From assembly GCA_009773805.1 (NCBI GenBank), contig WTXA01000002.1, forward strand, positions 744,001 through 808,000: DNA of 64,000 nt, written 5' to 3'. The notes below the pieces were generated by a model. That model saw nothing but the letters and a program-made list of their open reading frames with translations. It ran no database searches and had not been told where the DNA came from. Below, piece after piece: positions 1 through 64,000 of this stretch (positions are counted from its first letter, which is position 1; each line of letters starts with the position of its first letter). The stretch is from Fusobacteriota bacterium (GTDB lineage Bacteria > Bacillota > TC1). The position numbers and the translations under genes are program-made.

Positions 1-518
1 TTCCTATCTACTTAGGTCATATTGTAATAGAAGCTTTCGGAGATAGTGAAGTATGTGGTGCTGTAATTGCTCCAGTTGATGAAAAATTTCAACCAGATCT
101 AACACGTAGTTTTACCATAGAATGTGATACTATTTGCTTTGCAGTAGGTTTGACACCCAGGATTGAACTAGCACAAATGGCTGAAGCTTCAACTACTTTC
201 ATAGGTGCTTTAGGTGGTCATTTACCGTTACATGATAATAGATTAAAAATTGGTAAAAATATATTTGCTGCTGGTGATATTGCCGGAGTGGAAGAAGCAA
301 GTACAGCAATGGAAGAAGGTAGACTTGCCGGTGTTGTTGCGGCTATGGATCTAGGTAAATTAAGTGAAGACGATGGCAATGTTGAGATTGAATTAATTAA
401 TGAAAGACTGTCAAAGTTAAGAAGTGGACAGTTCGGATTGAAGAGAGCGGTTGCCAAGTTGGAAATAATCAAACAATATGATGAGTTGTTAGGGAGGATA
501 AATAATGGTGAAGAATAG
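1..518 (+). CDS. NAD(P)/FAD-dependent oxidoreductase, C-terminal part (5' truncated by window)
   Basis: The reading frame is open from the window edge (first full codon at base 3), so only about 170 C-terminal residues are visible. The motif AAGDIAGVEEASTAMEEGR is the second FAD-contacting segment (GD near the C-terminus) of pyridine nucleotide-disulfide-type flavoproteins, and it is followed by a helical tail. Similar flavoproteins (HcnB or amino-acid-dehydrogenase alpha-like) oxidise an amine or amino acid together with an Fe-S subunit. The next gene overlaps by 14 bp and encodes just such a protein, so the pair probably forms one redox complex. The substrate cannot be told from this fragment. 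The ATG at 150 is internal, because the same frame continues upstream with conserved-looking sequence. Confidence 0.8.
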   Translation, partial: PIYLGHIVIEAFGDSEVCGAVIAPVDEKFQPDLTRSFTIECDTICFAVGLTPRIELAQMAEASTTFIGALGGHLPLHDNRLKIGKNIFAAGDIAGVEEASTAMEEGRLAGVVAAMDLGKLSEDDGNVEIELINERLSKLRSGQFGLKRAVAKLEIIKQYDELLGRINNGEE

Positions 519-1227
519 ATATATTGCTAGAATAAATTGTCTTCAACCAATACCATGTAATCCTTGTGAAACTTCTTGTCCTTTTGGAGCTATATATATA
601 GGAGAAGATATAACTAATAGACCAATTTTAGATTTGGAAAAATGTAAAGGTTGTGGTATATGTGTAGCCGCTTGTCCAGGTATTGCTATAACTATGGCAA
701 TGATAACCGGGGATGCTAAGGATTTTGTTTCCATACCTTATGAATACTTACCGCTTCCTTTAGTAGGAGATACAGTTGTCTTAGTAGATACTAACGGCGT
801 TGATTTAGGTGAGGGTCTGGTGGAGAAACTGAATAGACCAAATAAGAAAGATCCCACTACCCTTGTATATGTATCTGTTGATAATACAATAACGGATAGA
901 GCAGTTGGTATAAAGAGGAAAGTAGCAAGTATAGTAGATGTTATTGAGGTGGTTAATAGAATAGAGATTGTTGATCCCATAATATGCCGTTGTGAAGAAA
1001 TAAGAGAAAGCGAAATTATTGAGGGTATTAAAAAAGGTGATAGGACTGTAGAGGCAATTAAAAGAAGAACGAGAAGCGGCATGGGTCTTTGTCAGGGTAA
1101 AACTTGTAATCGCTTGATTGCTGGAATAATTGCCAGGGAGTCAGGTATTAGTGTTGGAGAACAAGCTCCATCAAGTAAGAGACCTCCAGTTGGAGTCATT
1201 AGTATCAGGGAGATGAGTGAGGAATAA
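505..1227 (+). CDS. ferredoxin-like protein: two 4Fe-4S clusters plus BFD-like [2Fe-2S] domain
   Basis: 240 residues. The N-terminal third has two cysteine clusters, CNPCETSCPFGAI (about residues 13-25) and CKGCGICVAACPG (about 48-60), which would bind two 4Fe-4S clusters. The C-terminal part has CRCEE (about 160) and CQGKTC (about 196), the four-cysteine pattern of BFD-like [2Fe-2S] domains found in amine and amino-acid dehydrogenase complexes. It overlaps the upstream flavoprotein gene by 14 bp, implying translational coupling. It most likely passes electrons between the flavin subunit and a cytoplasmic acceptor. The electron acceptor and substrate are unknown. No clear terminator follows. 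Confidence 0.85.
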   Translation: MVKNRYIARINCLQPIPCNPCETSCPFGAIYIGEDITNRPILDLEKCKGCGICVAACPGIAITMAMITGDAKDFVSIPYEYLPLPLVGDTVVLVDTNGVDLGEGLVEKLNRPNKKDPTTLVYVSVDNTITDRAVGIKRKVASIVDVIEVVNRIEIVDPIICRCEEIRESEIIEGIKKGDRTVEAIKRRTRSGMGLCQGKTCNRLIAGIIARESGISVGEQAPSSKRPPVGVISIREMSEE

Positions 1228-1273
1228 AGAAGTGGAAAAGGTATGCCAAGCATAGTATTTTGATATAATATGA

Positions 1274-1302
1274 TTGGTATTTTTTTTATTTCTATGTATA
1301 AT
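1274..1302 (+). promoter_or_regulatory. sigma-A-type promoter for the GGDEF/HD-GYP gene
   Basis: TTGGTA (1274-1279), a 17-bp T-rich spacer and TATAAT (1297-1302). It lies 42 bp before the next start codon. A run of G (1326-1331) then provides the ribosome site. Confidence 0.55.
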
Positions 1303-1343
1303 TAACATAGTTGACTTGTAATTTAGGGGGACAATAAAATAAC

Positions 1344-3647
1344 ATGGAAAATATGTATTTTTTTCAAAAATTAACAATACTTGGATTATTGGGATCATTA
1401 ATAATAATCTTGCTGATTATTTTATATTTTTCAAATAGTGCTAGAGTAAAAGAATCGGAAATTAAAAATAAATATAAAAATTTATTCCTTCATATGAATG
1501 AAGGTTTTGCTTTACATAGGCTAGTTTGTGACGAAACAGGAACTCCGATTGACTATATATTTTTAGATGTTAATAAGGTCTTTGAAAAGTTAACAGGTCT
1601 AAAAAGAGAGAATATTATTGGTAAGAGTGTAAAAGAAGTTTTGCCTGGTACTGAGGATTATTGGATCAAGACTTTTGGTCAAGTTGTTATTGAGGGTAAA
1701 CCAACAACTTATGAGAATTACTCTCATGAGTTATCAAAGCATTTTAAGGTTAGTGTTTATAGCCCAAAACCTATGGAATTTGCTACTTTGTTTTCTGATA
1801 TCACTAATCAGGTAGATACCAGTAAAAAAATCCATCATGAAAAACAACTGTTGATTACCATATTAGATAGTATAAAAGCAGGATACTGGGATATGGATAT
1901 TGTTAATAATACAGCCTTCTATAGCCCTTCATATAAGGCAATGCTAGGCTACGAGGATTTTGAATTAGAAAACAAGCCTGAACTATGGAAGAATCTGATT
2001 TTTGAGGATGATTTAGAAAAATCTATACTTATGTCTGAAAAGCATATTAAGAGTTTAGGTGAAATACCTATTTACCATGAATCTAGATACAAAAATAAAA
2101 ACGGTTCACTTGTTTGGGTAATAAAGTCAGGACAAGTTGCCGAATGGGATGAGAATAATAAACCGACTAGAATTGTTGGTTGCAATATAAACATTACTAA
2201 ACAGAAACAAATTGAGAATATTCTTCTAGAAGAGAGGAATCTTTTCCAGACTACCTTATATTCTATTGTAGATGGAGTTGTATCTGTAGATAGAAAAGGT
2301 GAAATACAAGTGTTCAACCAATCAGCTGAGGATATATCTGGTTTTACAAGAGATGAGGTTATTGGTAGAAATATTCTTGATTTATTGCATCTTATAGATG
2401 AGAAGTGTAATGAGGAAATTATTTGCTTTTTAGAGGATTTTATCGATACTGAAAACTTTTCTCGAGATGATCTATCAATTAAAATTAAATCAGGAGAAAT
2501 AGTTCCTATTGAGTACAGTATTTCTCAAATTATTAACAGTAGTGGAATAGCTAATGGTGCTGTTATGGTATTTAGAGATATAAGGGAAAAAAGGGATAGA
2601 TTAAATAGGATTTCTTATCTTAGCAATCATGACCAATTAACTGGTCTATTTAACCGCTATTATTACGAAGAACAATTTGAAGATATGATGAAGGAAGAGA
2701 ATCTTCCACTTACTTTAGCAATATTGGATGTTAATGGTCTTAAGTTGACAAATGATGCTTTTGGTCATTTGATGGGTGACCGATTGCTTAAGATATTAGG
2801 TGATGTTTTAAAAGAACAGTGTAGACAAAAGGATATGATATTTAGAGTTGGTGGTGATGAATTTGTTATTATGATGACAAATACCTTAGAAGAGGATGCC
2901 AAGGAAATATTTACAAATATCTACAGAGCCTTAGAAAAAGTGAAGCTGGAAAATATAGTTATCTCTGTATCAATAGGCTGGGCCACTAGCACTACTAAAA
3001 TTGAAAACATGGATGATATTTACACTAGGGCTGAAGAATATATGTATAGAAAGAAGATAGCTGAAGGACAGAGCATGAGAAGTAGAACTGTTCAGGTTAT
3101 TTTAAATACTTTAAATGAGAAGAACAAAAGAGAACGAATACATGCCCAAAATGTTAGTAAAATCTCAAGGAAGATTGCTGAAATCATGGATTTTGAACCA
3201 GAAGTGGTTAAGGAAATTGAACTAGCTGGTTTATTACATGACATTGGTAAGATTGCCATTGATGAAAATATTCTTAATAAGAATGGTATTTTAACTGAAT
3301 CAGAATATAATCAAATAAAAAGACATCCTGAATGTGGTTATCAGATTATGAAATCTGTGGATGCCTATTCTAAATTGGCAGATTATATCTTATCACATCA
3401 TGAAAGATGGGATGGGATGGGTTATCCAAGAGGTCTGGCAGGTGAGGGTATTCCACTAATTGCTAGAATTATCAATGTTGCAGATGCTTATGAAGCTATG
3501 ACGGCCGATAGACCTTATAGAACAGGCATGAGTCATGACGATGCTTTAATAGAAATGAATAGATGTTCAGGCACACAGTTTGATCCACTTATTATCTCAA
3601 CATTTAGAGATTATTGTATAGAGGGAAACTGGGAATTGGAAAGATGA
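1344..3647 (+). CDS. membrane PAS-PAS-PAS-GGDEF-HD-GYP c-di-GMP turnover protein
   Basis: 767 residues with one N-terminal membrane segment (about residues 9-30). Three PAS-like domains follow (about 45-155, 165-290, 300-415), then a GGDEF domain (about 430-590) and an HD-GYP domain (about 605-765). The cyclase site is intact (RVGGDEF, about 500-506). An RQKD motif sits exactly five residues before it, matching the RxxD product-inhibition I-site. The phosphodiesterase half is intact too: LLHDIGK (about 630) and HHERWDGMGYP (about 688). It could therefore both make and degrade c-di-GMP in response to a PAS ligand or redox signal. It has its own promoter and ends at a strong terminator, so it is monocistronic. 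ATG 1344 sits 13 bp after the G-run; ATG 1353 is an alternative start. Confidence 0.9.
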   Translation: MENMYFFQKLTILGLLGSLIIILLIILYFSNSARVKESEIKNKYKNLFLHMNEGFALHRLVCDETGTPIDYIFLDVNKVFEKLTGLKRENIIGKSVKEVLPGTEDYWIKTFGQVVIEGKPTTYENYSHELSKHFKVSVYSPKPMEFATLFSDITNQVDTSKKIHHEKQLLITILDSIKAGYWDMDIVNNTAFYSPSYKAMLGYEDFELENKPELWKNLIFEDDLEKSILMSEKHIKSLGEIPIYHESRYKNKNGSLVWVIKSGQVAEWDENNKPTRIVGCNINITKQKQIENILLEERNLFQTTLYSIVDGVVSVDRKGEIQVFNQSAEDISGFTRDEVIGRNILDLLHLIDEKCNEEIICFLEDFIDTENFSRDDLSIKIKSGEIVPIEYSISQIINSSGIANGAVMVFRDIREKRDRLNRISYLSNHDQLTGLFNRYYYEEQFEDMMKEENLPLTLAILDVNGLKLTNDAFGHLMGDRLLKILGDVLKEQCRQKDMIFRVGGDEFVIMMTNTLEEDAKEIFTNIYRALEKVKLENIVISVSIGWATSTTKIENMDDIYTRAEEYMYRKKIAEGQSMRSRTVQVILNTLNEKNKRERIHAQNVSKISRKIAEIMDFEPEVVKEIELAGLLHDIGKIAIDENILNKNGILTESEYNQIKRHPECGYQIMKSVDAYSKLADYILSHHERWDGMGYPRGLAGEGIPLIARIINVADAYEAMTADRPYRTGMSHDDALIEMNRCSGTQFDPLIISTFRDYCIEGNWELER

Positions 3648-3660
3648 TTTCACATATAAT

Positions 3661-3704
3661 AAAAAAGCAACTCAACATATTTGAATTATGCTGAGTTGCT
3701 TTTT
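3661..3704. terminator. bidirectional intrinsic terminator between convergent genes
   Basis: Inverted repeat AAAAAGCAACTCA / TGAGTTGCTTTTT (3662-3674 and 3692-3704) with a 17-nt loop. A-run on one side and T-run on the other serve both the + gene ending at 3647 and the - gene ending at 3706. Confidence 0.85.
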
Positions 3705-3705
3705 A

Positions 3706-4719
3706 TTATTTAACAGCTTTTCCTGTAATCATGTGTATTGCATTTTCGTTTTTCAGGCCATAGATCATTTTTTGTCTAGTGGCGATGAAGTTCACATTAT
3801 GTAAGCCTATTTGGATAAAATCAGAGTGAGGATGATCATTGACACCAAAGTCAAGGAAGGCTCCAAAGCCAATTTTACCTGCTGCAAAAACAGAAGAGTA
3901 GTTCATAAACATTTCATCCATTGAAGCAATACTCATAAGATAAGTCATATAGGAGGGGGATTCAATTAATAGTCTTTCCATACCTAGTTGCTTTAGAATA
4001 TAGAGTAATAATGGTCCATCGGTTGTTGAGCCTTCCCCTGTGCCAATTAATAGTCTTTGTTTTGGCTTGGCTTCAAATAGACTTTTAAGCTCTTCAATAT
4101 TTACTTCTTCTTTATTCTTATATGGTCCTAAGACTATAAATTCCTTATCACTATTTTTTTGAACATAGTCAACACCGTTTGGTGAAGTAGCAATTGCTAG
4201 TGGGGCATCAATATCAAAAACTGAATGATTAAGTGGAATATCAGTACCATCAAAGGATACTAAAATATGTGCCGGACAGTAGTGTTTTTTCTTTAGATAT
4301 GGTATCCGAAGATCAGCTAACTCAGGGTCGAAACAATTGGCGTTCATTACTTCATTGTCAATTAAGGTTCTTGCTCCAATAATTATACCATCAGAGTAAA
4401 AACGTAAGATATTTAGAACCCAATAGTCTCCGAGACCTCCATCTGGGTCTCTAAAGTTGTTGCCAGCAATCAAGTCCCCATGGGTATCGTCAGGGAAGGA
4501 AATTTTGCCATCAACAGAAACTACTATTGAGGCGAAAGTATAGGGTCTATCCTCTGGTGCTGGTGGAAATTGAACTTCTCCATAGCCATCTAAAATTTTG
4601 GCAGGTGTTCCAGGTTCTGGAGATGTTGCTCTTATTTTAGCAAAATGTTCTTCATTCCTCATCAATGTTTGAAATTTGACTTTCTCAACTGGAAAGTCTA
4701 ATAGAGTAAAATTGTTCAT
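3706..4719 (-). CDS. RibD C-terminal (dihydrofolate reductase-like) domain protein
   Basis: 337 residues. The segment starting PYTFASIVVSVDGKI, with GIIIGARTL and ILVSFDGTDI further on, and a C-terminal GEGSTTDGPLLLYILKQLGMERLLIESP, matches the RibD_C / dihydrofolate reductase-like fold, an NADPH-dependent reductase. There is no cytidine-deaminase half as in true RibD, and the protein has about 70 extra N-terminal residues before the fold. It may act in pterin or flavin reduction, but the substrate is unknown. The start is well placed, with AGGAGG just upstream on the - strand. It is a single gene, divergent from the SDR gene at 4937. Confidence 0.75.
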   Translation of the reverse strand: MNNFTLLDFPVEKVKFQTLMRNEEHFAKIRATSPEPGTPAKILDGYGEVQFPPAPEDRPYTFASIVVSVDGKISFPDDTHGDLIAGNNFRDPDGGLGDYWVLNILRFYSDGIIIGARTLIDNEVMNANCFDPELADLRIPYLKKKHYCPAHILVSFDGTDIPLNHSVFDIDAPLAIATSPNGVDYVQKNSDKEFIVLGPYKNKEEVNIEELKSLFEAKPKQRLLIGTGEGSTTDGPLLLYILKQLGMERLLIESPSYMTYLMSIASMDEMFMNYSSVFAAGKIGFGAFLDFGVNDHPHSDFIQIGLHNVNFIATRQKMIYGLKNENAIHMITGKAVK

Positions 4720-4818
4720 AAATGAACCTCCTGTAATATTTTCACATTATGAGATCATGTCATAACAGTTACTAAATTATACTCCTTGAGTCATCCAATG
4801 TCTATAGTATTGACGTAT

Positions 4819-4834
4819 TTTATCAGTTGATAAA
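4819..4834. promoter_or_regulatory. 16-bp perfect palindrome, candidate operator in a divergent spacer
   Basis: TTTATCA-GT-TGATAAA is a perfect dyad directly after a TTGACG (4810-4815). The 10-mer ATGTCTATAG also occurs twice (4798-4807 and 4847-4856) and the second copy leads into CTATAGACTATAG. This spacer separates the RibD-C gene (-) from the SDR gene (+), so a regulator could act on either. No cognate regulator gene is adjacent. Confidence 0.4.
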
Positions 4835-4936
4835 TTTATTAACAATATGTCTATAGACTATAGGGAATAACTGGTGATAAAATGAAGGAGAAGTGTAAAT
4901 GAGGCAAGAAGGCCTATAAAGATTGGAGACAAAAAA

Positions 4937-5671
4937 ATGAAGCTAAAAGGTAAAGTTGCAATTATTACTGGGGGTACTTTAGGAATAGGTGAAGCCATTG
5001 CTACTGAGTTTGCTAAAGAGGGCGCACAATTGATTATTCTTGGAAGAAATTTTGATAGAGGACAGACAATTTCCAGCAATCTAAGTGCTAGTTGTGGTGT
5101 TAGTTGTGAGTTCTATCAAACAGATTTTAATGATTCAAAATCAATTATCGAAACTATTAAAAAGATTATAGAAAAACACCCTAAGATAGATATACTTGTA
5201 AATAATGCTGGTATTGCTACAGGTGGGACTGTTGAAAGTTTAAGTGAAGAGCAGTGGGATGAGATATTTAGAGTTAATGTCAAGGCTCCATATCTTATGT
5301 GTAAATATATTGTGCCTGTTATGAGAGCAAATGGCTCTGGTAGTATTATAAATATTGGTTCATCAGCTGGTTTGGTTGGGGCTTGGGGCTTGCATGCCTA
5401 TAGTGCAACAAAAGGTGCTATTATACAGTTGACTAAGAGTATGGCTTCACAGTATGCTAAGGATAAAATTAGAGTTAATGCTCTTTGTCCTGGAGCAACC
5501 AAGACTCCTTTACTTGAAAAAGTGGATCATGAATTTATTAAGATGATACCGATGCAAAGAATGGCAGATCCAAGTGAAATAGCTAAAGGTGCAGTTTATT
5601 TGGCTAGTGATGATTCTAGTTTTATGACTGGAGCTAATTTAGTTATTGATGGTGGTTTTACTGCTGTCTAG
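4937..5671 (+). CDS. short-chain dehydrogenase/reductase (FabG-like SDR)
   Basis: 244 residues, the usual length for classical SDRs. It has the N-terminal cofactor motif TGGTLGIGEA (about residues 11-20), NNAG (about 90), catalytic Ser in NIGSSAG, and the YSATK active-site Tyr/Lys, followed by the PG motif (ALCPGATKTPL) after strand six. It is a cytoplasmic NAD(P)-dependent oxidoreductase of an unknown alcohol or keto substrate. It resembles FabG/3-oxoacyl-ACP reductase, but there are no fatty-acid genes around it. The ribosome site is weak (GGAG ten bases before ATG). It begins a run of + genes. Confidence 0.85.
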   Translation: MKLKGKVAIITGGTLGIGEAIATEFAKEGAQLIILGRNFDRGQTISSNLSASCGVSCEFYQTDFNDSKSIIETIKKIIEKHPKIDILVNNAGIATGGTVESLSEEQWDEIFRVNVKAPYLMCKYIVPVMRANGSGSIINIGSSAGLVGAWGLHAYSATKGAIIQLTKSMASQYAKDKIRVNALCPGATKTPLLEKVDHEFIKMIPMQRMADPSEIAKGAVYLASDDSSFMTGANLVIDGGFTAV

Positions 5672-5702
5672 TATATGTCGATAAAGGTAAGGGAGTTTTT
5701 GG

Positions 5703-5981
5703 ATGAGTGTTTTTGAGATATTAATGTTATTGTGTTTTGGGGCTGCCTGGCCTTTTTCAATCTATAAGTCATATAAGTCGAAATCAAACAATGGGAAGAG
5801 TATTATCTTTCTTTTTGTGGTTATGACTGGTTATTTGTCTGGGATATTACACAAGATATTTTATAGTTATGATCCTGTGATTTATCTTTATGCATTAAAT
5901 TTTTTAATGGTAGGAACTGATGCTTTGTTATGGTTTAGAAATGGTAGATGCAGTGAAGCTAGTGAAGAGATGGAGAAGTAG
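5703..5981 (+). CDS. small three-helix membrane protein (SemiSWEET/PQ-loop-like)
   Basis: 92 residues with three hydrophobic segments (about 3-20, 34-52, 60-77). The first helix ends in GAAWPFSIYKSYKSKS, and this proline-containing helix plus basic loop is reminiscent of PQ-loop/SemiSWEET half-transporters of the same size. The sequence is too short to assign a substrate. It sits 31 bp after the SDR gene and 4 bp before ogt, so it is likely co-transcribed with both. The family call is tentative; that it is a real membrane protein is fairly sure. Confidence 0.6.
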   Translation: MSVFEILMLLCFGAAWPFSIYKSYKSKSNNGKSIIFLFVVMTGYLSGILHKIFYSYDPVIYLYALNFLMVGTDALLWFRNGRCSEASEEMEK

Positions 5982-5985
5982 AATA

Positions 5986-6465
5986 ATGGTTAATGGAATA
6001 TATTTTAAAACAATTATTGGTCAATTTGGATTATTAGAAGCTGAAGATAAGATCGTCGGAGTTCTACTACCAGGGGAGAAGTTCCCTGAGGGCGTAGAAA
6101 TAAGAGAGACCCCCCTATTATTAGAAGGTGCTAGGCAGATTGAGGCCTATCTTGATGGAGAACTGAAAGAATTCACTCTTCCTGTTTCATATAAGGGGAC
6201 AGACTTTATGAAGAAGGTTTGGACTGCCTTGATAGATATTCCTTATGGTGAAACTAGATGCTATAAGGAAATAGCTGAGAGTGTGGGTAGTAGTACGGCA
6301 GCTAGAGCGGTAGGCTTGGCCAATAATCGTAATCCTCTACCTATTATTGTTCCTTGTCATAGGGTTATTGGTAAATCTGGGAAAATGGTTGGTTACAGGG
6401 GAGGGCTAAGTATCAAACAACAACTTTTAGAGTTGGAAAGAATCGTGAGTGAAAATGAAAAATAA
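5986..6465 (+). CDS. ogt: methylated-DNA--[protein]-cysteine S-methyltransferase
   Basis: 159 residues from ATG 5986, which is preceded by GGAGAAG. A longer reading from 5920 would overlap the previous gene by 62 bp with a hydrophilic, non-family extension. The active-site motif PCHRVIG (Cys about residue 126) is present, as are ARAVGLANNRNP (Arg finger and helix-turn-helix region) and FMKKVWTALIDIPYGETRCYKEIA. It repairs O6-alkylguanine in DNA by transferring the alkyl group to its own cysteine. The following hydrolase gene overlaps its 3' end by 17 bp. Confidence 0.92.
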   Translation: MVNGIYFKTIIGQFGLLEAEDKIVGVLLPGEKFPEGVEIRETPLLLEGARQIEAYLDGELKEFTLPVSYKGTDFMKKVWTALIDIPYGETRCYKEIAESVGSSTAARAVGLANNRNPLPIIVPCHRVIGKSGKMVGYRGGLSIKQQLLELERIVSENEK

Positions 6466-7159
6466 CTATAAAAAAATTCAGAAAATTCTGTTTAGATTAG
6501 GGCTAGGTATATTTGTTGCTATGTTGTTAGGTGCGGGTGCTTTCTACATATATACTCTGGACTATTATAGGGCCGATGGGGTAGCAAAGAATACAACTAT
6601 AACTAAAACCTATGATAACTATTATGTCTTTTCTCCTGATAAAGAAACTGATTTAAATACTGGTTTTATCTTCTATCCTGGAGGAAAGGTAGAAGCTTTA
6701 GCTTATGCTCCTTTGATGAAAAAACTTTCTGATAATGGATTGACAGTGGTTCTTGTGGAAATGCCTTTCAATTTGGCTGTTTTTGATACTGATGCTGCTG
6801 ATATTGTATTGGCGGAGTTGAAGGGTATTGATAATTGGTTTATTGGAGGTCATTCACTTGGTGGTGCAATGGCAAGTAGTTATCTTAATAAGACAGATTC
6901 TTTATTTATGGGGCTGATACTTTTAGGAGCCTATCCTCTTGGAGCAGTGAAGGTTCCTATGTTGGCTATTGTTGGTAGTGATGATGGGATTGTAAATCAG
7001 GAAAAACTGAAGGAATTGGAAAATCCAACTATAATCCAAGGTGGCAATCATGGTAATTTTGGCAACTATGGTTTCCAAAAAGGTGATGGTGAAGGTTCGA
7101 TAAGCAGGAAAGAACAACAAGAACTTACTGTTGAGGCCATTATGGAGTTTATTAATTAA
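6449..7159 (+). CDS. membrane-anchored alpha/beta hydrolase
   Basis: 236 residues, one N-terminal membrane segment (about 13-33), with the rest probably outside the membrane. It shows the nucleophile elbow GGHSLGGAM (Ser about 134), an acid GSDDGIV (about 177) and a histidine in GGNHGNFGNYG (about 200), a complete catalytic triad. The family (small alpha/beta hydrolases) includes esterases and lipases of uncertain substrate. The GTG at 6449 has GGAAAG eight bases upstream; ATG 6455 is the alternative and is less well spaced. It overlaps ogt by 17 bp. Confidence 0.8.
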   Translation: MKMKNNYKKIQKILFRLGLGIFVAMLLGAGAFYIYTLDYYRADGVAKNTTITKTYDNYYVFSPDKETDLNTGFIFYPGGKVEALAYAPLMKKLSDNGLTVVLVEMPFNLAVFDTDAADIVLAELKGIDNWFIGGHSLGGAMASSYLNKTDSLFMGLILLGAYPLGAVKVPMLAIVGSDDGIVNQEKLKELENPTIIQGGNHGNFGNYGFQKGDGEGSISRKEQQELTVEAIMEFIN

Positions 7160-7179
7160 TATATAGGGAGGTATTTTAG

Positions 7180-8040
7180 ATGAAAAGATTGTTATCAATG
7201 TTTTTGATTATGGCATTTTTAGTGTTTGCTGTTGGGTGCGGTGTTGGTGTCAGTAAGTCAGAAGGAGGAGTTGCTGGGGATTATGAGGTAACAGAAGATA
7301 GCAAGGGAATTGCTGACGATAATCTAGTACCTAAGACTGATAGTGATTTTTCTCAGGATAAGATTATTCGTAATGGTAAAATTGATCTTTTTACTGATGA
7401 TTATCAGAATACTGTAGATAAGATTACTTCTTATGTAACTGGTCTTGATGGATTTATACAATCTTCAAATGATGGTTATGTTGATAGTAATAAGTTGGCC
7501 TATGGTAGTAGTGGCTTTATGGTGGTACGAGTCCCTTCAGTGAAGTTTATGGACTCTATGGAGGAGATAAAGTCCTATGGTCGTCCAACTGATTCAAGTA
7601 CAAACACTGAAAACATCACAGGTACCTATAAGGATCTTGAAAGTGAACTGAAAAGTTTTAAGATAGAAGAAGAAAGGTTATTAACTTACCTTACTAAAGC
7701 TGAAAAAATTGAAGATATGTTAACTATTGAAAAAGAGTTGACTAGGGTTAGAACAGAGATTAATTCAAGAGCTTCAATTTTGAATAATTATGATAAGTTG
7801 GTGGCTTTTTCAACTATTACTATTAATTTGACTGAGAGTAAGTCAGCAACTGGCAATATTGATTCTCCATTTTCTGATTTTGGCTTGAAGATCAGTAGTG
7901 GTTTTGCTGCTTCTATTAATTTGATGTTAAATATTTTAGCTGGGTTAATTCTAATTCTTATTAGGTTGTTGCCTTTCTTGATTATTGTGGGAGTTGCTCT
8001 GCTTATTTTATGGTTTTTTAAGAAAAAGAATAGAAAATAG
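7180..8040 (+). CDS. DUF4349-type membrane lipoprotein
   Basis: 286 residues. Signal peptide and lipobox FAVGC (Cys 20). Then a globular region beginning IIRNGKIDLFTDDYQNTV, with VVRVPSVKFMDSM and a TGTYKDLESELKSFKIEEERL coiled-coil segment, and a final membrane helix (about 245-278) with a basic tail. This order (lipobox, beta domain, long helical hairpin, C-terminal helix) matches the DUF4349 family, a poorly characterised envelope protein. It follows the hydrolase after 20 bp with a GGGAGG ribosome site. Function unknown. Confidence 0.8.
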   Translation: MKRLLSMFLIMAFLVFAVGCGVGVSKSEGGVAGDYEVTEDSKGIADDNLVPKTDSDFSQDKIIRNGKIDLFTDDYQNTVDKITSYVTGLDGFIQSSNDGYVDSNKLAYGSSGFMVVRVPSVKFMDSMEEIKSYGRPTDSSTNTENITGTYKDLESELKSFKIEEERLLTYLTKAEKIEDMLTIEKELTRVRTEINSRASILNNYDKLVAFSTITINLTESKSATGNIDSPFSDFGLKISSGFAASINLMLNILAGLILILIRLLPFLIIVGVALLILWFFKKKNRK

Positions 8041-8054
8041 AAAGAGGTGTTAGT

Positions 8055-8339
8055 ATGTATGGAGTTAAGATTACTGTAGAGTCTGTTGGTGCGGTTCCTT
8101 GTGGTTCTGGCTTACAGGTGGGGGATAGTTGGTCTATGAATGCTAAGAATGGAAGTTTGGTTATGGAGGATTTTAGTGGCTGTTGTCCTGAGCTTTTAAA
8201 TACTGTGTTGCCTCATTGTTTGGTTATGGCTCTTGATGGTAAGATGTCCTGGGAGATTGATGGTAAGTGTACTAGTTGTTGTCCTGATCCTAATAGTATG
8301 GTTATTGTGAGTATGGAGAGAATACCAGAAATCAAGTAA
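8055..8339 (+). CDS. TIGR04076-like small cysteine-rich protein
   Basis: 94 residues. It starts YGVKITVESV and contains CGSGLQVGDSW, FSGCCPELLNTVLPH and a final CTSCCPDPNSMVIVSMER. Small proteins with this layout (vGD, Cys-Pro pair, C-terminal CPDP) belong to the TIGR04076 group, whose role is unknown. The paired cysteines suggest metal or redox chemistry. It is the last gene of a run with spacing under 35 bp from 4937 on. No hairpin terminator is visible directly after it. Confidence 0.7.
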   Translation: MYGVKITVESVGAVPCGSGLQVGDSWSMNAKNGSLVMEDFSGCCPELLNTVLPHCLVMALDGKMSWEIDGKCTSCCPDPNSMVIVSMERIPEIK

Positions 8340-8352
8340 TTTTTTAAAAGCA

Positions 8353-8381
8353 CTTGAAATTCAAGATCATTTGTGTATAAT
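8353..8381 (+). promoter_or_regulatory. promoter with a dyad over the -35 box
   Basis: TTGAAA (8354-8359), 16-bp spacer and TATAAT (8376-8381). The -35 is buried in the perfect inverted repeat CTTGAA-A-TTCAAG (8353-8365), so a repressor could block it. The leader from about 8390 to 8490 has a small hairpin GGTA-ATC-TACC (8455-8465); no known riboswitch was recognised. Confidence 0.55.
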
Positions 8382-8490
8382 TAAGTATACGTATTTTAAA
8401 TGCAACTAATATTGTATCACAAGGCTTAACCTGCATTGAAATAAGTGATAGAGGGTAATCTACCTTTTATTTAGGTTTTGGAGGTATGGT

Positions 8491-8865
8491 ATGGTTAAGA
8501 AAATTATACTGATTGTTCTTTTTTTAGCCCTAATTTCTGGGGGGACTGTTTTTGCCTTGGACAAGTTAAGTTCAAAGCAAAAAGTTGATGAGGCAATAAG
8601 TATTGAACTAGAGAAAGAAGAATACAAGAGTCCAACAACTCAGAATAAGGTTATAGAGATTATTAATCCGGCTAATCCTAATGAGATTAAAAGACATTGG
8701 ACAGGCAAGGATGGTCTGACCTATAAGTTGGAGGCTTTAAGAAATGAAGATGGTACATACACTGGAAGTATTCGAGGCTTAAATATGTATGATGGATTTA
8801 TAGAATATAACTTCATTTTTAAAGAGTTGTCACAAAGTGGATTTGATAATTTGTTCGATAAATAA
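8491..8865 (+). CDS. small secreted or membrane-anchored protein, unknown
   Basis: 124 residues with an N-terminal hydrophobic segment (about 4-23) that could be a signal peptide or anchor. A mature part follows with many charged residues and a small beta-rich C-terminal domain (DGLTYKLEALRNEDGTYTG). No family was recognised. The start is supported by TTGGAGG seven bases upstream. It has its own promoter and ends in a strong terminator, so it is probably a single-gene unit. Confidence 0.65.
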   Translation: MVKKIILIVLFLALISGGTVFALDKLSSKQKVDEAISIELEKEEYKSPTTQNKVIEIINPANPNEIKRHWTGKDGLTYKLEALRNEDGTYTGSIRGLNMYDGFIEYNFIFKELSQSGFDNLFDK

Positions 8866-8890
8866 TAAAAAGGTTGTCTTGTGACAACCT
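8866..8890. terminator. bidirectional intrinsic terminator
   Basis: AAAAAAGGTTGTC (8866-8878), TTGT loop, then GACAACCT and a T-run. It closes the + gene ending at 8865 and the - ABC transporter operon ending at 8895. Confidence 0.85.
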
Positions 8891-8894
8891 TTTT

Positions 8895-9653
8895 TTATTT
8901 ACCAAATTTACCTATAAATTCTTTAAGTCTTGGATTATCTGTTTTAAAGATATCCTCTGGAGTTCCTTCGACTTGAATAATACCATCTTCAATAAATATT
9001 ATTCTATCGGAGAGTTCCTCAGCAAAATGCATCTCATGAGTTACAATAACCATAGTCATCTTTTCCTTGGCTAATTCCTTAATGACCTTCAAAACCTCAC
9101 CTGTTAGTTCAGGATCTAGGGCTGATGTGGGCTCATCAAAGAATAATAACTTAGGTTGTAGGGCTAAAGCCCTAGCTATAGAAACACGCTGTTGCTGGCC
9201 ACCAGATAATTGAAAAGGAAAAGCCTCAGCCTTATCAGACAAACCTAACTTATCAAGAAGAATTCTTGCTCTAGTCTCAGCTTTCTTTTTACTAATACCA
9301 TCCACCAACTGAGGTGCCTCAGCAACATTCTTTAAAACACTATAGTGGGGAAATAAATTAAAATTCTGGAAAACTAATCCGAAATTCCTGCGAATTCTTT
9401 TTAAGTCTAGCTTGGAGGAATAAATGCTCTTACCACCTTTAACGTCTTTTGCTGCATATTCATCTAAATAAAGAAGATCACCCTCATCCATCTGCTCTAA
9501 CATAGTAGCACAACGCAGTAATGTAGACTTACCAGAACCAGAAGGACCGATAATAGATAAAACTTCACCTTCATTTACAGACAAAGAAACACCCTTAAGT
9601 ACTTCCAAATCTCCAAATGACTTTTTCATATCTCTAATTTCTAAAATCTTCAT
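8895..9653 (-). CDS. polar amino acid ABC transporter, ATP-binding protein (GlnQ-like)
   Basis: 252 residues. Walker A GPSGSGKST (about residues 33-41), signature [10 protein letters not shown] (about 145-154), Walker [13 protein letters not shown], and the switch His in VIVTHEMHFA. The length and the YLDE/KDVKGGK insert after Walker A are typical of the GlnQ/HisP branch. It energises uptake of a polar amino acid with the permease (11 bp upstream) and binding protein of the same - strand operon. The operon order is binding protein, permease, ATPase. Confidence 0.9.
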   Translation of the reverse strand: MKILEIRDMKKSFGDLEVLKGVSLSVNEGEVLSIIGPSGSGKSTLLRCATMLEQMDEGDLLYLDEYAAKDVKGGKSIYSSKLDLKRIRRNFGLVFQNFNLFPHYSVLKNVAEAPQLVDGISKKKAETRARILLDKLGLSDKAEAFPFQLSGGQQQRVSIARALALQPKLLFFDEPTSALDPELTGEVLKVIKELAKEKMTMVIVTHEMHFAEELSDRIIFIEDGIIQVEGTPEDIFKTDNPRLKEFIGKFGK

Positions 9654-9664
9654 AATCCCAATCC

Positions 9665-10315
9665 TTATCTATAGTAATTCATACTTTTTTCAATACGTTC
9701 CATACCAAATGCGACTACTAGATTAAACAAATAGTAGAAAAGACCGGCTATCATTAAGGGCATCATAGTAGTCTGTGAAGCAGCAATTTGCTTAGCCATT
9801 GTAAACATCTCTACAACAGAAAGAACAAAGGCTAAAGAGGTATCCTTAACTAGAGTAATAGTCTCATTAGTTATTGGTGGAAGAATTCTCTTAATCACTT
9901 GAGGTAAGATTATTCTAATAAAAGTCTGACCCTTGGAGTAACCAAGAACCTTTGCTGCTTCATATTGACCCACAGGCATAGACTCAATTCCACCTCTATA
10001 AATTTCTGCAAAATAAGCGGCATAGTTAAGAACGAAAGCCACAATTACCGCTGTAAAGCGATAAGAACTTCCTAATTGCAGGCCGAAAACATAATATGGT
10101 GCAAAAAATACCACTATAAGTTGGAGCATTAAAGGAGTCCCACGCATTACAGAAATATAGAATTTACTAATAGTTCGAATGATAAAAATCTTGGACATCC
10201 TGCCAAAGGAAACTAATAGACCAAGTGGCAAGGAAAACAACAAGGTTAAGGCAAATATTATAACAGTAGTTAAAAACCCAAGTCCAAGTTGTGTCAAAAC
10301 AAAATTAATATTCAT
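9665..10315 (-). CDS. polar amino acid ABC transporter, permease (HisM/GlnP family)
   Basis: 216 residues with about five membrane helices. The ATPase-contacting EAA loop is visible as YEAAKVLGYSKGQTFIRIILP (about residues 129-149), with RGTPLMLQL earlier, a hallmark of HisMQ-type permeases. A single permease suggests a homodimer. It lies between the ATPase gene (11 bp) and the binding-protein gene (15 bp). Confidence 0.9.
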   Translation of the reverse strand: MNINFVLTQLGLGFLTTVIIFALTLLFSLPLGLLVSFGRMSKIFIIRTISKFYISVMRGTPLMLQLIVVFFAPYYVFGLQLGSSYRFTAVIVAFVLNYAAYFAEIYRGGIESMPVGQYEAAKVLGYSKGQTFIRIILPQVIKRILPPITNETITLVKDTSLAFVLSVVEMFTMAKQIAASQTTMMPLMIAGLFYYLFNLVVAFGMERIEKSMNYYR

Positions 10316-10330
10316 TGCTTTACTCCAATT

Positions 10331-11119
10331 CTATTTCTCTCCTAGAATAACACTATTTTGCAAGTCCCATTTCTTAGCAATTTTAAGGAAAGTTCCATCA
10401 TCAAGCATTTCCATTAAAGTAGCTTCAACTTTATCTCTTAATTCTTCATTTCCAAGTAGGAAACCAACACCATATTTTTCACTTGATAAATAGTCGTCTA
10501 ATATTTCGAATGACTTGCTTTTTCTTGATTCCATTTGAGCCTTAGCAACACCAATATCCATAGCAATTGCATCAACTGTTCCCATTTCAAGTTCTAGAAA
10601 AGCAGTGTTATAGTCCCCAAACTCAATTACATTCTTAAATGAAGACTTTAAGGCTTTGTTTTCATCATCATTTAAAGCTGCTAAAGCAGAAGAGTCCTTC
10701 TGAGTGGCAATAACCTTGCCAGCTAAGTCAGCTTGGTCAGCTATTTTAGAATCAGTAGCTACAACAAATACTTGACTGTTATTAACATAAGGAGAACTCC
10801 AAGTATATTTGTCCTCTCTACCATTGATTGTAAATCCATTCCAGATACAATCAACATTCCCTGATTTTAATTCCAGATCCTTGGCATCCCAGTCGATTGG
10901 TTGTTTAACAAGTTCCCAATCATTACGTTTACTTACTTCTTCAGCTAAATCAAGGTCAAAACCAACATATTCACCCTTGTCATCAATAAAACCATAAGGT
11001 GGAAATTCAGCATCAAAGCCTACTACAAATTTTTTGTCATCCTTGGCATTTCCACCACAAGCCATTAGGAAAACAGCACCTAGAATCAATAACATTAAAA
11101 CAATTAATTTCTTATTCAT
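10331..11119 (-). CDS. polar amino acid ABC transporter, substrate-binding lipoprotein
   Basis: 262 residues from ATG 11119. A start at 11131 is also in frame, but the sequence GGAGGG (11129-11124) lies inside it and fits as the ribosome site of ATG 11119. The protein has a lipobox VFLMACGG, then FVVGFDAEFPPYGFIDDKG and YVGFDLDLAEEVSKR, the usual start of family-3 solute-binding proteins, and MDIGVAKAQ near the hinge. It captures a polar amino acid outside the cell. The ligand, perhaps glutamine or a related amino acid, is not determined. Confidence 0.9.
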   Translation of the reverse strand: MNKKLIVLMLLILGAVFLMACGGNAKDDKKFVVGFDAEFPPYGFIDDKGEYVGFDLDLAEEVSKRNDWELVKQPIDWDAKDLELKSGNVDCIWNGFTINGREDKYTWSSPYVNNSQVFVVATDSKIADQADLAGKVIATQKDSSALAALNDDENKALKSSFKNVIEFGDYNTAFLELEMGTVDAIAMDIGVAKAQMESRKSKSFEILDDYLSSEKYGVGFLLGNEELRDKVEATLMEMLDDGTFLKIAKKWDLQNSVILGEK

Positions 11120-11150
11120 ATTACCCTCCATTTATACATTTACTTAGTGT

Positions 11151-11180
11151 ATCATACCATAATTTTTTTAGACTAGTCAA
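11151..11180 (-). promoter_or_regulatory. promoter of the amino acid ABC operon
   Basis: On the - strand TTGACT (11180-11175), 18-bp spacer and TATGAT (11156-11151), 31 bp before the start codon of the binding protein. It immediately follows the terminator of the purine operon. Confidence 0.6.
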
Positions 11181-11184
11181 TAAA

Positions 11185-11218
11185 AAAGCCTTGTCCTATA
11201 TTACAAGGACAAGGCTTT
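11185..11218 (-). terminator. intrinsic terminator of the purine operon
   Basis: Perfect 12-bp stem AAAGCCTTGTCC / GGACAAGGCTTT (11185-11196 and 11207-11218), 10-nt loop, followed on the - strand by TTTTTTA. It lies six bases after the purL stop codon. Confidence 0.9.
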
Positions 11219-11223
11219 ATATA

Positions 11224-14200
11224 TTATAGAAAATATTTCACTCCATTAGTGAAGATATCCATTCGTTTTTCACCTGGAATATTCTTATAGACATCGGTCA
11301 AAAATCTCTCGCTATGAGCCATTCTTCCATATATTCTACCATCAGGAGAAAGGATGCCCTCAATGCCAGATGTTGAGCCATTTGGATTAAAGGGAAATGA
11401 TGATGATGGGATACCCTGATCATCAACATAGATGGTAGCAATTTGTCCCTTATTACTCATATGATTGATTAAAGAATCAGGTGCAGTAAAGCGACCTTCC
11501 CCATGGGAAATGGCAACAGTATATATATCACCAGGTTTAAAGTCCATTAACCAAGGAGAATTATTTGATATAACCTTTGTTCTAACAAGACTTGACTGAT
11601 GTTTACCTGAGAGGTTCATAGCCAAGGTTGGAGAGTCGTCGTCTTGTTCTAATATTTTGCCATAGGGTACCAATCCTAGTTTTAAAAGGGCTTGGAAGCC
11701 ATTGCAGATACCACACATTAAACCATCCTTTCGATATAGAAGTTCCATAACTGCAGCTTCAAGTCTTGGGTTTCTAAAAAAGGCTGCAATTAGTTTAGCT
11801 GAACCATCTGGTTCATCTCCACCGCTAAAACCGCCTGGAAGTACTATCATTTGTGATTCTAGTATCTTCCGTTCAAGTTGGAGGATAGATTCTGCCAAGG
11901 AAGTAGGAGTTAGGTTCTTAAGGATAAATATATCAGCTTCTGCTCCAGCTTGAGTCAAGGCTCTTGCTGTGTCATATTCACAATTGGTGCCAGGAAATAC
12001 TGGAACTAGTGCTTTTGGTCTAGGGGTTTTGCTGGAGGCTTTAAATATATTCTTAGTTTTATAGCTTTTTATTGGTAGCATTTTTTCTGCTGCTTTATGA
12101 TCAGTAGGAAAAATAGGGTTAAGTCTGTTTTTCCAGGTTGTTTCAAGTTCATCAAGGGATATTATCTGTTCATTAACTCTAATTTCGTATTCTGATATAG
12201 TTTCGCCAATAACTTCACCTATAGTATCAGCAATACCGTGGCAGCCATTATTGACTTCAATTAAGAAACTACCATAATCAGAAGCGAATAGTTGTTTTTC
12301 ACACATTTCTTGGATGAAGTTAAAACCGATACGATTACCAAAGGACATTTTGGCAACTGCTTCAGATATTCCACCTTTACCAAGGGCATATATGGCTTTG
12401 GCAACACCTCTGTCTCTAATATCTTCGATGTATTCAAAAGTTGTCTTAAGACTTTCTTCATTAAATAGTCCATCATCATTTTTTTCAGGAGTTATATAGA
12501 TAACCTTGTTGCCAACCTCTTTAAACTCTGGAGAGGTGATGGATTTATAGTCACCCACTGAGGCTGCAAAGGAAATCAGAGTTGGGGGAACATCAAGGTC
12601 TTCATAACTACCGGACATTGAATCCTTACCACCAATTGCTCCAATTCCTAGAGCTATTTGGGCTTCAAAAGCTCCAAGTAGGGAAGCCATTGGTAGTCCC
12701 CAACGTAGAGGATCATTTCCAAGTTTTGGGAAATATTCCTGGAAGGAAAGCCAACATTTATTTATGGTGCCTCCACCTGCAACTACTTTAGCTATTGAGT
12801 GAAGAACACTGGTATAGGCTCCTAGGTAGGGGTTGACCGAACTTGTGTAAGGGTCGAAGGAATAGGCAAATACAGAACAGGTATCAGTGGTTCCTTCAAG
12901 AACAGGAAATCTTGCTGCCATAGCTTGTATTGGTGTTAGTTGTTGTTTGCCACCATAAGGCATGAGAACAGTACCTGCACCTATTGTACTATCAAATTGT
13001 TCTCCTAATCCCTTTTGCGAACAGATGTTTAGATCACTTAATTGTGCTGTCCAACTATTTTTTCTTGGAAATTCACCCTTATATTTAGGAATATGGACTC
13101 TAGTTTTCCTACTTGCTCCATTAGAATCTAAAAATGATCTTTTTAGGGAGACTAATTCTTCACCTTGCCAGTACATTCTTAAATAGCCATCATCTGTTAC
13201 TTTGGCAATTTCTGTAGCTTCTACATTTTCCTCTTCAGCAAATTTTAGGAGGTTGGTGAGTGATTCCTTAGCAATTACTACTGCCATACGTTCTTGTGAT
13301 TCACTTATTGCTAGTTCAATACCATTAAGGCCAATGTATTTTTTTGGAATAGCATCTAGATTAATTGAAAGTGATGGGGCAAGTTCACCAACTGCTACAC
13401 TAACTCCCCCTGCACCAAAATCGTTACAACGTTTTATCAGTTTGGTGAAGTCAGGGTTTCTAAATAGTCTTTGTAGTTTTCTTTCTTCTGTTGGATTACC
13501 TTTTTGGACCTCGGCACTACAAGTAGTAAGTGAATCTTGACTGTGTGATTTTGAAGAGCCAGTAGCTCCTCCACAACCATCTCTACCTGTGCGTCCACCA
13601 ATTAGAACTACTATATCCCCATCCTTTGGTTCAGTTCTTACAACATTGGATTTTGGGACTGCACCTAATACTGCCCCTACTTCCATACGTTTGGCAACAA
13701 AGCCTGGATGATATATTTCTTCAACTAGTCCAGTTGCTAGTCCTATTTGATTCCCATAAGAACTAAAGCCATTGGCTGCACTTGTTGTTATCTTTCGCTG
13801 TGGTAGTTTGCCTGGTAGAGTAGGGGAGGAGGGATCTCCGCTGCCTGTTACTCTCATAGCTTGATAGACATAACTTCTACCTGATAGAGGATCTCTTATA
13901 GCACCACCTAAACAAGTTGCCGCACCACCATAGGGCTCAACTTCTGTTGGGTGGTTATGAGTTTCATTCTTAAACATAAAGAGGTAGTCTGTTGGTACTC
14001 CATCAATATTCACCTTAACATTAACAGAACAGGCATTAATTTCCTCGGACTCATCAAGATCTGTCATTTTGCCTATGCTTTTAAGATATTTGGCTCCGAT
14101 TGTCCCTAAATCCATTAGGGTCTTAGGTTTTTTGTTGTCTCTTAATTTTAGGTATTTTCTGTAGCTTTTTTCTATTAGTTCATCTTCAATTTCAACCTTG

Positions 14201-14895
14201 ATTAGGTTGGTGGAGAAGGTGGTATGTCTACAATGGTCTGACCAATAAGTATCTAGTATTCTAATTTCTGCCAGGTTTGGTATTCTTGCCTCATCTAGAA
14301 AATATTGTTGACAAACTTTTAAATCTTCAAGATCCATAGCTAGGGAGTAGGTCTGTAAAAATATTTTCAAATCTAGGACATTTAGTTCTAGGAAGTTTTC
14401 TAGTTGTGGAACAGCTTCAATTACACCATAATCATCTTTTAGTGTTTTAGGGTGTGTAAGAGAGGCTTCTCTTGCTTCAATTGGGTTGATAAGGTAGTTT
14501 GTAAGTTTTTCCTTATCTTCAGTTGTTAATTGACCTGAAAAAAGATAGATTGTTGCAGTTTTAACTATTGGTCTATCACCTTGATGATAGAGCTGAAAAC
14601 ATTGTGCGGCTGAGTCTCCTCTTTGGTCATATTGACCTGGAAGGTATTCTACTGCTAAAAGGAAGTCTTTAGTTATTGGAAGTTTGGTATGTATCTTATC
14701 TACTGGTGGTTCTGAAAATATATGTGGTATTGCTGCTTGGAACTTTTCCTTGGTGGTGCCTTCAACATCATAACGATTAATTATTCTGACTTTATTGATC
14801 GAAAGATTGAGTGCATGATACAGGTCCTCTTTTAGATGTCTGGCCTTAACTGCAAATTCAGATTTTTTTTCTACATAGACTCTAAATACTGCCAT
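11224..14895 (-). CDS. purL: phosphoribosylformylglycinamidine synthase, single-chain
   Basis: 1223 residues: the long one-chain FGAM synthase of many Clostridia rather than the PurS/PurQ/PurL complex. It uses ATP and glutamine to convert FGAR to FGAM. Visible parts: the synthase core with DTYWSDHCRHTTF (about 210), KNETHNHPTEVEPYGGAATC (about 309) and GAGGVSVAVGELAP (about 490), and a C-terminal glutaminase domain from about 960 with FPGTNCEYDTARAL, the nucleophile MCGICNGFQALLKLG (about 1055) and the His/Glu region ISHGEGRF. The start codon follows the purD stop directly, and its GGAGG ribosome site lies inside purD. It is the last gene of the operon. Confidence 0.95.
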   Translation of the reverse strand: MAVFRVYVEKKSEFAVKARHLKEDLYHALNLSINKVRIINRYDVEGTTKEKFQAAIPHIFSEPPVDKIHTKLPITKDFLLAVEYLPGQYDQRGDSAAQCFQLYHQGDRPIVKTATIYLFSGQLTTEDKEKLTNYLINPIEAREASLTHPKTLKDDYGVIEAVPQLENFLELNVLDLKIFLQTYSLAMDLEDLKVCQQYFLDEARIPNLAEIRILDTYWSDHCRHTTFSTNLIKVEIEDELIEKSYRKYLKLRDNKKPKTLMDLGTIGAKYLKSIGKMTDLDESEEINACSVNVKVNIDGVPTDYLFMFKNETHNHPTEVEPYGGAATCLGGAIRDPLSGRSYVYQAMRVTGSGDPSSPTLPGKLPQRKITTSAANGFSSYGNQIGLATGLVEEIYHPGFVAKRMEVGAVLGAVPKSNVVRTEPKDGDIVVLIGGRTGRDGCGGATGSSKSHSQDSLTTCSAEVQKGNPTEERKLQRLFRNPDFTKLIKRCNDFGAGGVSVAVGELAPSLSINLDAIPKKYIGLNGIELAISESQERMAVVIAKESLTNLLKFAEEENVEATEIAKVTDDGYLRMYWQGEELVSLKRSFLDSNGASRKTRVHIPKYKGEFPRKNSWTAQLSDLNICSQKGLGEQFDSTIGAGTVLMPYGGKQQLTPIQAMAARFPVLEGTTDTCSVFAYSFDPYTSSVNPYLGAYTSVLHSIAKVVAGGGTINKCWLSFQEYFPKLGNDPLRWGLPMASLLGAFEAQIALGIGAIGGKDSMSGSYEDLDVPPTLISFAASVGDYKSITSPEFKEVGNKVIYITPEKNDDGLFNEESLKTTFEYIEDIRDRGVAKAIYALGKGGISEAVAKMSFGNRIGFNFIQEMCEKQLFASDYGSFLIEVNNGCHGIADTIGEVIGETISEYEIRVNEQIISLDELETTWKNRLNPIFPTDHKAAEKMLPIKSYKTKNIFKASSKTPRPKALVPVFPGTNCEYDTARALTQAGAEADIFILKNLTPTSLAESILQLERKILESQMIVLPGGFSGGDEPDGSAKLIAAFFRNPRLEAAVMELLYRKDGLMCGICNGFQALLKLGLVPYGKILEQDDDSPTLAMNLSGKHQSSLVRTKVISNNSPWLMDFKPGDIYTVAISHGEGRFTAPDSLINHMSNKGQIATIYVDDQGIPSSSFPFNPNGSTSGIEGILSPDGRIYGRMAHSERFLTDVYKNIPGEKRMDIFTNGVKYFL

Positions 14896-16176
14896 TTAAT
14901 TGCCTCCAGCTTTCTTGCCTATATCTGTGCGGTAGTAGGCTTTTTCAAAAGTGATTTGGTTAACAGCTTTATAGGCTTTTTCTATAGCTTCATCTAAGGT
15001 ATTGCCAATGGCAGTGACTCCAAGAACTCTACCACCAGCAGTTAGAAAGTTGCCTGTTGTCTCATCTAGGGTCGTACCTGCATGATATATTTTAGTATCT
15101 GTTAGGAGGGAGGCAACTTCTAGTCCTTCTATAATATAGCCTTTTTCGTAGGCAAGTGGATAACCACCTGAGGCCATAACAACACAGACCGCCGTTCCTG
15201 GTTTTTGTTTAACTTCTACATTTTCTAATTGACCATCACAGACAGCTAGTATTAGTTCTAGCAGATCACCATCTAGAAGAGGGAGAACAACCTGGGTTTC
15301 AGGGTCTCCAAATCTGCAGTTATATTCAATAACGTATGGTCCATCTTTTGTTAGCATAAGTCCAAAATAGAGGATACCCTTGAACATTCTATCTTCTTCA
15401 AGCATACCTACAATAGTTGGTTTAAATATTTTCTCGTTACATTCCTGAGCTAAGTTTAGTGTGTAAAGGGGGTGTGGGGCAATAGCTCCCATACCACCTG
15501 TGTTTAGACCTAAATCATTGTCAAAGGCTCTTTTGTGGTCCATGGCTGAAGTTAGGGTGCGAATTATTTTGCCATCAGTAATTGCCATTACTGATATTTC
15601 TGTTCCTGTTAGGAATTCTTCAATGACAATTTGGCTGCCGCTGTTACCAAAACACTGGTCTAGCATCATGTTCTTTATGGCTTCAAGTGCTTCAGTCTCA
15701 TTTTGTGCAATAACAACACCCTTGCCAAGGGCCAGCCCATCGGCTTTTATGACAATAGGGTATTTAGTTTGTTTTCTTATATATTCCTTAGCATCACCAT
15801 AGCTAGTAAAGTTCTGGTACTCTGCAGTAGGAATTCCGTGTCTTTTCATAAAGGACTTAGCAAAGGACTTACTCCCTTCTAGAACTGCGGCGACACTTCT
15901 TGGGCCAAAGGCTTTGATACCTTGGTTTTCTAGGGCATCGACCATACCCATTACTAAGGGATCATCGGGAGTAACTATAACTAAATCTATATTCTTTTCT
16001 ATTGCAAAGTTGGTCATCTTAGCTACATCAGTTGGAGCAATATTTACACATTGGGCTATTTTAGAGATGCCACCGTTGCCAGGAGCTACAAAAATTTCAG
16101 TTTCTTGTCTACTTTCTTTAAGTTTTAGGATTAGGGCATGCTCTCTGCCACCCCCGCCTATTACTAAAATCTTCAT
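14896..16176 (-). CDS. purD: phosphoribosylamine--glycine ligase
   Basis: 426 residues, normal for GAR synthetase. It shows the N-terminal GGGGREHALILKL, an ATP-grasp domain with IVIKADGLALGKGVV, the metal/ATP motif YNCRFGDPETQVVLPLL (about 285-300) and a C-terminal GGYPLAYEKGY. It joins glycine to phosphoribosylamine. The gene is packed between purN (1 bp) and purL (0 bp). In many relatives purH lies between purN and purD; here there is no room for it. Confidence 0.95.
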   Translation of the reverse strand: MKILVIGGGGREHALILKLKESRQETEIFVAPGNGGISKIAQCVNIAPTDVAKMTNFAIEKNIDLVIVTPDDPLVMGMVDALENQGIKAFGPRSVAAVLEGSKSFAKSFMKRHGIPTAEYQNFTSYGDAKEYIRKQTKYPIVIKADGLALGKGVVIAQNETEALEAIKNMMLDQCFGNSGSQIVIEEFLTGTEISVMAITDGKIIRTLTSAMDHKRAFDNDLGLNTGGMGAIAPHPLYTLNLAQECNEKIFKPTIVGMLEEDRMFKGILYFGLMLTKDGPYVIEYNCRFGDPETQVVLPLLDGDLLELILAVCDGQLENVEVKQKPGTAVCVVMASGGYPLAYEKGYIIEGLEVASLLTDTKIYHAGTTLDETTGNFLTAGGRVLGVTAIGNTLDEAIEKAYKAVNQITFEKAYYRTDIGKKAGGN

Positions 16177-16177
16177 C

Positions 16178-16777
16178 TTATAGGCTCCTTTCTAATATTT
16201 TTCTTACCACTCGAGGTAAGACTATTTTTTCACCCTTCTCCATGACTCTTATCTGGAGGCTGGAAGGGGTGTCATTATTTTCTACCTGTACTTCTATTTT
16301 GTCTAATATCTCTCCTGAATCTGGTTCTTCTGTTACTATATGAACGGTTGCTCCAGTTATGGTTTTTTTGTCTCTAAGGACGGCTTGATGCACTTTCAGA
16401 CCATACATACCCATTCCACCATAAGCTGGTAGGAGGGAAGGGTGGATGTTAATGACAGTTCCCTTAAAGTTTTTAAGAAAGAAGGGACTCAATATTTTTA
16501 GGTAGCCAGCTAGAACTATTAGTTCGATGTGTTTTTCTTCTAATGTATTTAGTAAATCTACTTCATTAGCTACATTATCAACATTATCAACAACATCATC
16601 ATTATTATCATTCATAAATATGATAGTAGGTATATTATGTTTCTTGGCTCTTTCAAGAGCATAAGCTTTATTACTAGAGGCAACTACTAATTTTATTTGC
16701 TTACTAACTAGTTCTGTATCTATTAGGTTTTGAAGGTTAGTACCTCCACCTGAAACAAATACAGCGATATTTAACAT
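16178..16777 (-). CDS. purN: phosphoribosylglycinamide formyltransferase
   Basis: 199 residues. It shows FVSGGGTNLQNLID (phosphate loop, residues 7-20), a NIHPSLLPAYGGMGMYG active-site stretch with the catalytic Asn and His, and the ATVHIVTEEPDSGEI loop with the catalytic Asp. It formylates GAR using 10-formyl-THF. There is an unusual acidic insert NDNNDDVVDNVDNVANEVD (about 56-74), encoded by a short repeated run (16575-16613) rich in AAC/ATC-type triplets. The gene overlaps purM by 7 bp. Confidence 0.93.
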   Translation of the reverse strand: MLNIAVFVSGGGTNLQNLIDTELVSKQIKLVVASSNKAYALERAKKHNIPTIIFMNDNNDDVVDNVDNVANEVDLLNTLEEKHIELIVLAGYLKILSPFFLKNFKGTVINIHPSLLPAYGGMGMYGLKVHQAVLRDKKTITGATVHIVTEEPDSGEILDKIEVQVENNDTPSSLQIRVMEKGEKIVLPRVVRKILERSL

Positions 16778-17799
16778 ATTTCAACACCACTAAGGTCTTT
16801 AATTACAACACCAGCTTCAAAGGCATTAAGTCCTGTTTGTTTAAGTGTTTGGACAGCTGTTGCTGCATTTTCAGGTGCAACTATAGCGCACATTCCAAGT
16901 CCCATATTAAAGGTATTGTACATATCTTTTTCAGGGATATTACCCTTTTTTTGTAGTAGCTTGAATATTGGTTGTTTAGGAATTGCTTCCTTATATATTT
17001 TAGCGCTATATCCAGGTGGTAGAGCCCTAGGGATATTCTCATAAAGACCACCACCTGTAATATGACAGAGGGACTTGATTGAAACTTCCTTTTGAAGTTT
17101 TAGCATTTCTTTAACATATATTTTGGTTGGAGTTATTAGAGTATCAGCTAGTGATGCCCCTAAATCCTCCCTATATTCATTTAAATCATCATTTTCAAAT
17201 GTCTTTCTCACAAGAGAGAAACCATTGGAATGTAGACCGCTTGAGGGTACACCAATTATTATATCCCCACTAGTGATAGTGGAAGGGTCTAAAATTTTCT
17301 TCTTGTCTACCATACCAACAGCAAAACCTGCAAGATCATACTCATCTTCAGGATAGAAACCTGGCATTTCTGCAGTTTCACCACCAACCAAAGCACAACC
17401 AGCCTGGATACAACCTTCAGCAATACCAGAAACTATCTTTTCAATTCTAGTTGGGACATTCTTGCCTACAGCAATATAGTCCAGGAAGAAGAGCGGAGTA
17501 GCTCCACAACAGATAATATCGTTAACACACATGGCAACACAATCGATACCTACTGTATCATGTTTGTTTAAGGAGAAGGCAAGCTTTAGCTTGGTGCCAA
17601 CACCATCTGTACCAGAAACTAGTACTGGTTCTTCCATATTCTTAATATCTGGTTGAAAGAGGCCCGCAAAGCCACCAAGATCTGATAGCACTCCAGGTAT
17701 TTTGGTTCTTTTAACATGTTCTTTTATTAGTTCCACACCTTCATAACCAGCTGTAACATCAACACCTGCAGCCTTATAACTATCGCTAAAACTCTTCAT
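16771..17799 (-). CDS. purM: phosphoribosylformylglycinamidine cyclo-ligase
   Basis: 342 residues from ATG 17799, which has GGAGG 8 bp upstream; the in-frame extension to 17847 is a translation of purF sequence. AIR synthetase features are SYKAAGVDVTAGYE, VSGTDGVGTKLKLAF (about 60), GIDCVAMCVNDI, GGETAEMPGFY and HITGGGLYENIPR. It closes FGAM to AIR with ATP. The gene overlaps purF by 14 bp and purN by 7 bp, so translation is probably coupled. Confidence 0.95.
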   Translation of the reverse strand: MKSFSDSYKAAGVDVTAGYEGVELIKEHVKRTKIPGVLSDLGGFAGLFQPDIKNMEEPVLVSGTDGVGTKLKLAFSLNKHDTVGIDCVAMCVNDIICCGATPLFFLDYIAVGKNVPTRIEKIVSGIAEGCIQAGCALVGGETAEMPGFYPEDEYDLAGFAVGMVDKKKILDPSTITSGDIIIGVPSSGLHSNGFSLVRKTFENDDLNEYREDLGASLADTLITPTKIYVKEMLKLQKEVSIKSLCHITGGGLYENIPRALPPGYSAKIYKEAIPKQPIFKLLQKKGNIPEKDMYNTFNMGLGMCAIVAPENAATAVQTLKQTGLNAFEAGVVIKDLSGVEIC

Positions 17800-19258
17800 T
17801 GTCTTCAACCTCCATATCATACTCATACTCAGCTGTTTTCTCAGCACCTAATGGTATTTCACAAATATGTTTTTGACTTCCCTTTGGAACTTCCATTGGA
17901 TATTCTCCAGTGAAGCAACCTACACAATAGTCGCAGGCTGAGTTAGTAGCGATTTTCTTAACATCTTGAACACTAAGATAACCTAGTGAGTCAACACCGA
18001 TTTCCTTGGCGATTTCCTCAATGGACATATGCCAGGCTATTAGGTTTTCTTGAGTGTCTACATCAGTGCCAAAATAGCAAGGGTATTTGAAGGGAGGGGC
18101 GGATATTCTCATATGAACTTCCTTAGCACCTGCATCTCTAATTAATTGCACAATACGTTTACTAGTGGTTCCTCTAACTATAGAATCGTCTATTAATACA
18201 ACTCTTTTGTCTTTTAGGGCAGAGGCAATAGGATTAAGTTTTATTCTGACTGCTTTTTCCCTTTGTATCTGGTCAGGTTGGATAAAGGTTCTACCAACAT
18301 ATTTATTCTTTAGTAGTCCTACTCCATAAGGTATGCCAGATTGTTTGGAAAAACCTAGGGCTGCATCAAGTCCTGAATCTGGAACCCCGATAACAACATC
18401 TGCTTGAACTGGATGTTCTAGAGCCAGATAGGTGCCAGCTCTTTGTCTAGCTGTTTGGACACAAGAGCCTTCAATTACAGAGTCAGGTCTAGCGAAGTAG
18501 ACGAATTCAAAGACACATAAATGGCACTTGTTACTTACATGTGTTGTGATGCTTTTTAGTCCTGTTTCGTCGATGACTACTATTTCTCCAGGTAGTACAT
18601 CTCTAACGAAGGTAGCTCCGTTACTTTCTAAGGCACAGGTTTCTGAAGCTATCATATAGCTGTCTCCAAGTTTACCGATACTTAGTGGTCTAATGCCGTA
18701 AGGGTCTCTGGCGGCTATTAGTTTTTTAGGAGACATAACAAGGAGGCAGTAGGCTCCCTTTATTATATTCATAGTCTTTGAGATAGCTTCTTCTATGGAG
18801 TTTGAGGATAGTCTTTGTTTAGTTAATATATAGGCGATAACTTCTGTATCGCTTGTGCCTTGGAAAATTGCTCCTCCAAGTTCTAATTCTCTTCTTAATT
18901 CACCTGTATTAGTTAGGTTTCCATTGTGGGCTATAGCCATGGAACCTTTGAGGTGATTGATCATAAGTGGTTGGGCATTGCTGATCATACCTTGACCACA
19001 AGTAGCATAACGACAATGGCCTATGGCCATTTTACCTTGGCCTAGGCTTTTAAGTGTTTTTTGGTCAAAGACTTCATTGACTAGTCCGAGATTCTTATGG
19101 CCTCTGATGATACCATCTCTATTGATGGCTATACCGCAACTTTCCTGACCTCTATGTTGTAGAGCATAGAGGGCGTAGTAGGAAAGTCCGGCTACATCAT
19201 GATCATCATTATTGTAGACTCCAAAGACTCCACATTCTTCGTTTAATTTATTAAACAT
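17786..19258 (-). CDS. purF: amidophosphoribosyltransferase (Fe-S type)
   Basis: 490 residues from ATG 19258 (ribosome site GAAGAGG); an in-frame TTG at 19273 only extends into purC. The first committed enzyme of purine synthesis. The N-terminus MFNKLNEECGVFGV implies a short propeptide of eight residues, cleaved to expose Cys9 as the glutaminase nucleophile. The PRPP loop is VVLIDDSIVRGTTSKR. Cysteines in CHLC, KYPCYFGTD and ACDYCVGCF match the positions that hold a 4Fe-4S cluster in the Bacillus subtilis enzyme, which makes the protein oxygen-labile. That fits an anaerobic or microaerobic host. Confidence 0.95.
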   Translation of the reverse strand: MFNKLNEECGVFGVYNNDDHDVAGLSYYALYALQHRGQESCGIAINRDGIIRGHKNLGLVNEVFDQKTLKSLGQGKMAIGHCRYATCGQGMISNAQPLMINHLKGSMAIAHNGNLTNTGELRRELELGGAIFQGTSDTEVIAYILTKQRLSSNSIEEAISKTMNIIKGAYCLLVMSPKKLIAARDPYGIRPLSIGKLGDSYMIASETCALESNGATFVRDVLPGEIVVIDETGLKSITTHVSNKCHLCVFEFVYFARPDSVIEGSCVQTARQRAGTYLALEHPVQADVVIGVPDSGLDAALGFSKQSGIPYGVGLLKNKYVGRTFIQPDQIQREKAVRIKLNPIASALKDKRVVLIDDSIVRGTTSKRIVQLIRDAGAKEVHMRISAPPFKYPCYFGTDVDTQENLIAWHMSIEEIAKEIGVDSLGYLSVQDVKKIATNSACDYCVGCFTGEYPMEVPKGSQKHICEIPLGAEKTAEYEYDMEVEDNEEF

Positions 19259-19259
19259 T

Positions 19260-19973
19260 CTAACCTCTTCCAAGAAGTCTTTTCATAACTTCCTGATAGG
19301 CTCCTTCAACACCATCAAGATCTCTTCTGAAACGATCTTTGTCTAGTTTTTCCTTTGTTATACTATCCCAGAATCGGCAAGTATCTGGTGATATTTCATC
19401 AGCAAGGATAATTTCTCCTGAAGGTGTTCTACCAAATTCCAATTTAAAGTCGATAAGTTCAATGTTCAGGTCTTTTAGATAGTCCCCTAATATGGTATTA
19501 ATACGTAATGCATAGTTTGAGATGATAGTTATTTCCTCTGGAGTTGCAAGGGCTAGTGCTGCAATGTGATAGTCATTAATGATTGGGTCTCCTAGGGCGT
19601 CATCCTTGTAGCAGAATTCTAGTACTGTCTTGTTTAGGATTGTGCCTTCTTCAAGTCCTAGTCTTTTAGCTAAGGAGCCTGCTGCTATGTTTCTGACGAT
19701 TACTTCGATTGGTACTATTTCCACTTTTTTTACTATAGTTTCTCTGTCGTTTAGTTCTTCTAGAAAATGGGTTTTGATACCTTTTGTTTCCAACATTGTC
19801 ATTAGGTGGTTGGTTACTAGGTTATTTACTATGCCTTTGTTTTCGATTGTTCCTTTTTTCTCTCCGTTGAAGGCTGTTGCGTCATCTTTGTAGGTGACGA
19901 TATATTGATCGGGGTTGCTTGTCTTGTAGACTTTCTTAGCTTTTCCCTCATATAGTTGTTCTAATTTTTCCAT
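19260..19973 (-). CDS. purC: phosphoribosylaminoimidazole-succinocarboxamide synthase
   Basis: 237 residues, standard SAICAR synthetase length. It shows [11 protein letters not shown] at the N-terminus, [15 protein letters not shown], and the signature [10 protein letters not shown] followed by [15 protein letters not shown]. It joins aspartate to CAIR. AGGAGAT lies 9 bp before ATG. The gene overlaps purE by 13 bp and is followed by purF after one base. Confidence 0.95.
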
Positions 19974-20464
19974 GTCTTAATCTCCTCTTGTAACTTTTGG
20001 TCTTTTGCTACTACTTTAGCTGCCATTTGCTTCTTAAATTCCACTAGTTTCTTGGTTAGGTCGGGATTGCCGACTGCCAGGATTTGAACTGCTAGAATCG
20101 CGGCATTTTCAGCTCCATCAATTCCTACTGTAGCTACTGGTATGCCCGGGGGCATTTGGACTGTTGCAAGTAGAGCATCGAGTCCATCAAGACTTGATTT
20201 AATTGGGATTCCAATTACTGGCAAGCTAGTGTGTGCGGCCATTACACCAGCTAGGTGGGCAGCCATTCCTGCGGCTGCAATAATTACACCAAAGTCACTT
20301 GCTTGTGCCTTCTCGGCAAATTCGCAGGCGATCTTTGGTGTTCTGTGAGCTGACATTACGTGAATTTCGAAGTCTACTCCAAATTCCTTTAATTTTTCTG
20401 TGGCTTTTTTGACGACTTTTAGGTCGCTGTCACTTCCCATTACAATTGCAATTTTCTTGTACAT
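19961..20464 (-). CDS. purE: N5-carboxyaminoimidazole ribonucleotide mutase
   Basis: 167 residues. The N-terminal [13 protein letters not shown] (residues 9-21), the SAHRTP motif (about 44-49) and a GMAAHLAGV loop are those of PurE. It moves the carboxyl group of N5-CAIR to make CAIR; no purK is nearby, so the class (I or II) cannot be fixed from context. It is the first gene of the purine operon, downstream of a promoter with two operator-like dyads. Confidence 0.93.
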
Positions 20465-20493
20465 TCTTCACTCCTTAGTCTAAAATTTTAAAT

Positions 20494-20521
20494 GTATACG
20501 TTTACAAATGAATACGTTTTC
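20494..20521 (-). promoter_or_regulatory. tandem ACGT-centred dyads, candidate purine operator
   Basis: GTATACGTTTAC (20494-20505) and GAATACGTTTTC (20510-20521) are two near-palindromes, 16 bp centre to centre, lying just downstream of the -10 box of the purE promoter. Their shape resembles operators of LacI-family repressors. They do not match the Bacillus PurBox (CCGAAC core). No purine riboswitch is visible in this leader. Confidence 0.5.
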
Positions 20522-20550
20522 ATTATATACCTCTAAAGTCATTTTGTTAA
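20522..20550 (-). promoter_or_regulatory. promoter of the purine operon
   Basis: On the - strand TTAACA (20550-20545), 17-bp spacer and TATAAT (20527-20522), 58 bp before the purE start. Confidence 0.7.
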
Positions 20551-20590
20551 GAGCTTATGCATGTATTTTTTATCTTTTTCCTTAGTATAA

Positions 20591-22139
<1,549 letters not shown>

Positions 22140-22148
22140 GGTTAATAG

Positions 22149-22178
22149 AGACACGTGGTTTTGGCTGCGTGTCTTTTG
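22149..22178 (+). terminator. intrinsic terminator after guaB
   Basis: AGACACG (22149-22155) / CGTGTCT (22168-22174) stem with a 12-nt loop and a following TTT. Confidence 0.7.
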
Positions 22179-22206
22179 TATATATTTGAATAGGAAGGTG
22201 AGTAGG

Positions 22207-23598
22207 ATGTTTAAGGAAGTTTTTGAAGGACAAAGAGAATATTTCAGATCTGGTAAGACTTATGATATTGAAGTTCGGAAGTCAATTATTAAAGTAGTTA
22301 GAAAGAAGATTATTGATCAGGAATCTAGGATACTAGAGGCTTTAAAATTAGATCTCAATAAAAGTGAGCAGGAAGCCTATATTACAGAAATACTTCCAGT
22401 AATGAATGAGATTGATTATACATTAAAACATCTATCAAAATGGGGGAGGAAGAAGAGATTAAAGGGGACTTTGTTTAGTCCTTTTTCTTCATACTATACT
22501 ATAGCTGAGCCGAAGGGCCAGGTTCTTGTGGTGTCTCCTTTTAATTATCCCTTTCAGTTGACCCTTATTCCTTTAGTGTCCGCTTTAGCAGCTGGTAATA
22601 CGGTTATCTTAAAGGTATCGGAGATTAGTTCTCATACTGGTAGGTTGCTGGTGGAGTTGTTTGGTGCTTTGTTTAGTGAAGAGTTGGTTTTTTGTACTGA
22701 TGTGGATCCATCTGGTTTTGATGATTTATTTGAGTTGCCATATAATCATGTGTTTTTTACTGGGAGTACTAGAATTGGTAGGGAGATTTATTGTCTTGGG
22801 GCGAGATATTTGTCGAGTATGACTTTGGAACTTGGTGGGAAGAGTCCGGCTATTGTTCATAGGTCTGCTAATTTAAAGTTGGCTGCTAGGAAGATTGTTT
22901 GGGGTAAGTTCTTGAATGCTGGTCAGACTTGTATTGCTCCAGATTATTTGTTAGTAGATAGGTCAGTTAGGGCTGAGTTTCTTAACTTATTGATAGAGGA
23001 GATAAAAAGTCAGTTAAATAGTGCATTGGATAATGAAGCTTATGGTAAAATAGTCAGTGAAAAACATTTTTGGCGATTGGTTGGTCTTTTGGAGAGGGAG
23101 AAGGTCTTTTATGGCGGTGGTCATGATGAGTCGACTTTGAAGATAGAGCCTACTTTGGTGGAAGATATTTCGCATAACTCTAGATTGCTAAGTGAGGAGA
23201 TTTTTGGACCGGTATTACCTGTCCTTTATTTTGATGATGACGGTGATGGTGATGCTCTTGGTAATAAGGTTCTTGATGTGGTTGGTAGAAATCCTGAGCC
23301 TCTTGCTTTGTATGTGTTTAGTGAGGATAGGTTTTTTGTTGATTTTGTTGTGAATCGTGTGCGGGCTGGTGGTTGTTGTGTTAATGATGTGTTGGTGCAT
23401 TTGTTGAGTGTTGATGTGCCTTTTGGTGGGCGTGGTAGTTCTGGTCTTGGTAGTTATCATGGTGTTCATGGGTTTTTGGCATTTAGTCATGTTAAGAGTG
23501 TTTGTAGAACTCCTGGGTGGTTTGATTTGTCTATGAGGTATGAACGTGGTAGTTTATCGAAGTTTGTGAAGTTGTTGAAGAAATTTAAGGGTTGGTAG
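22207..23598 (+). CDS. aldehyde dehydrogenase (class-3/ALDH3-like)
   Basis: 463 residues from ATG 22207 (GGAAGGTGAG upstream); the frame stays open far upstream but that part is antisense-like guaB overlap. Features: SPFNYPFQLTLIPLVSALAAGN, FTGSTRIGREI cofactor contact, catalytic Glu in LELGGKSPA (about 208), catalytic Cys in NAGQTCIAPDY (about 242), and the late FGGRGSSGLGSYHG. The short form and the N-terminal region SEQEAYITEILPVMNEIDYTL fit the ALDH3 branch that oxidises medium or long-chain aldehydes. From about 22600 on, the coding strand becomes very rich in G and T. Confidence 0.9.
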   Translation: MFKEVFEGQREYFRSGKTYDIEVRKSIIKVVRKKIIDQESRILEALKLDLNKSEQEAYITEILPVMNEIDYTLKHLSKWGRKKRLKGTLFSPFSSYYTIAEPKGQVLVVSPFNYPFQLTLIPLVSALAAGNTVILKVSEISSHTGRLLVELFGALFSEELVFCTDVDPSGFDDLFELPYNHVFFTGSTRIGREIYCLGARYLSSMTLELGGKSPAIVHRSANLKLAARKIVWGKFLNAGQTCIAPDYLLVDRSVRAEFLNLLIEEIKSQLNSALDNEAYGKIVSEKHFWRLVGLLEREKVFYGGGHDESTLKIEPTLVEDISHNSRLLSEEIFGPVLPVLYFDDDGDGDALGNKVLDVVGRNPEPLALYVFSEDRFFVDFVVNRVRAGGCCVNDVLVHLLSVDVPFGGRGSSGLGSYHGVHGFLAFSHVKSVCRTPGWFDLSMRYERGSLSKFVKLLKKFKGW

Positions 23599-23605
23599 GT
23601 GTTTT

Positions 23606-24406
23606 ATGGTAGGTGCTATTGTTGGGGATATAGTTGGTTCTGTTTATGAGTGGGATAATCATAAGAGTGTGGATTTCCCTTTTTTTGTGGATAGGTGTTT
23701 TTTTACTGATGATTCTATTATGACTGTGGCTGTGGCTGATGCTTTGTTGTCTCTTGGAGAGAGGGATCTTTTTGATGATGATTTGGTTAGGGGTGCTGTT
23801 AGGGCTGCTTTGGTTAGTTATGGTAGGAGTTATCCTGATGCTGATTATGGTTCTTTTTTTAAGGAGTGGATTTTTGCTGAGGAGCAGTTGCCTTATGGTA
23901 GTTATGGTAATGGTTCTGCTATGAGGGTTTCGTCTACAGCTTATTTTGCTTCTGATTTAGAGGGTGTTTTGAGACTTGCTCGTTTGTCTGCTGAGGTGAC
24001 TCATAATCATCCTGAGGGTATTAAGGGTGCGGAGGCTGTGGCTGGTTGTATATATTTGGCTAGGACTGGTGCAGATAAGGGTGCTATTAGGTCTTTTGTG
24101 GAGTCTTCGTATTATGGTGTTAGTTTTAGTCTTGATGATATTAGGGCGGAGTATGTTTTTGATGTTAGTTGTCAGGGTAGTGTTCCTATTGCTATTAGGG
24201 CTTTTCTTGAGGGTGATTGTTTTGAGTCTGTGGTGAGGCTTGCTGTTTCTATGGGTGGTGATAGTGATACTATTGCTGCTATGGCTGGTAGTATTGCTGA
24301 GGCTTTTTATGGTGTGCCTGTTGAGTTTGAGGTGGTTGCTTTGTCTAGGCTTGATGTTTGGTTGAGGGCTGTTGTGAAGAGGTTTTATCAGAGGGTGATT
24401 GTTTAA
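23606..24406 (+). CDS. ADP-ribosylglycohydrolase family protein
   Basis: 266 residues. It shows the N-terminal GAIVGDIVGSVYEW, the metal site FTDDS (about residue 32), TYGNGSAMR-like YGNGSAMRVS, and the C-terminal GGDSDTIAAMAG (about 217), the two-Mg site of the DraG/ARH family. Such enzymes remove ADP-ribose from protein or nucleic acid. No ADP-ribosyltransferase is nearby. It follows the aldehyde dehydrogenase by 7 bp. Its coding strand is extremely G+T-rich (46 of 60 bases counted in 24181-24240). Confidence 0.92.
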   Translation: MVGAIVGDIVGSVYEWDNHKSVDFPFFVDRCFFTDDSIMTVAVADALLSLGERDLFDDDLVRGAVRAALVSYGRSYPDADYGSFFKEWIFAEEQLPYGSYGNGSAMRVSSTAYFASDLEGVLRLARLSAEVTHNHPEGIKGAEAVAGCIYLARTGADKGAIRSFVESSYYGVSFSLDDIRAEYVFDVSCQGSVPIAIRAFLEGDCFESVVRLAVSMGGDSDTIAAMAGSIAEAFYGVPVEFEVVALSRLDVWLRAVVKRFYQRVIV

Positions 24407-24479
24407 TTTGACAAATGCTTTTTTAATTGTTATTTTTAGGTTAGATAAGGTTAAATATGGTGATAAGGGGGAATGTATT

Positions 24480-24695
24480 ATGATGAAGAATCAAAGTAAT
24501 GTGGAAAGACTTATTAGGAGTATTGTTGGTTTGGTATTGTTGCTTTTAACTGTGTTTGTTGGTGGGGTGCTGCAGATAGTTTTGATTGTTATTGGGGCTA
24601 TTATGTTAGCAACTGGTCTGATCGGTTTTTGTCCTATATATAAGGTTTTGGGTAGAAATACTAGGGATGAAAATGTTGGAGTTAAGAAGAGATAG
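24480..24695 (+). CDS. DUF2892-like small membrane protein
   Basis: 71 residues from ATG 24480, eight bases after AAGGGGG. The N-terminal NVERLIRSIVGLVLLLLT, a second helix and the LIGFCPIYKVLGRNT end match the DUF2892 two-helix inner-membrane family (as in the tail of YgaP rhodaneses). Function unknown. ATG 24483 is equally possible. Confidence 0.8.
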   Translation: MMKNQSNVERLIRSIVGLVLLLLTVFVGGVLQIVLIVIGAIMLATGLIGFCPIYKVLGRNTRDENVGVKKR

Positions 24696-24730
24696 TTTTA
24701 ATTGACAGTTATTATTTTAGTTAAGTATTA

Positions 24731-24768
24731 AACAACTCATTTAGTTTAGGCTAAGTGGGTTGTTTTTT
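24731..24768 (+). terminator. intrinsic terminator
   Basis: AACAACTCATTTAG (24731-24744) pairs with CTAAGTGGGTTGTT (24751-24764) with some G-T pairs, then a T-run. It separates the upstream genes from the capsule region. The spacer 24769-24908 is AT-rich and holds a plausible TACAAT (24842-24847) but no good -35. Confidence 0.75.
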
Positions 24769-24908
24769 GTACTTTGTTGCCTTTTTTTTTAAAATATAAT
24801 CATATTTTACGTTTTGAAAATTTATATTTGTGATTATGTGTTACAATGTACATATCTATGGTTATGTAAAATTATATTTTATTAAATATATATTTAGGGG
24901 GTAGTTTA

Positions 24909-25583
24909 GTGGAAGATATGTCAGAATTGGATTTAAATGAACTTTTTCATAGGTTGAAGAAAAGATTGGGTATGATTATTTTTATTACCTTGTTGATTGC
25001 TGGGGCTGCTTTTGTTGTTAGTTATTTTGTTATTAGTCCTAAGTATGAAGCTAAGATTAGCATTATTATTGGTAAGGAGGATACTTCTAAGGAGACTACT
25101 AGTTCTGATGTGACTATGTATCAGAGTTTGATGCAGACTTATAGGAGTATTGCGATGACTAATATGGTGGCAGAGAATGCTGCTAGTAAGCTAAAAAGTA
25201 TTGAGACTGAAGATTTGCTTAAGAATACTACTGTTACTACTGAGTCTGGGACTATGATTATGAGTATTGCTGTTAGAGATGGTAATCCTGAGTTGGCTCA
25301 TAGGGCTGTTGAGGCTTATGGTGCTTCTTTTATTGATAGGGCAGGAGAGCTGATGCCTAGTGGTGAGGTTACTATTATGGATAGTAGTAAAGTGCCGACT
25401 GAGGCTGTTAGTCCTAATGTAAAGTTGAATGTTGCTATTGGTTTTATGGTTGGTCTTATGGGTTCTGTTGGTTTGGCTTTGTTGCTGGAGCATTTTAAGA
25501 ATACTTTGGTTACGATTGAGGATGTTGAGCGTAATTTGGGTATTACTGTTATTGGTATTATTCCTGAAAGGGAGGAAGATTAA
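24909..25583 (+). CDS. capsule chain-length / BY-kinase activator (YveK/CapA, Wzz domain)
   Basis: 224 residues with membrane helices near residues 19-40 and 183-203 and an extracellular loop between, the Wzz-type layout. The C-terminal tail (HFKNTLVTIEDVERNLGITVIGIIPE) is the cytoplasmic segment that activates the partner kinase. Start: GTG 24909, seven bases after AGGGGG; ATG 24918 is possible. It is the first gene of the polysaccharide region, and its stop overlaps the kinase start (TAATG). The sequence NTMYSSLMATY-like stretch of the 59463 paralogue corresponds to VTMYQSLMQTY here. Confidence 0.9.
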   Translation: MEDMSELDLNELFHRLKKRLGMIIFITLLIAGAAFVVSYFVISPKYEAKISIIIGKEDTSKETTSSDVTMYQSLMQTYRSIAMTNMVAENAASKLKSIETEDLLKNTTVTTESGTMIMSIAVRDGNPELAHRAVEAYGASFIDRAGELMPSGEVTIMDSSKVPTEAVSPNVKLNVAIGFMVGLMGSVGLALLLEHFKNTLVTIEDVERNLGITVIGIIPEREED

Positions 25584-26335
25584 TGGAAAGATTAATTATG
25601 GAAAAGAAGCCTAAGTCGCCAATTTCTGAGGCTTATAGGACTATTAGGACTAATATTGAGTTTTCTTCTATTGATGTTGAAGTAAGGAAGATGTTGATTA
25701 CTAGTTCAGGTCCTGGTGAGAGTAAGTCTACGACTGCTTCAAATTTGGCAGTGGCTTTTGCTCAGTCTGGAAAGAAAACTTTGCTTATTGATGGTGATTT
25801 AAGGAAGCCTACTGTTTTTAAGTTTTTTAATATTTCTAATAGGATGGGTCTTTCTAATGTGATTGTGGATGGTGTGAATATTCTTAATCCATCGACTGCT
25901 AAGATTGATGGGCTTGGTCTTGATGAGGTGATTCATCATTATAGTGATAAGCTTGATGTTTTGACTTCTGGTACTATTCCGCCTAATCCTTCTGAGATTG
26001 TTGGTTCTAATAAGATGAGGATTTTTATTGAGTCTATGGCTAAAAAGTATGATCGAGTTATTATTGATGCTCCGCCTGTTAATGCTGTTACTGATGCTCA
26101 GTTGTTGTCTACTATGGTGGATGGTGTTTTGTTTGTGGTGGGTTCTGAGATTACTCATATTGATGGTGCCAAGAGGGCGATGGAGTTGTTGAATCATGTT
26201 AATGCTAAGGTTCTAGGGGTTATTTTGACTAGGGTTAAGAAGAGTAATAGTAAGAATGGTTTTAATGGGTATTATAATTATTATTCTAATGAGGATAAGA
26301 AGTCTGAGAACAAGAAGAATAGAAGGAATAAGTAA
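25583..26335 (+). CDS. bacterial tyrosine kinase of capsule synthesis (CpsD/CapB-like)
   Basis: 250 residues. The N-terminal EAYRTIRTNIEFSS is the usual oligomerisation motif, Walker A is SSGPGESKSTTASN (about residues 37-50), Walker A' is LLIDGDLRKP and Walker B is VIIDAPP. The C-terminus has the autophosphorylated tyrosine cluster (NGYYNYYSN). In Firmicutes this kinase works with the separate membrane activator, here the preceding gene, to control polymer length and export. It is coupled to both neighbours by TAATG overlaps. Confidence 0.93.
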   Translation: MERLIMEKKPKSPISEAYRTIRTNIEFSSIDVEVRKMLITSSGPGESKSTTASNLAVAFAQSGKKTLLIDGDLRKPTVFKFFNISNRMGLSNVIVDGVNILNPSTAKIDGLGLDEVIHHYSDKLDVLTSGTIPPNPSEIVGSNKMRIFIESMAKKYDRVIIDAPPVNAVTDAQLLSTMVDGVLFVVGSEITHIDGAKRAMELLNHVNAKVLGVILTRVKKSNSKNGFNGYYNYYSNEDKKSENKKNRRNK

Positions 26336-27096
26336 TGGTTGATGTTCATTCGCATCTTTTGCCTTTGGTTGATGATGGTGCTATAGATATTGATGATATG
26401 AATGGGATGTTGGATATTTATCTTGGTGAGGGTGTTGATAGTATTGTAGCTACTCCTCATTTTAAGAGTGGTATTTATATGAATAGTTATGAGAAGGTTT
26501 GTTTGTGTATTGATGTTCTTGGTCTTTCTGGTCGGGTTTTACCTGGGCAGGAGGTTTTTCTTGATAAGGATACTTTAGGGTATTGCAAGGAGGGTTTGAT
26601 CAGGGGGATTAATGGTGGTAGTTATTTGTTGGTAGAGTTGGCTTTTGATAAGTTTAGGGTTGATTATTTGAGCTATGTGATTGAGCTGATAGACTTTGGT
26701 TTTAGGGTGGTTATCGCTCATCCTGAGCGTTATGCTTATTTTTCAAAGAATCCTTCTCTTCTTGATGATTTTATTAGGGTTGGTTGTTTTTTTCAGATTA
26801 ATTCGGGTAGTTTTCTTGGATTATTTGGAAAGGATGTTAAGGATTTTGCTTTTTTGTTAGCTCGTAGTGGGCTGGTTGATTTTGTGGGCTCTGATGCTCA
26901 TGGTAGTGTAAAGAGGGTGCCAAGATTGAAGGTTGCTTTACAAATATTGGATAAGGCTAAGGCAGGTCTTGGAAGTATAGTTGAGAGTAATGCTAAGTCC
27001 TTGGTGCTTGATGAGTTATTGGTTGTTCAGAAGAGAAAGCCACTTGCTGATAAACGTAAGAGTGTTAAGCTTGGTGCTTTCAAATTTTTCAAATAA
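26335..27096 (+). CDS. PHP-type tyrosine-protein phosphatase (CpsB/YwqE-like)
   Basis: 253 residues. DVHSHLLPLVDDGAID at the N-terminus supplies the first metal ligands, VIAHPERYAYF and VGSDAHGS the later ones, as in PHP phosphatases that dephosphorylate the BY-kinase. Together with the two preceding genes it forms the capsule phospho-control triad. Confidence 0.93.
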   Translation: MVDVHSHLLPLVDDGAIDIDDMNGMLDIYLGEGVDSIVATPHFKSGIYMNSYEKVCLCIDVLGLSGRVLPGQEVFLDKDTLGYCKEGLIRGINGGSYLLVELAFDKFRVDYLSYVIELIDFGFRVVIAHPERYAYFSKNPSLLDDFIRVGCFFQINSGSFLGLFGKDVKDFAFLLARSGLVDFVGSDAHGSVKRVPRLKVALQILDKAKAGLGSIVESNAKSLVLDELLVVQKRKPLADKRKSVKLGAFKFFK

Positions 27097-27145
27097 GAAT
27101 TACTAGTGGTTAAAAATATTACTTAACGTATTAAAGGAGTTTAAA

Positions 27146-28129
27146 TTGGGAAGAATTATGAATAAGAATAAGAATGAAAAAGAGAAAGAGAGTTTTTTTC
27201 ATAATCTTGTAAATAAGAAATGGAAGAAAGCTTTATTAATAGTGTTTGGATTGCTGCTTATTATTGGTATATCTGCTTTTGTATATTTACAGTTGCTTTT
27301 GGGGTCAATGGAAAAAGTAGAGATTTCTACTAGTAATGAAGATCTTGGAATATCTGAAGAAGAAACAGCTTATCATAATCAAACAGATGCAGTTACTAAT
27401 ATTGCTTTTTTTGGTATTGATTCATTTGATGGAACAAAGGGTAGAAGTGATTCCATTATGATTGTTACTATTGATGAGAACACAAAGAAAATCAAGTTGA
27501 CATCAATTCCAAGAGACTCATATGTAAACATACCTGGAAGAGGTATGGATAAAATTAATCATGCATATGCTTTTGGAGGACCACAACTTGCATTAAATAC
27601 TTTAAATAGTAATTTTGGACTTGATATTAAATATTTTGCTACAGTTAATTTTACTTCTCTTCCAAAGATTATTGATGCATTGGGTGGTATTAGTATTACT
27701 GTTACTGCTCAAGAAGCAGGGTCGAATAGTATTCCGGGTATTACTAGGGCGGGTACTTATCAAATGAGTGGTAAACAGGCACTTAGTTTTTCTAGAATCA
27801 GAAAGATAGATAATGATTTTGAAAGAGGTCGTCGTCAAAGAGATGTTATACAGGCGTTAATTAGTAAGATGTTGAATCAGCCTGTTTCGTCTTATCCTAA
27901 ATCTTTAAGTACCATATTGCCATTGGTTACGACTAATATGAAATCATCTGAAGTATTATCAATTGGATCATCAGCTGTCACTAAGGGTATTAATAATATT
28001 GAACAGGGTCGTTATCCTCTTGCTGAAATGGCTGGTGGCAAAATGATTAATGGGGTGTATTATTATGTTTTTGATATAGAGGCAACGAAGGAATTGATTT
28101 CTAAGTATATTTATTTTGATCAAAAATAG
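27146..28129 (+). CDS. LytR-CpsA-Psr (LCP) family glycopolymer transferase
   Basis: 327 residues with a single membrane helix (about 29-49). The LCP domain shows the SDSIMIVTID strand, TSIPRDSYVNIPG with the key Arg/Asp, DKINHAYAFGG, and RIRKIDNDFERGRRQRDVI. LCP enzymes attach capsule or teichoic polymers from the lipid carrier to peptidoglycan, outside the membrane. TTG 27146 is six bases after GGAG; ATG 27158 is an alternative. A decayed copy of this same gene lies at 42901-43035. Confidence 0.9.
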   Translation: MGRIMNKNKNEKEKESFFHNLVNKKWKKALLIVFGLLLIIGISAFVYLQLLLGSMEKVEISTSNEDLGISEEETAYHNQTDAVTNIAFFGIDSFDGTKGRSDSIMIVTIDENTKKIKLTSIPRDSYVNIPGRGMDKINHAYAFGGPQLALNTLNSNFGLDIKYFATVNFTSLPKIIDALGGISITVTAQEAGSNSIPGITRAGTYQMSGKQALSFSRIRKIDNDFERGRRQRDVIQALISKMLNQPVSSYPKSLSTILPLVTTNMKSSEVLSIGSSAVTKGINNIEQGRYPLAEMAGGKMINGVYYYVFDIEATKELISKYIYFDQK

Positions 28130-28161
28130 TTGTTGTTAACTTAGTATAGAGAAGATAAATT

Positions 28162-28315
28162 ATGGGTATGAATGTTTTTTATTAGACGTTTTTGGATGAT
28201 GGTGACTGATATTGTGTATCAAATATAGTTGTTATATATTTCTGATGTTAGTTTGCTATGGACTGTGTTTAAGGTTATCAAGAGGGCTAATATTGTTGAA
28301 GTTACAAAAGAGTAA
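28162..28315 (+). pseudogene. scar of a capD-like gene fused to the tail of a sugar-transferase gene
   Basis: Directly after the LCP gene, 28175-28213 reads FF-I-RRFWMMVTDI, which aligns with FFRRFWMMLVDI at the start of the intact capD-like gene at 43070. The DNA upstream of both also aligns. A stop and frame change interrupt it. Then 28241-28315 reads SDVSLLWTVFKVIKRANIVE and a stop, which resembles the end of the sugar transferase at 44948 (MDV..FFGTVVKVLRTDGIVE). So an LCP-capD-sugar transferase cassette collapsed here by an internal deletion of about 2.4 kb. The next 24 bases to the GT2 gene hold its ribosome site. Confidence 0.75.
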
Positions 28316-28339
28316 TAAATTAAGGGGGTTATAGTAAAT

Positions 28340-29269
28340 ATGGGTGATAAAAATAATCCTAATAATATTCAAAAATCAAATAATCCAAAAGTTAGCATTA
28401 TAGTTGCTACATATAGAAGAGATAGGGAATTAGAGAGAGCTTTAATTTCACTTAGTGACCAAACTTATGATAATTTAGAGATTATTGTTGTTGATGATAA
28501 TGCAGATAAAATCTGGAATAAGAAGGTTGAAGAGATTATTTCGAATTCTAGAGCTTTTTATAGAATTGATGTTATTTATTTAAAAAATATGATAAATCAA
28601 GGTTCTGCTGAAACTAGAAATGTGGGTATAAGGGCAGCATCAGGAGATTATATTACTTTTCTTGATGATGATGATTTATATTTGCCTAATAAGGTTAAAA
28701 TTCAAGTTGAACATATGATTGAAAATAGTGCAGATTATTCTTTGTCTGATCTATGCTTGTATATTGGGAATGATATATTGATAGAAAAACGTGTTAGGAA
28801 CTATATTAAAGATTATTCTGTTGATAGTTTGCTAAAATATCATCTTGTGCATCATATGACTGGCACTGATGTTATGATGTTTAGGAAAAGCTATTTGTTT
28901 GCTATTGGGTTGTTTCCTGCTATTAATGTTGGTGATGAGTTTTATCTTATGCATAAAGCTATTGAGGGAATGGGTAAATTTTGTTATTTACCTAGTTGTG
29001 ATGTGAAGGCTTATGTTCATGTTGATATTGGTGGCTTATCTAGTGGTGATGGTAAGATCAAAGGTGAAAATGATCTTTTCGTATATAAGAAGAGATATTT
29101 TAATAGATTGAGTAAGAAAGAAAAAAGATATATTAGAATGAGGCATTTTGCTGTTATAGCTTATGCGGAATTAAGAAGGAAAAATTATATATTATTCACT
29201 AATAAATGTATGAAATCTTTTATTGTATCACCAATAGATTTCATAAAATTAATTTTGCAACGAAAATAG
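28340..29269 (+). CDS. family 2 glycosyltransferase
   Basis: 309 residues. SIIVATYRRDRELERALISL, VVDDNAD, NQGSAETRNVGIRAASGDYITFLDDDDLYL are the GT-A nucleotide-binding and DxD motifs of GT2 enzymes. No membrane helix. It adds a sugar to the lipid-linked repeat unit at the cytoplasmic face. It is the first intact gene of block A after the scar. Confidence 0.9.
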   Translation: MGDKNNPNNIQKSNNPKVSIIVATYRRDRELERALISLSDQTYDNLEIIVVDDNADKIWNKKVEEIISNSRAFYRIDVIYLKNMINQGSAETRNVGIRAASGDYITFLDDDDLYLPNKVKIQVEHMIENSADYSLSDLCLYIGNDILIEKRVRNYIKDYSVDSLLKYHLVHHMTGTDVMMFRKSYLFAIGLFPAINVGDEFYLMHKAIEGMGKFCYLPSCDVKAYVHVDIGGLSSGDGKIKGENDLFVYKKRYFNRLSKKEKRYIRMRHFAVIAYAELRRKNYILFTNKCMKSFIVSPIDFIKLILQRK

Positions 29270-29289
29270 AAAAAGGCTTTGGGGGCAAC

Positions 29290-30480
29290 ATGAGAAAAAA
29301 AGTTCTAATTACTACTGTATATAAAGGTTATAATTATGGAACTAGTTTGCAAGCATATGCTAGCAAAATCTATATATCAAATCTAGGTTACGACCCTGAA
29401 ATTATTGGTTATAAAGATGGCATTTCTAAAGGAAGAGACATAAGAATTAAAAAGCTTATAGTTTTATTTTTACGAACTTTTTGGAGACCCAAATTATTTT
29501 TTAAAACATTTTCAACTTATAAAGATAGTTTTAAAAATGTTGGCAGTGCAGAGTCTAAAAAGGCTTTTTTAAATTTTCAAGAATTTAAATTGCAGATAAA
29601 GAAATTTTCTTGGAATGGGCTGAAGAAGTATTCGAGTAGTGATAATATATTAGCTTGTCTTTGTGGAAGTGATCAGATTTGGAATGCAACAAGCATTTAT
29701 GTAGATCCAATCTATTATTTGAGATATGCTCCCCAAAAAAAGAGAGTTGCTTTTGCACCTAGTTTTGGGAAAAATGAAATACCATTTTACAATAGAAAAA
29801 TTATTAAAAAGTATATTTCTGGTTTTGGTTATTTATCTATTAGGGAAAAACAAGGTGCGGATATTATAAAGGAACTAACAGGTAAAAAAGTACCTGTTTT
29901 AATTTATCCAACATTATTGTTGGATAAAGAAACTTGGTTAGAGACAATTGGTGGCTTAAATAGAATTTATAATGAACCATATATTCTTTTGTATTTTCTT
30001 GATAAGCCAAGTCTGGTTGCTTTAGAATTTATTGATAAATTATTAGAAATTAATAAATGCAAGGTTATTTCTATTCCAATGGTGTATGATGAATTTTCTA
30101 ATTTAATTAATTGTGTTAGTTTTCATGCAGGTCCTTTAGAGTTTATTGATTTGATAGCAAATGCAACTTTTGTTTGTACTGATTCATTTCATGGTACAGC
30201 ATTTTCTGTAAATTTAAATAAACCATTTGTTGCTTTTAAGAGAAATTATTGGTTTGCAACTGATCAGTCTTCTAGGATTGTTTCGTTATTAGAAAAACTT
30301 AATCTAGCAGATAGATTTATCAGTGATAAGGATTATGGAAATCATGTAAGTTTGGAAAATGAAATTTCTTTTGAGAATTCTAATGAAATATTGGAATGTC
30401 TGAGAAGTAAGTCTAAAGAATATTTGCTAAATGCTTTTTCGGATATAGAAAATAAAGATGGAGATTATAATGAAGAATAG
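29290..30480 (+). CDS. polysaccharide pyruvyl transferase family protein
   Basis: 396 residues from ATG 29290, after GGGGG; the longer reading from 29206 overlaps the previous gene by 64 bp. KVLITTVYKGYNYGTSLQAYA at the N-terminus, CGSDQIWNA in the middle and VCTDSFHGTAFSV near the C-terminus are typical of the family that puts a pyruvate ketal from PEP on sugars. It overlaps the next gene by 11 bp, and that pairing is common in polysaccharide loci. Confidence 0.88.
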   Translation: MRKKVLITTVYKGYNYGTSLQAYASKIYISNLGYDPEIIGYKDGISKGRDIRIKKLIVLFLRTFWRPKLFFKTFSTYKDSFKNVGSAESKKAFLNFQEFKLQIKKFSWNGLKKYSSSDNILACLCGSDQIWNATSIYVDPIYYLRYAPQKKRVAFAPSFGKNEIPFYNRKIIKKYISGFGYLSIREKQGADIIKELTGKKVPVLIYPTLLLDKETWLETIGGLNRIYNEPYILLYFLDKPSLVALEFIDKLLEINKCKVISIPMVYDEFSNLINCVSFHAGPLEFIDLIANATFVCTDSFHGTAFSVNLNKPFVAFKRNYWFATDQSSRIVSLLEKLNLADRFISDKDYGNHVSLENEISFENSNEILECLRSKSKEYLLNAFSDIENKDGDYNEE

Positions 30481-31681
30481 TGTTTTGGAAGACAAATCAA
30501 ATATTTATTCATGTACTGGATGTGGTGTTTGTAGAGTTGCTTGTCCTCATAGTTCAATAACTATTGAGCTATCAGTTGATGGTTTTTATGAACCAGTTAT
30601 TGATGAAAATACTTGTACTGATTGTGGTTTGTGTAAAAGAAGTTGTTATATGTTTGATCAAAACATTTTAAAGATTATAGAAGAAGATTGTTTGGTATAT
30701 AGTGCTGCAAATAAGGATGCTGGGGTATTGAAATCTTCAACTTCTGGTGGTGTTTCTTCAGAATTAATGAAGGAATGTCTTAATCAAGGATTTAAGGTCT
30801 TGGGTGTAGCCTATGATTATAATGAAGATATTGCTGTTACTAAAATTGTTTCTATTAAAGAAGAAATCGAACAATTTAAAGGTTCTAAATATTTCCAAAG
30901 TTTTACAAGTGATGCTTTTGCAGAGGCTTTGGAAGATAAAAGTGGGCAAAAATATGCAGTGTTTGGAACTCCTTGTCAAATATATGGAGTTTCTAAATAT
31001 GCAGAATTTATTAAGCATCGTGAGAGGTTTTTGTTGATTGATATATTTTGTCATGGTTGTCCTAGTATGAATTTATGGAAAAAGTATCTAAAATATAGTG
31101 AAAATAAATTTGGCGTTAGCAATTTTACTAAAGTTGAGTTTAGAAGCAAAGCGTATGGTTGGCATGAATTTAGCACAACATTCTATAAAGATGATAGACA
31201 ATATAAAAGCTCGAAGTTTAGCGATCCTTTTTATAGTATATTTTTTGATAAAAATGCACTAAATGAAGCGTGTTATAATTGTAAGGTGAGAAGTACTTTA
31301 GCTTATACTGATATAAGGCTTGGTGATTTTTGGGGTTATCAGTATGATAATGATATAAGTGGTGTTTCTGCTGTTATGGTATCTACGGATAGGGGTAAGA
31401 GTTTATTTGAAAGCGTAAGTGATAGATTTAGAATAGTGGAACATAATTTTCTTGAAACTATTTATGCACAATCATATGGTAAGAATCATGATCTGAATGA
31501 GCCTGTGAGAAGTAAAACTTTAAAACTTTTATCGTCTAGTCAATCTTTAGAAGAAATTATAAGAGCTTATAAAAAGTCTTATTCATTAAATAAAAAGATA
31601 GAGATTAAGATAAAGAATATAATTAAATTATTGCCACAGAAATTGTATTTAAGAATAAAAAAACTTTCTCATAAAATATAA
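30470..31681 (+). CDS. 4Fe-4S / F420 hydrogenase-dehydrogenase beta subunit-like (FrhB) protein
   Basis: 403 residues from ATG 30470 (GGAG seven bases upstream). Two ferredoxin motifs, CTGCGVCRVACP (about residues 15-26) and CTDCGLCKRSC (about 48-58), precede an FrhB fold: TSGGVSSELMKECL, FGTPCQIYG and CHGCPSMNLWKKYL, with LAYTDIRLGDFWG near the end. Family members in polysaccharide clusters are thought to act as reductases or partners of pyruvyl transferases. No F420 genes are seen, so a flavin is more likely the cofactor. Confidence 0.85.
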   Translation: MKNSVLEDKSNIYSCTGCGVCRVACPHSSITIELSVDGFYEPVIDENTCTDCGLCKRSCYMFDQNILKIIEEDCLVYSAANKDAGVLKSSTSGGVSSELMKECLNQGFKVLGVAYDYNEDIAVTKIVSIKEEIEQFKGSKYFQSFTSDAFAEALEDKSGQKYAVFGTPCQIYGVSKYAEFIKHRERFLLIDIFCHGCPSMNLWKKYLKYSENKFGVSNFTKVEFRSKAYGWHEFSTTFYKDDRQYKSSKFSDPFYSIFFDKNALNEACYNCKVRSTLAYTDIRLGDFWGYQYDNDISGVSAVMVSTDRGKSLFESVSDRFRIVEHNFLETIYAQSYGKNHDLNEPVRSKTLKLLSSSQSLEEIIRAYKKSYSLNKKIEIKIKNIIKLLPQKLYLRIKKLSHKI

Positions 31682-31697
31682 GTTAAAGGAATTAATT

Positions 31698-32480
31698 ATG
31701 GAAATTGAAGTATTAGTTGCTACTATGAATCAAAAAAATTTATCTAAATATTATGAAATGAATTTGAGTACAAATACTGTATTCGCTAATCAGGATGATA
31801 GATTTGAATACGTTGAAGAGAGCATACTAGGTAAAAAGGTAAGGATGATTACGACTGCAGACCGTGGTGTTGGGAAAAATAGGAATAATGCAATTATGCA
31901 AGCCAATAGTGAAATTTGTTTATTTTCTGATGATGATGTTAAATATGTGAATGATTACGATAATCTAATTATAAATGCTTTTAAAAATAACCCTGAGGCT
32001 GACATTATACTATTTAACGTACCAAGTACCAATATAGACCGCCCAACCACTTTAATAAAAAAAAGTAAAAGAATTAGATGGTACAATTCTTTAAGATATG
32101 GTGCTGTTAATATTGCGATTAGAACTGCCAGTTTAAAGAGGGCAAATGTAATGTTTTCTTTATTATTTGGTGGTGGTGCAATGTATGGAGCGGGTGAGGA
32201 TAGCATTTTTATCATTGAGTGCTTGAAAAAAAAATTAAAAGTTTATACAAATCAGGAAATTATTGGTTACGTATCTCAAGATACTTCATCATGGTTTGAA
32301 GGTTATAATATTAAATATTTTCACGATAAAGGAGCTTGGATTGCTAACGCATTCCCGAAAATGAAATATATATTCGCTATCTATTATTCATTGAAAGATA
32401 AAGAGTTAGTTGAGATGTCTCCGAAAAAAATATATAAAATTATAGTTTCTGGAATTAAAGACTTTAGTGAAAGGTTTTAA
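31698..32480 (+). CDS. GT2-like glycosyltransferase
   Basis: 260 residues. EVLVATMNQKNLSKYY starts the fold, GVGKNRNNAIMQANSEICLFSDDDVKY gives the donor site and DDD motif, and GAGEDSIFIIECL is the acceptor-side ED motif. It is a divergent GT-A enzyme of the capsule pathway. The next gene follows at once. Confidence 0.8.
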   Translation: MEIEVLVATMNQKNLSKYYEMNLSTNTVFANQDDRFEYVEESILGKKVRMITTADRGVGKNRNNAIMQANSEICLFSDDDVKYVNDYDNLIINAFKNNPEADIILFNVPSTNIDRPTTLIKKSKRIRWYNSLRYGAVNIAIRTASLKRANVMFSLLFGGGAMYGAGEDSIFIIECLKKKLKVYTNQEIIGYVSQDTSSWFEGYNIKYFHDKGAWIANAFPKMKYIFAIYYSLKDKELVEMSPKKIYKIIVSGIKDFSERF

Positions 32481-32484
32481 TAAT

Positions 32485-33771
32485 ATGAAAATATACCCGA
32501 AAATATTAGTGGTTAGTCATAATTGTTTTTCAAAACATGGCTCAAATGGAAGAACATTAGGTAATTTATTTATTAATTGGCCTAAAGAATCACTTGCACA
32601 GTTTTATATCAATAATGAACTTCCCAATTCAGAAGTTTGTAATAACTATTTTAGAATTACTGATATAGAGGTCTTAAATTCTTATTACAAAAGAAAGAAT
32701 ATTGGAACACATATTACAGACCTTATTAAAGAAACAGATAATGAAGATAGTGTGAATAATAGTAAGAAATTTAATGAGTTATATAGAAAATCAAGAAAAA
32801 AAACTAATTTCAAATATATAGTTAGAAATTTACTATGGAATATGAATAAATGGAGAAAAAAGGAATTTCAAATCTGGGTTGAAAAGTTTAATCCTGATTT
32901 GATTTTGTTGCAAATTGGAGATTATTCTTTTATGCACAGAATTGCATTGGATCTTTCTAAATTGAGAGGTATTCCGATAATATTGTATAATAGTGAAGAT
33001 TATTACTTTAAGGATAAAAAGTCATTATCTCCTCTTTATCATTTATTTAGATTTGGTTATAAAAGACAGTTTGAAAATGTGATTAATTATTCAAGTCATA
33101 GTATATATAATTCTAAAATGTTACAAGATACTTATTTGAAGAAATTTGATCATGAGAGTTCTGTTATAATGACTTCAACAGAAATTGAGCCTTCACCTGA
33201 TAAAAAGAAAAATGAAAGTATCACTTTTAGTTATTTAGGAAATCTCGGGGTTGGTAGACATGAGCCTTTAATTGAAATTGCTAATACTCTTCATGAAATT
33301 GATTCTAATTTATTTTTAGATTTATATGGAAGTGTTCCGGATGGTATTATTGGGAAATTATTGAGTGAGTGTGATAGTATAAGGCTTAAAGGTTTTGTAT
33401 CTTATGAACAAGTTAAAAAGGTTTTGATGGAAAGTGATGTTTTAGTACATGCTGAGAATTTTTCTGAATATTACCAATGGGATTTGAAGCATGCTTTTTC
33501 TACAAAAATAGCAGACTATTTAGCTAGTGGCACATGTTTTTTGTGTTATGCACCTTCTAACTTTGCTTCAACAAAATATCTTTTAGATAATAAAGTTGCA
33601 TTTGTAGTAACAGAGAAGAAACATCTAAAAAAAATATTGCAGGAATTATTAGAATGTGAAAATAACCGCCAAATTTTCTCTGGGGCAGCTTTAGAAATTT
33701 CAAAATTTAATCATAATATTATAAAAAACTCATGGAAATTTGAAAAAATTATATTACAGAGTATTAATTAA
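32485..33771 (+). CDS. GT-B glycosyltransferase (family 4-like)
   Basis: 428 residues from ATG 32485, ten bases after GAAAGG; a GTG at 32467 overlaps the previous gene and is less likely. ILVVSHNCFSKHGSNGRTLGNL is the N-terminal GT-B start, SYLGNLGVGRHEPLIEIAN opens the second Rossmann half, and KHAFSTKIADYLASGTCFL is the donor-binding helix. No membrane segment. Confidence 0.82.
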   Translation: MKIYPKILVVSHNCFSKHGSNGRTLGNLFINWPKESLAQFYINNELPNSEVCNNYFRITDIEVLNSYYKRKNIGTHITDLIKETDNEDSVNNSKKFNELYRKSRKKTNFKYIVRNLLWNMNKWRKKEFQIWVEKFNPDLILLQIGDYSFMHRIALDLSKLRGIPIILYNSEDYYFKDKKSLSPLYHLFRFGYKRQFENVINYSSHSIYNSKMLQDTYLKKFDHESSVIMTSTEIEPSPDKKKNESITFSYLGNLGVGRHEPLIEIANTLHEIDSNLFLDLYGSVPDGIIGKLLSECDSIRLKGFVSYEQVKKVLMESDVLVHAENFSEYYQWDLKHAFSTKIADYLASGTCFLCYAPSNFASTKYLLDNKVAFVVTEKKHLKKILQELLECENNRQIFSGAALEISKFNHNIIKNSWKFEKIILQSIN

Positions 33772-33782
33772 TAGGGAGATAG

Positions 33783-34988
33783 ATGAAAGTTTTACAAGTA
33801 AATGTAGTTTACCAAAAAGGAAGTACTGGGAAAATAATGTTTGATATTCATCAAGAGCTTTTAAAAGAAGGTCTTGATTCTGTTGTTTGCTATGGAAGAG
33901 GAAAAGTTATTAATGAACAGTATGTTTATAAGACATCAACTGAGGTTTTAGCAAAATTCAATGCTTTGAGAGCACGGATTACTGGGTTGCAATATAATGG
34001 ATCATTTTTGGCAACCAATAAATTAATTAGTATTATTAATCATGAAACCCCTGATGTTATTCATCTGCATTGCTTAAATGGATATTTTGTTAATATTTAT
34101 CGATTAATCGATTATCTGAAGCAAAATAATATTAAAACTATTCTTACTCTTCATGCTGAATTTATGTACACTGGTAGTTGTGGACATGCACTTGATTGCA
34201 TTAGATGGAAGAATATTAAGGGATGTAATAACTGTCCAATTGTTAGAGATGCAACTAAATCCTTCTTCTTTGATAGAACGCAAACTGCTTGGGAGCTTAT
34301 GAGAAAATCATTTGAGGATTTTGACAATCTTACAATAGTATCTGTTTCACCTTGGTTGATGAAACGAGCAATGGATTCAACTATACTTTCTGGCAAAAAG
34401 CATATAACAGTACTTAATGGTATTGACACTTCAAAGGTTTTTAAACCATGTGATTTTAGTCAGTTAAAAGAAAAGCATAAACTTAATGATGAAAAAATTC
34501 TTCTTCATGTAACCGCTAATTTTAAAAGTGAAATAAAGGGCGGCAAATATATACAAGAATTGGCTAAAAGATTGATTAATGAAAATATCAAAATTATTGT
34601 TATTGGTAATGAACATAATATGGATTTACCTTCAAATGTAATTGATGTTGGTAGAGTGTATGACCAAAAGGTGCTGGCTGCCTATTATTCTTTGGCAGAT
34701 TTGACTATTCTAACAAGTAAAAGAGAGACTTTTTCAATGATTTGTGCAGAATCTTTATCTTGTGGTACTCCTGTTGTTGGTTTTAAAGCTGGTGCACCAG
34801 AAGAAATCTCTATATCAGATTTTAGTGAATTTGTTGAATATGGTGACATGGAGCAATTAGAAAGAAGTATTAATGTTTGGTTAAATAGAAAGACTGAATC
34901 AAATAAAATAATTTCTGAGATTGCATCAGAAAAATATTCTAAAGAAAATATGGCTATTGATTATATTAATTTATATAAAGCTCTATAA
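33783..34988 (+). CDS. family 4 glycosyltransferase
   Basis: 401 residues. KVLQVNVVYQKGSTGKIMFDIH, then HAEFMYTGSCGHALDC and a CxxC-rich insert (CIRW..CNNCP), as in WcaC-like GT4 enzymes. The donor site is CAESLSCGTPVVGFKAGAPEE with the EX7E-like motif. It acts at the cytoplasmic face on lipid-linked oligosaccharide. Confidence 0.88.
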   Translation: MKVLQVNVVYQKGSTGKIMFDIHQELLKEGLDSVVCYGRGKVINEQYVYKTSTEVLAKFNALRARITGLQYNGSFLATNKLISIINHETPDVIHLHCLNGYFVNIYRLIDYLKQNNIKTILTLHAEFMYTGSCGHALDCIRWKNIKGCNNCPIVRDATKSFFFDRTQTAWELMRKSFEDFDNLTIVSVSPWLMKRAMDSTILSGKKHITVLNGIDTSKVFKPCDFSQLKEKHKLNDEKILLHVTANFKSEIKGGKYIQELAKRLINENIKIIVIGNEHNMDLPSNVIDVGRVYDQKVLAAYYSLADLTILTSKRETFSMICAESLSCGTPVVGFKAGAPEEISISDFSEFVEYGDMEQLERSINVWLNRKTESNKIISEIASEKYSKENMAIDYINLYKAL

Positions 34989-35022
34989 TTAAATAGTAAA
35001 AATACAATGTTTGGAGTAAAAT

Positions 35023-36069
35023 ATGACGATTTATTATATATTATTATTACTTGTAGGGTTAATCTCAATATTTACATTTGGGATAAAAGATAAAAACAAA
35101 CGTAATTTGAATATTTTAGTAATTATTAGTTTTGCCATAATTATTTTACAAGGCCTTCGTAAATCAAGTGTAGGAGTAGATTTATTCGGGTATTTAAAAG
35201 CATTAGAGGTGGCTAAATTCTTAGATTTCGTACCTAGTGTAAAACTTTTGAACTATGAAGTAGGATACTTATTTTATTCGCAATTTTTTGCCAAGCTTAA
35301 TGTTCCAGATCAATTTTACATATTTATTGTAGCCGTAACAATTATTATGCCGATTACTTATATTTGGATTAAAAACACTAAGATGCCAGGATTAAGTGTT
35401 TTTATTTATTTAACTTTAGGATTTTTTACATTTACATTTTCTGGTTTAAGGCAATCTATTGCATTAGCTATAACATTTTTTAGCTTTAAGTATATACAAG
35501 AAAAGAAATTTGTAAAATTTTTATTATTAGTTTTATTGGCAATGTCTTTTCATACTTCGGCTATAGTTTTTATAATGGCTTATCCTTTGTATCATTTTAA
35601 ATTAAACCTATATCATTTTCTTTTTATAATACCTAGCCTAATAATTGTGTTTATATTAAAATCACAAATATTTGTCATTATATACAAAATATATAGAGGA
35701 TATAAGGGGGAGATAGAAGTTACAAATGCTTATACAATGTTAATTGTAATGATATTCGTGCTTATATTAGCTTATATTTTTGCAAACAAAGAAAAAACAA
35801 ATATAAATCTTAATGCCTATAGAAACTATATGCTTATTGCAATAATTTTTCAGATTTTTGCAAGTCAGTCCAATATGATAATGCGAGCAGGATATTATTA
35901 TTTCATTTTTATCACATTATTGCTACCAGAAGTTATACAAAGCCAACGTGATATAAAAATTAGAATTTTTTCCACTATTGTTGTAATTGCCTCATTGGTT
36001 ATTTTTTTTCAAGTGCAGACTGGTAGTGGATATTTAAATGTTAGTCCATATTATTTTTTTTGGGAGTGA
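35023..36069 (+). CDS. EpsG-family polysaccharide polymerase (Wzy-like)
   Basis: 348 residues, about ten hydrophobic helices. The segment FTFSGLRQSIALAITFFSFKYI followed by FVKFLLLVLLAMSFHTSAIVF (Arg-Gln then Ser-Phe-His-x-Ser) is the EpsG hallmark. It would polymerise the repeat units of block A outside the membrane. A second polymerase of a different type sits at 49929. Confidence 0.85.
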   Translation: MTIYYILLLLVGLISIFTFGIKDKNKRNLNILVIISFAIIILQGLRKSSVGVDLFGYLKALEVAKFLDFVPSVKLLNYEVGYLFYSQFFAKLNVPDQFYIFIVAVTIIMPITYIWIKNTKMPGLSVFIYLTLGFFTFTFSGLRQSIALAITFFSFKYIQEKKFVKFLLLVLLAMSFHTSAIVFIMAYPLYHFKLNLYHFLFIIPSLIIVFILKSQIFVIIYKIYRGYKGEIEVTNAYTMLIVMIFVLILAYIFANKEKTNINLNAYRNYMLIAIIFQIFASQSNMIMRAGYYYFIFITLLLPEVIQSQRDIKIRIFSTIVVIASLVIFFQVQTGSGYLNVSPYYFFWE

Positions 36070-36075
36070 GTTTTG

Positions 36076-37221
36076 ATGGATAATGAAATAAAGTATATCG
36101 GTTTCTATGATGTAGATGAATATATTCATCAAAATCGCAACACATTTTTAGCTGCAACTAATAAAATGAACTATATAGCTTTAGCTTTGGTAAAATCAGG
36201 TTATAAGGTAGATATAATATCACCATCATGGTCTGGTAATAAAAAAGGCTTTTATGAAGGTAGAAAAGAATTTATTGCCCAAAGTATAAGACTAATAGTT
36301 GGATCAACTTTTGGCGCACAAAATCGTATATTACGTTATTTTAGGATTTTTTGGTCTTGGTTATTTTTATTTATGTTTATATGTTTTAATACGAAAAAGG
36401 ATGAAAAAGTACTAGTTTATCATTCTATTATGTTAATGAAGCCTATTATGCTTGCTCAAAAATTCAAAAAATTCAAAATTATTTTAGAAGTTGAGGAAAT
36501 ATATCAGGATGTTGCTAAATTTATAGAGAAAACAAATAAAGATGAATTAAAATTTATCGAAAGTGCTAATAGATATATATTTCCTACAGAATTACTCAAT
36601 CAAAAATTAAACACAACAAACAAACCTTATACAATAATAACAGGAACATACCAAGTAGAAGATGACAGAAAAGATAAATACAATGATCACAATATCCATA
36701 TAATATATGCTGGAACATTTGATCCACGAAAAGGAGGAGCCTTAGCAGCAGCAGCAGCAGCAGAATACCTATCAGAAAATTACCATCTACACATCATAGG
36801 ATTTGGCTCGCAAGTTGACAAAAAAAATCTATTATTGAAGATAGAAGAAATATCAAAAAAAACAAAAGCAACAGTAACCTATGATGGGCTATTAAGTGGA
36901 GAAGAATACATCAGATTCATACAAAAATGCCAAATTGGACTAAGTACACAATCACCAGAAGCAGCCTACAATGAAACATCATTTCCATCAAAAATATTAT
37001 CATACATGGCCAATGGACTACGAGTGGTATCAATACGCATAAAAGCAATAGAAACATCTGAAATTGGAAATTCTGTATACTATTATGAAGAACCAAAACC
37101 AGAAGAAATTGCAAAAGCCATTATGGCGATCGATTTAAAAGAACCATATGATAGCAGAGAACTAATTAGAAAACTCGATAAGAAATTTAGAGAAAAAATA
37201 AAGGAACTATTGGAAAACTAA
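36076..37221 (+). CDS. GT-B glycosyltransferase
   Basis: 381 residues from ATG 36076 (GGGAGTGAG upstream; TTG 36073 also in frame). YIGFYDVDEYIHQNRN and NKMNYIALALVKSGYKVDIISPSW form the first half; HIIYAGTFDPRKGGALAAAAAAEYL and SFPSKILSYMANGLRVVSI the second, donor-binding half. The DNA style changes sharply near 36590: the first half is AT-rich with T-ending codons, the second half is A+C-rich on the coding strand. A GCAGCAGCAGCAGCA run (36747-36761 region) encodes the alanines. Confidence 0.82.
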   Translation: MDNEIKYIGFYDVDEYIHQNRNTFLAATNKMNYIALALVKSGYKVDIISPSWSGNKKGFYEGRKEFIAQSIRLIVGSTFGAQNRILRYFRIFWSWLFLFMFICFNTKKDEKVLVYHSIMLMKPIMLAQKFKKFKIILEVEEIYQDVAKFIEKTNKDELKFIESANRYIFPTELLNQKLNTTNKPYTIITGTYQVEDDRKDKYNDHNIHIIYAGTFDPRKGGALAAAAAAEYLSENYHLHIIGFGSQVDKKNLLLKIEEISKKTKATVTYDGLLSGEEYIRFIQKCQIGLSTQSPEAAYNETSFPSKILSYMANGLRVVSIRIKAIETSEIGNSVYYYEEPKPEEIAKAIMAIDLKEPYDSRELIRKLDKKFREKIKELLEN

Positions 37222-38580
37222 ATGACAAAACTAATAAACAAACTAAAAAACAGAATCAACAACCTAAACGAAAGCAATAAGAATATCCTATACAATACTA
37301 TTGGTGCGTTCACAATAAGAGGAGCGGCCCTATTTGTATCACTATATACAATGCCAGCCTACTTGAGATACTTTGATGACCAACTAGTATTAGGACTATG
37401 GTTTACTATGGTATCAGTTTTATCCTGGATACTTACCTTTGACCTAGGTATAGGTAATGGCCTAAGAAATCATTTAGTAACAACCTTAGTTAACAAAGAC
37501 AACATAGGAACAAAAAAATATATATCCTCAGCATATGTTGTAGTTGGAAGCATAGTATCAATAGTACTAATACTTTCTACCATATTCTTTAGATTCATAG
37601 ATTGGAACACTTTTTTTAATATATCAAAACAGATAGTTACCAAAGAAACCCTTAGCTTAACTGTATTCATAGTATTCACAGGAATAATGCTACAGTTTGC
37701 TACAAAGTTAATTACATCAATCCTCTATGCAATGCAAAGGTCGGCGCTAAACAATCTATTAAGCCTGCTAAGCAGTATAATAATATTGGTATATGTTTCC
37801 TTAGCAAAATCATCGAATATTTCAATCAATCTAATTTCATTAGCCTTAGTTAACGTACTAGCTGTAAACATACCATATATTATTGCTACTATACTAGTAT
37901 TTACTAAGAAACTAAAAGGATGCAAACCTGAACTAAAATTCTTCGATAAAAAATATGCGAAAAACGTACTCAAACTAGGCGGCATGTTTTTTATAGTTCA
38001 AATCACGTATATGATAATAACTGCAACAAATGAATTCTTAATAACCTGGCTAGCAAGCCCAGATAAGGTGGTTGAATATCAAATATATAACAAACTATTT
38101 CTACTAATTGGAACTATATTTACACTAGCACTAACGCCTATATGGTCAGCTGTAACAAAGGCTGTTTCAGAGGAAAACTTCACATGGATTAAAAAACTAT
38201 ATAGATCAATGATAATGTTGACTTTAGTTGCTGTAGTCTGTGAATTTGCCATGATACTTTTTTTGCAAGTTGTAATGAATTTCTGGTTAGGAGAAAATGC
38301 TATCCAAGTAAATTATGTATATGCTATAATATTTGCAATATCAGGTAGTATATTTATTTGGAATGCGGTAATTTCCAGTATGGTAAATGGTTTTGGTAAA
38401 TTAAAAGTACAAAGCATACTTTTCACCTTTGGGGCTATAATTAACATACCTCTTGCATGGTTCCTAGTTGGTATTTTTGAATCTTGGATAGGTGTCATAG
38501 TGGCGAATATATTAGCAATGAGTTTATATTGCATCATACAACCTATTATGATAAATAAATATTTAAAAGATAAAGGATAA
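37222..38580 (+). CDS. polysaccharide flippase (Wzx/oligosaccharide flippase family)
   Basis: 452 residues with about twelve to fourteen hydrophobic segments. It starts directly after the upstream stop (TAAATG). GAFTIRGAALFVSLYTMPAYL at the N-terminus, FDLGIGNGLRNHLV and LGGMFFIVQITYMIITATNEFLI match MATE/MVF-type flippases that move lipid-linked repeat units across the membrane. This is the only complete flippase in the window, so both capsule blocks may depend on it. It ends in a terminator. Confidence 0.88.
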   Translation: MTKLINKLKNRINNLNESNKNILYNTIGAFTIRGAALFVSLYTMPAYLRYFDDQLVLGLWFTMVSVLSWILTFDLGIGNGLRNHLVTTLVNKDNIGTKKYISSAYVVVGSIVSIVLILSTIFFRFIDWNTFFNISKQIVTKETLSLTVFIVFTGIMLQFATKLITSILYAMQRSALNNLLSLLSSIIILVYVSLAKSSNISINLISLALVNVLAVNIPYIIATILVFTKKLKGCKPELKFFDKKYAKNVLKLGGMFFIVQITYMIITATNEFLITWLASPDKVVEYQIYNKLFLLIGTIFTLALTPIWSAVTKAVSEENFTWIKKLYRSMIMLTLVAVVCEFAMILFLQVVMNFWLGENAIQVNYVYAIIFAISGSIFIWNAVISSMVNGFGKLKVQSILFTFGAIINIPLAWFLVGIFESWIGVIVANILAMSLYCIIQPIMINKYLKDKG

Positions 38581-38604
38581 AACGACTATTAACAATAGTC
38601 GTTT
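38578..38604 (+). terminator. intrinsic terminator inside the capsule region
   Basis: AACGACTATT (38581-38590), AAC, AATAGTCGTT and TT. Perfect 10-bp stem right after the flippase stop. It divides block A into two transcription units. Confidence 0.75.
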
Positions 38605-38662
38605 TCCATATATTATAGATTTGTTTACTCCAAGCAAATATGGTAAAATTATTGTTAGATAT

Positions 38663-38678
38663 AAATTGTATACAATTT
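38663..38678. promoter_or_regulatory. 16-bp perfect palindrome before the UDP-FucNAc genes
   Basis: AAATTGTATACAATTT is a perfect dyad in the 200-bp gap between the flippase terminator and capF. The inner TATACAAT could itself act as a -10 region (TACAAT 38671-38676), so a regulator here would cover the promoter. The rest of the gap shows nothing else clear. Confidence 0.45.
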
Positions 38679-38803
38679 AGAAATAAACTACAAAGAATCC
38701 TGGAATTGAGCACCACAAGAATAAGTAAGAGAGAGGGCTAATACAGGATTTAGATGTGCAAAAATATATGAACAATTACGGAAATAGAAAGGCTAGAAAC
38801 AAC

Positions 38804-39919
38804 ATGAAAATACTAATAACAGGAGCAAAAGGCTTCATAGGAAAAAACCTCGTAACAGAACTACGAAATAGAAAATACGAGGACATAATAGAATATGATA
38901 CAGACGACAAAATAGAAAGCTTGGAAGAGAGCTGCAAGGATATAGACTTTGTTTTTCATTTAGCAGGAGTCAACAGACCTTTAGATGTTGATGAATTCAT
39001 GCAAGGCAACTTTGGTTTCACTAGCCAATTATTGGATTTGTTTAAGAGCTGTGACAACACCTGCCCGGTAATGATCTCCTCCTCAATACAAGCCAAACTA
39101 GACAATGCCTACGGTATTAGCAAAAAAGCAGGAGAGGACCTTCTATTTACCTATGGTGGGGATACTGGAGCTAAGGTACTAGTATACAGATTCCCCAACG
39201 TCTTTGGGAAATGGAGCAGACCAAACTACAACAGCGCCATAGCAACCTTCTGTCACAATACTGCACATGGGATGGATATTGTTGTCAATGATCCAAGTGT
39301 GGTTATGAGTTTAGTATATATTGATGATGTTGTTGGTGAGCTGATAAGTGCATTAGAGGGTAGTGAGAATAGGGTTGAGGAGTTTTGTCAGGTTCCTGTT
39401 GTACATGAAGTAGAACTAGGAAAAATTGCAGAGTTGATAAGATCATTTAGTACAAGCAGAACTGAACTATCAATACCAGACATGAGTGATCTGTTTGTGA
39501 GTAAACTCTATAGTACTTACCTTAGCTTTCTACCAAAGGATAAGTTTAGTTATGAGTTAAATATGAATGTGGATAATAGAGGATCATTTACAGAATTTTT
39601 AAGGACTGAGGATAGGGGTCAAGTATCTATTAATGTATCTAAACCTGGGATAGTGAAAGGGAATCATTGGCATCATAGTAAGAATGAGAAGTTTCTTGTT
39701 GTTAGTGGAACAGGAGTAATCAGATTTAGAAGAGTTGATACAGATAATGAAGAAGTAATTGAGTATAGGGTAAGTGGAGACAAGTTGGAAGTGGTTGATA
39801 TACCAACTGGCTACACCCACAATATAGAGAATATTGGAGAAAATGACTTGGTCACAGTAATGTGGGCCAACGAACCATTCAACAAAGACAAACCAGACAC
39901 ACACTTTTTGGAGGTATAA
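38804..39919 (+). CDS. capF: UDP-2-acetamido-2,6-dideoxy-hexulose reductase, bifunctional SDR-cupin (CapF/FnlB-like)
   Basis: 371 residues from ATG 38804 (the GTG at 38756 only adds 16 non-family residues). The N-terminal SDR half shows KILITGAKGFIGKNL; the Tyr-Lys pair lies in NAYGISKKAGEDL. The C-terminal cupin half has KGNHWHHSKNEKFLVVSG with the metal-binding histidines. It catalyses the middle step from UDP-GlcNAc to UDP-N-acetyl-L-fucosamine. The coding strand switches between A+C-rich (start, about 39040-39250, 39780-end) and G+T-rich stretches (about 39280-39400, 39600-39780) within the gene. Confidence 0.88.
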   Translation: MKILITGAKGFIGKNLVTELRNRKYEDIIEYDTDDKIESLEESCKDIDFVFHLAGVNRPLDVDEFMQGNFGFTSQLLDLFKSCDNTCPVMISSSIQAKLDNAYGISKKAGEDLLFTYGGDTGAKVLVYRFPNVFGKWSRPNYNSAIATFCHNTAHGMDIVVNDPSVVMSLVYIDDVVGELISALEGSENRVEEFCQVPVVHEVELGKIAELIRSFSTSRTELSIPDMSDLFVSKLYSTYLSFLPKDKFSYELNMNVDNRGSFTEFLRTEDRGQVSINVSKPGIVKGNHWHHSKNEKFLVVSGTGVIRFRRVDTDNEEVIEYRVSGDKLEVVDIPTGYTHNIENIGENDLVTVMWANEPFNKDKPDTHFLEV

Positions 39920-39922
39920 CTA

Positions 39923-41047
39923 ATGAAAAAACTAAAAGTCATGACCGTAGTAGGCACAAGACCAGAAATTATAAGGTTATCAGCAGTTATTAATAGACTT
40001 GAGAATTGTGAAGCAATAGAGCATATTTTAGTACACACAGGCCAAAACTACGACTACGAACTAAACGAAGTATTCTTCAATGACTTCAAACTAAAAAAAC
40101 CAGACTACTTCCTAGAAGCTGCCAACGGCGGCTCGGTAGAAACAATAGGAAATATATTAATCAAAATAGACAAAGTTCTAGAAGAAGTTAAACCAGAAGC
40201 CTTCCTAGTACTAGGCGACACCAACAGCTGCTTATGCGCCATCGCAGCCAAAAGAAAACACATCCCAATCTTCCACATGGAAGCAGGCAACAGATGCTTT
40301 GACCAAAGAGTACCAGAAGAAACCAACAGAAAAATAGTCGACCACACAGCAGACATAAACCTGACCTATAGTGACATAGCCAGAGAATACCTCCTAAGAG
40401 AAGGCCTGCCAGCTGACAGAATAATAAAGACAGGCAGCCCAATGTTTGAAGTACTAGAAAGCAGAAAAAAGGACATAGAAAAATCAGACGTAATAGAAAG
40501 ACTAGGACTAGAAAACGGAAAATACTTTGTAGTATCTGCACACAGAGAAGAAAACATAAGCTCAGAAGAGAACTTTCTTGACCTCGTAGACAGCCTAAAT
40601 ACTATGGCAGAAATATATGGAATGCCAATAATAGTTAGTACCCACCCAAGAACTAAAAAAATGATAGAAGCCAAAGGCATAGAATTCAATCCATTGATTA
40701 GTACTATGAAACCACTAGGCTTCATTGACTATATAAAACTACAAAAATCTGCCAAAACAGTAATCAGCGACAGTGGAACCATCAGTGAAGAATCCTCCAT
40801 CCTAGGCTTCAAGGCACTAAACATTAGACAAGCTCATGAAAGACCTGAAGCAATGGAAGAAACCACAGTTATGATGGTAGGTCTAAAAAAGGAAAGATTA
40901 CTACAAGGATTAAAGGTACTAGAGTCTCAATCAGAAGGAGACTTAAGACAAGTAGCCGACTATAGTATGTCAAATGTATCTGAGAAAGTTTTAAGAATTA
41001 TTTTATCTTATACAAGTTATGTGAATAGGGTTGTTTGGGGCAAGTAA
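39923..41047 (+). CDS. capG: UDP-N-acetylglucosamine 2-epimerase type enzyme (CapG/FnlC-like)
   Basis: 374 residues. [19 protein letters not shown] (residues 5-23), [47 protein letters not shown] and [14 protein letters not shown] are those of non-hydrolysing 2-epimerases. Its position after capF and before capE makes it the last step to UDP-L-FucNAc. Most of the gene is strongly A+C-rich on the coding strand (39 of 60 bases in 40201-40260), but the last 80 bp turn G+T-rich. Confidence 0.88.
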
Positions 41048-41109
41048 AAATTCAGATTTTTATATTAGCTAATATACTTTCTAATATATTAGATTATTGG
41101 AGGAAAATG

Positions 41110-42129
41110 ATGTTTAAAAATAAAGTTTTATTAATTACTGGTGGTACTGGATCTTTTGGTAATGCTGTTATGAAAAGATTTTTAGACACTGATGTGAAAG
41201 AGATTCGTATATTTTCTCGTGATGAGAAAAAGCAAGATGATATGAGAAAAATATATAAAAACGATAAATTAAAGTTCTATATTGGTGATGTTAGAGATAT
41301 TAATAGTGTCAAGAATGCAATGCATGGGGTTGACTATATATTCCATGCTGCTGCTCTTAAACAAGTTCCATCATGTGAGTTTTTTCCGCTTGAAGCTGTT
41401 AAGACTAATGTGCTGGGTACTGATAATGTTTTGTCTAGTGCTATAGAGATGGGTGTTAAGAAGGTTATTTGTCTTTCTACTGATAAGGCCGCTTATCCTA
41501 TTAATGCTATGGGTATCTCTAAGGCTATGATGGAGAAGGTTTTTGTTGCTAAGTCTAGGATTGTCGAGGCTGATGAAACTTTGATATGTGGGACCAGGTA
41601 TGGTAATGTTATGGCATCGAGGGGTTCTGTTATTCCTTTGTTTATAGAGCAAATTAAGAATGGACAACCATTAACAATCACGGATCCTAATATGACTAGA
41701 TTTTTAATGAGTCTTGAAGAGGCTGTTGATTTAGTTATATTTGCGTTTGAGAATGCCAAGGCTGGTGATATTATGGTTCAGAAAGCGCCTGCTTGTACAA
41801 TAAGTGATTTAGCTCAAGCTCTGAGGGAGATTTTTAAGGTTGATAATGATATTAGGATTATTGGAACTCGTCATGGAGAGAAGTTGTGTGAAACATTGCT
41901 AACTAGAGAAGAGCATGTGGTTGCTATGGATATGGGTGGTTTTTATAGGGTTCCTGCCGATAAGAGAGATTTGAATTATGATAAATATTATGTTGAAGGT
42001 GATCAGAAGCTTTCTTCTGAGGTTGAGTATAACTCTCATAATACAAGAAGACTTAATATAGAGGAGATTAAAGAGAAGTTATTGGAGCTTGATTATGTTA
42101 GAGAGCAGTTGGAAGGTTGGAATAGGTAA
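41110..42129 (+). CDS. capE: UDP-N-acetylglucosamine 4,6-dehydratase/5-epimerase (CapE/FnlA-like)
   Basis: 339 residues from ATG 41110 (GGAGG six bases before; ATG 41107 possible). TGGTGSFGNAVMKRF (about residues 11-25), DVRDINSVKNAM, HAAALKQVPSCEFFPLEAVKTNV and the active-site Lys in LSTDKAAYPINAMGISKAMME are diagnostic. It makes the first intermediate from UDP-GlcNAc. With capF and capG it completes UDP-L-FucNAc synthesis. Its coding strand is G+T-rich, unlike capG. Confidence 0.9.
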   Translation: MFKNKVLLITGGTGSFGNAVMKRFLDTDVKEIRIFSRDEKKQDDMRKIYKNDKLKFYIGDVRDINSVKNAMHGVDYIFHAAALKQVPSCEFFPLEAVKTNVLGTDNVLSSAIEMGVKKVICLSTDKAAYPINAMGISKAMMEKVFVAKSRIVEADETLICGTRYGNVMASRGSVIPLFIEQIKNGQPLTITDPNMTRFLMSLEEAVDLVIFAFENAKAGDIMVQKAPACTISDLAQALREIFKVDNDIRIIGTRHGEKLCETLLTREEHVVAMDMGGFYRVPADKRDLNYDKYYVEGDQKLSSEVEYNSHNTRRLNIEEIKEKLLELDYVREQLEGWNR

Positions 42130-42197
42130 TATTTGAGTTTAATATAGTTTCAAAGCTTAAGTAGCAGTTTTTAAAACAACATGCGAAAGGAGCATCA

Positions 42198-42319
42198 ATG
42201 AACATACTAGTAAAAGGGGAAGCCGGATACATAGGATCACACACCTGTGTAGAACTACTAAAAGCAGGACACACAGTAATGACGACATGTTAAAAGATGC
42301 TTGGAACTTCAAAAAATAA
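42198..42319 (+). pseudogene. galE: internally deleted UDP-glucose 4-epimerase gene
   Basis: ATG 42198, with AAAGGAG upstream, begins MNILVKGEAGYIGSHTCVEL and LKAGHTV, the exact start of GalE (one Gly of GGAGYIGS changed to Glu). After about 28 codons the frame jumps. From 42284 in another frame DMLKDAWNFKK and stop match a GalE C-terminus. About 900 bp have been lost. The remnant is A+C-rich like capG. It is the last coding trace of block A. Confidence 0.85.
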
Positions 42320-42345
42320 TTAAAATAATTATTAGTAGAATTTTA

Positions 42346-42390
42346 TAGATTAATGTGAAAAACGACCATTAGATAGTGGTCGTTTTTGTA
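42346..42390 (+). terminator. terminator, duplicate of the one at 54595-54636
   Basis: Stem AAAAACGACCA / TGGTCGTTTTT (42358-42368 and 42377-42387). The whole stretch ATAGATTAATGTGAA plus stem recurs at 54595 with only a few changes. Each copy precedes a pst copy on the other strand, so this one marks the old right end of block A. Confidence 0.85.
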
Positions 42391-42471
42391 GTGTGTAGTT
42401 ATTAGTGAGTCTGTAAAAAATGTCATTTTCTTTCACCTTCCCTATTTAGATTATACAAAGGGTTCGGAAGT

Positions 42472-42729
42472 TTACACTAGCTAAGACGAATAAGACCATC
42501 TTTAAAACCTGGAATGGAAGCAGTAGGAACATAACAATAGAAAAGACAATAATCGATGCTAATACAACATGTAAGATAGAGTTTTTGATTTTTCTTTTCT
42601 GATGTTTTATTATTGGGGTAATGAAAGTCAAAGCGAAGAAACCATAAACTATTGAAGGTATACCAGCTAAAAGTTCAAGGATTGGATTAATGACCTTTCT
42701 AGCTTTTTTTTATTCATGATTCCTCCAAC
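42472..42729 (-). pseudogene. decayed pstC-pstA remnant
   Basis: Read on the - strand. 42729-42700 matches the first bases of pstC with its GGAGG ribosome site. 42700-42603 matches pstC about codons 110-140 ([21 protein letters not shown]-like region). 42600-42472 matches the start of pstA ([23 protein letters not shown]). The intact genes are at 55544-57302. The order is kept, but most of each gene is gone and stops interrupt the frames. A 61-codon open frame (42631-42446) is a chance fusion of the two fragments. Confidence 0.85.
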
Positions 42730-42804
42730 TTTTTGGGGTCAATGCACTTGGATTACCTTTGCTTTAAAACTCTATAATTATAACAAATAATTTTCATGAA
42801 CGAT

Positions 42805-42833
42805 TTGAAAGAGTAGTTGAATTGTGATATAAT
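42805..42833 (+). promoter_or_regulatory. strong promoter before block B
   Basis: TTGAAA (42805-42810), 17-bp spacer, TATAAT (42828-42833). It lies between the pst remnant and the LCP remnant and would drive the capD-like gene at 43070 with a long leader. The rest of 42730-42900 has no other recognisable feature. Confidence 0.65.
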
Positions 42834-42900
42834 AAATTCGTTATTCTTAATGGATAAATTATATGATTTCAGAAAGTATATAATAGAGAAAAGAGCTAAT

Positions 42901-43035
42901 ATTGGGAATAAGAACTAAAAAAGTATATTAATAAAAAGAAATTTTTTAATAAGTTTGTATATGTACAAGTACTTTTAGGATCTATGGGAAAAGTGGGAAT
43001 TAATATCTAAGTATATTTACTTAGATCAAAAATAA
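42901..43035 (+). pseudogene. decayed LCP gene
   Basis: 42954-43001 reads FVYVQVLLGSMGKVGI, against FVYLQLLLGSMEKVEI in the intact LCP gene at 27146 (12 of 16 identical). Then, out of frame, 43006-43035 reads SKYIYLDQK and stop, against SKYIYFDQK and stop. The start TTGGGAA at 42903 also resembles the intact start. About 850 bp of the middle are missing. Confidence 0.85.
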
Positions 43036-43069
43036 TTGTAGATTACTTGTTTAGAGGAGTAGGTGAATA

Positions 43070-44935
43070 ATGGGGATAAATATGTTTTTTAGACGTTTTT
43101 GGATGATGCTGGTTGATATTATTTTAGTTAATGTATCTTATGTTGTAGCAGTTTTGTTGTACGCCAATTATAATTGGTCAAATATTTCTTTTATGAATAT
43201 GTTTCGTTATTTTGCTGTTGTTAGTGTAATTATTATTTTAGTTTTTAATATTTTTAGTTTATATAACAATATTTGGATTTATGCAGGAATCCATGAAGTG
43301 ATTAGGATATTAGGAGCAAATATTTTAAGCTTTATCATGATGACTTCTGTGTTTTCAATTATTGGTAGTGGGATTCCTCTAAATATTCATATCATTGCCT
43401 GGGTATTTATGTTTTTCTTTTCTGGTTTTTTCAGATTTTCATTCAGGTTGATTTCTTCTTATGGAAATATGAGAAGAAAGATGACTAGTGCTCCAAAACG
43501 TGTATTGATCATTGGCGCCGGACAGGCTGGTGTACTTTGCCTTAGAGACATGAAATTAAATGTTGGTCTTGGATATCTACCGGTAGCATTAATTGATGAC
43601 AATGTTTCAAAACATGGTAGTTATATTTCTGGTGTTAAGGTCATAGGTGGCAGAGAAAGTATTGGACCTGTTGTTAAGAGTATGGGTATTAATCTAATAC
43701 TATTGGCTATTGCAAGTATCGATCCTGAAAACAAGAAGGAAATTTTAAATATTTGCAAGAAAACAGGTTGTGAAGTTAAAATTATGCCTAATATTGTTAA
43801 TTTGCTTAGTGATAAAGTTGGGCTTGGGAATTTGAGAGAGGTTAATCTTGAGGATCTTCTTGGTCGTAATCCTGTTTCATTAGATAGGGAAACAACTGAT
43901 AAGTATATTAAGGGTAAGGTTGTTTTGGTTACTGGGGCTGCAGGTTCTATAGGATCACAGCTTTGTCGTGATATTTTGGTACACCGTCCTAAGGAATTGA
44001 TTGTTCTTGATATTTCTGAGAATTGTGTGTTTAATCTTGAGCATGAGTTTAATAATCTGAAGTCTGGTGTTAAGATATCTTACGTGATTGCTTCTATTAG
44101 AGACAAGAGAAAGTTGGAACTGGTTTTTGCTAAATACAGACCGAATTTGGTTTTCCATGCGGCTGCTTTAAAGCATGTGCCTTTGATGGAGCAAAATCCT
44201 GGAGAGGCTATTAAGACCAATGTCCTTGGTACTATGAAATTAGCTCAGGTGGCTGATGCTTACGGTGTTGGTAAGTTTGTGATGATTAGTAGTGATAAGG
44301 CTGTTAACCCTGTTAATGTTATGGGTGCTACTAAGAGGATTTGTGAGATTTATTTAACTGCTCTTAATGAAAGAAGTAAGACTGAGTTTGTAGCGGTGCG
44401 TTTTGGTAATGTGCTTGGTAGTGCTGGTTCTGTTGTTCCTTTATTCTTGGATCAGATAAGAGCTGGTGGTCCTGTTACTATTACAAGTAAGGAAATGACG
44501 AGGTTTTTTATGACTATTCCTGAAGCTTCTGAGTTGGTATTAGAGGCTGGATCCTATGCTAAGGGTGGAGAGGTCTTTATTCTTGATATGGGTAGTCCAG
44601 TTAAGATTTATGATTTGGCTTATGATTTGATTTGGTTGTCTGGTCTTCGTCCTTTTAAGGATATTGATATTAAGGTAACTGGTCTTCGTCCTGGTGAGAA
44701 GCTTTATGAAGAGACTTTACTAGAAGAAGAGGGCTTGTCCTTGACTGCTAATGATAAGATTTTTGTTACTAATCCTGTTAAGTATGATTTTGATGAACTT
44801 ACACAAAAGGTTGAAGGATTTATTCCTTTGTTGGAGTTTGAGGAACGTGAGTTGATAATTCAGCAGATTGAGTCTTTGGTTTGGTCCTATACTAGGTTTG
44901 AAGATGTTAAGGTTTTTGAGGAAGTAGTTTCTTAG
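43070..44935 (+). CDS. capD: membrane nucleoside-diphosphate-sugar dehydratase (CapD/PglF-like)
   Basis: 621 residues. Four N-terminal membrane helices (about 8-135), a first Rossmann-like domain (RVLIIGAGQAGVLCLRD, about 145), then the catalytic SDR domain: VLVTGAAGSIGSQLCRDIL (about 284), HAAALKHVPLMEQNPGEAIKTNV and SSDKAVNPVNVMGATKR with the active-site Lys. It converts UDP-GlcNAc to the 4-keto-6-deoxy sugar used by the initiating transferase next door. GAGGAG stands before ATG. The coding strand is G+T-rich. A dead copy of its start is at 28162. Confidence 0.9.
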   Translation: MGINMFFRRFWMMLVDIILVNVSYVVAVLLYANYNWSNISFMNMFRYFAVVSVIIILVFNIFSLYNNIWIYAGIHEVIRILGANILSFIMMTSVFSIIGSGIPLNIHIIAWVFMFFFSGFFRFSFRLISSYGNMRRKMTSAPKRVLIIGAGQAGVLCLRDMKLNVGLGYLPVALIDDNVSKHGSYISGVKVIGGRESIGPVVKSMGINLILLAIASIDPENKKEILNICKKTGCEVKIMPNIVNLLSDKVGLGNLREVNLEDLLGRNPVSLDRETTDKYIKGKVVLVTGAAGSIGSQLCRDILVHRPKELIVLDISENCVFNLEHEFNNLKSGVKISYVIASIRDKRKLELVFAKYRPNLVFHAAALKHVPLMEQNPGEAIKTNVLGTMKLAQVADAYGVGKFVMISSDKAVNPVNVMGATKRICEIYLTALNERSKTEFVAVRFGNVLGSAGSVVPLFLDQIRAGGPVTITSKEMTRFFMTIPEASELVLEAGSYAKGGEVFILDMGSPVKIYDLAYDLIWLSGLRPFKDIDIKVTGLRPGEKLYEETLLEEEGLSLTANDKIFVTNPVKYDFDELTQKVEGFIPLLEFEERELIIQQIESLVWSYTRFEDVKVFEEVVS

Positions 44936-44947
44936 AGGAGTTTAATT

Positions 44948-45565
44948 ATGGTTTATATGTATTTTAAGAGGTTCTTAGACTTAGTTTTTTCTTTATTGGG
45001 ATTAATTATTCTATTTCCTTTATTCTTATTTTTGATTATTTTTATTAAGCTAGATTCTCCTGGTCCGGTTCTCTTTAAACAGAAGAGAGTTGGTATTAAT
45101 AAGAAATATTTTAATATATTGAAGTTTAGGACTATGCGTATTGATACGCCTATGGACACGCCAACCCATTTGCTGGAAAATCCTGATCAGTGGATAACTA
45201 AGGCTGGCAGGTTTTTAAGAAAGACTAGTTTGGATGAACTGCCCCAGATTATTAATATTATCAAGGGAGAAATGAGTATAATTGGACCTAGACCTGCTTT
45301 GTGGAATCAAGATGATTTGATTGCAGAGAGGGACAAGTATGGTGCTAATAGTGTGCCTGTTGGTCTTACTGGCTGGGCACAGATTAATGGTAGAGATGAG
45401 CTTGAGATTGAAGTTAAGGCTAAACTTGATGGAGATTATGTTGAGAAGATTGGGTTAATGATGGATGTCAGATGCTTCTTTGGAACAGTGGTAAAGGTGC
45501 TGAGGACTGATGGTATTGTTGAAGGCGGAACTGGCAAGAAAAAGTCGGATGAAGAAAAGAGGTAG
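44948..45565 (+). CDS. initiating sugar-phosphate transferase (bacterial sugar transferase family)
   Basis: 205 residues. One N-terminal hydrophobic hairpin (about 8-30), then KLDSPGPVLFKQKRVGINKKYF, KFRTMR, RFLRKTSLDELPQIINIIKGEMSIIGPRP and PGLTGWAQ-like VGLTGWAQINGRDE. This small PglC/WecA-independent type moves a sugar-1-phosphate to undecaprenyl phosphate and starts each repeat unit. It is the only intact initiating transferase in the window, so both capsule blocks may depend on it. AGAGGAG is upstream. Confidence 0.92.
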   Translation: MVYMYFKRFLDLVFSLLGLIILFPLFLFLIIFIKLDSPGPVLFKQKRVGINKKYFNILKFRTMRIDTPMDTPTHLLENPDQWITKAGRFLRKTSLDELPQIINIIKGEMSIIGPRPALWNQDDLIAERDKYGANSVPVGLTGWAQINGRDELEIEVKAKLDGDYVEKIGLMMDVRCFFGTVVKVLRTDGIVEGGTGKKKSDEEKR

Positions 45566-45572
45566 ATGAGAA

Positions 45573-46706
45573 ATGAAGAGAGTACTTATAACAGGAGGGG
45601 CTGGCTTTATAGGAAGTAACCTAGCTTTAAAACTATTAAATAGAGGGTATGAAGTAACTGTAATAGATAATTTGAATAAACAAATTCATGGTGAAGACCC
45701 AGACAAATCTTACACTTACAATCTAATAAAGGGTAAGGTGAATTTTATAAAAGGTGACGTGAACAATATACAAGATTGGAAAAAAGCATTAGAAGATGTG
45801 AATATAGTAGTGCACTTAGCTGCTGAAACAGGAACTGGACAATCTATGTATGAAATCAACAAGTATATAGATTCAAATATTGGAGGTACGTCAAAGCTTC
45901 TTGAACTTTTAACAAACGAGCAACATAAAGTAGAGAAGTTAATTGTAGCTGCTTCAAGAGCAGTTTATGGTGAAGGAAAGTTTGAGTGTGAAAAACACGG
46001 TATTGTGTATCCTAAGTCACGACTAGAGGAGGATATGTCAAAAGGAGATTTTGAAGTAAAATGTCCTATTTGTAAAAATATGGTAACTATGTTACCAACC
46101 GATGAAGAATCTGCTCTTCATCCTACATCTGTATATGGTTTTACAAAGCAAGCACAAGAGCAATTGTGTATGATTGTTGGAACATCAATCAAATTACCAG
46201 TAGTAGCTTTTAGATTTCAGAATGTATATGGTCCTGGACAGTCATTGAAAAACCCATACACGGGAATTTTGTCTATTTTTTCAACAAGAATCAAAAATAG
46301 TAATGACATCAATATTTTCGAAGATGGATATGAAACAAGAGATTTTGTATATATTGATGATATAACTGACGCAATAATATTAGGTATAGAAAATGATAAT
46401 GCTAATTTCAAGGTTTTTAATGTCGGATCTGGTGAAAAAATCGATGTATTAACTGTAGCAAACACATTAAAGAATAAGTATGGTACAAATGTACAAATTA
46501 ATGTTTCCGGTAATTATCGACTAGGAGATATTAGACATAATTTAGGTGATTTATCATATATAAAAGAGAATTTAAACTATGAACCTAAAGTATCTTTTAA
46601 GCAAGGTATTTCAAATTTTGTTGACTGGGTTGAAAAACAAGAAATTGAAGCAGATAATTATGAAAAGTCTATTCAAGAAATGAAAGATAAAGGGTTATAT
46701 AAGTAA
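45573..46706 (+). CDS. NAD-dependent epimerase/dehydratase with a Cys insert (dTDP-rhamnose 4-epimerase-like)
   Basis: 377 residues, extended SDR. RVLITGGAGFIGSNLALKLL (residues 3-22), HLAAETGTGQSM, catalytic YGFTK (about 191) and RDFVYIDDIT. Between the core strands there is an insert with CEKHGIVYPKSRLEED and VKCPICKNM; the CxxC and nearby Cys could bind zinc. Similar inserts occur in dTDP-L-rhamnose 4-epimerases, which fits the dTDP-rhamnose genes at the end of block B, but other sugars are possible. Confidence 0.8.
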   Translation: MKRVLITGGAGFIGSNLALKLLNRGYEVTVIDNLNKQIHGEDPDKSYTYNLIKGKVNFIKGDVNNIQDWKKALEDVNIVVHLAAETGTGQSMYEINKYIDSNIGGTSKLLELLTNEQHKVEKLIVAASRAVYGEGKFECEKHGIVYPKSRLEEDMSKGDFEVKCPICKNMVTMLPTDEESALHPTSVYGFTKQAQEQLCMIVGTSIKLPVVAFRFQNVYGPGQSLKNPYTGILSIFSTRIKNSNDINIFEDGYETRDFVYIDDITDAIILGIENDNANFKVFNVGSGEKIDVLTVANTLKNKYGTNVQINVSGNYRLGDIRHNLGDLSYIKENLNYEPKVSFKQGISNFVDWVEKQEIEADNYEKSIQEMKDKGLYK

Positions 46707-47722
46707 TGGATACTGATATCACATCTCTTAAAGGGAAAAGAATATTGTTTTTGGCTCCTGTATTTTTCGGATATGAGTTAAAAATAAAACTTAAGATGGA
46801 AGAAATGGGTGCGATAGTTGATTTTTATGATGTAAGATCAGTTACTAGTGCCAAAGCGAGAGCATTATTAAAGATATCTCCCAATATTTTTATAAATAAA
46901 ACCAATAAGTATTATGAGGATATCTTAAGAAATAATCATGATAAAAATTATGATTATATTTTTATTGTTAAATGCGATATGATAACAAGTAAAATTTTAG
47001 AACATATGAAAACAACATTTAAAGGTGCTAAATTTTGCTTATACTTATGGGATTCTGTTAATAATATTCCTGGTGTAAAGTCTAAATTAAAGTACTTCGA
47101 TAGAATACTTTCCTTTGACAGAATTGACTCAAATAAATTTAATGAGATAGTTTTTAGACCTTTATTCTATTTGGATGAGTATAAAAAAAATGAGAATAAT
47201 GATGATTCAATTGTTAATGGAATTGACTTAAGTTTTCTTGGGACTATGCATTCAGACAGATATGCAATTATAAAAAAAATTGAAGAGATCTGCAGAGAAA
47301 ATGATATTAAATTATTTACTTTTAAATACCTTCAAAGCAAATTTGTTTATTATCTTTATAAGATGACCAAGAAAGAGTATAGAAATACCAAACTAAGTGA
47401 TTTTTCATTTGAAAAAATGAATGGGAATGATATTTCAAGCATAGTAAGTAAGTCAAAAGTGATTCTAGATATAGAACATCCTAAACAGACAGGACTTACA
47501 ATGAGAACGATAGAAATGATTGGAATGAAGAAAAAAATAATTACTACGAATAAAGATATTATTAACTATGATTTTTATAACTCTCAAAACATAGTTATTA
47601 TAGATAGAAATAATATAAAATTACCATTAAATTTCTTTGAAAGTGAATATATGCCACTAGATAAAGAAATATATGAGAAGTATAGTATTCAAAATTGGAT
47701 AAAAAATATCTTGTTAAGTTGA
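46706..47722 (+). CDS. GT-B-like glycosyltransferase (CgeB-type), tentative
   Basis: 338 residues. KGKRILFLAPVFFGYELKIKLKMEEMG opens a Rossmann-like half; a middle DLSFLGTMHSDRYAIIKKI and a final DIEHPKQTGLTMRTIEMIGMKKKIITTN (with the E-helix and T/R contact) resemble GT-B enzymes of the CgeB/glycosyltransferase-1 type. Start overlaps the previous stop (TAATG). Role in adding a capsule sugar is inferred from the context. Confidence 0.65.
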   Translation: MDTDITSLKGKRILFLAPVFFGYELKIKLKMEEMGAIVDFYDVRSVTSAKARALLKISPNIFINKTNKYYEDILRNNHDKNYDYIFIVKCDMITSKILEHMKTTFKGAKFCLYLWDSVNNIPGVKSKLKYFDRILSFDRIDSNKFNEIVFRPLFYLDEYKKNENNDDSIVNGIDLSFLGTMHSDRYAIIKKIEEICRENDIKLFTFKYLQSKFVYYLYKMTKKEYRNTKLSDFSFEKMNGNDISSIVSKSKVILDIEHPKQTGLTMRTIEMIGMKKKIITTNKDIINYDFYNSQNIVIIDRNNIKLPLNFFESEYMPLDKEIYEKYSIQNWIKNILLS

Positions 47723-47742
47723 TTAGATTGGAGTAGATGAAT

Positions 47743-48321
47743 ATGCGAAATGAGTATACGATATCAGAAGCAATTAAACTATTTTATTCTTTAGTGATAA
47801 CAAAGTTGTTTTATAGAAATGCACGATTAATTCGTCAACCTTTTTATATAAGAGGGAAAAGTAGTATGAAATCAGGTCATAAACTAACTACAGGTTATAA
47901 CTGTAGATTTGATCTACCAGGAAACAACAAAAAGACTTTGTTTATTGGGAAAAACTGTGAAATTGGCGACAATGTGCATTTTGTGGCACATGAAAAATTA
48001 ATTATCGGTGACAATGTCTTAATGGCCTCTAAGATATTTATAAGTGATACAAATCATGGTGATTATTCTGGTAGTAAACAATCTTCACCTAGCACACCTC
48101 CCAATAGCAGATCACTAACTACGAAACCGGTTATAATTGGCGATAATGTTTGGATTGGTGAAAACGTATGCATACTTCCTGGAGTTACAATAGGTGAAGG
48201 CAGCATTATTGGTGCAAACTCTGTTGTTAATAAAGATATTTCAGCTAATTGTATAGCTGTTGGTGTTCCTGCTAAAGTAGTCAAAAAGTATGACAGTGCT
48301 AAAGCTGGCTGGTTAAAATGA
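47743..48321 (+). CDS. left-handed beta-helix acetyltransferase
   Basis: 192 residues from ATG 47743, nine bases after GGAG (ATG 47737 is also in frame but only three bases away). Hexapeptide repeats cover about 50-185: IGKNCEIGDNVHFVAHEKLIIGDNV, then NHGDYSG and VIIGDNVWIGENVCILPGVTIGEGSIIGANSVV. It is a trimeric acyl-CoA-dependent O-acetyltransferase that decorates a capsule sugar. Confidence 0.9.
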   Translation: MRNEYTISEAIKLFYSLVITKLFYRNARLIRQPFYIRGKSSMKSGHKLTTGYNCRFDLPGNNKKTLFIGKNCEIGDNVHFVAHEKLIIGDNVLMASKIFISDTNHGDYSGSKQSSPSTPPNSRSLTTKPVIIGDNVWIGENVCILPGVTIGEGSIIGANSVVNKDISANCIAVGVPAKVVKKYDSAKAGWLK

Positions 48322-48349
48322 TTACTTGTCATGTTTGGAGGATTATTGA

Positions 48350-49156
48350 TTGAATATTCTAATAGTAGTTGTTATTTACAATAAACGAATTAATGAAATT
48401 AAATATATCGAAGAAATTAAAAGTGCGGATATATTAATATACGATAATTCCAAAAATTCACAAAATAAGCCTGATGGTGCCTATTATTATCATAATGAAA
48501 ATAATGGTGGTGTAAGTATGGCTTACAATTATGGGATAAATTTGGCAATTAAACTCCAAAAGGATTTTATAATATTATTAGATCAAGATACTAGTTTTGA
48601 TGAAGAAATTCTAGATAAATATTATGGTTATGCAAAGGAATTTGGGAAAAGTTATATTTATGCTCCAATTGTAAAAAATGGAGTGAGAATATATTCTCCA
48701 TATATAGAAGGTATGTTCAAAAATTATCCGCAAAATACAAATGATTTTAATTATGATAAAATATACAATATTGAAGAGAAATCTTTAATAAATAGCGGAA
48801 TGATGATTCCGTTAGATATTATTAGTGATATCGGACCTTTTAAAGAAGATATTAAACTTGATTTTAGTGATACATACTTTGTAGAAAAGTATAAGAAGCA
48901 ATTTAAAGAAGTAATTCTCATGGACGTTTTTTTAGAACACAAGCTGTCTGGAGATGAAGGTAAAAACAAACAAAAAGAACTATCCAGATTCAAGTATTAT
49001 TGTAATGGAGCCAAAGTATATAAAAATACTACTAATAATATAAAAAGAGTAAATAGATTAGTTTTTTTTCGTATGTTACGTTTAATAACTAAATATAAAA
49101 CATTAATACCTATTTCAATATTTAAAGACTATTTTTTAGGAGATTTAAGAATATGA
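48350..49156 (+). CDS. family 2 glycosyltransferase (rhamnosyltransferase-like)
   Basis: 268 residues from TTG 48350, eight bases after TTTGGAGG. NILIVVVIYNKRINE, then IYDNSKNS, NNGGVSMAYNYGINLA and ILLDQDTSF give the GT-A site with a DQD motif, as in rhamnosyltransferases of the RfbF type. That fits dTDP-rhamnose made by the genes at 51255-54589. It overlaps the next gene by 4 bp. Confidence 0.88.
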   Translation: MNILIVVVIYNKRINEIKYIEEIKSADILIYDNSKNSQNKPDGAYYYHNENNGGVSMAYNYGINLAIKLQKDFIILLDQDTSFDEEILDKYYGYAKEFGKSYIYAPIVKNGVRIYSPYIEGMFKNYPQNTNDFNYDKIYNIEEKSLINSGMMIPLDIISDIGPFKEDIKLDFSDTYFVEKYKKQFKEVILMDVFLEHKLSGDEGKNKQKELSRFKYYCNGAKVYKNTTNNIKRVNRLVFFRMLRLITKYKTLIPISIFKDYFLGDLRI

Positions 49157-49863
49157 AGATATCCGTATGTATGGCATCTTATAACGGAGAGATGTATATA
49201 AGAGAGCAAATCGAATCAATATTAAAACAACTTAAAGATAATGATGAATTAATTATTTCGGATGATAATTCTAGTGATAAAACAAGGGCTATTGTAGAAG
49301 ATATTAAAGACCATCGTATTAAATTTGTTTTAAATAAAGGTGAAAAGGGATATACAAGGAATTTTGAGAATGCATTGAAAGAGTCAAGTGGGGATATAAT
49401 ATTTCTTACTGATCAAGATGATGTTTGGGTTGATAATAAAGTAGTAATAATGCTAAAGCATTTAGAAAACTCTGATATGGTTGTAAGCAATGCAAAAATT
49501 GTTGATGCCCAATTAAAAGTTATACACGACTCACATTTTTTTCTACATAATGTAAAAAAGGGATTTTGGAATAACTTTCTAAAAACGAGGTATATTGGTG
49601 CATGTATGGCTTTTAAAAGAAATGTTCTATCGAGAGCTTTGCCATTTCCTAAGAATCAAAAGTATTGCGCTCATGATTATTGGTTAACAATTGTTAGTGA
49701 AGCATATTTTAAAGTTTCAATAGAGGATACTCCATTATTGTTATATAGGAGACATGATAAAAATGCTTCTACAGGTGGAGAAATTAGTCAAAACAGTTTC
49801 TTGTTTAAAGTGCTTGTAAGAGTATATTGTTTGTTTAATCTTTTAAAGCTGATTCCAAGATAA
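49153..49863 (+). CDS. family 2 glycosyltransferase
   Basis: 236 residues. KISVCMASYNGEMYIREQIESIL, ISDDNSSDKT, YTRNFENALKESSGDIIFLTDQDDVW and HDYWLT. The DQDD motif and HDYW acceptor motif are typical of GT2 enzymes of capsule and O-antigen loci. The ATG overlaps the stop of the preceding GT2 gene. Confidence 0.9.
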   Translation: MKISVCMASYNGEMYIREQIESILKQLKDNDELIISDDNSSDKTRAIVEDIKDHRIKFVLNKGEKGYTRNFENALKESSGDIIFLTDQDDVWVDNKVVIMLKHLENSDMVVSNAKIVDAQLKVIHDSHFFLHNVKKGFWNNFLKTRYIGACMAFKRNVLSRALPFPKNQKYCAHDYWLTIVSEAYFKVSIEDTPLLLYRRHDKNASTGGEISQNSFLFKVLVRVYCLFNLLKLIPR

Positions 49864-49879
49864 AAAATCTGACTAATTA

Positions 49880-49908
49880 GCATATCTGAATAAAGAATTA
49901 AGATATGC
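49880..49908 (+). promoter_or_regulatory. leader hairpin before the polymerase gene
   Basis: GCATATCT (49880-49887) and AGATATGC (49901-49908) form a perfect 8-bp stem with a 13-nt loop, just before the ribosome site AAAGGAGG of the following gene. It could tune translation or stabilise the mRNA end. There is no T-run, so it is not a classical terminator. Confidence 0.4.
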
Positions 49909-49928
49909 AGACAGAAAGGAGGCTTTAC

Positions 49929-51242
49929 TTGACCAAAGATGTAAGTGATATAGGTTTAATTAATACAAAAAAGGATAGTGAAAATCAAAAAAAACTTAGC
50001 TTTTTAGCAATTATTGTTGTTATTGAATTAGTGCTTGGTGGTAGTGGAAGATTAATCACTTTTGGTTCTTTTTTCTCTATTAGATACATACTATTCTTCA
50101 TTACTTTATTATATTTTATTTTAAATTGTATATTTAATAATTATACAATAAAGAAGAATATGTTTTATTTTGATATAATACTATTTTTTTATGTGTTTGC
50201 TTTTGCTATAGCAAATGGAATAGTCAGTGGCTATGAAATTGCTGATGTTATAAAATCATCTCAAGGATATTTATATTTATTAATATATTTCCCAATATCT
50301 TTGCTAATAGATAATAAACAAAAATCAAAACAAATTTTCAGGTTAATTATAAATTGTGCAGTTGTTTTAGCATTAGTATCTATAACAATATTTGTGATAT
50401 ATTATTTTGATAGTACTAAGTATAATGTATTTACGCCAATATTAGATAAATTAGATTATGGTTATATTGCATATCGAGGTGGTCTTCCAACAGTTTTTTT
50501 AAAGACAAGTCCTTTTATCGCAATATCATTTGTACTTTTATTAGTTCATTACATCAATCTGAAAAAAGAGAGAAACCTTGTAAATACTTTGAAATTATCA
50601 ATTCTTTTATTTGGAATTATTGTTACAATGTCAATGGGTATATGGATAGGAACCTCCGTGGGTATACTGTTGACTATAATGTTATCAAGAGGTAAAAACA
50701 AGATATTTGGGCTAACTATTGTTATATTATTGATGGGTTTTGCTTATTACCTTGCATCAGATTATATAAGTGTATCTATAACTAATCGTTTAAGCAGCAA
50801 TGACAGCAGCTTCATTATTAAGTTTGATCAATTTTTCATGTTGGTTAAGAATTGGTTAAATAAATTAGTATTAGGTAATGGATTTGGAATAGAGATTACC
50901 TTTTTAACTGAGTTAGGCAAGAGAACAATGATAAATTTTGAGCTATTCTGGCTTCAATTATTAGTAAATATGGGCTTGATAGGATTTATTATATATTTAA
51001 AGATTTTTATAAAATCCATTTATTATTCTTTCAAAAAAAATAATGCAATTAACTTCAAGGATTCACTTCATATAAAATCATTAATTATAGGATTAATAGT
51101 TTTAGTAATAATTTCATCTGTAAATCCTTTTTTAAATAATCCTATAGGCATTGGTTATTTAGTTATTGTTATGAATACTATAAGCAATTATTGGAAAGAT
51201 AATGGTTTGAATGAAAATAAAATAATAAAAGAAATATTTTAG
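49929..51242 (+). CDS. O-antigen ligase/polymerase-like membrane protein (Wzy)
   Basis: 437 residues from TTG 49929, six bases after GGAGG; the in-frame ATG 49905 puts the ribosome site inside the gene. About ten to eleven hydrophobic helices and a large loop (about 230-340 with NGFGIEITFLTELGKRTMINFELFWLQLLVNMG). This layout matches Wzy polymerases. It is a different type from the EpsG protein at 35023, suggesting that two distinct polymers, or a hybrid locus, are encoded. Confidence 0.8.
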   Translation: MTKDVSDIGLINTKKDSENQKKLSFLAIIVVIELVLGGSGRLITFGSFFSIRYILFFITLLYFILNCIFNNYTIKKNMFYFDIILFFYVFAFAIANGIVSGYEIADVIKSSQGYLYLLIYFPISLLIDNKQKSKQIFRLIINCAVVLALVSITIFVIYYFDSTKYNVFTPILDKLDYGYIAYRGGLPTVFLKTSPFIAISFVLLLVHYINLKKERNLVNTLKLSILLFGIIVTMSMGIWIGTSVGILLTIMLSRGKNKIFGLTIVILLMGFAYYLASDYISVSITNRLSSNDSSFIIKFDQFFMLVKNWLNKLVLGNGFGIEITFLTELGKRTMINFELFWLQLLVNMGLIGFIIYLKIFIKSIYYSFKKNNAINFKDSLHIKSLIIGLIVLVIISSVNPFLNNPIGIGYLVIVMNTISNYWKDNGLNENKIIKEIF

Positions 51243-51254
51243 GAGGAAGTAAAA

Positions 51255-52154
51255 TTGAAAGGTATTGTTTTAGCAGGAGGCTCAGGAACAAGATTATATC
51301 CATTAACAATGGTAACTAGTAAGCAGTTGTTACCAGTATATGACAAACCAATGATTTATTATCCGTTATCAGTTCTAATGTTGGCGGGAATAAAAGAAAT
51401 ATTAATAATTTCAACACCTCAAGATTTGCCAAATTTTGAGAAGCTTTTAGGAGACGGTACTCAATTTGGTATAAGCCTTGAGTATGCTGAGCAGCCATCT
51501 CCAGATGGTTTAGCTCAAGCTTTTATCATTGGTGAAGAGTTTATAGGTGATGATGATGTGGCGATGGTTTTAGGCGATAATATTTATTACGGAAATGGAT
51601 TTACACCTATTTTAAAGGAAGCTGCTGAAGATGCTAAAAAGGGAAAAGCAACTATCTTTGGATATTATGTTCACGATCCAGAACGCTTCGGTATTGTGGA
51701 GTTTGACGAAAACGGAAAGGTTCTCTCAGTTGAAGAAAAACCTAAGAATCCCAAATCAAACTATTGTATAACAGGACTTTACTTTTATGACAAGAGAGTT
51801 GTTGACTTTGCCAAAAAAGTAAAGCCCTCACATAGAGGAGAACTTGAAATAACAGACTTAAATAGAATGTACTTAGAAGATGAAACGCTTAATGTAAAAC
51901 TATTAGGACGTGGATTTGCTTGGTTAGATACTGGAACTATGGATAGTTTAGTTGAAGCTGCAGAATTCGTTCAAATGATTGAAAAGAGACAAAGCATTAA
52001 AATTGCAGCACTTGAAGAAATTGCATACCATAATGAATGGATAGATAAAGAAACTCTCTTAGCATCAGCGAAAAAGTACGGCAAATCACCTTACGGAGAA
52101 CATTTGAAGAAAGTTGCTAAAGATAAAATTTATTATCAAAAAGTGGGGATGTAA
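51255..52154 (+). CDS. rfbA: glucose-1-phosphate thymidylyltransferase
   Basis: 299 residues, TTG start after [24 protein letters not shown] (residues 3-18), [26 protein letters not shown] and [13 protein letters not shown]. RmlA makes dTDP-glucose from dTTP and glucose-1-phosphate. First of four tightly linked dTDP-rhamnose genes; rfbC starts right at its stop. Confidence 0.96.
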
Positions 52155-52706
52155 ATGAATATAGTTAAAACAGACATTGAAGATGTACTAATTATAGAAC
52201 CTAAGGTATTTGGTGATCACAGAGGATGGTTTACAGAAACATATTCCAAAGAAAAGTTTAAAGAGTTAGGAATAGATATCGATTTCATTCAAGATAACCA
52301 TTCCCTATCAGCTGAAAATGGAACATTAAGAGGACTGCATTTTCAACTTGAGCCAAAGGCTCAGACAAAACTTGTAAGATGTACAAAAGGAAAAATATTG
52401 GATGTAGCTGTTGACCTTAGAGCAGGATCTCCTACATATAAAAAATGGGTGGGTGTTGAATTATCTGATGAAAATAAAAAGCAACTATTAGTCCCTAAAG
52501 GTTTTGCTCATGGTTTTCTAACACTAACAGATGATGCCGAAGTACAATATAAAGTGGATGAATACTATTCTCCAGAGAACGATAGAGGTATTCGCTTTGA
52601 TGACCCTGAAATTGGAATAAACTGGGGTATAGAGAATCCTATACTATCAGAAAAAGATTTAAATGCGCCTTTTTTAAATAATGGTGATGCAAATTTTGAA
52701 TATTAA
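52155..52706 (+). CDS. rfbC: dTDP-4-dehydrorhamnose 3,5-epimerase
   Basis: 183 residues. PKVFGDHRGWFTETYS, RGLHFQLEPKAQTKLVRC with the catalytic His, and VPKGFAHGFLTL. RmlC cupin enzyme; third step of dTDP-L-rhamnose synthesis. ATG follows the rfbA stop directly. Confidence 0.96.
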   Translation: MNIVKTDIEDVLIIEPKVFGDHRGWFTETYSKEKFKELGIDIDFIQDNHSLSAENGTLRGLHFQLEPKAQTKLVRCTKGKILDVAVDLRAGSPTYKKWVGVELSDENKKQLLVPKGFAHGFLTLTDDAEVQYKVDEYYSPENDRGIRFDDPEIGINWGIENPILSEKDLNAPFLNNGDANFEY

Positions 52707-52724
52707 GAAAGTGGTGATTTTATA

Positions 52725-53756
52725 ATGAATATATTAATAACAGGTGGAGCTGGTTTCATAGGTAGTAATTTTGTTTTTCATATGCTTAAGGAACATCCAA
52801 CATATAGGATTGTTTGTTTAGACGCATTAACTTACGCAGGAAATCTATCTACATTAGAACCAGTTATGGATAATCCCAATTTTAGATTTGTAAAAGGTGA
52901 TATTACTGACCGCGAAGTAGTTGATAAGTTATTTGAAGAAGAGAAATTTGATTTTGTTGTAAATTTTGCAGCAGAGTCTCATGTTGATAGATCCATTGAA
53001 GACCCAGGAATTTTCTTAAAAACAAATATTTTAGGTACTCAAGTTCTGTTAGACTCATCAAGAAAATATGGAGTAAAAAGATTCCATCAAGTATCTACTG
53101 ATGAAGTCTATGGTGATCTTCCCTTAGATAGATTGGACTTATTTTTTACAGAAGAAACACCAATTCACACATCATCACCATATTCAGCTTCAAAAGCTTC
53201 TGCAGATCTTCTAGTTCAGGCTTACAATAGAACATTTAAATTGCCTATAACAATATCTAGATGTTCAAATAACTATGGACCTTATCATTTTCCGGAGAAG
53301 TTGATTCCTCTTATTATTTCAAGAGCACTAAATGATGAGTCATTGCCTGTATATGGTAAGGGGGAAAATGTTCGTGATTGGCTTTATGTTGAAGATCACT
53401 GTACTGCTATCGATCTAATACTTCATAAAGGGAAAGATGGAGAAGTATATAACATCGGTGGTCATAATGAAAAAACAAATTTAGAGGTAGTGAAAACTAT
53501 TTTAAAAGAATTAGGAAAACCTGAATCTTTGATCACTTATGTTAAAGATAGAGCTGGGCATGACATGCGTTATGCAATTGATCCTTCAAAAACTAGAAGA
53601 GAACTAGGTTGGGAACCAACAACACTATTTGATGAAGGGATTAAAAAAACTATCAAATGGTACCTTGATAATCGCTCATGGTGGGAGAATATCATTTCTG
53701 GTGATTATAAAGATTACTATGATGACATGTACAGTGATAGAAAAGGTAAAAAGTAA
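52725..53756 (+). CDS. rfbB: dTDP-glucose 4,6-dehydratase
   Basis: 343 residues. ILITGGAGFIGSNFVFHML, FAAESHVDRSIEDP, STDEVYGDL, and the YSASKASADLL active site (Tyr about 150). RmlB, second step of dTDP-L-rhamnose synthesis. Its stop overlaps the rfbD start (TAATG). Confidence 0.96.
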   Translation: MNILITGGAGFIGSNFVFHMLKEHPTYRIVCLDALTYAGNLSTLEPVMDNPNFRFVKGDITDREVVDKLFEEEKFDFVVNFAAESHVDRSIEDPGIFLKTNILGTQVLLDSSRKYGVKRFHQVSTDEVYGDLPLDRLDLFFTEETPIHTSSPYSASKASADLLVQAYNRTFKLPITISRCSNNYGPYHFPEKLIPLIISRALNDESLPVYGKGENVRDWLYVEDHCTAIDLILHKGKDGEVYNIGGHNEKTNLEVVKTILKELGKPESLITYVKDRAGHDMRYAIDPSKTRRELGWEPTTLFDEGIKKTIKWYLDNRSWWENIISGDYKDYYDDMYSDRKGKK

Positions 53757-54589
53757 TGAAAGTATTAGTAACAGGAGCAAATGGCCAACTAGGATATGAC
53801 GTTATAGAAAGATTGGAGAAAAGCAATATAGAATGCCTAGGCATAGATATTGATATATTGGATATCACTGATCAAGAACAGGTTAAAAAATTTATTAGTA
53901 ATTACAGCCCTGAAGTTGTAATTCATTGTGGTGCTTATACTGCTGTGGACAAAGCTGAAGACGAAAAAGAATTGTGTTATTCTGTGAATGTTCTAGGCAC
54001 AAGATTCATTGCTCAAGCGTGTAAAGAAGTAGATGCTAAAATGGTTTATATTAGTACAGATTATGTTTTTGACGGTGAAGGTGACCAACCATTTGAGGTT
54101 ACAGATAAACCGAATCCAATCAATTACTATGGAGAGACAAAATACCAAGGTGAATTAGAAGTTCAAAATATTTTAGAAAAATACTTTATCGTTAGAATAT
54201 CTTGGGTATTTGGAAGTAATGGTAATAACTTTGTTAAGACTATGCTTAGATTAGGAAAAGAAAGAGATGAAATTTCTGTAGTGGCAGATCAAATCGGATC
54301 TCCAACGTATACTTTTGACCTAGCAGAAATACTAGTTGAAATGATTAAAACTGACAAGTATGGGATTTATCATGTTACTAATGAAGGATACTGTAGTTGG
54401 TATGAGTTTGCATGTGAGATATTTAAACAAGTTGGTATAGATATAAAAGTAAATCCTATAAATACAGAGGAATATCCTACAAGAGCTATTAGACCTAAGA
54501 ATTCAAGAATGAATAAAAATTTATTAAATAAATTAGAAGCATGGGAAAGTGCACTAAATCATTATATAAATCATTTAAAACAAGATTGA
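53756..54589 (+). CDS. rfbD: dTDP-4-dehydrorhamnose reductase
   Basis: 277 residues. KVLVTGANGQLGYDVIERL, HCGAYTAVDKAEDE, STDYVFDGEG, YYGETKYQGEL and a C-terminal region DKYGIYHVTNEG with PTRAIRPKNSRM. RmlD, last step to dTDP-L-rhamnose. Ends the capsule region before a strong terminator. The tail of a dead second copy lies at 62845-63110. Confidence 0.95.
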   Translation: MKVLVTGANGQLGYDVIERLEKSNIECLGIDIDILDITDQEQVKKFISNYSPEVVIHCGAYTAVDKAEDEKELCYSVNVLGTRFIAQACKEVDAKMVYISTDYVFDGEGDQPFEVTDKPNPINYYGETKYQGELEVQNILEKYFIVRISWVFGSNGNNFVKTMLRLGKERDEISVVADQIGSPTYTFDLAEILVEMIKTDKYGIYHVTNEGYCSWYEFACEIFKQVGIDIKVNPINTEEYPTRAIRPKNSRMNKNLLNKLEAWESALNHYINHLKQD

Positions 54590-54594
54590 TTCAC

Positions 54595-54636
54595 ATAGAT
54601 TAATGTGAACGCGACCACTAGATAGTGGTCGCTTTT
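54595..54636. terminator. terminator at the end of the capsule region
   Basis: GCGACCACTA (54611-54620) and TAGTGGTCGC (54623-54632) with TTTT, so the practical loop is TAGATA. The preceding ATAGATTAATGTGAA and the stem recur at 42346-42387. Confidence 0.85.
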
Positions 54637-54671
54637 GATTTTAGTGCAGTGTATCATTGTTTTTTAAGTTA

Positions 54672-55532
54672 TTAGCTAAATCTACCTGTTATATAGTCTT
54701 CTGTACGAGAATCCTTTGGTTTGGTAAAAAGGTCATCCGTCAAACCAGACTCAATAATCTCACCATTAAGGAAAAATGCCGTATTATCACTAATTCTAGC
54801 AGCTTGTTGCATAGAGTGGGTAACAATAACAATAGTATACTCTTCCCTTAAAGCTTGGAATAAATCCTCGATTTTAAGTGTAGCGATAGGATCAAGAGCA
54901 GAAGTCGGTTCGTCCATTAATAGCACCTCAGGATCAACAGCCAAACATCTAGCAATACAAAGACGTTGTTGTTGTCCTCCAGATAGACCAAGAGCTGAGG
55001 TATGGAGTCTATCCTTCACCTCATCCCAAAGAGCTGCTTTTTTTAGAGAGCGCTCAACTATTAAATCAAGCTGTCCCTTGTTTTTTAAACCATGTTTCCT
55101 TGGACCATAGATTACATTCTCATAAATGCTTTTTGGAAAAGGATTCGGTTTTTGAAAAACCATGCCAACCTTTTTCCTAAGTTCAGTTACATCATAATCT
55201 GGTGCGAGAACATTTTCCTTATCAAGATGAATAGTACCTTCAATTTTAGTATCAACAACATGCTCATACATTCTATTAATAGTGCGAATAAAGGTTGATT
55301 TACCACAACCTGAAGGACCTATTAGAGCTGTAATCCTATTTTCCATTATCTGAAGATTGACATTTTTAAGAGCATGATTGGTTCCATAGTGGAAATCAAT
55401 ATCTTTACATTCAATCTTGATATTTTCTTTAGAAGTGTTAATTGATTCTTCATTGTTCTTAGGTTTATTTAAAATTAATCTACTTTTTATTCTGTCGTTT
55501 TTTTGTTGTTTGTTTTCTTCTTGTTCAATCAT
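54672..55532 (-). CDS. pstB: phosphate ABC transporter, ATP-binding protein
   Basis: 286 residues, about 36 longer than usual at the N-terminus (a charged EEN/KQQKN-rich leader before [13 protein letters not shown]). Walker [14 protein letters not shown] (about 73-85), the PstB-specific [18 protein letters not shown], signature [13 protein letters not shown] and Walker [13 protein letters not shown]. It powers phosphate uptake. Last gene of pstSCAB; no phoU follows in this window. Confidence 0.94.
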
Positions 55533-55543
55533 TGTTCTACCCC

Positions 55544-56416
55544 CTAGTCCATTCTGTTCTGATATTTGTTTCTTAGCACTATTGCTATTGCATTCATTGA
55601 TAAGAGTAGAACTAATAGTACAATTATACCCGCTGCAGCAATCTCAGCAAATTCAGCCTGAGGTCTAGAAGTCCAGTTAAATATCTGTATTGGAAGAACG
55701 GTAAAGGAATCAAGTGGTGATTTCGGCAAGAAAGAAATATAGCCTGCAGCACCAATCATAATAAGAGGAGCCGCCTCACCCATGGCTCTAGAAACAGCAA
55801 GGATTGAGCCGGTCAAAATACCAGGTGCAGCGTAGGGAACTATAACACCCACTATAGTCTGCCACTTACTCACCCCAAGAGCGTAGGAGCCCTCTTTTAA
55901 GGGGCTAGGAACACTTTTGATTGCTTCTTGTGAAGCTACAATGATAACTGGAAGAATTAAAAGGGTAAGAGTTAAAGCACCTGCTAAAATACTTCTGTTA
56001 AAATGAAGGAACTTAACAAATACAGCTAGTCCTAACATACCATAAACTATTGAAGGAACACCAGCTAGGTTAGCAATATTTAGTTGAAGCAACTTAGTCC
56101 ACCAAGACTTCTGATTAGCATACTCTTCAAGATAAAGAGCTGTTCCAACACCAAGTGGTACTGAAAAAATTATTGTAAGACCAATTGTCCAAATACTTCC
56201 TGCCAAAGCTGAGGCAATACCGGCTCTGTCAGGAAATCTAGATGGCATACTAGTTATAAAGGACCAGCTAAGACGACTAAGTCCTTCACTAAATACTTGG
56301 TATAAAAGTAGTAGGAGCATAATAATGGAAAAGACAATTATTGATGCTAAAACTATATGTAAGATAGAGTTTTTCAATTTTCTTTTTCTTATATTTTTTT
56401 GTTGAAAAGTTTCCAT
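55544..56416 (-). CDS. pstA: phosphate ABC transporter, permease
   Basis: 290 residues, six helices. The basic N-terminus [52 protein letters not shown] and the loop [14 protein letters not shown] are PstA-typical. Adjacent to pstC (1 bp). Part of its beginning is repeated as a dead copy at 42472-42600. Confidence 0.94.
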
Positions 56417-56417
56417 T

Positions 56418-57302
56418 TTAATACCTCACTTTATTACGGTGAAGAATACCCTTGGCAATTAGGTTCATTATTAGGGTAATCATGAAAAGCATTGCACCTA
56501 CTGCAAACAAGGTCTTATATTCAATAGTACCTTGCTGGATATCACCGAGACTTAAATTCACCATAAATCCTGTCATTGTTTGAATACTAGCTAGAGGATT
56601 AAAGTTTAACATTGGACTTTGTCCTGCAGCTATGGCCACGATCATTGTTTCACCAATGGCTCTAGATATTGCTAGAACAAAGGCTGAAGCAATACTAGTG
56701 GCAGTAGAAGGTAGAATGATTTTCAGAGCCACTTCCATTTTAGTAGAACCAAGAGCATAGGCTCCGTTTCTTACAGAGTCTGGTATGGCCATCATCGCAT
56801 CTTCACATAGTGAAGCAACCATTGGAAGTGTCATAATGCCTATGGCAATACTAGCACTTGCAACGTTGAATATTTCTGTTTGTGGTAGTATTTGTTTTAT
56901 TATTGGAGTAATGAAAGTAAGAGCAAAGAAACCATAAACTATTGAGGGTATACCAGCTAATAGTTCAAGTATTGGTTTTATGACTTTTCTAGCTTTTTTA
57001 TTGGAATATTCGCTTAAGTAGATAGCACTACCAAGTCCGAGTGGTAGTGAAATGATGCTTGAAAAAAGGGCAACCATTAAGGTACCAACTAATAGTGGTA
57101 AAACTCCAAAACTCCTAGGCTTTAGCGTTGGAGCCCAGGTAGTTCCTGTTAGGAAATCCCAAATAGGTATTTCCCTAAAGAATAAAAAGGATTCACCAAA
57201 TAGAGTAAGAATAATAGCGATGGTTGTTATTATAGTAATTCCGGCAAAGAGGAGAAGGGTTTTTTCTATAATAAATTCTTTTTGTTTGATTTTTTTATTC
57301 AT
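56418..57302 (-). CDS. pstC: phosphate ABC transporter, permease
   Basis: 294 residues from ATG 57302; the in-frame TTG 57320 contains the GGAGG ribosome site. Six helices, [20 protein letters not shown] in the middle and RNGAYALGSTKMEVALKIILP as the ATPase-contact loop. It forms the membrane channel with PstA. Dead pieces are at 42603-42729. Confidence 0.94.
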   Translation of the reverse strand: MNKKIKQKEFIIEKTLLLFAGITIITTIAIILTLFGESFLFFREIPIWDFLTGTTWAPTLKPRSFGVLPLLVGTLMVALFSSIISLPLGLGSAIYLSEYSNKKARKVIKPILELLAGIPSIVYGFFALTFITPIIKQILPQTEIFNVASASIAIGIMTLPMVASLCEDAMMAIPDSVRNGAYALGSTKMEVALKIILPSTATSIASAFVLAISRAIGETMIVAIAAGQSPMLNFNPLASIQTMTGFMVNLSLGDIQQGTIEYKTLFAVGAMLFMITLIMNLIAKGILHRNKVRY

Positions 57303-57318
57303 GATTCCTCCAAACGGC

Positions 57319-57337
57319 AAAAAGGCACCGAGGTGCC
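57319..57337 (-). terminator. weak terminator / attenuator between pstS and pstC
   Basis: On the - strand GGCAC-CTCG-GTGCC (57337-57324) followed by TTTTT. This small stem lies in the pstS-pstC gap and likely lowers readthrough so that more binding protein than permease is made, as is usual for such operons. Confidence 0.55.
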
Positions 57338-57359
57338 CTGCCTGATATAGCTTGAATTT

Positions 57360-58274
57360 TTATTTCAACAGCTTTAGCTGATCGTCGTACATTTTAGCTG
57401 GCAGTTGGATGTATCCAACTTCTGTTGCTAAGTCTTTGGCATTTTCGATATAGAATTTCAGGAATTCCATAACTTCTTTTTTATCAAGTGATGCTTTATT
57501 CACGTAGATGAATAGTGGTCTTGATAGTGGAGTGTAAGTTCCATCTTCAATTGTTTTAGGTGATGGTTTTACATCGTTTATAGAAACTATTTTTAGTTTG
57601 TCCTTATTTTCTTCATAGTAGGCATAGCCGAAGAAACCAATTGCGTTTTTGTCTCCTGCAATACCTTGTACTAGTACGTTGTCATCTTCACTACCAGTAA
57701 AGTCTTGTCTGATTGCTCCACTTTCTCCATTGATTTCTTCAGTGAAGTAGTCGAAAGTTCCAGAGTCAGTTCCTGGTGCATACAATTTAATCTTTTCATC
57801 AGGCCATGAAGAATCTATATCTTTCCAAGTTTGTACTTTGCTTCCTGGTTCCCATATCATTTTTAGTTGATCTGTTGTTAGATTGTTAACCCAAGTGTTA
57901 TCTTTATTAACAATTACTGAAAGACCGTCGAAAGCTACTGTTAGCTCAAGGTATTCAATTCCTGCTGCTTTAGCTGCTGCTGCTTCTTCGTCTTTGATTG
58001 GTCTAGATGCATCGGCGATGTCTATTTCTCCAGCGATAAATTTCTTAAAGCCTCCGCCAGTTCCTGAAACACCTACAGGTATTTGCATGTCTGGGTTTAG
58101 TCCGATAAATTCTTCGGCTACTGCCTCAGTTATTGGGAATACTGTTGATGAGCCGTCAATCCTTATTTCTCCCTCAAGTCCTGTAGCTGTTTGTCCGCCA
58201 CATGCTGTTAGGACGATTGGTGCTACTAAAGCGAATGTTAGTAATGTTACAATTTTTTTAGTTAATGATTTCAA
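57360..58274 (-). CDS. pstS: phosphate ABC transporter, phosphate-binding lipoprotein
   Basis: 304 residues, lipobox VLTACGGQ. IRIDGSSTVFPITEAVAEEF, VSGTGGGFKKFIAGEIDIADASRPI and PGTDSGTFDYFTEEI are the phosphate-binding loops of PstS. The start is TTG 58274 with GAGGAG (58283-58288) upstream. An out-of-frame ATG at 58281 opens a seven-codon frame that overlaps the start. Confidence 0.94.
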   Translation of the reverse strand: MKSLTKKIVTLLTFALVAPIVLTACGGQTATGLEGEIRIDGSSTVFPITEAVAEEFIGLNPDMQIPVGVSGTGGGFKKFIAGEIDIADASRPIKDEEAAAAKAAGIEYLELTVAFDGLSVIVNKDNTWVNNLTTDQLKMIWEPGSKVQTWKDIDSSWPDEKIKLYAPGTDSGTFDYFTEEINGESGAIRQDFTGSEDDNVLVQGIAGDKNAIGFFGYAYYEENKDKLKIVSINDVKPSPKTIEDGTYTPLSRPLFIYVNKASLDKKEVMEFLKFYIENAKDLATEVGYIQLPAKMYDDQLKLLK

Positions 58275-58345
58275 TTTTCATTTCTCCTCTCAATCTCTTG
58301 TTAACCTAAGTATAATTGTTTAATGTTTTGTGAGTATTTGGTTTA

Positions 58346-58394
58346 TGTTAAATCTATGTAAAATAGTTAAATGCATATTTAATACAAATTTTAA
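58346..58394 (-). promoter_or_regulatory. candidate Pho box of the pst operon
   Basis: On the - strand a row of TTAACA-like hexamers: TTAACA (58351-58346), TTTACA (58362-58357, 11-bp period), TTAACT (58370-58365), TTAAAT (58382-58377) and TTAAAA (58394-58389). A -10-like TATACT follows at 58314-58309. Firmicute PhoP binds TTAACA-type repeats of about 11-bp period. The first two units fit well, the others loosely. Confidence 0.45.
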
Positions 58395-58482
58395 CCTGAT
58401 TCATCTTTTCTACCTATAGTATATAGAAAGAAAGTATTAAATAATAGTACTAAATTCTTATTTATACTGAATAGCAATTACC

Positions 58483-58541
58483 TTGACAATTAAGTATATG
58501 CTCAAATATAATAAAAACATGATGATTGAGCGACTATTCAA
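58483..58541 (+). promoter_or_regulatory. promoter with two CadC/ArsR-like operators
   Basis: TTGACA (58483-58488), 18-bp spacer, TATAAT (58507-58512). Dyads TTAAG-N6-CTCAA (58490-58505) inside the spacer and TTGAG-N6-TTCAA (58526-58541) after the -10. The same layout, with the same 36-bp operator spacing, is found at 60141-60199 before the ArsR gene. Confidence 0.7.
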
Positions 58542-58588
58542 CCGACTGTCAATGCTGAATGTGATAAATTGAAAATGGAGGGATATAG

Positions 58589-59344
58589 ATGAGAATGCCA
58601 GTTGTTTTTGTTGGACATGGTTCACCAATGAATGCTATAGAAGATAACAATTATACTAAAGGTTGGAAGGAACTTGGAGAAAGAATTCCAAGGCCTAAGG
58701 CTATTGTCTCAATTAGTGCTCATTGGCAGACTAGAGGAACAAGAGTTAATGATTCAAAGAACCCTAAACAGATTTATGACTTTTATGGATTTCCTAGTGA
58801 ACTGTATGAGGTAGTTTATGATGTTAAAGGTAGTGAAGAACTAGCCAAAAGAGTAGTTAATATATTAGGAGAGTCTGTTATTGTGGATAATAGCTGGGGT
58901 ATTGATCATGGTTCCTGGTCTGTTTTATCAAGAATCTTTCCAAAAGCTGATATACCTGTAGTACAGGTTAGTTTAAATTATGATATGACACCAAGTGACC
59001 ATTTTGAATTAGGCAAGAGACTGTCTGGATTAAGAAATGAGGGTTATTTAGTCTTTGGTAGTGGTAATATTGTTCATAATCTAGGTATTATAGATTGGAA
59101 TCAAAGTGGTGGTTTTAGTTGGGCAGAAGAGTTTGATACTATGATTAACAAACATATATTGGCAGGTGATTATGACTCTTTAATGGAACTTGGACATGGT
59201 GGTAGTCTTGCAGTACCGACTAGGGAGCACTATCTACCACTAATAGTTTGTCTTGGTGCTACTCTTGATAATGACAAAGTTGAAATTTTTAATGAGGGTT
59301 GTGTTTTAGGCTCAATATCAATGACTAGCTATATATTCAAATGA
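58589..59344 (+). CDS. LigB-family extradiol dioxygenase (YgiD/DODA-like)
   Basis: 251 residues, GGAGGG before ATG. VVFVGHGSPMNAIEDN (first metal His about residue 10), SISAHWQTRG (second, about 47), IDHGSWSVLSRIFP and SGNIVHNLG. The family uses a metal ion to open catechol rings (DOPA 4,5-dioxygenase in plants; YgiD in E. coli). The zinc-type metal site and the metal-sensor-like promoter agree, but a role in metal stress is not proven. No terminator hairpin is obvious. Confidence 0.88.
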   Translation: MRMPVVFVGHGSPMNAIEDNNYTKGWKELGERIPRPKAIVSISAHWQTRGTRVNDSKNPKQIYDFYGFPSELYEVVYDVKGSEELAKRVVNILGESVIVDNSWGIDHGSWSVLSRIFPKADIPVVQVSLNYDMTPSDHFELGKRLSGLRNEGYLVFGSGNIVHNLGIIDWNQSGGFSWAEEFDTMINKHILAGDYDSLMELGHGGSLAVPTREHYLPLIVCLGATLDNDKVEIFNEGCVLGSISMTSYIFK

Positions 59345-59462
59345 TGAAGTCGACTTGTTCATTATATTTTAATAATAGGTGGTACTAAATACTATATGTA
59401 TTCAAAAAAAAACAGATTTATGTTATAATATAGAAGTTATTAATTCAATTTGGAGGTACTTT

Positions 59463-60089
59463 ATGGAAGATTATGAAGAATTTAGTTTTATTGATTTTAT
59501 TTTAAGGATAAAGAAAAGAATCGTATTGGTTGTAGGAATTATTATTGTTGCAACTATTATTCCTTTAGTGGTTGGTATTGTTTCATACAAACCTGTATAT
59601 GAAGCTAAAACGGGAATTATTGTTGAAATGCCTAGACAAGATATAGACTCTCGTGCTACTGATAATACAATGTACTCAAGCTTGATGGCAACATATATTC
59701 AAATTGCTAAGACAAACAATATAGCAGAAATGGCTGCTTCCGAATTAAAGGATATTACTAAAGAAGAATTATTAAAGGGCGTAGATGTGACAACAGAAGA
59801 TTCAAGTATGTTTATGTATATTTCAATAACTAACGAGGATCCTAATATTGCATACAAGGCTGTTAATGCATATGCAAAAGCATTTTTAATAAGAGCTACA
59901 GAATTATTGCCAGAAGGTAAATTGACTATATTTGATGATAGTCAAAAGCCGATAAGCCCTATTAATAGTAATGTAAAAACTATTAATATAGCAATAGGTT
60001 TTGTTTTAGGTGTTATGCTTTCAGTTATGTTAGCATATATTCTTGAAGAATTAGAGATTAGAAAAAAGATATCAAAAATATCTAGATAA
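59463..60089 (+). CDS. orphan Wzz-domain chain-length protein (YveK-like)
   Basis: 208 residues from ATG 59463 (TTGGAGG seven bases before); the longer reading from 59379 includes promoter-like DNA (TATAAT 59425-59430). Two helices (about 19-42 and 180-200) flank an outer loop. NTMYSSLMATYIQIAKTNNIAEMAASELK aligns with VTMYQSLMQTYRSIAMTNMVAENAASKLK of the 24909 protein. It stands alone, with a terminator right after it, and lacks the long kinase-activating tail (ends KKISKISR). Confidence 0.85.
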   Translation: MEDYEEFSFIDFILRIKKRIVLVVGIIIVATIIPLVVGIVSYKPVYEAKTGIIVEMPRQDIDSRATDNTMYSSLMATYIQIAKTNNIAEMAASELKDITKEELLKGVDVTTEDSSMFMYISITNEDPNIAYKAVNAYAKAFLIRATELLPEGKLTIFDDSQKPISPINSNVKTINIAIGFVLGVMLSVMLAYILEELEIRKKISKISR

Positions 60090-60102
60090 AAAAGAATTAT
60101 GA

Positions 60103-60138
60103 GATAGCAGATATGGAAACATATCTGCTATCTTTTTG
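60103..60138 (+). terminator. strong intrinsic terminator
   Basis: GATAGCAGATATG, GAAA loop, CATATCTGCTATC and TTTTT: a perfect 13-bp stem (60103-60115 and 60120-60132). It isolates the metal-resistance operon. Confidence 0.92.
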
Positions 60139-60140
60139 TC

Positions 60141-60199
60141 TTGACAATTGAGTGCTTACTCAACTATAATATAAATAAGATGATTGAGCAACTGCTCAA
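60141..60199 (+). promoter_or_regulatory. metal-responsive promoter with two operators
   Basis: TTGACA (60141-60146), 18-bp spacer, TATAAT (60165-60170). Operator 1 TTGAG-TGCTTA-CTCAA (60148-60163) fills the spacer; operator 2 TTGAG-CAACTG-CTCAA (60184-60199) follows. ArsR/CadC repressors bind such dyads and block the polymerase until metal binds. Confidence 0.8.
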
Positions 60200-60234
60200 C
60201 TAATGTATAGAGAAGTAAGGGTGGGAGTGAATAT

Positions 60235-60621
60235 ATGAATAAGAAAGATATAGTATGTGACTGCAGTGTAATACATGGAGATAATGTAGAAGAAGTAAGG
60301 AAGAAAATGCCCAAGGAAGAAGAACTTTACGAATTAGCAGATTTCTTCAAGGTACTAGGAGATAGTACTAGAGTTAAGATAATGTGGGCTTTAGATATGG
60401 AAGAACTATGTGTCTGCGACCTGGCTGTCTTATTAAACATGACCAAATCAGCCATATCACACCAATTAAGAGCCTTACGTGAAGCAAGACTTGTTAAATT
60501 TAGAAAAGACGGTAAGGTAGTCTACTATTCACTAGCTGACCATCATGTCAGGCAAGTTTTTGAAATGGGTTATCAACATATTAAGGAAGAAAGAGAAAAT
60601 AACAATGAAGAAAACATATAG
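60235..60621 (+). CDS. ArsR/SmtB-family metal-sensing repressor (CadC-like)
   Basis: 128 residues. Winged helix with FFKVLGDSTRVKIMWAL, recognition helix TKSAISHQLRALREARL and wing KDGKVVYYSL. The alpha-3 metal motif ELCVCDLA (about residues 58-65) and an N-terminal CDC (residues 8-10) are the Cd/Pb ligands of CadC; the C-terminal DHHVRQVFEMGYQH (His-rich helix) could be the zinc site. It probably represses its own operon. The next gene overlaps by 17 bp. Confidence 0.92.
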   Translation: MNKKDIVCDCSVIHGDNVEEVRKKMPKEEELYELADFFKVLGDSTRVKIMWALDMEELCVCDLAVLLNMTKSAISHQLRALREARLVKFRKDGKVVYYSLADHHVRQVFEMGYQHIKEERENNNEENI

Positions 60622-60832
60622 ATTAGAAAATCTAGGCTGTGCTAACTGTTCAGCCAAGATGGAACATAAAATATCTAAGTTGAAGGGTATTGAAGAAGTA
60701 ACAGTTAACTTCTTCACAGGAAAACTTTTACTAGTTGTTGGGGATAATATATATGCTGATGATCAATTGGAAAAAGAAATAGAGAAAATTATCAAAAAAA
60801 TAGAACCGCATGTTAGATTGAAAGAGCTATAG
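60605..60832 (+). CDS. heavy-metal-associated (HMA) domain protein
   Basis: 75 residues from ATG 60605; the frame upstream of it is ArsR overlap. LENLGCANCSAKMEHKIS (GCANC about residues 10-14) is the metal site, followed by the beta-alpha-beta fold. Cation ATPases usually have this as their own N-terminal domain. Here it is a separate protein just before the ATPase (9 bp), so it is likely its metallochaperone or a split domain. Confidence 0.9.
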   Translation: MKKTYRLENLGCANCSAKMEHKISKLKGIEEVTVNFFTGKLLLVVGDNIYADDQLEKEIEKIIKKIEPHVRLKEL

Positions 60833-60841
60833 GGGGTAGAT

Positions 60842-62689
60842 GTGATAAATAAAAGACTAATCCAAATAATTGGAGCACTAATAGTATATATTCCAACTTT
60901 TTTCCTAAGTGAAGGAACACCCCTACAACTTAGTCTTTATGTAATTAGCTATCTTATTGCTGGTGGTTCAGTACTACTTAATGCAATCAGAAACATGAGA
61001 CCTGGAAGTTTCTTTGATGAAAGCTTTTTAATGTCCATTGCAACTATAGGTGCCTTCTATATTAGAGAATATCCTGAAGCAATTGCTGTTATGTTATTTT
61101 ACCAAATAGGTGAATATTTCCAAGATTATGCAGTTAATAAATCAAAAAGATCAATAACCGGACTTATGGAATTAAGAGCTGATTATGCTAATCTCAAGAT
61201 AAATGGGGATATTGTTAAAGTGGAGCCTGAAGAAGTAGTGGTGGGTAGCTTAATTGTGGTTAAGGCCGGAGAAAGAATACCACTGGATGGAGTTATTAGT
61301 GAAGGAACATCCTTTATCGATACTTCAGCCCTAACAGGGGAGGCAATACCAGCTGAAGTTGGGATTGGGTCAGAGATATTAAGTGGGTGTGTAAACCTTA
61401 ATGGACTGTTAGTGGTAAGAACAACTAACAGTTACGGTGAATCTACAGTTAGTAGAATACTTGAGCTGGTGGAGAATGCTAGTGGTAAAAAATCTAGTCA
61501 GGAAAAATTCATTACTAGATTTGCTAGATATTATACACCAATAGTGGTTATTATAGGTGTTATGCTAGCAACTATACCTCCTTTTGTACTTGGGTTAGGG
61601 ACTTTTGATACTTGGCTCTATAGAGCTTTAGCTTTCTTGGTGGTTTCTTGTCCTTGTGCTTTAGTAGTTTCAATACCTTTAAGTTTCTTTGCAGGTATTG
61701 GAGCAGCTTCTAAGGAAGGGATTCTAGTAAAGGGTGGCAGCTATCTTGAAGCTCTTGCAAAGGTAGATACTGTTATTTTTGATAAAACAGGGACTTTAAC
61801 TAAAGGTGTTTTTGAAGTTGAAAATATTGTGACTTTTAATGATGTTGAGCGAGATGAATTATTAGAAATGGCCGCATATAGTGAGTCCCATTCTAGTCAT
61901 CCGATATCTGACTCCTTAAAAAGAGCTTATGGTGCAGAAATTATAGATAAGAGAATTGGGGATGTTCAAGAAATCCCAGGACTTGGGATTATTGCTTATG
62001 TTGATGGTAGAAAAGTTGTAATAGGTAATAGAAAATTAATGGATCAAGAAGCGTTATCAATTGATATTAGTAATGATGAAGTGCTGGGTACAGTAGTACA
62101 TATTGGTATTGATGGAATCTATGGTGGCTATATTACTATAGCTGATGAAATAAAGACAGACACCTTGGCAACAATTAAGGAGTTAAGAAAGTTGGGTGTG
62201 ACCAAAATTGTTATGCTGACTGGAGACTCTAATAAGGCAGCGATGAAAGTTGCAGCAGAACTAGGGATAGATGAATACTATGGAGAACTTATGCCTGGTG
62301 ACAAATTGGATAAGTTAGAGGATATATTAAATGGTGAGGGCAAAGGTAAAGTTATATTTGTTGGTGATGGAATTAATGATGCACCAGTTCTTGCTAGAGC
62401 CGATATTGGAATTGCCATGGGTGGCCTTGGTAGAGATGCAGCTATTGAGGCTGCGGATGTGGTCATTATGCAAGATGAACCAATTAAAGTGGTAACTGCA
62501 ATTAAACTTGGACGTAGGATTGTTGGGATTGCAACGGCTAATATAGTGATGGCACTAGGCATTAAGGGGATTGTGCTGGTATTAAGTGCCCTGGGTTATG
62601 CAAGTCTATGGATGGCGGTATTTGCAGATGTTGGAGTTACAGTATTGGCAGTATTTAATTCCTTGAGAGCTTTAAAAAGAAAGGGGTAA
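60842..62689 (+). CDS. cadA: heavy-metal P1B-type ATPase (CadA/ZntA-like), no HMA domain
   Basis: 615 residues from GTG 60842 (GGGGGTAG upstream). Eight helices expected. The actuator TGEAIP, the transmembrane CPC in VVSCPCALVVS (about 270), phosphorylated Asp in DKTGTLTKG (about 314), SHSSHPIS and GDGINDAPVLARADIG (about 507) are present. The CPC motif and the CadC-like regulator point to Zn/Cd/Pb export. It lacks the usual N-terminal HMA, supplied by the gene before it. Confidence 0.93.
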   Translation: MINKRLIQIIGALIVYIPTFFLSEGTPLQLSLYVISYLIAGGSVLLNAIRNMRPGSFFDESFLMSIATIGAFYIREYPEAIAVMLFYQIGEYFQDYAVNKSKRSITGLMELRADYANLKINGDIVKVEPEEVVVGSLIVVKAGERIPLDGVISEGTSFIDTSALTGEAIPAEVGIGSEILSGCVNLNGLLVVRTTNSYGESTVSRILELVENASGKKSSQEKFITRFARYYTPIVVIIGVMLATIPPFVLGLGTFDTWLYRALAFLVVSCPCALVVSIPLSFFAGIGAASKEGILVKGGSYLEALAKVDTVIFDKTGTLTKGVFEVENIVTFNDVERDELLEMAAYSESHSSHPISDSLKRAYGAEIIDKRIGDVQEIPGLGIIAYVDGRKVVIGNRKLMDQEALSIDISNDEVLGTVVHIGIDGIYGGYITIADEIKTDTLATIKELRKLGVTKIVMLTGDSNKAAMKVAAELGIDEYYGELMPGDKLDKLEDILNGEGKGKVIFVGDGINDAPVLARADIGIAMGGLGRDAAIEAADVVIMQDEPIKVVTAIKLGRRIVGIATANIVMALGIKGIVLVLSALGYASLWMAVFADVGVTVLAVFNSLRALKRKG

Positions 62690-62844
62690 TAGTATAGTTT
62701 TAGAAAGTATTATAATTAGAGTATTAAAGATAATTATAAAAATAAAGGTAATATTAATATATATCTACTTTATTAAAGGGTATGCTACTATGGTAAGAAA
62801 ATTTCTATCAAATAGTATTGGTGTATTTATAGAGGATTTTTTTT
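62690..62844. other. AT-rich spacer, nothing recognised
   Basis: About 150 bp, very AT-rich, without a clear hairpin terminator or gene. It may contain further decayed capsule DNA, but no match to genes in the window was found by eye. Confidence 0.4.
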
Positions 62845-63110
62845 TGTGATGAAGGTTCACCCATATGCATTTAAAATTTGGTCGATTATATTTTTGATTT
62901 AATTCAAATAGATAAATATGGCATTTATCATGTTATAATTGTATAAATGAAATATTGAGTGAATTTGCAAAAAAATACTTAGAATAGAAGAAAAAGAAAT
63001 TAAAGTGAATCCAATTAAATCATTGAATACCCTACTTGTACTTATAGAACTTATAATTCAAGACCATCTAAGCTTAGTATAGATTCAGTAGGTTTTAAAA
63101 GGATACCCAA
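62845..63110 (+). pseudogene. decayed 3' end of an rfbD gene
   Basis: 62854-62862 reads GSP; 62911-62934 reads DKYGIYHV, as in the intact rfbD (54355 region); SEFAKKI matches YEFACEIF; 62999-63016 reads IKVNPI as in rfbD; 63031-63078 reads PTCTYRTYNSRPSKLS, like the PTRAIRPKNSRM tail. Several stops and frame changes break it. It sits before a flippase gene, so a third polysaccharide cluster probably continues beyond the window. Confidence 0.8.
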
Positions 63111-63169
63111 TGTAAATATTCATTGTATAGGTTTATGAAAGAAAAAATATAACAAATGAGGTTGATATT

Positions 63170-64000
63170 TTGAACAATAAGATAAGTCATTTTATAAAAA
63201 ATATGTCATACACATTTTCATCAAATTTAATATCATTATTAGTATCAACTTTAGTCATTTTAATAATACCTAAATTAATTGGGTTAGAAGGATATGGTTA
63301 TTTTCAACTATATATGTTTTATTCATCATATGTTGGATTTATGCATTTTGGCTGGAATGATGGTATTTATTTAAGATATGGTGGAGATGAGTATAAGGAT
63401 TTAAATAAAAAATTATTTTTTTCTCAGTTTATTATGCTTCTAATAAGTCAGGTGAGTATTGCATTAATAATATGGTTTGCTTCTAATTTGTTTATTACTA
63501 ATTTTGATAGAAGTTATATTATTAAAATGGTGGCTATTTCACTTATTATTCTTAACATGAGCACAATGTTATTATTTATTCTGCAAGCAACAAATCATAT
63601 TAAAGAGTATGCAAAAATAACTATGGCGGATAGAGTTATTTATATTTCACTAGTTATCACCTTTTTACTGTTTGGAATAAGAGATTATAAAATACTCATA
63701 ATTGCAGACTTAATAGGAAAAGGATTATCCTTAACATTTGCAATAGTAAGTTGTAAGGAAATTGTAATCAATAAACTAAGAGATTTTCATTTAAACTTTA
63801 AAGAGATGTTCATAAATATAAATGTTGGAATAAAATTGATGATAGCCAATATTGGAAGTATTTTAATCATTGGTATTGTTAGGTTTGGAATTGAAATAAA
63901 TTGGGATGTAGCAACATTTGGTAAAATATCATTAACGTTGAGTATATCTAACATGACAATGATATTCATCAATGCAGTTGGAATAATTTTATTCCCATTA
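63170..64000 (+). CDS. polysaccharide flippase (Wzx-like), 3' truncated by the window
   Basis: 277 codons open to the window end. TTG 63170 lies eight bases after GAGG; the first in-frame ATG is 33 bp later. FIKNMSYTFSSNLISLLVSTLVILIIPKLIG and GYGYFQLYMFYSSYVGFMHFGW, with repeated hydrophobic helices, match the N-terminal part of oligosaccharide flippases of the RfbX/Wzx kind. It probably belongs to another polysaccharide cluster to the right. Confidence 0.82.
   Translation, partial: MNNKISHFIKNMSYTFSSNLISLLVSTLVILIIPKLIGLEGYGYFQLYMFYSSYVGFMHFGWNDGIYLRYGGDEYKDLNKKLFFSQFIMLLISQVSIALIIWFASNLFITNFDRSYIIKMVAISLIILNMSTMLLFILQATNHIKEYAKITMADRVIYISLVITFLLFGIRDYKILIIADLIGKGLSLTFAIVSCKEIVINKLRDFHLNFKEMFININVGIKLMIANIGSILIIGIVRFGIEINWDVATFGKISLTLSISNMTMIFINAVGIILFPL

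Follow-up and report, generated by a model that had tools for sequence, protein, structure and literature searches.

Two blocks of capsule genes are separated by a chain of gene remnants

The window, by which we mean the whole 64-kb stretch of DNA analysed here, holds two blocks of capsule (cps) genes, A and B, between an LCP (LytR-CpsA-Psr) gene on the left and a pst operon on the right. The 940-nt gap between the blocks (42130-43069) is a chain of relics over its whole length: galE, a hairpin, pst, the end of an IS3-family element, a promoter-like site and an LCP stub, with capD coming next. The features are listed from left to right.

27146-28129, + strand: intact LCP gene, which closes the shared wzd-wze-cpsB-LCP set (PF03816, E 9.4e-44)
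28162-28213, + strand: capD start stub, 84.6% of 52 nt identical to the capD start (E 1.5e-10)
28240-28315, + strand: tentatively, what is left of the C-terminus of a priming sugar transferase
28340-42129, + strand: block A, with glycosyltransferases, pyruvyl transferase, EpsG-type polymerase, flippase (37222-38580) and capF-wecB-fnlA
42198-42320, + strand: galE stub, the first 28 codons and then a possible C-terminal scrap (TIGR01179 positions 1-28 at 42201-42284, E 2.4e-6)
42345-42388, no strand assigned: hairpin copy, a possible bidirectional terminator, 89% identical to 54595-54637 (z -4.9); the original lies between rmlD and pstB
42476-42728, - strand: pst operon stub, comprising the pstA start, part of pstC and the pstC start, colinear with 56263-57313
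42724-42746, + strand: right terminal repeat (23 nt) of an IS3-family element whose body is lost, 22/23 nt identical to a copy in the congener G001
42805-42833, + strand: promoter-like site oriented towards block B, with the boxes TTGAAA-17-TATAAT and a TG ahead of the -10 (11/12 matches, best of 8 in the region)
42894-42953, + strand: weak candidate for a worn N-terminal part of the LCP stub (6/500 shuffles)
42954-43035, + strand: LCP stub
43070-54589, + strand: block B, with capD, priming transferase (44948-45565), glycosyltransferases, Wzy and rmlACBD, and without a flippase
43070-44935, + strand: capD-like gene (Polysacc_synt_2), with which the intact genes of block B begin (PF02719, E 3e-114)
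54672-58274, - strand: the pst operon in intact form, just right of block B

Several gene names in this list are our assumptions. The subunit letters of the pst operon are presumed; Pfam yields only ABC transporter, permease and binding-protein domains. The name rmlB is likewise presumed, the gene having only a below-cutoff match to the galE profile, and the C-terminal galE scrap was named by eye rather than by family search.

The interiors of the two blocks differ. Comparison of A with B at the DNA level yields two matches only, 52 nt (the capD stub) and 50 nt between the starts of sugar-enzyme genes, and their proteins are similar at the family level only. Because A and B share only these two short stretches, they represent two different loci in tandem and not one locus copied twice.

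The genes for shared functions are divided between the blocks. The chain-length, kinase, phosphatase and LCP genes occur once in the window, in front of A; the kinase gene has a single match in the whole genome, and one further, more distant LCP gene lies elsewhere. The priming transferase family PF02397 has one match in the genome, in block B. The flippase family PF01943 has two, a weak one below the cut-off in block A and, outside cps, a 551-aa protein with counterparts in three congeners (G001, G003 and G004); the counts cover PF02397 and PF01943, and remote relatives outside both families could exist. In G003, a related block B (10 genes, 57-94% identity) is followed by an ORF that matches PF01943 over the cut-off, and block B in the window's genome may therefore have lost a flippase. 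Judging from gene content, A would need B for initiation and B would need A for export. A capD scan of genome contigs returned 16 loci, the best from Selenomonas at 42-44% identity, and no near relative.

A short match of another kind lies in block A, where its first glycosyltransferase gene ends: 29173-29206 is 97% identical over 34 nt, with an exact 26-nt core, to an arsR-like stub in G004 (C28, about 72370-72403). This stretch reads sensibly in the glycosyltransferase frame.

An LCP pseudogene precedes block B

The sequence-only reading had proposed a dead LCP gene at 42901-43035, and our analysis bears this out. The stub consists of two pieces, 42954-42994 and 42996-43035, which lie in different frames and are colinear with the intact LCP gene. 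It amounts to about 27 codons, too few for a phylogeny, with codons about 45-58 fused to the last 13. Approximately 770 bp of the gene are gone between 42994 and 42996, an internal deletion that removes residues about 59-314, including those of the PF03816 match at 100-243. The first piece is identical to 27278-27318 at 80% of 41 nt, and the second (42996-43034) to 28090-28128 at 90% of 39 nt (E 2.4e-9). In dinucleotide shuffles, the observed score was reached in 0/500 cases for the whole span, 0/500 for the first piece and 0/500 for the second. With its colinearity to the intact gene, its broken frame and the loss of the catalytic domain, the LCP stub is a pseudogene.

The residue counts in the earlier reading were also correct. 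Our recount confirms 12 of 16 residues at the internal site (FVYVQVLLGSMGKVGI versus FVYLQLLLGSMEKVEI), and the 8 of 9 residues at the C-terminus lie within a longer run in which 11 of the last 12 match. The similarity of the DNA that follows both LCP copies, up to the start of capD, holds as well: the match runs on through the spacer into the capD start, with 42996-43120 and 28090-28213 80% identical in a gapped alignment of 127 columns (E 3e-27, for 1.4 kb compared with 0.6 kb). Two parts of the alignment are weak when taken alone, namely 42894-42953 as the LCP N-terminus, whose score was reached by 6/500 shuffles, and the 34-nt LCP-capD spacer, reached by 42/500. No other gene family fits the stub better. 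Its nearest LCP gene is that of its own genome (90% of 39 nt, versus 79-82% over 34-38 nt for the LCP genes of relatives).

A mirror image of this arrangement, absent from the sequence-only reading, lies behind the intact LCP gene, where a stub of the capD start remains; none of 500 shuffles reached the score of 28165-28213. The possible priming transferase stub beyond it (28240-28315) is weak: its match to the protein encoded at 44948 was reached by 12/1000 residue shuffles, and its matches to the G004 and G003 homologues by 188 and 250/1000.

Remnants of galE, pst and an IS3-family element lie left of the LCP stub

The relics of pst, galE and the IS3-family element had likewise gone unrecorded. 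The galE profile match falls short of the TIGR01179 family cut-off, as does every other match in the window's genome, and a terminator scan did not pick the hairpin at 42345-42388. The pst stub keeps the order and orientation of the intact operon, with identities of 81% of 142 nt for the pstA start, 91% of 107 nt for the pstC part and 24/24 nt for the pstC start. Over the pstC part it is closest to the pst of its own genome, at 97/107 nt, compared to 85, 83 and 85/107 nt for G004, G003 and G001; the intact pst of this genome matches that of G004 at 91/107 nt. The closeness of the stub to its own pst suggests that the two loci were joined after the split from the species of G004, G003 and G001, or that the donor was a close one.

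The LCP stub does mark the left side of block B, as the earlier reading held, but we place the seam proper to its left, at 42724-42747, where the pst stub ends (42728) and the IS3 repeat has its outer tip (42746). The 147 nt from the IS end to the LCP stub (42747-42893) have no match beyond scraps in the loci searched, and shuffles gave no link between them and the wzd-LCP or pst regions.

The join was once occupied by an IS3-family element, presumably of the IS150 type. The 17-nt core of the repeat, allowing up to 1 mismatch, occurs twice in the genome and 0 times when read backwards. The other copy in this genome (contig C1) and a copy in G003 follow IS3 transposase ORFs (NF033516, E 6e-75 and 2e-70). 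Each of the three copies in G001 is no more than about 125 bp from a contig end, as is usual for repeated elements in draft assemblies. No second IS relic was found in the 64-kb window, and the opposite end of the element is lost. The IS3 end shows the presence of an element at the join, not that IS3 made the tandem; the element could instead have inserted into a pst copy that was already decaying.

The only other IS3 end found in this genome (L118, 884-1525) lies behind a 200-aa transposase ORF. This ORF matches only the last 195 of 369 profile positions, so the element there looks truncated.

The stretch is best explained as a worn seam between two merged loci

Both shared ends of a capsule locus are present at the internal seam, as a pst stub and an LCP stub in the order and orientation expected of a tandem merodiploid. 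We think it likely that two different capsule loci merged in tandem here, that their shared genes were then pruned reciprocally, and that the stretch is the worn remainder of their seam. Each locus would once have run LCP - capD - [transferase - glycosyltransferases...] - terminator - pst, with pst on the reverse strand. The two would have come to lie head to tail, as is shown by the stubs of both shared ends, which lie colinear between the blocks, with locus A between LCP and the first pst and locus B between the second LCP and the second pst. The duplicated unit would extend beyond LCP to the entire capsule locus, from LCP to pst. The IS3-family element probably supplied the homology or the transposition for the tandem. 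Internal deletions would then have pruned the duplicates, namely pst at the end of A, capD at the start of A and LCP before B; the stubs themselves are there to be read, and we infer the order and cause of the deletions. The priming transferase was perhaps also pruned at the start of block A. At the end of A, galE would have been pruned as well, though it is not known to have been duplicated.

The resulting locus would be a composite: a single chain-length/kinase/phosphatase/LCP set, a single priming transferase (in B), a single flippase within the locus (in A) and two polymerases. The promoter-like site in the seam could transcribe block B past the inherited hairpin. A and B together may then make two repeat units with common initiation and export machinery, or one hybrid polymer.

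The genome might instead simply have duplicated one capsule locus in tandem and later exchanged one of the two interiors. This would also leave stubs whose identities to the intact genes (80-91%) fit a single event, and a pst stub closest to the genome's own pst. The interiors of A and B are unrelated, however, so this account requires the acquisition of foreign genes as a second step anyway, and we regard it as improbable though worth keeping in view. Block A might also have entered a native locus by transposition or recombination, landing between its LCP and capD genes. Such an insertion would explain why LCP lies left of A and capD right of it, yet it does not predict stubs of pst, LCP and capD, all of which are present and would each have to be an independent capture; we judge it very unlikely.

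Short matches are common in AT-rich DNA, and we saw several at E 0.1-0.4. A resemblance by chance or an assembly artefact is nonetheless an explanation to which we give almost no credence: the relics are several, colinear and have E values from 5e-5 to 4e-38, the stubs are diverged, unlike a misjoin of identical sequence, and the contig is 861 kb long.

Relation to known capsule duplications

Capsule loci are usually described as changing by replacement. A seam in which both shared ends can be read records addition instead, and it opens a concrete way to test if two products persist after such a merger or become a single one. In Haemophilus influenzae type b, the capsule locus is flanked by IS1016 and duplicated, with near-identical copies; the present locus is likewise an IS-linked tandem, and here the interiors differ.

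In pneumococci, PMC3784515 describes tandem-duplication merodiploids of S. pneumoniae made by transformation, with a hybrid IS861 repeat at the join, which was not at the capsule locus, and says that the structures of two-capsule merodiploids had remained undefined. Older two-capsule pneumococci (Austrian and Bernheimer 1959; Munoz 1997) are cited in PMC3784515 and PMC3541774. These binary encapsulated pneumococci resemble the present locus in having two capsule gene sets in one cell. In contrast to the pneumococcal merodiploids, the tandem here is heterologous, old and pruned to stubs.

L. plantarum WCFS1 has four cps clusters, of which cps1 and cps3 are without a priming transferase; it was suggested that the other clusters could supply it, and deletions show that all of the clusters are active (PMC3539956). 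A capsule gene set without its own priming transferase is what these clusters and the present locus have in common. The passages on these clusters describe no merger seam, stubs or IS end, and they give cps1 its own wzx and wzy. Our literature search on merged or tandem capsule loci and their remnants returned no title describing a seam of this kind. Capsule merodiploids are known in kind, and the stubbed seam is a variant in which the pneumococcal tandem and the idea of the borrowed transferase come together at a natural, worn junction. Such mergers could be found simply, by the stubs of shared or flanking genes that they leave within polysaccharide loci.

The capsule site varies within the genus, and a second seam is present

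We searched four congeners (G001, G002, G003 and G004) in addition to the window's genome (G000). The site between an ADP-ribosylglycohydrolase gene plus a small membrane-protein gene on one side and pst on the other is variable in the genus. The small gene (24399-24695) is presumably DUF2892-like. The site is nearly empty in G001, with only a cpsB-like gene, and holds about 30 kb of cps in G004; in G003, one contig carries cps beside pst and a second contig carries block-B-like genes. In G002, the site between the glycohydrolase gene and pst was not located. Neither an unpruned tandem nor A or B alone at the site was found in the genomes searched. In G001, G002, G003 (C34) and G004, the LCP genes of this type are found away from cps, and only G000 shows LCP next to capD, so the LCP-capD unit is not the norm of the genus.

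A seam comparable to that of G000 is present in G004 (C28, 53644-55458). It starts with a stub of the small gene of the left flank (87% of 127 nt) and a reversed IS3 relic (79% over 92 columns), continues with the N-terminal half of capD, a wzx fragment (88% of 137 nt) and a wzd stub (74% of 84 nt), and ends with a cpsB scrap (84% of 31 nt, E 0.002) before an intact capD. Stacking with stubs is therefore seen in two of the four genomes in which the site was located (G000, G001, G003 and G004); G003 is split into contigs there and cannot be judged. A tentative extension of the merger reading is that IS3-family tandem stacking of capsule loci with reciprocal pruning may be a route by which the genus repeatedly arrives at new surface polymers, and that in the present case, where A would be unable to start a polymer and B unable to export one, it may have produced an obligately chimeric pathway. 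The readable seam, together with its recurrence in a second species, makes the fate of merged capsule loci testable.

Three further observations concern the surroundings of the site. In G003, a block-B-like set (L033, 1-14391) lies on the opposite side of the glycohydrolase gene compared to the window, beside an inverted LCP end at the contig edge; this position suggests that modules have moved by other routes too. In G004, two capD copies follow one another (L078, 14010-17285), the first cut to its N-terminal half with the wzx piece directly after it. Also in G004, a worn copy of an arsR-family gene (L079, 12173-12480; 69% over 322 columns) lies between cps and pst, with the intact gene across pst.

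Follow-up and report, generated by a model that had tools for sequence, protein, structure and literature searches.

By sequence comparison, the YgiD-type dioxygenase gene studied here probably does belong to a very small regulon of the CadC type, and toxic metals probably induce its expression. In the 64,000-nucleotide stretch that we analyzed (the window; Fusobacteriota bacterium, GCA_009773805.1, contig WTXA01000002.1, positions 744,001 to 808,000), the dioxygenase gene and a cad operon are each preceded by a copy of one promoter–operator module. We consider it quite probable that the CadC-type repressor controls its own efflux operon as well as ygiD through this duplicated module, and that metal would free both. 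Such a CadC regulon would be of a familiar kind, with an unusual second target. An initial reading of the same DNA, made from the sequence only, had remarked that a LigB-type dioxygenase in a Cd/Zn/Pb regulon would be unusual; this holds, as we found no paper that places YgiD in a Cd/Zn regulon.

The features of the locus are collected in Table 1. The protein encoded at 58589–59344 scores 277.6 bits against the NF007914 equivalog model (cut-off 233), and its closest solved structure is that of Escherichia coli YgiD (2pw6), a 4,5-DOPA extradiol dioxygenase with the same NCBIfam equivalog and the same active-site histidines. Five histidines (H10, H45, H107, H163, and H214) are invariant across five homologues (alignment A1). 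Based on the roles of their counterparts in the plant homologue described in PMC11926856, H10, H45, and H214 are the three metal-binding residues and H107 and H163 the two catalytic ones. The wzz gene that follows has its own promoter-like site (59401–59429) and a terminator-like stem (60101–60134). A second Wzz-like reading frame, at 24912–25499 of the window, is 42% identical to this one. The cad operon (60235–62689) comprises genes for the CadC-type repressor, a small HMA protein, and a P1B Cd-family ATPase.

Table 1. Features of the ygiD–cad locus and its pirin genes. Positions are those of the window unless a locus (L) or contig (C) handle is given.
Feature	Position	Strand	Remark
pstS, conserved left-hand neighbor of the cad operon in sister genomes	57360..58274	-	beside cadC in L121, L122, L123
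Dioxygenase-gene promoter, TTGACA-N18-TATAAT	58483..58512	+	12/12 consensus match
Operator-like dyad 1, in promoter spacer, TTAAGTATATGCTCAA, left half weakened	58490..58505	+	position equivalent to cad dyad 1
Operator-like dyad 2, TTGAGCGACTATTCAA	58526..58541	+	matrix score 20.4, ranked third genome-wide
ygiD-type 4,5-DOPA extradiol dioxygenase, LigB superfamily, 251 aa	58589..59344	+	NF007914, PF02900
Wzz-like chain-length determinant gene, between the two modules	59463..60089	+	PF02706, 34 bits
cad operon promoter, TTGACA-N18-TATAAT	60141..60170	+	same module precedes cadC in G001, G003, G004
cad operator dyad 1, TTGAGTGCTTACTCAA	60148..60163	+	perfect dyad; kept in sisters
cad operator dyad 2, TTGAGCAACTGCTCAA	60184..60199	+	perfect dyad; kept in sisters
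ArsR/SmtB-family metal repressor, CadC-like	60235..60621	+	NF033788, 99.5 bits
Small HMA metal-binding protein	60608..60832	+	PF00403, 43.8 bits
P1B-type Cd/Zn/Pb-family efflux ATPase	60842..62689	+	TIGR01512, 497.9 bits
Pirin behind the cad ATPase in sister genomes	L121:12607-13527, L122:2215-3135, L123:2717-3550		L123: PF02678 + PF05726
Pirin in the window's genome	C2:808708-809532		2 kb further on, behind an inserted flippase gene

The two modules have the architecture first described for them, namely TTGACA-N18-TATAAT with one dyad in the spacer and a second that starts 36 bp after the first (58490/58526 and 60148/60184). The window contains exactly two such hexamer pairs, at 58483 and 60141; shuffled versions of the window contained 0.19 on average, and two were reached in 1 of 100 shuffles. 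Aligned without gaps, 58483–58541 and 60141–60199 are identical at 47 of 59 bases, while the runner-up 59-mer matches the cad module at 35/59, both in the window and across the whole genome. The repeat is therefore genuine, but the claim that it runs almost base for base was too strong, given an identity of 80% and the degraded first dyad of the dioxygenase copy. By element, the −35 and −10 hexamers match fully (6/6 each), the arms of dyad 1 and dyad 2 match at 10/12 each (20/24 jointly), and 10 of the 13 bases between the −10 hexamer and dyad 2 are common to both. With 18/60 and 21/60 matches, the 60-bp flanks are at background, so the likeness begins and ends with the module.

Comparison with sister genomes indicates how this arrangement may have arisen. 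In three genomes of the same genus (G001, G003, and G004), pstS on the minus strand and cadC on the plus strand lie back to back with a single module between them. The order in the window is pstS, module, ygiD, wzz, module, cadC, such that the 1.66-kb ygiD+wzz segment occupies precisely the site of the cad promoter and is flanked by a module at each end; the promoter duplication suggested earlier is thereby supported. In both window modules the dyads are spaced by 36 bp and dyad 2 carries TTGAGC, compared with 34–35 bp and TTGAAT on the same strand in the sisters, and these common features favor a duplication within the window's lineage. The sister cad modules match the window cad module at 45 of 58 positions, a divergence similar to that between the two window copies, so the dioxygenase copy appears to be under the same kind of constraint as a functional cad promoter. 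Because the sister modules drift too, the identity between the window copies gives no date for the duplication.

The reverse history is possible, though we regard it as doubtful: pstS–ygiD–wzz–cad with two modules would be ancestral, and the sisters would have lost ygiD and wzz, for example by direct-repeat recombination. A deletion between the 59-bp repeats would leave exactly the single-module state of the sisters, and G002, the most distant same-genus genome, carries a broken ygiD approximately 1.2 kb upstream of cadC on the same strand. The window protein is not the best match of that fragment, however, ranking 11th, and the G002 cad operon is not beside pst. The spacing and TTGAGC shared by the window modules also speak against an ancestral pair, although concerted evolution of the two copies, or their co-evolution with the repressor, could yield the same shared bases. 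Best hits did not support the G002 fragment (L120:7582-8032) as an ortholog of the window gene; it lies in a different context, after ogt, and fills 19% of the columns in a quick tree. A degraded ArsR/CadC-like fragment was also seen in G004 (L121:6195-6453), downstream of the pst operon and 4 kb from the intact cadC. The reverse history concerns origin alone and is compatible with the proposed regulation. In the favored duplication history, the ygiD+wzz segment would have arrived at the pstS–cadC boundary and ended up flanked by two copies of the cad promoter.

We propose that the 60235 repressor acts on two promoters, those of the cadC–hma–P1B ATPase operon and of ygiD. Without excess metal, a repressor dimer would occupy the dyad in the −35/−10 spacer and the dyad just past the start region, and RNA polymerase would be blocked. 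Binding of Cd, Zn, or Pb to the repressor would then free the DNA, and both transcription units would be expressed.

The repressor is an ArsR-type winged-helix protein (PF01022, 60 bits; NF033788, 99.5 bits against a cut-off of 55) that aligns with SmtB (1r1t, E 7.6e-23) and CadC (1u2w, E 1.6e-19). The α3N cysteine cluster is present as C8, C10, C59, and C61, combining N-terminal cysteines with a CVC in α3, and C8 and the ELCVCD motif align with CadC 1u2w. Also present is the α5 site D-x-H-(10)-H-x2-E, formed by D102, H104, H115, and E118 with the spacing of SmtB. With both signatures in place, the repressor is expected to sense metal, by analogy with the CadC/SmtB-type repressors reviewed in PMC4486848.

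To define the regulon, we trained an operator matrix on nine cad dyads from five same-genus genomes, with the dioxygenase sites excluded, and applied it to the full 1,684,042-bp genome. Three strong sites were found genome-wide: two before cadC (20.8 and 20.4) and dyad 2 of the dioxygenase promoter (20.4), which thus matches the cad sites of the genus. The next score, 16.3, lies inside a gene, and all other sites above 13 fall within reading frames. No strong site was found elsewhere in the full genome, and hence none at its other ArsR-type genes. A paired scan, which called for two dyads with starts 30–42 bp apart, returned only cadC (41.2) and the dioxygenase (30.5), with nothing else above 17. 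The sequence-only reading had predicted that the dioxygenase gene is under the CadC-like protein and had proposed a genome-wide motif scan; strong sites before cadC and the dioxygenase alone, together with the paired result, agree with that prediction at the level of sequence comparison. The regulon of the 60235 repressor would then probably consist of the cad operon and the dioxygenase. Two genomes from other families (L217 and L218) have similar paired dyads ahead of cadC, which ties the operator to CadC-type repressors. A third cad-type dyad, TTGAGTGAACGCTCAA (L217:3380-3395), was observed inside the G366 cad operon, close to where the HMA and ATPase genes meet.

Not every part of the dioxygenase operator is equally well preserved. 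The cad copy has two perfect dyads (TTGAGT..ACTCAA and TTGAGC..GCTCAA), and dyad 2 of the dioxygenase copy (TTGAGC..ATTCAA) scores on par with true cad sites. Its spacer dyad (TTAAGT..GCTCAA) has lost one core G and scores 10.0 versus approximately 20 for true sites; the dioxygenase promoter therefore lacks a fully intact pair. The lost G in one half and the background-like score (rank 93 in the matrix scan of C1 and C2) count against regulation of ygiD. They would fit a relic, in which the duplicated module still serves as a strong promoter, with perfect hexamers, while its operators give no useful repression and ygiD is effectively constitutive. We judge this unlikely. Dyad 2 has been retained at the strength of a true cad site despite lying outside the −35/−10 core, and the dyad arms have been kept at 20 of 24 positions while the flanks are at background. 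The G002 cad promoter has one dyad only, so two intact dyads are not a strict requirement. Under the proposed regulation, the weak spacer operator and intact downstream operator lead us to expect that ygiD has leakier basal expression and is induced by a smaller factor than the efflux operon. It is very improbable that two unrelated strong promoters are simply alike in AT-rich DNA: single 16-bp dyads with one mismatch are at background (36 in the genome versus 38 in the control), but the joint arrangement is unique in the genome, the dioxygenase pair scores 30.5 where otherwise only the cad promoter exceeds 17, and the match of 47/59 stands against 35/59 for the next best.

The cad operon resembles those known from Bacillota. 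CadC of Staphylococcus aureus pI258 (1u2w) and cyanobacterial SmtB (1r1t) share the ArsR fold and both the α3N and α5 signatures. In the cad operons of Bacillota, as here, the repressor gene opens an operon that also encodes a P1B Cd/Zn ATPase, with dyads of the TTGA-N8-TCAA type over the promoter. Unlike in the known operons, the proposed regulon here has a second promoter, which drives a LigB-type dioxygenase gene, and the promoter carries two dyads, 36 bp apart. One comparison involves lspB, which we take to be lipoprotein signal peptidase. A passage in PMC7840573, citing Pombinho et al. 2017, states that CadC of Listeria monocytogenes controls lspB besides cadA. As presented there, the Listeria repressor likewise has a target outside metal efflux; that target is lspB, whereas here it would be a ring-cleaving dioxygenase whose gene lies behind a duplicate of the entire cad promoter module.

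YgiD proteins are widespread among bacteria, and existing work deals with DOPA cleavage. We found nothing relevant in the literature searched that connected either YgiD or DOPA dioxygenase to cadmium, zinc, or ArsR, nor any report of the E. coli gene being under CadC-type control. In E. coli K-12, a 115-bp gap separates ygiD from the divergently oriented zupT, which encodes a metal transporter (L124:4620-6324), a suggestive but isolated neighborhood. The window's genome alone has an intact ygiD among the five same-genus genomes, and none was found in the other five genomes of the order. Among 80 ygiD loci of other bacteria, no cad-type dyad pair precedes ygiD; a strong dyad before ygiD in L019 was rejected as a cad site, since it adjoins a divergent TetR-like gene. 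A cad operon near ygiD was found at 1 of the 80 loci (L059) and a ZIP-type transporter gene at another (L028), both compatible with chance. A general link between ygiD and metal genes was rejected on these counts, and CadC control is thus no general property of YgiD. In the one locus with a cad operon, from Breznakia pachnodae (L059:1-1354 and 4001-4750), ygiD and the cadC–ATPase operon are 2.7 kb apart and point in opposite directions.

A different neighbor offers a more specific connection. In each of G001, G003, and G004, the next gene after that for the cad ATPase encodes pirin and probably ends the operon. A polysaccharide flippase-like gene (window 63170–64000, continuing to C2:808588) separates the ATPase and pirin genes in the window's genome; it is a second surface-polysaccharide gene inserted in the same conserved block as wzz. 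Pirin homologues also occur within 4 kb of ygiD at 8 of the 80 loci, always on the same strand and mostly adjacent. Outside the genus, no pirin gene was found beside the cad ATPase in the other 26 nearest ATPase loci (1.5-kb flanks), and titles and abstracts held nothing relevant on pirin with cadmium. Since a recurrent partner of ygiD is found in the sisters' cad operon, a functional reason for metal control becomes likelier than accident. One tentative reading, which we would put no higher than possible, is that the CadC regulon of the genus couples Cd/Zn efflux to a ring-cleaving dioxygenase pair, YgiD and pirin, with pirin at the operon end in the sisters and YgiD behind the duplicated promoter here. 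Induced by metal, the pair would detoxify catechols or quinones that occur with toxic metals or bind to them. That the pirin/YgiD pair clears catechols or quinones under metal stress is a guess.

Taken as a whole, the locus would be a clear snapshot of regulon growth, in which an entire promoter–operator module was probably duplicated at a gene insertion. If correct, the placement of ygiD under a metal-efflux repressor, along with pirin in the cad operon of the sisters, would provide a regulatory clue to the role of YgiD.
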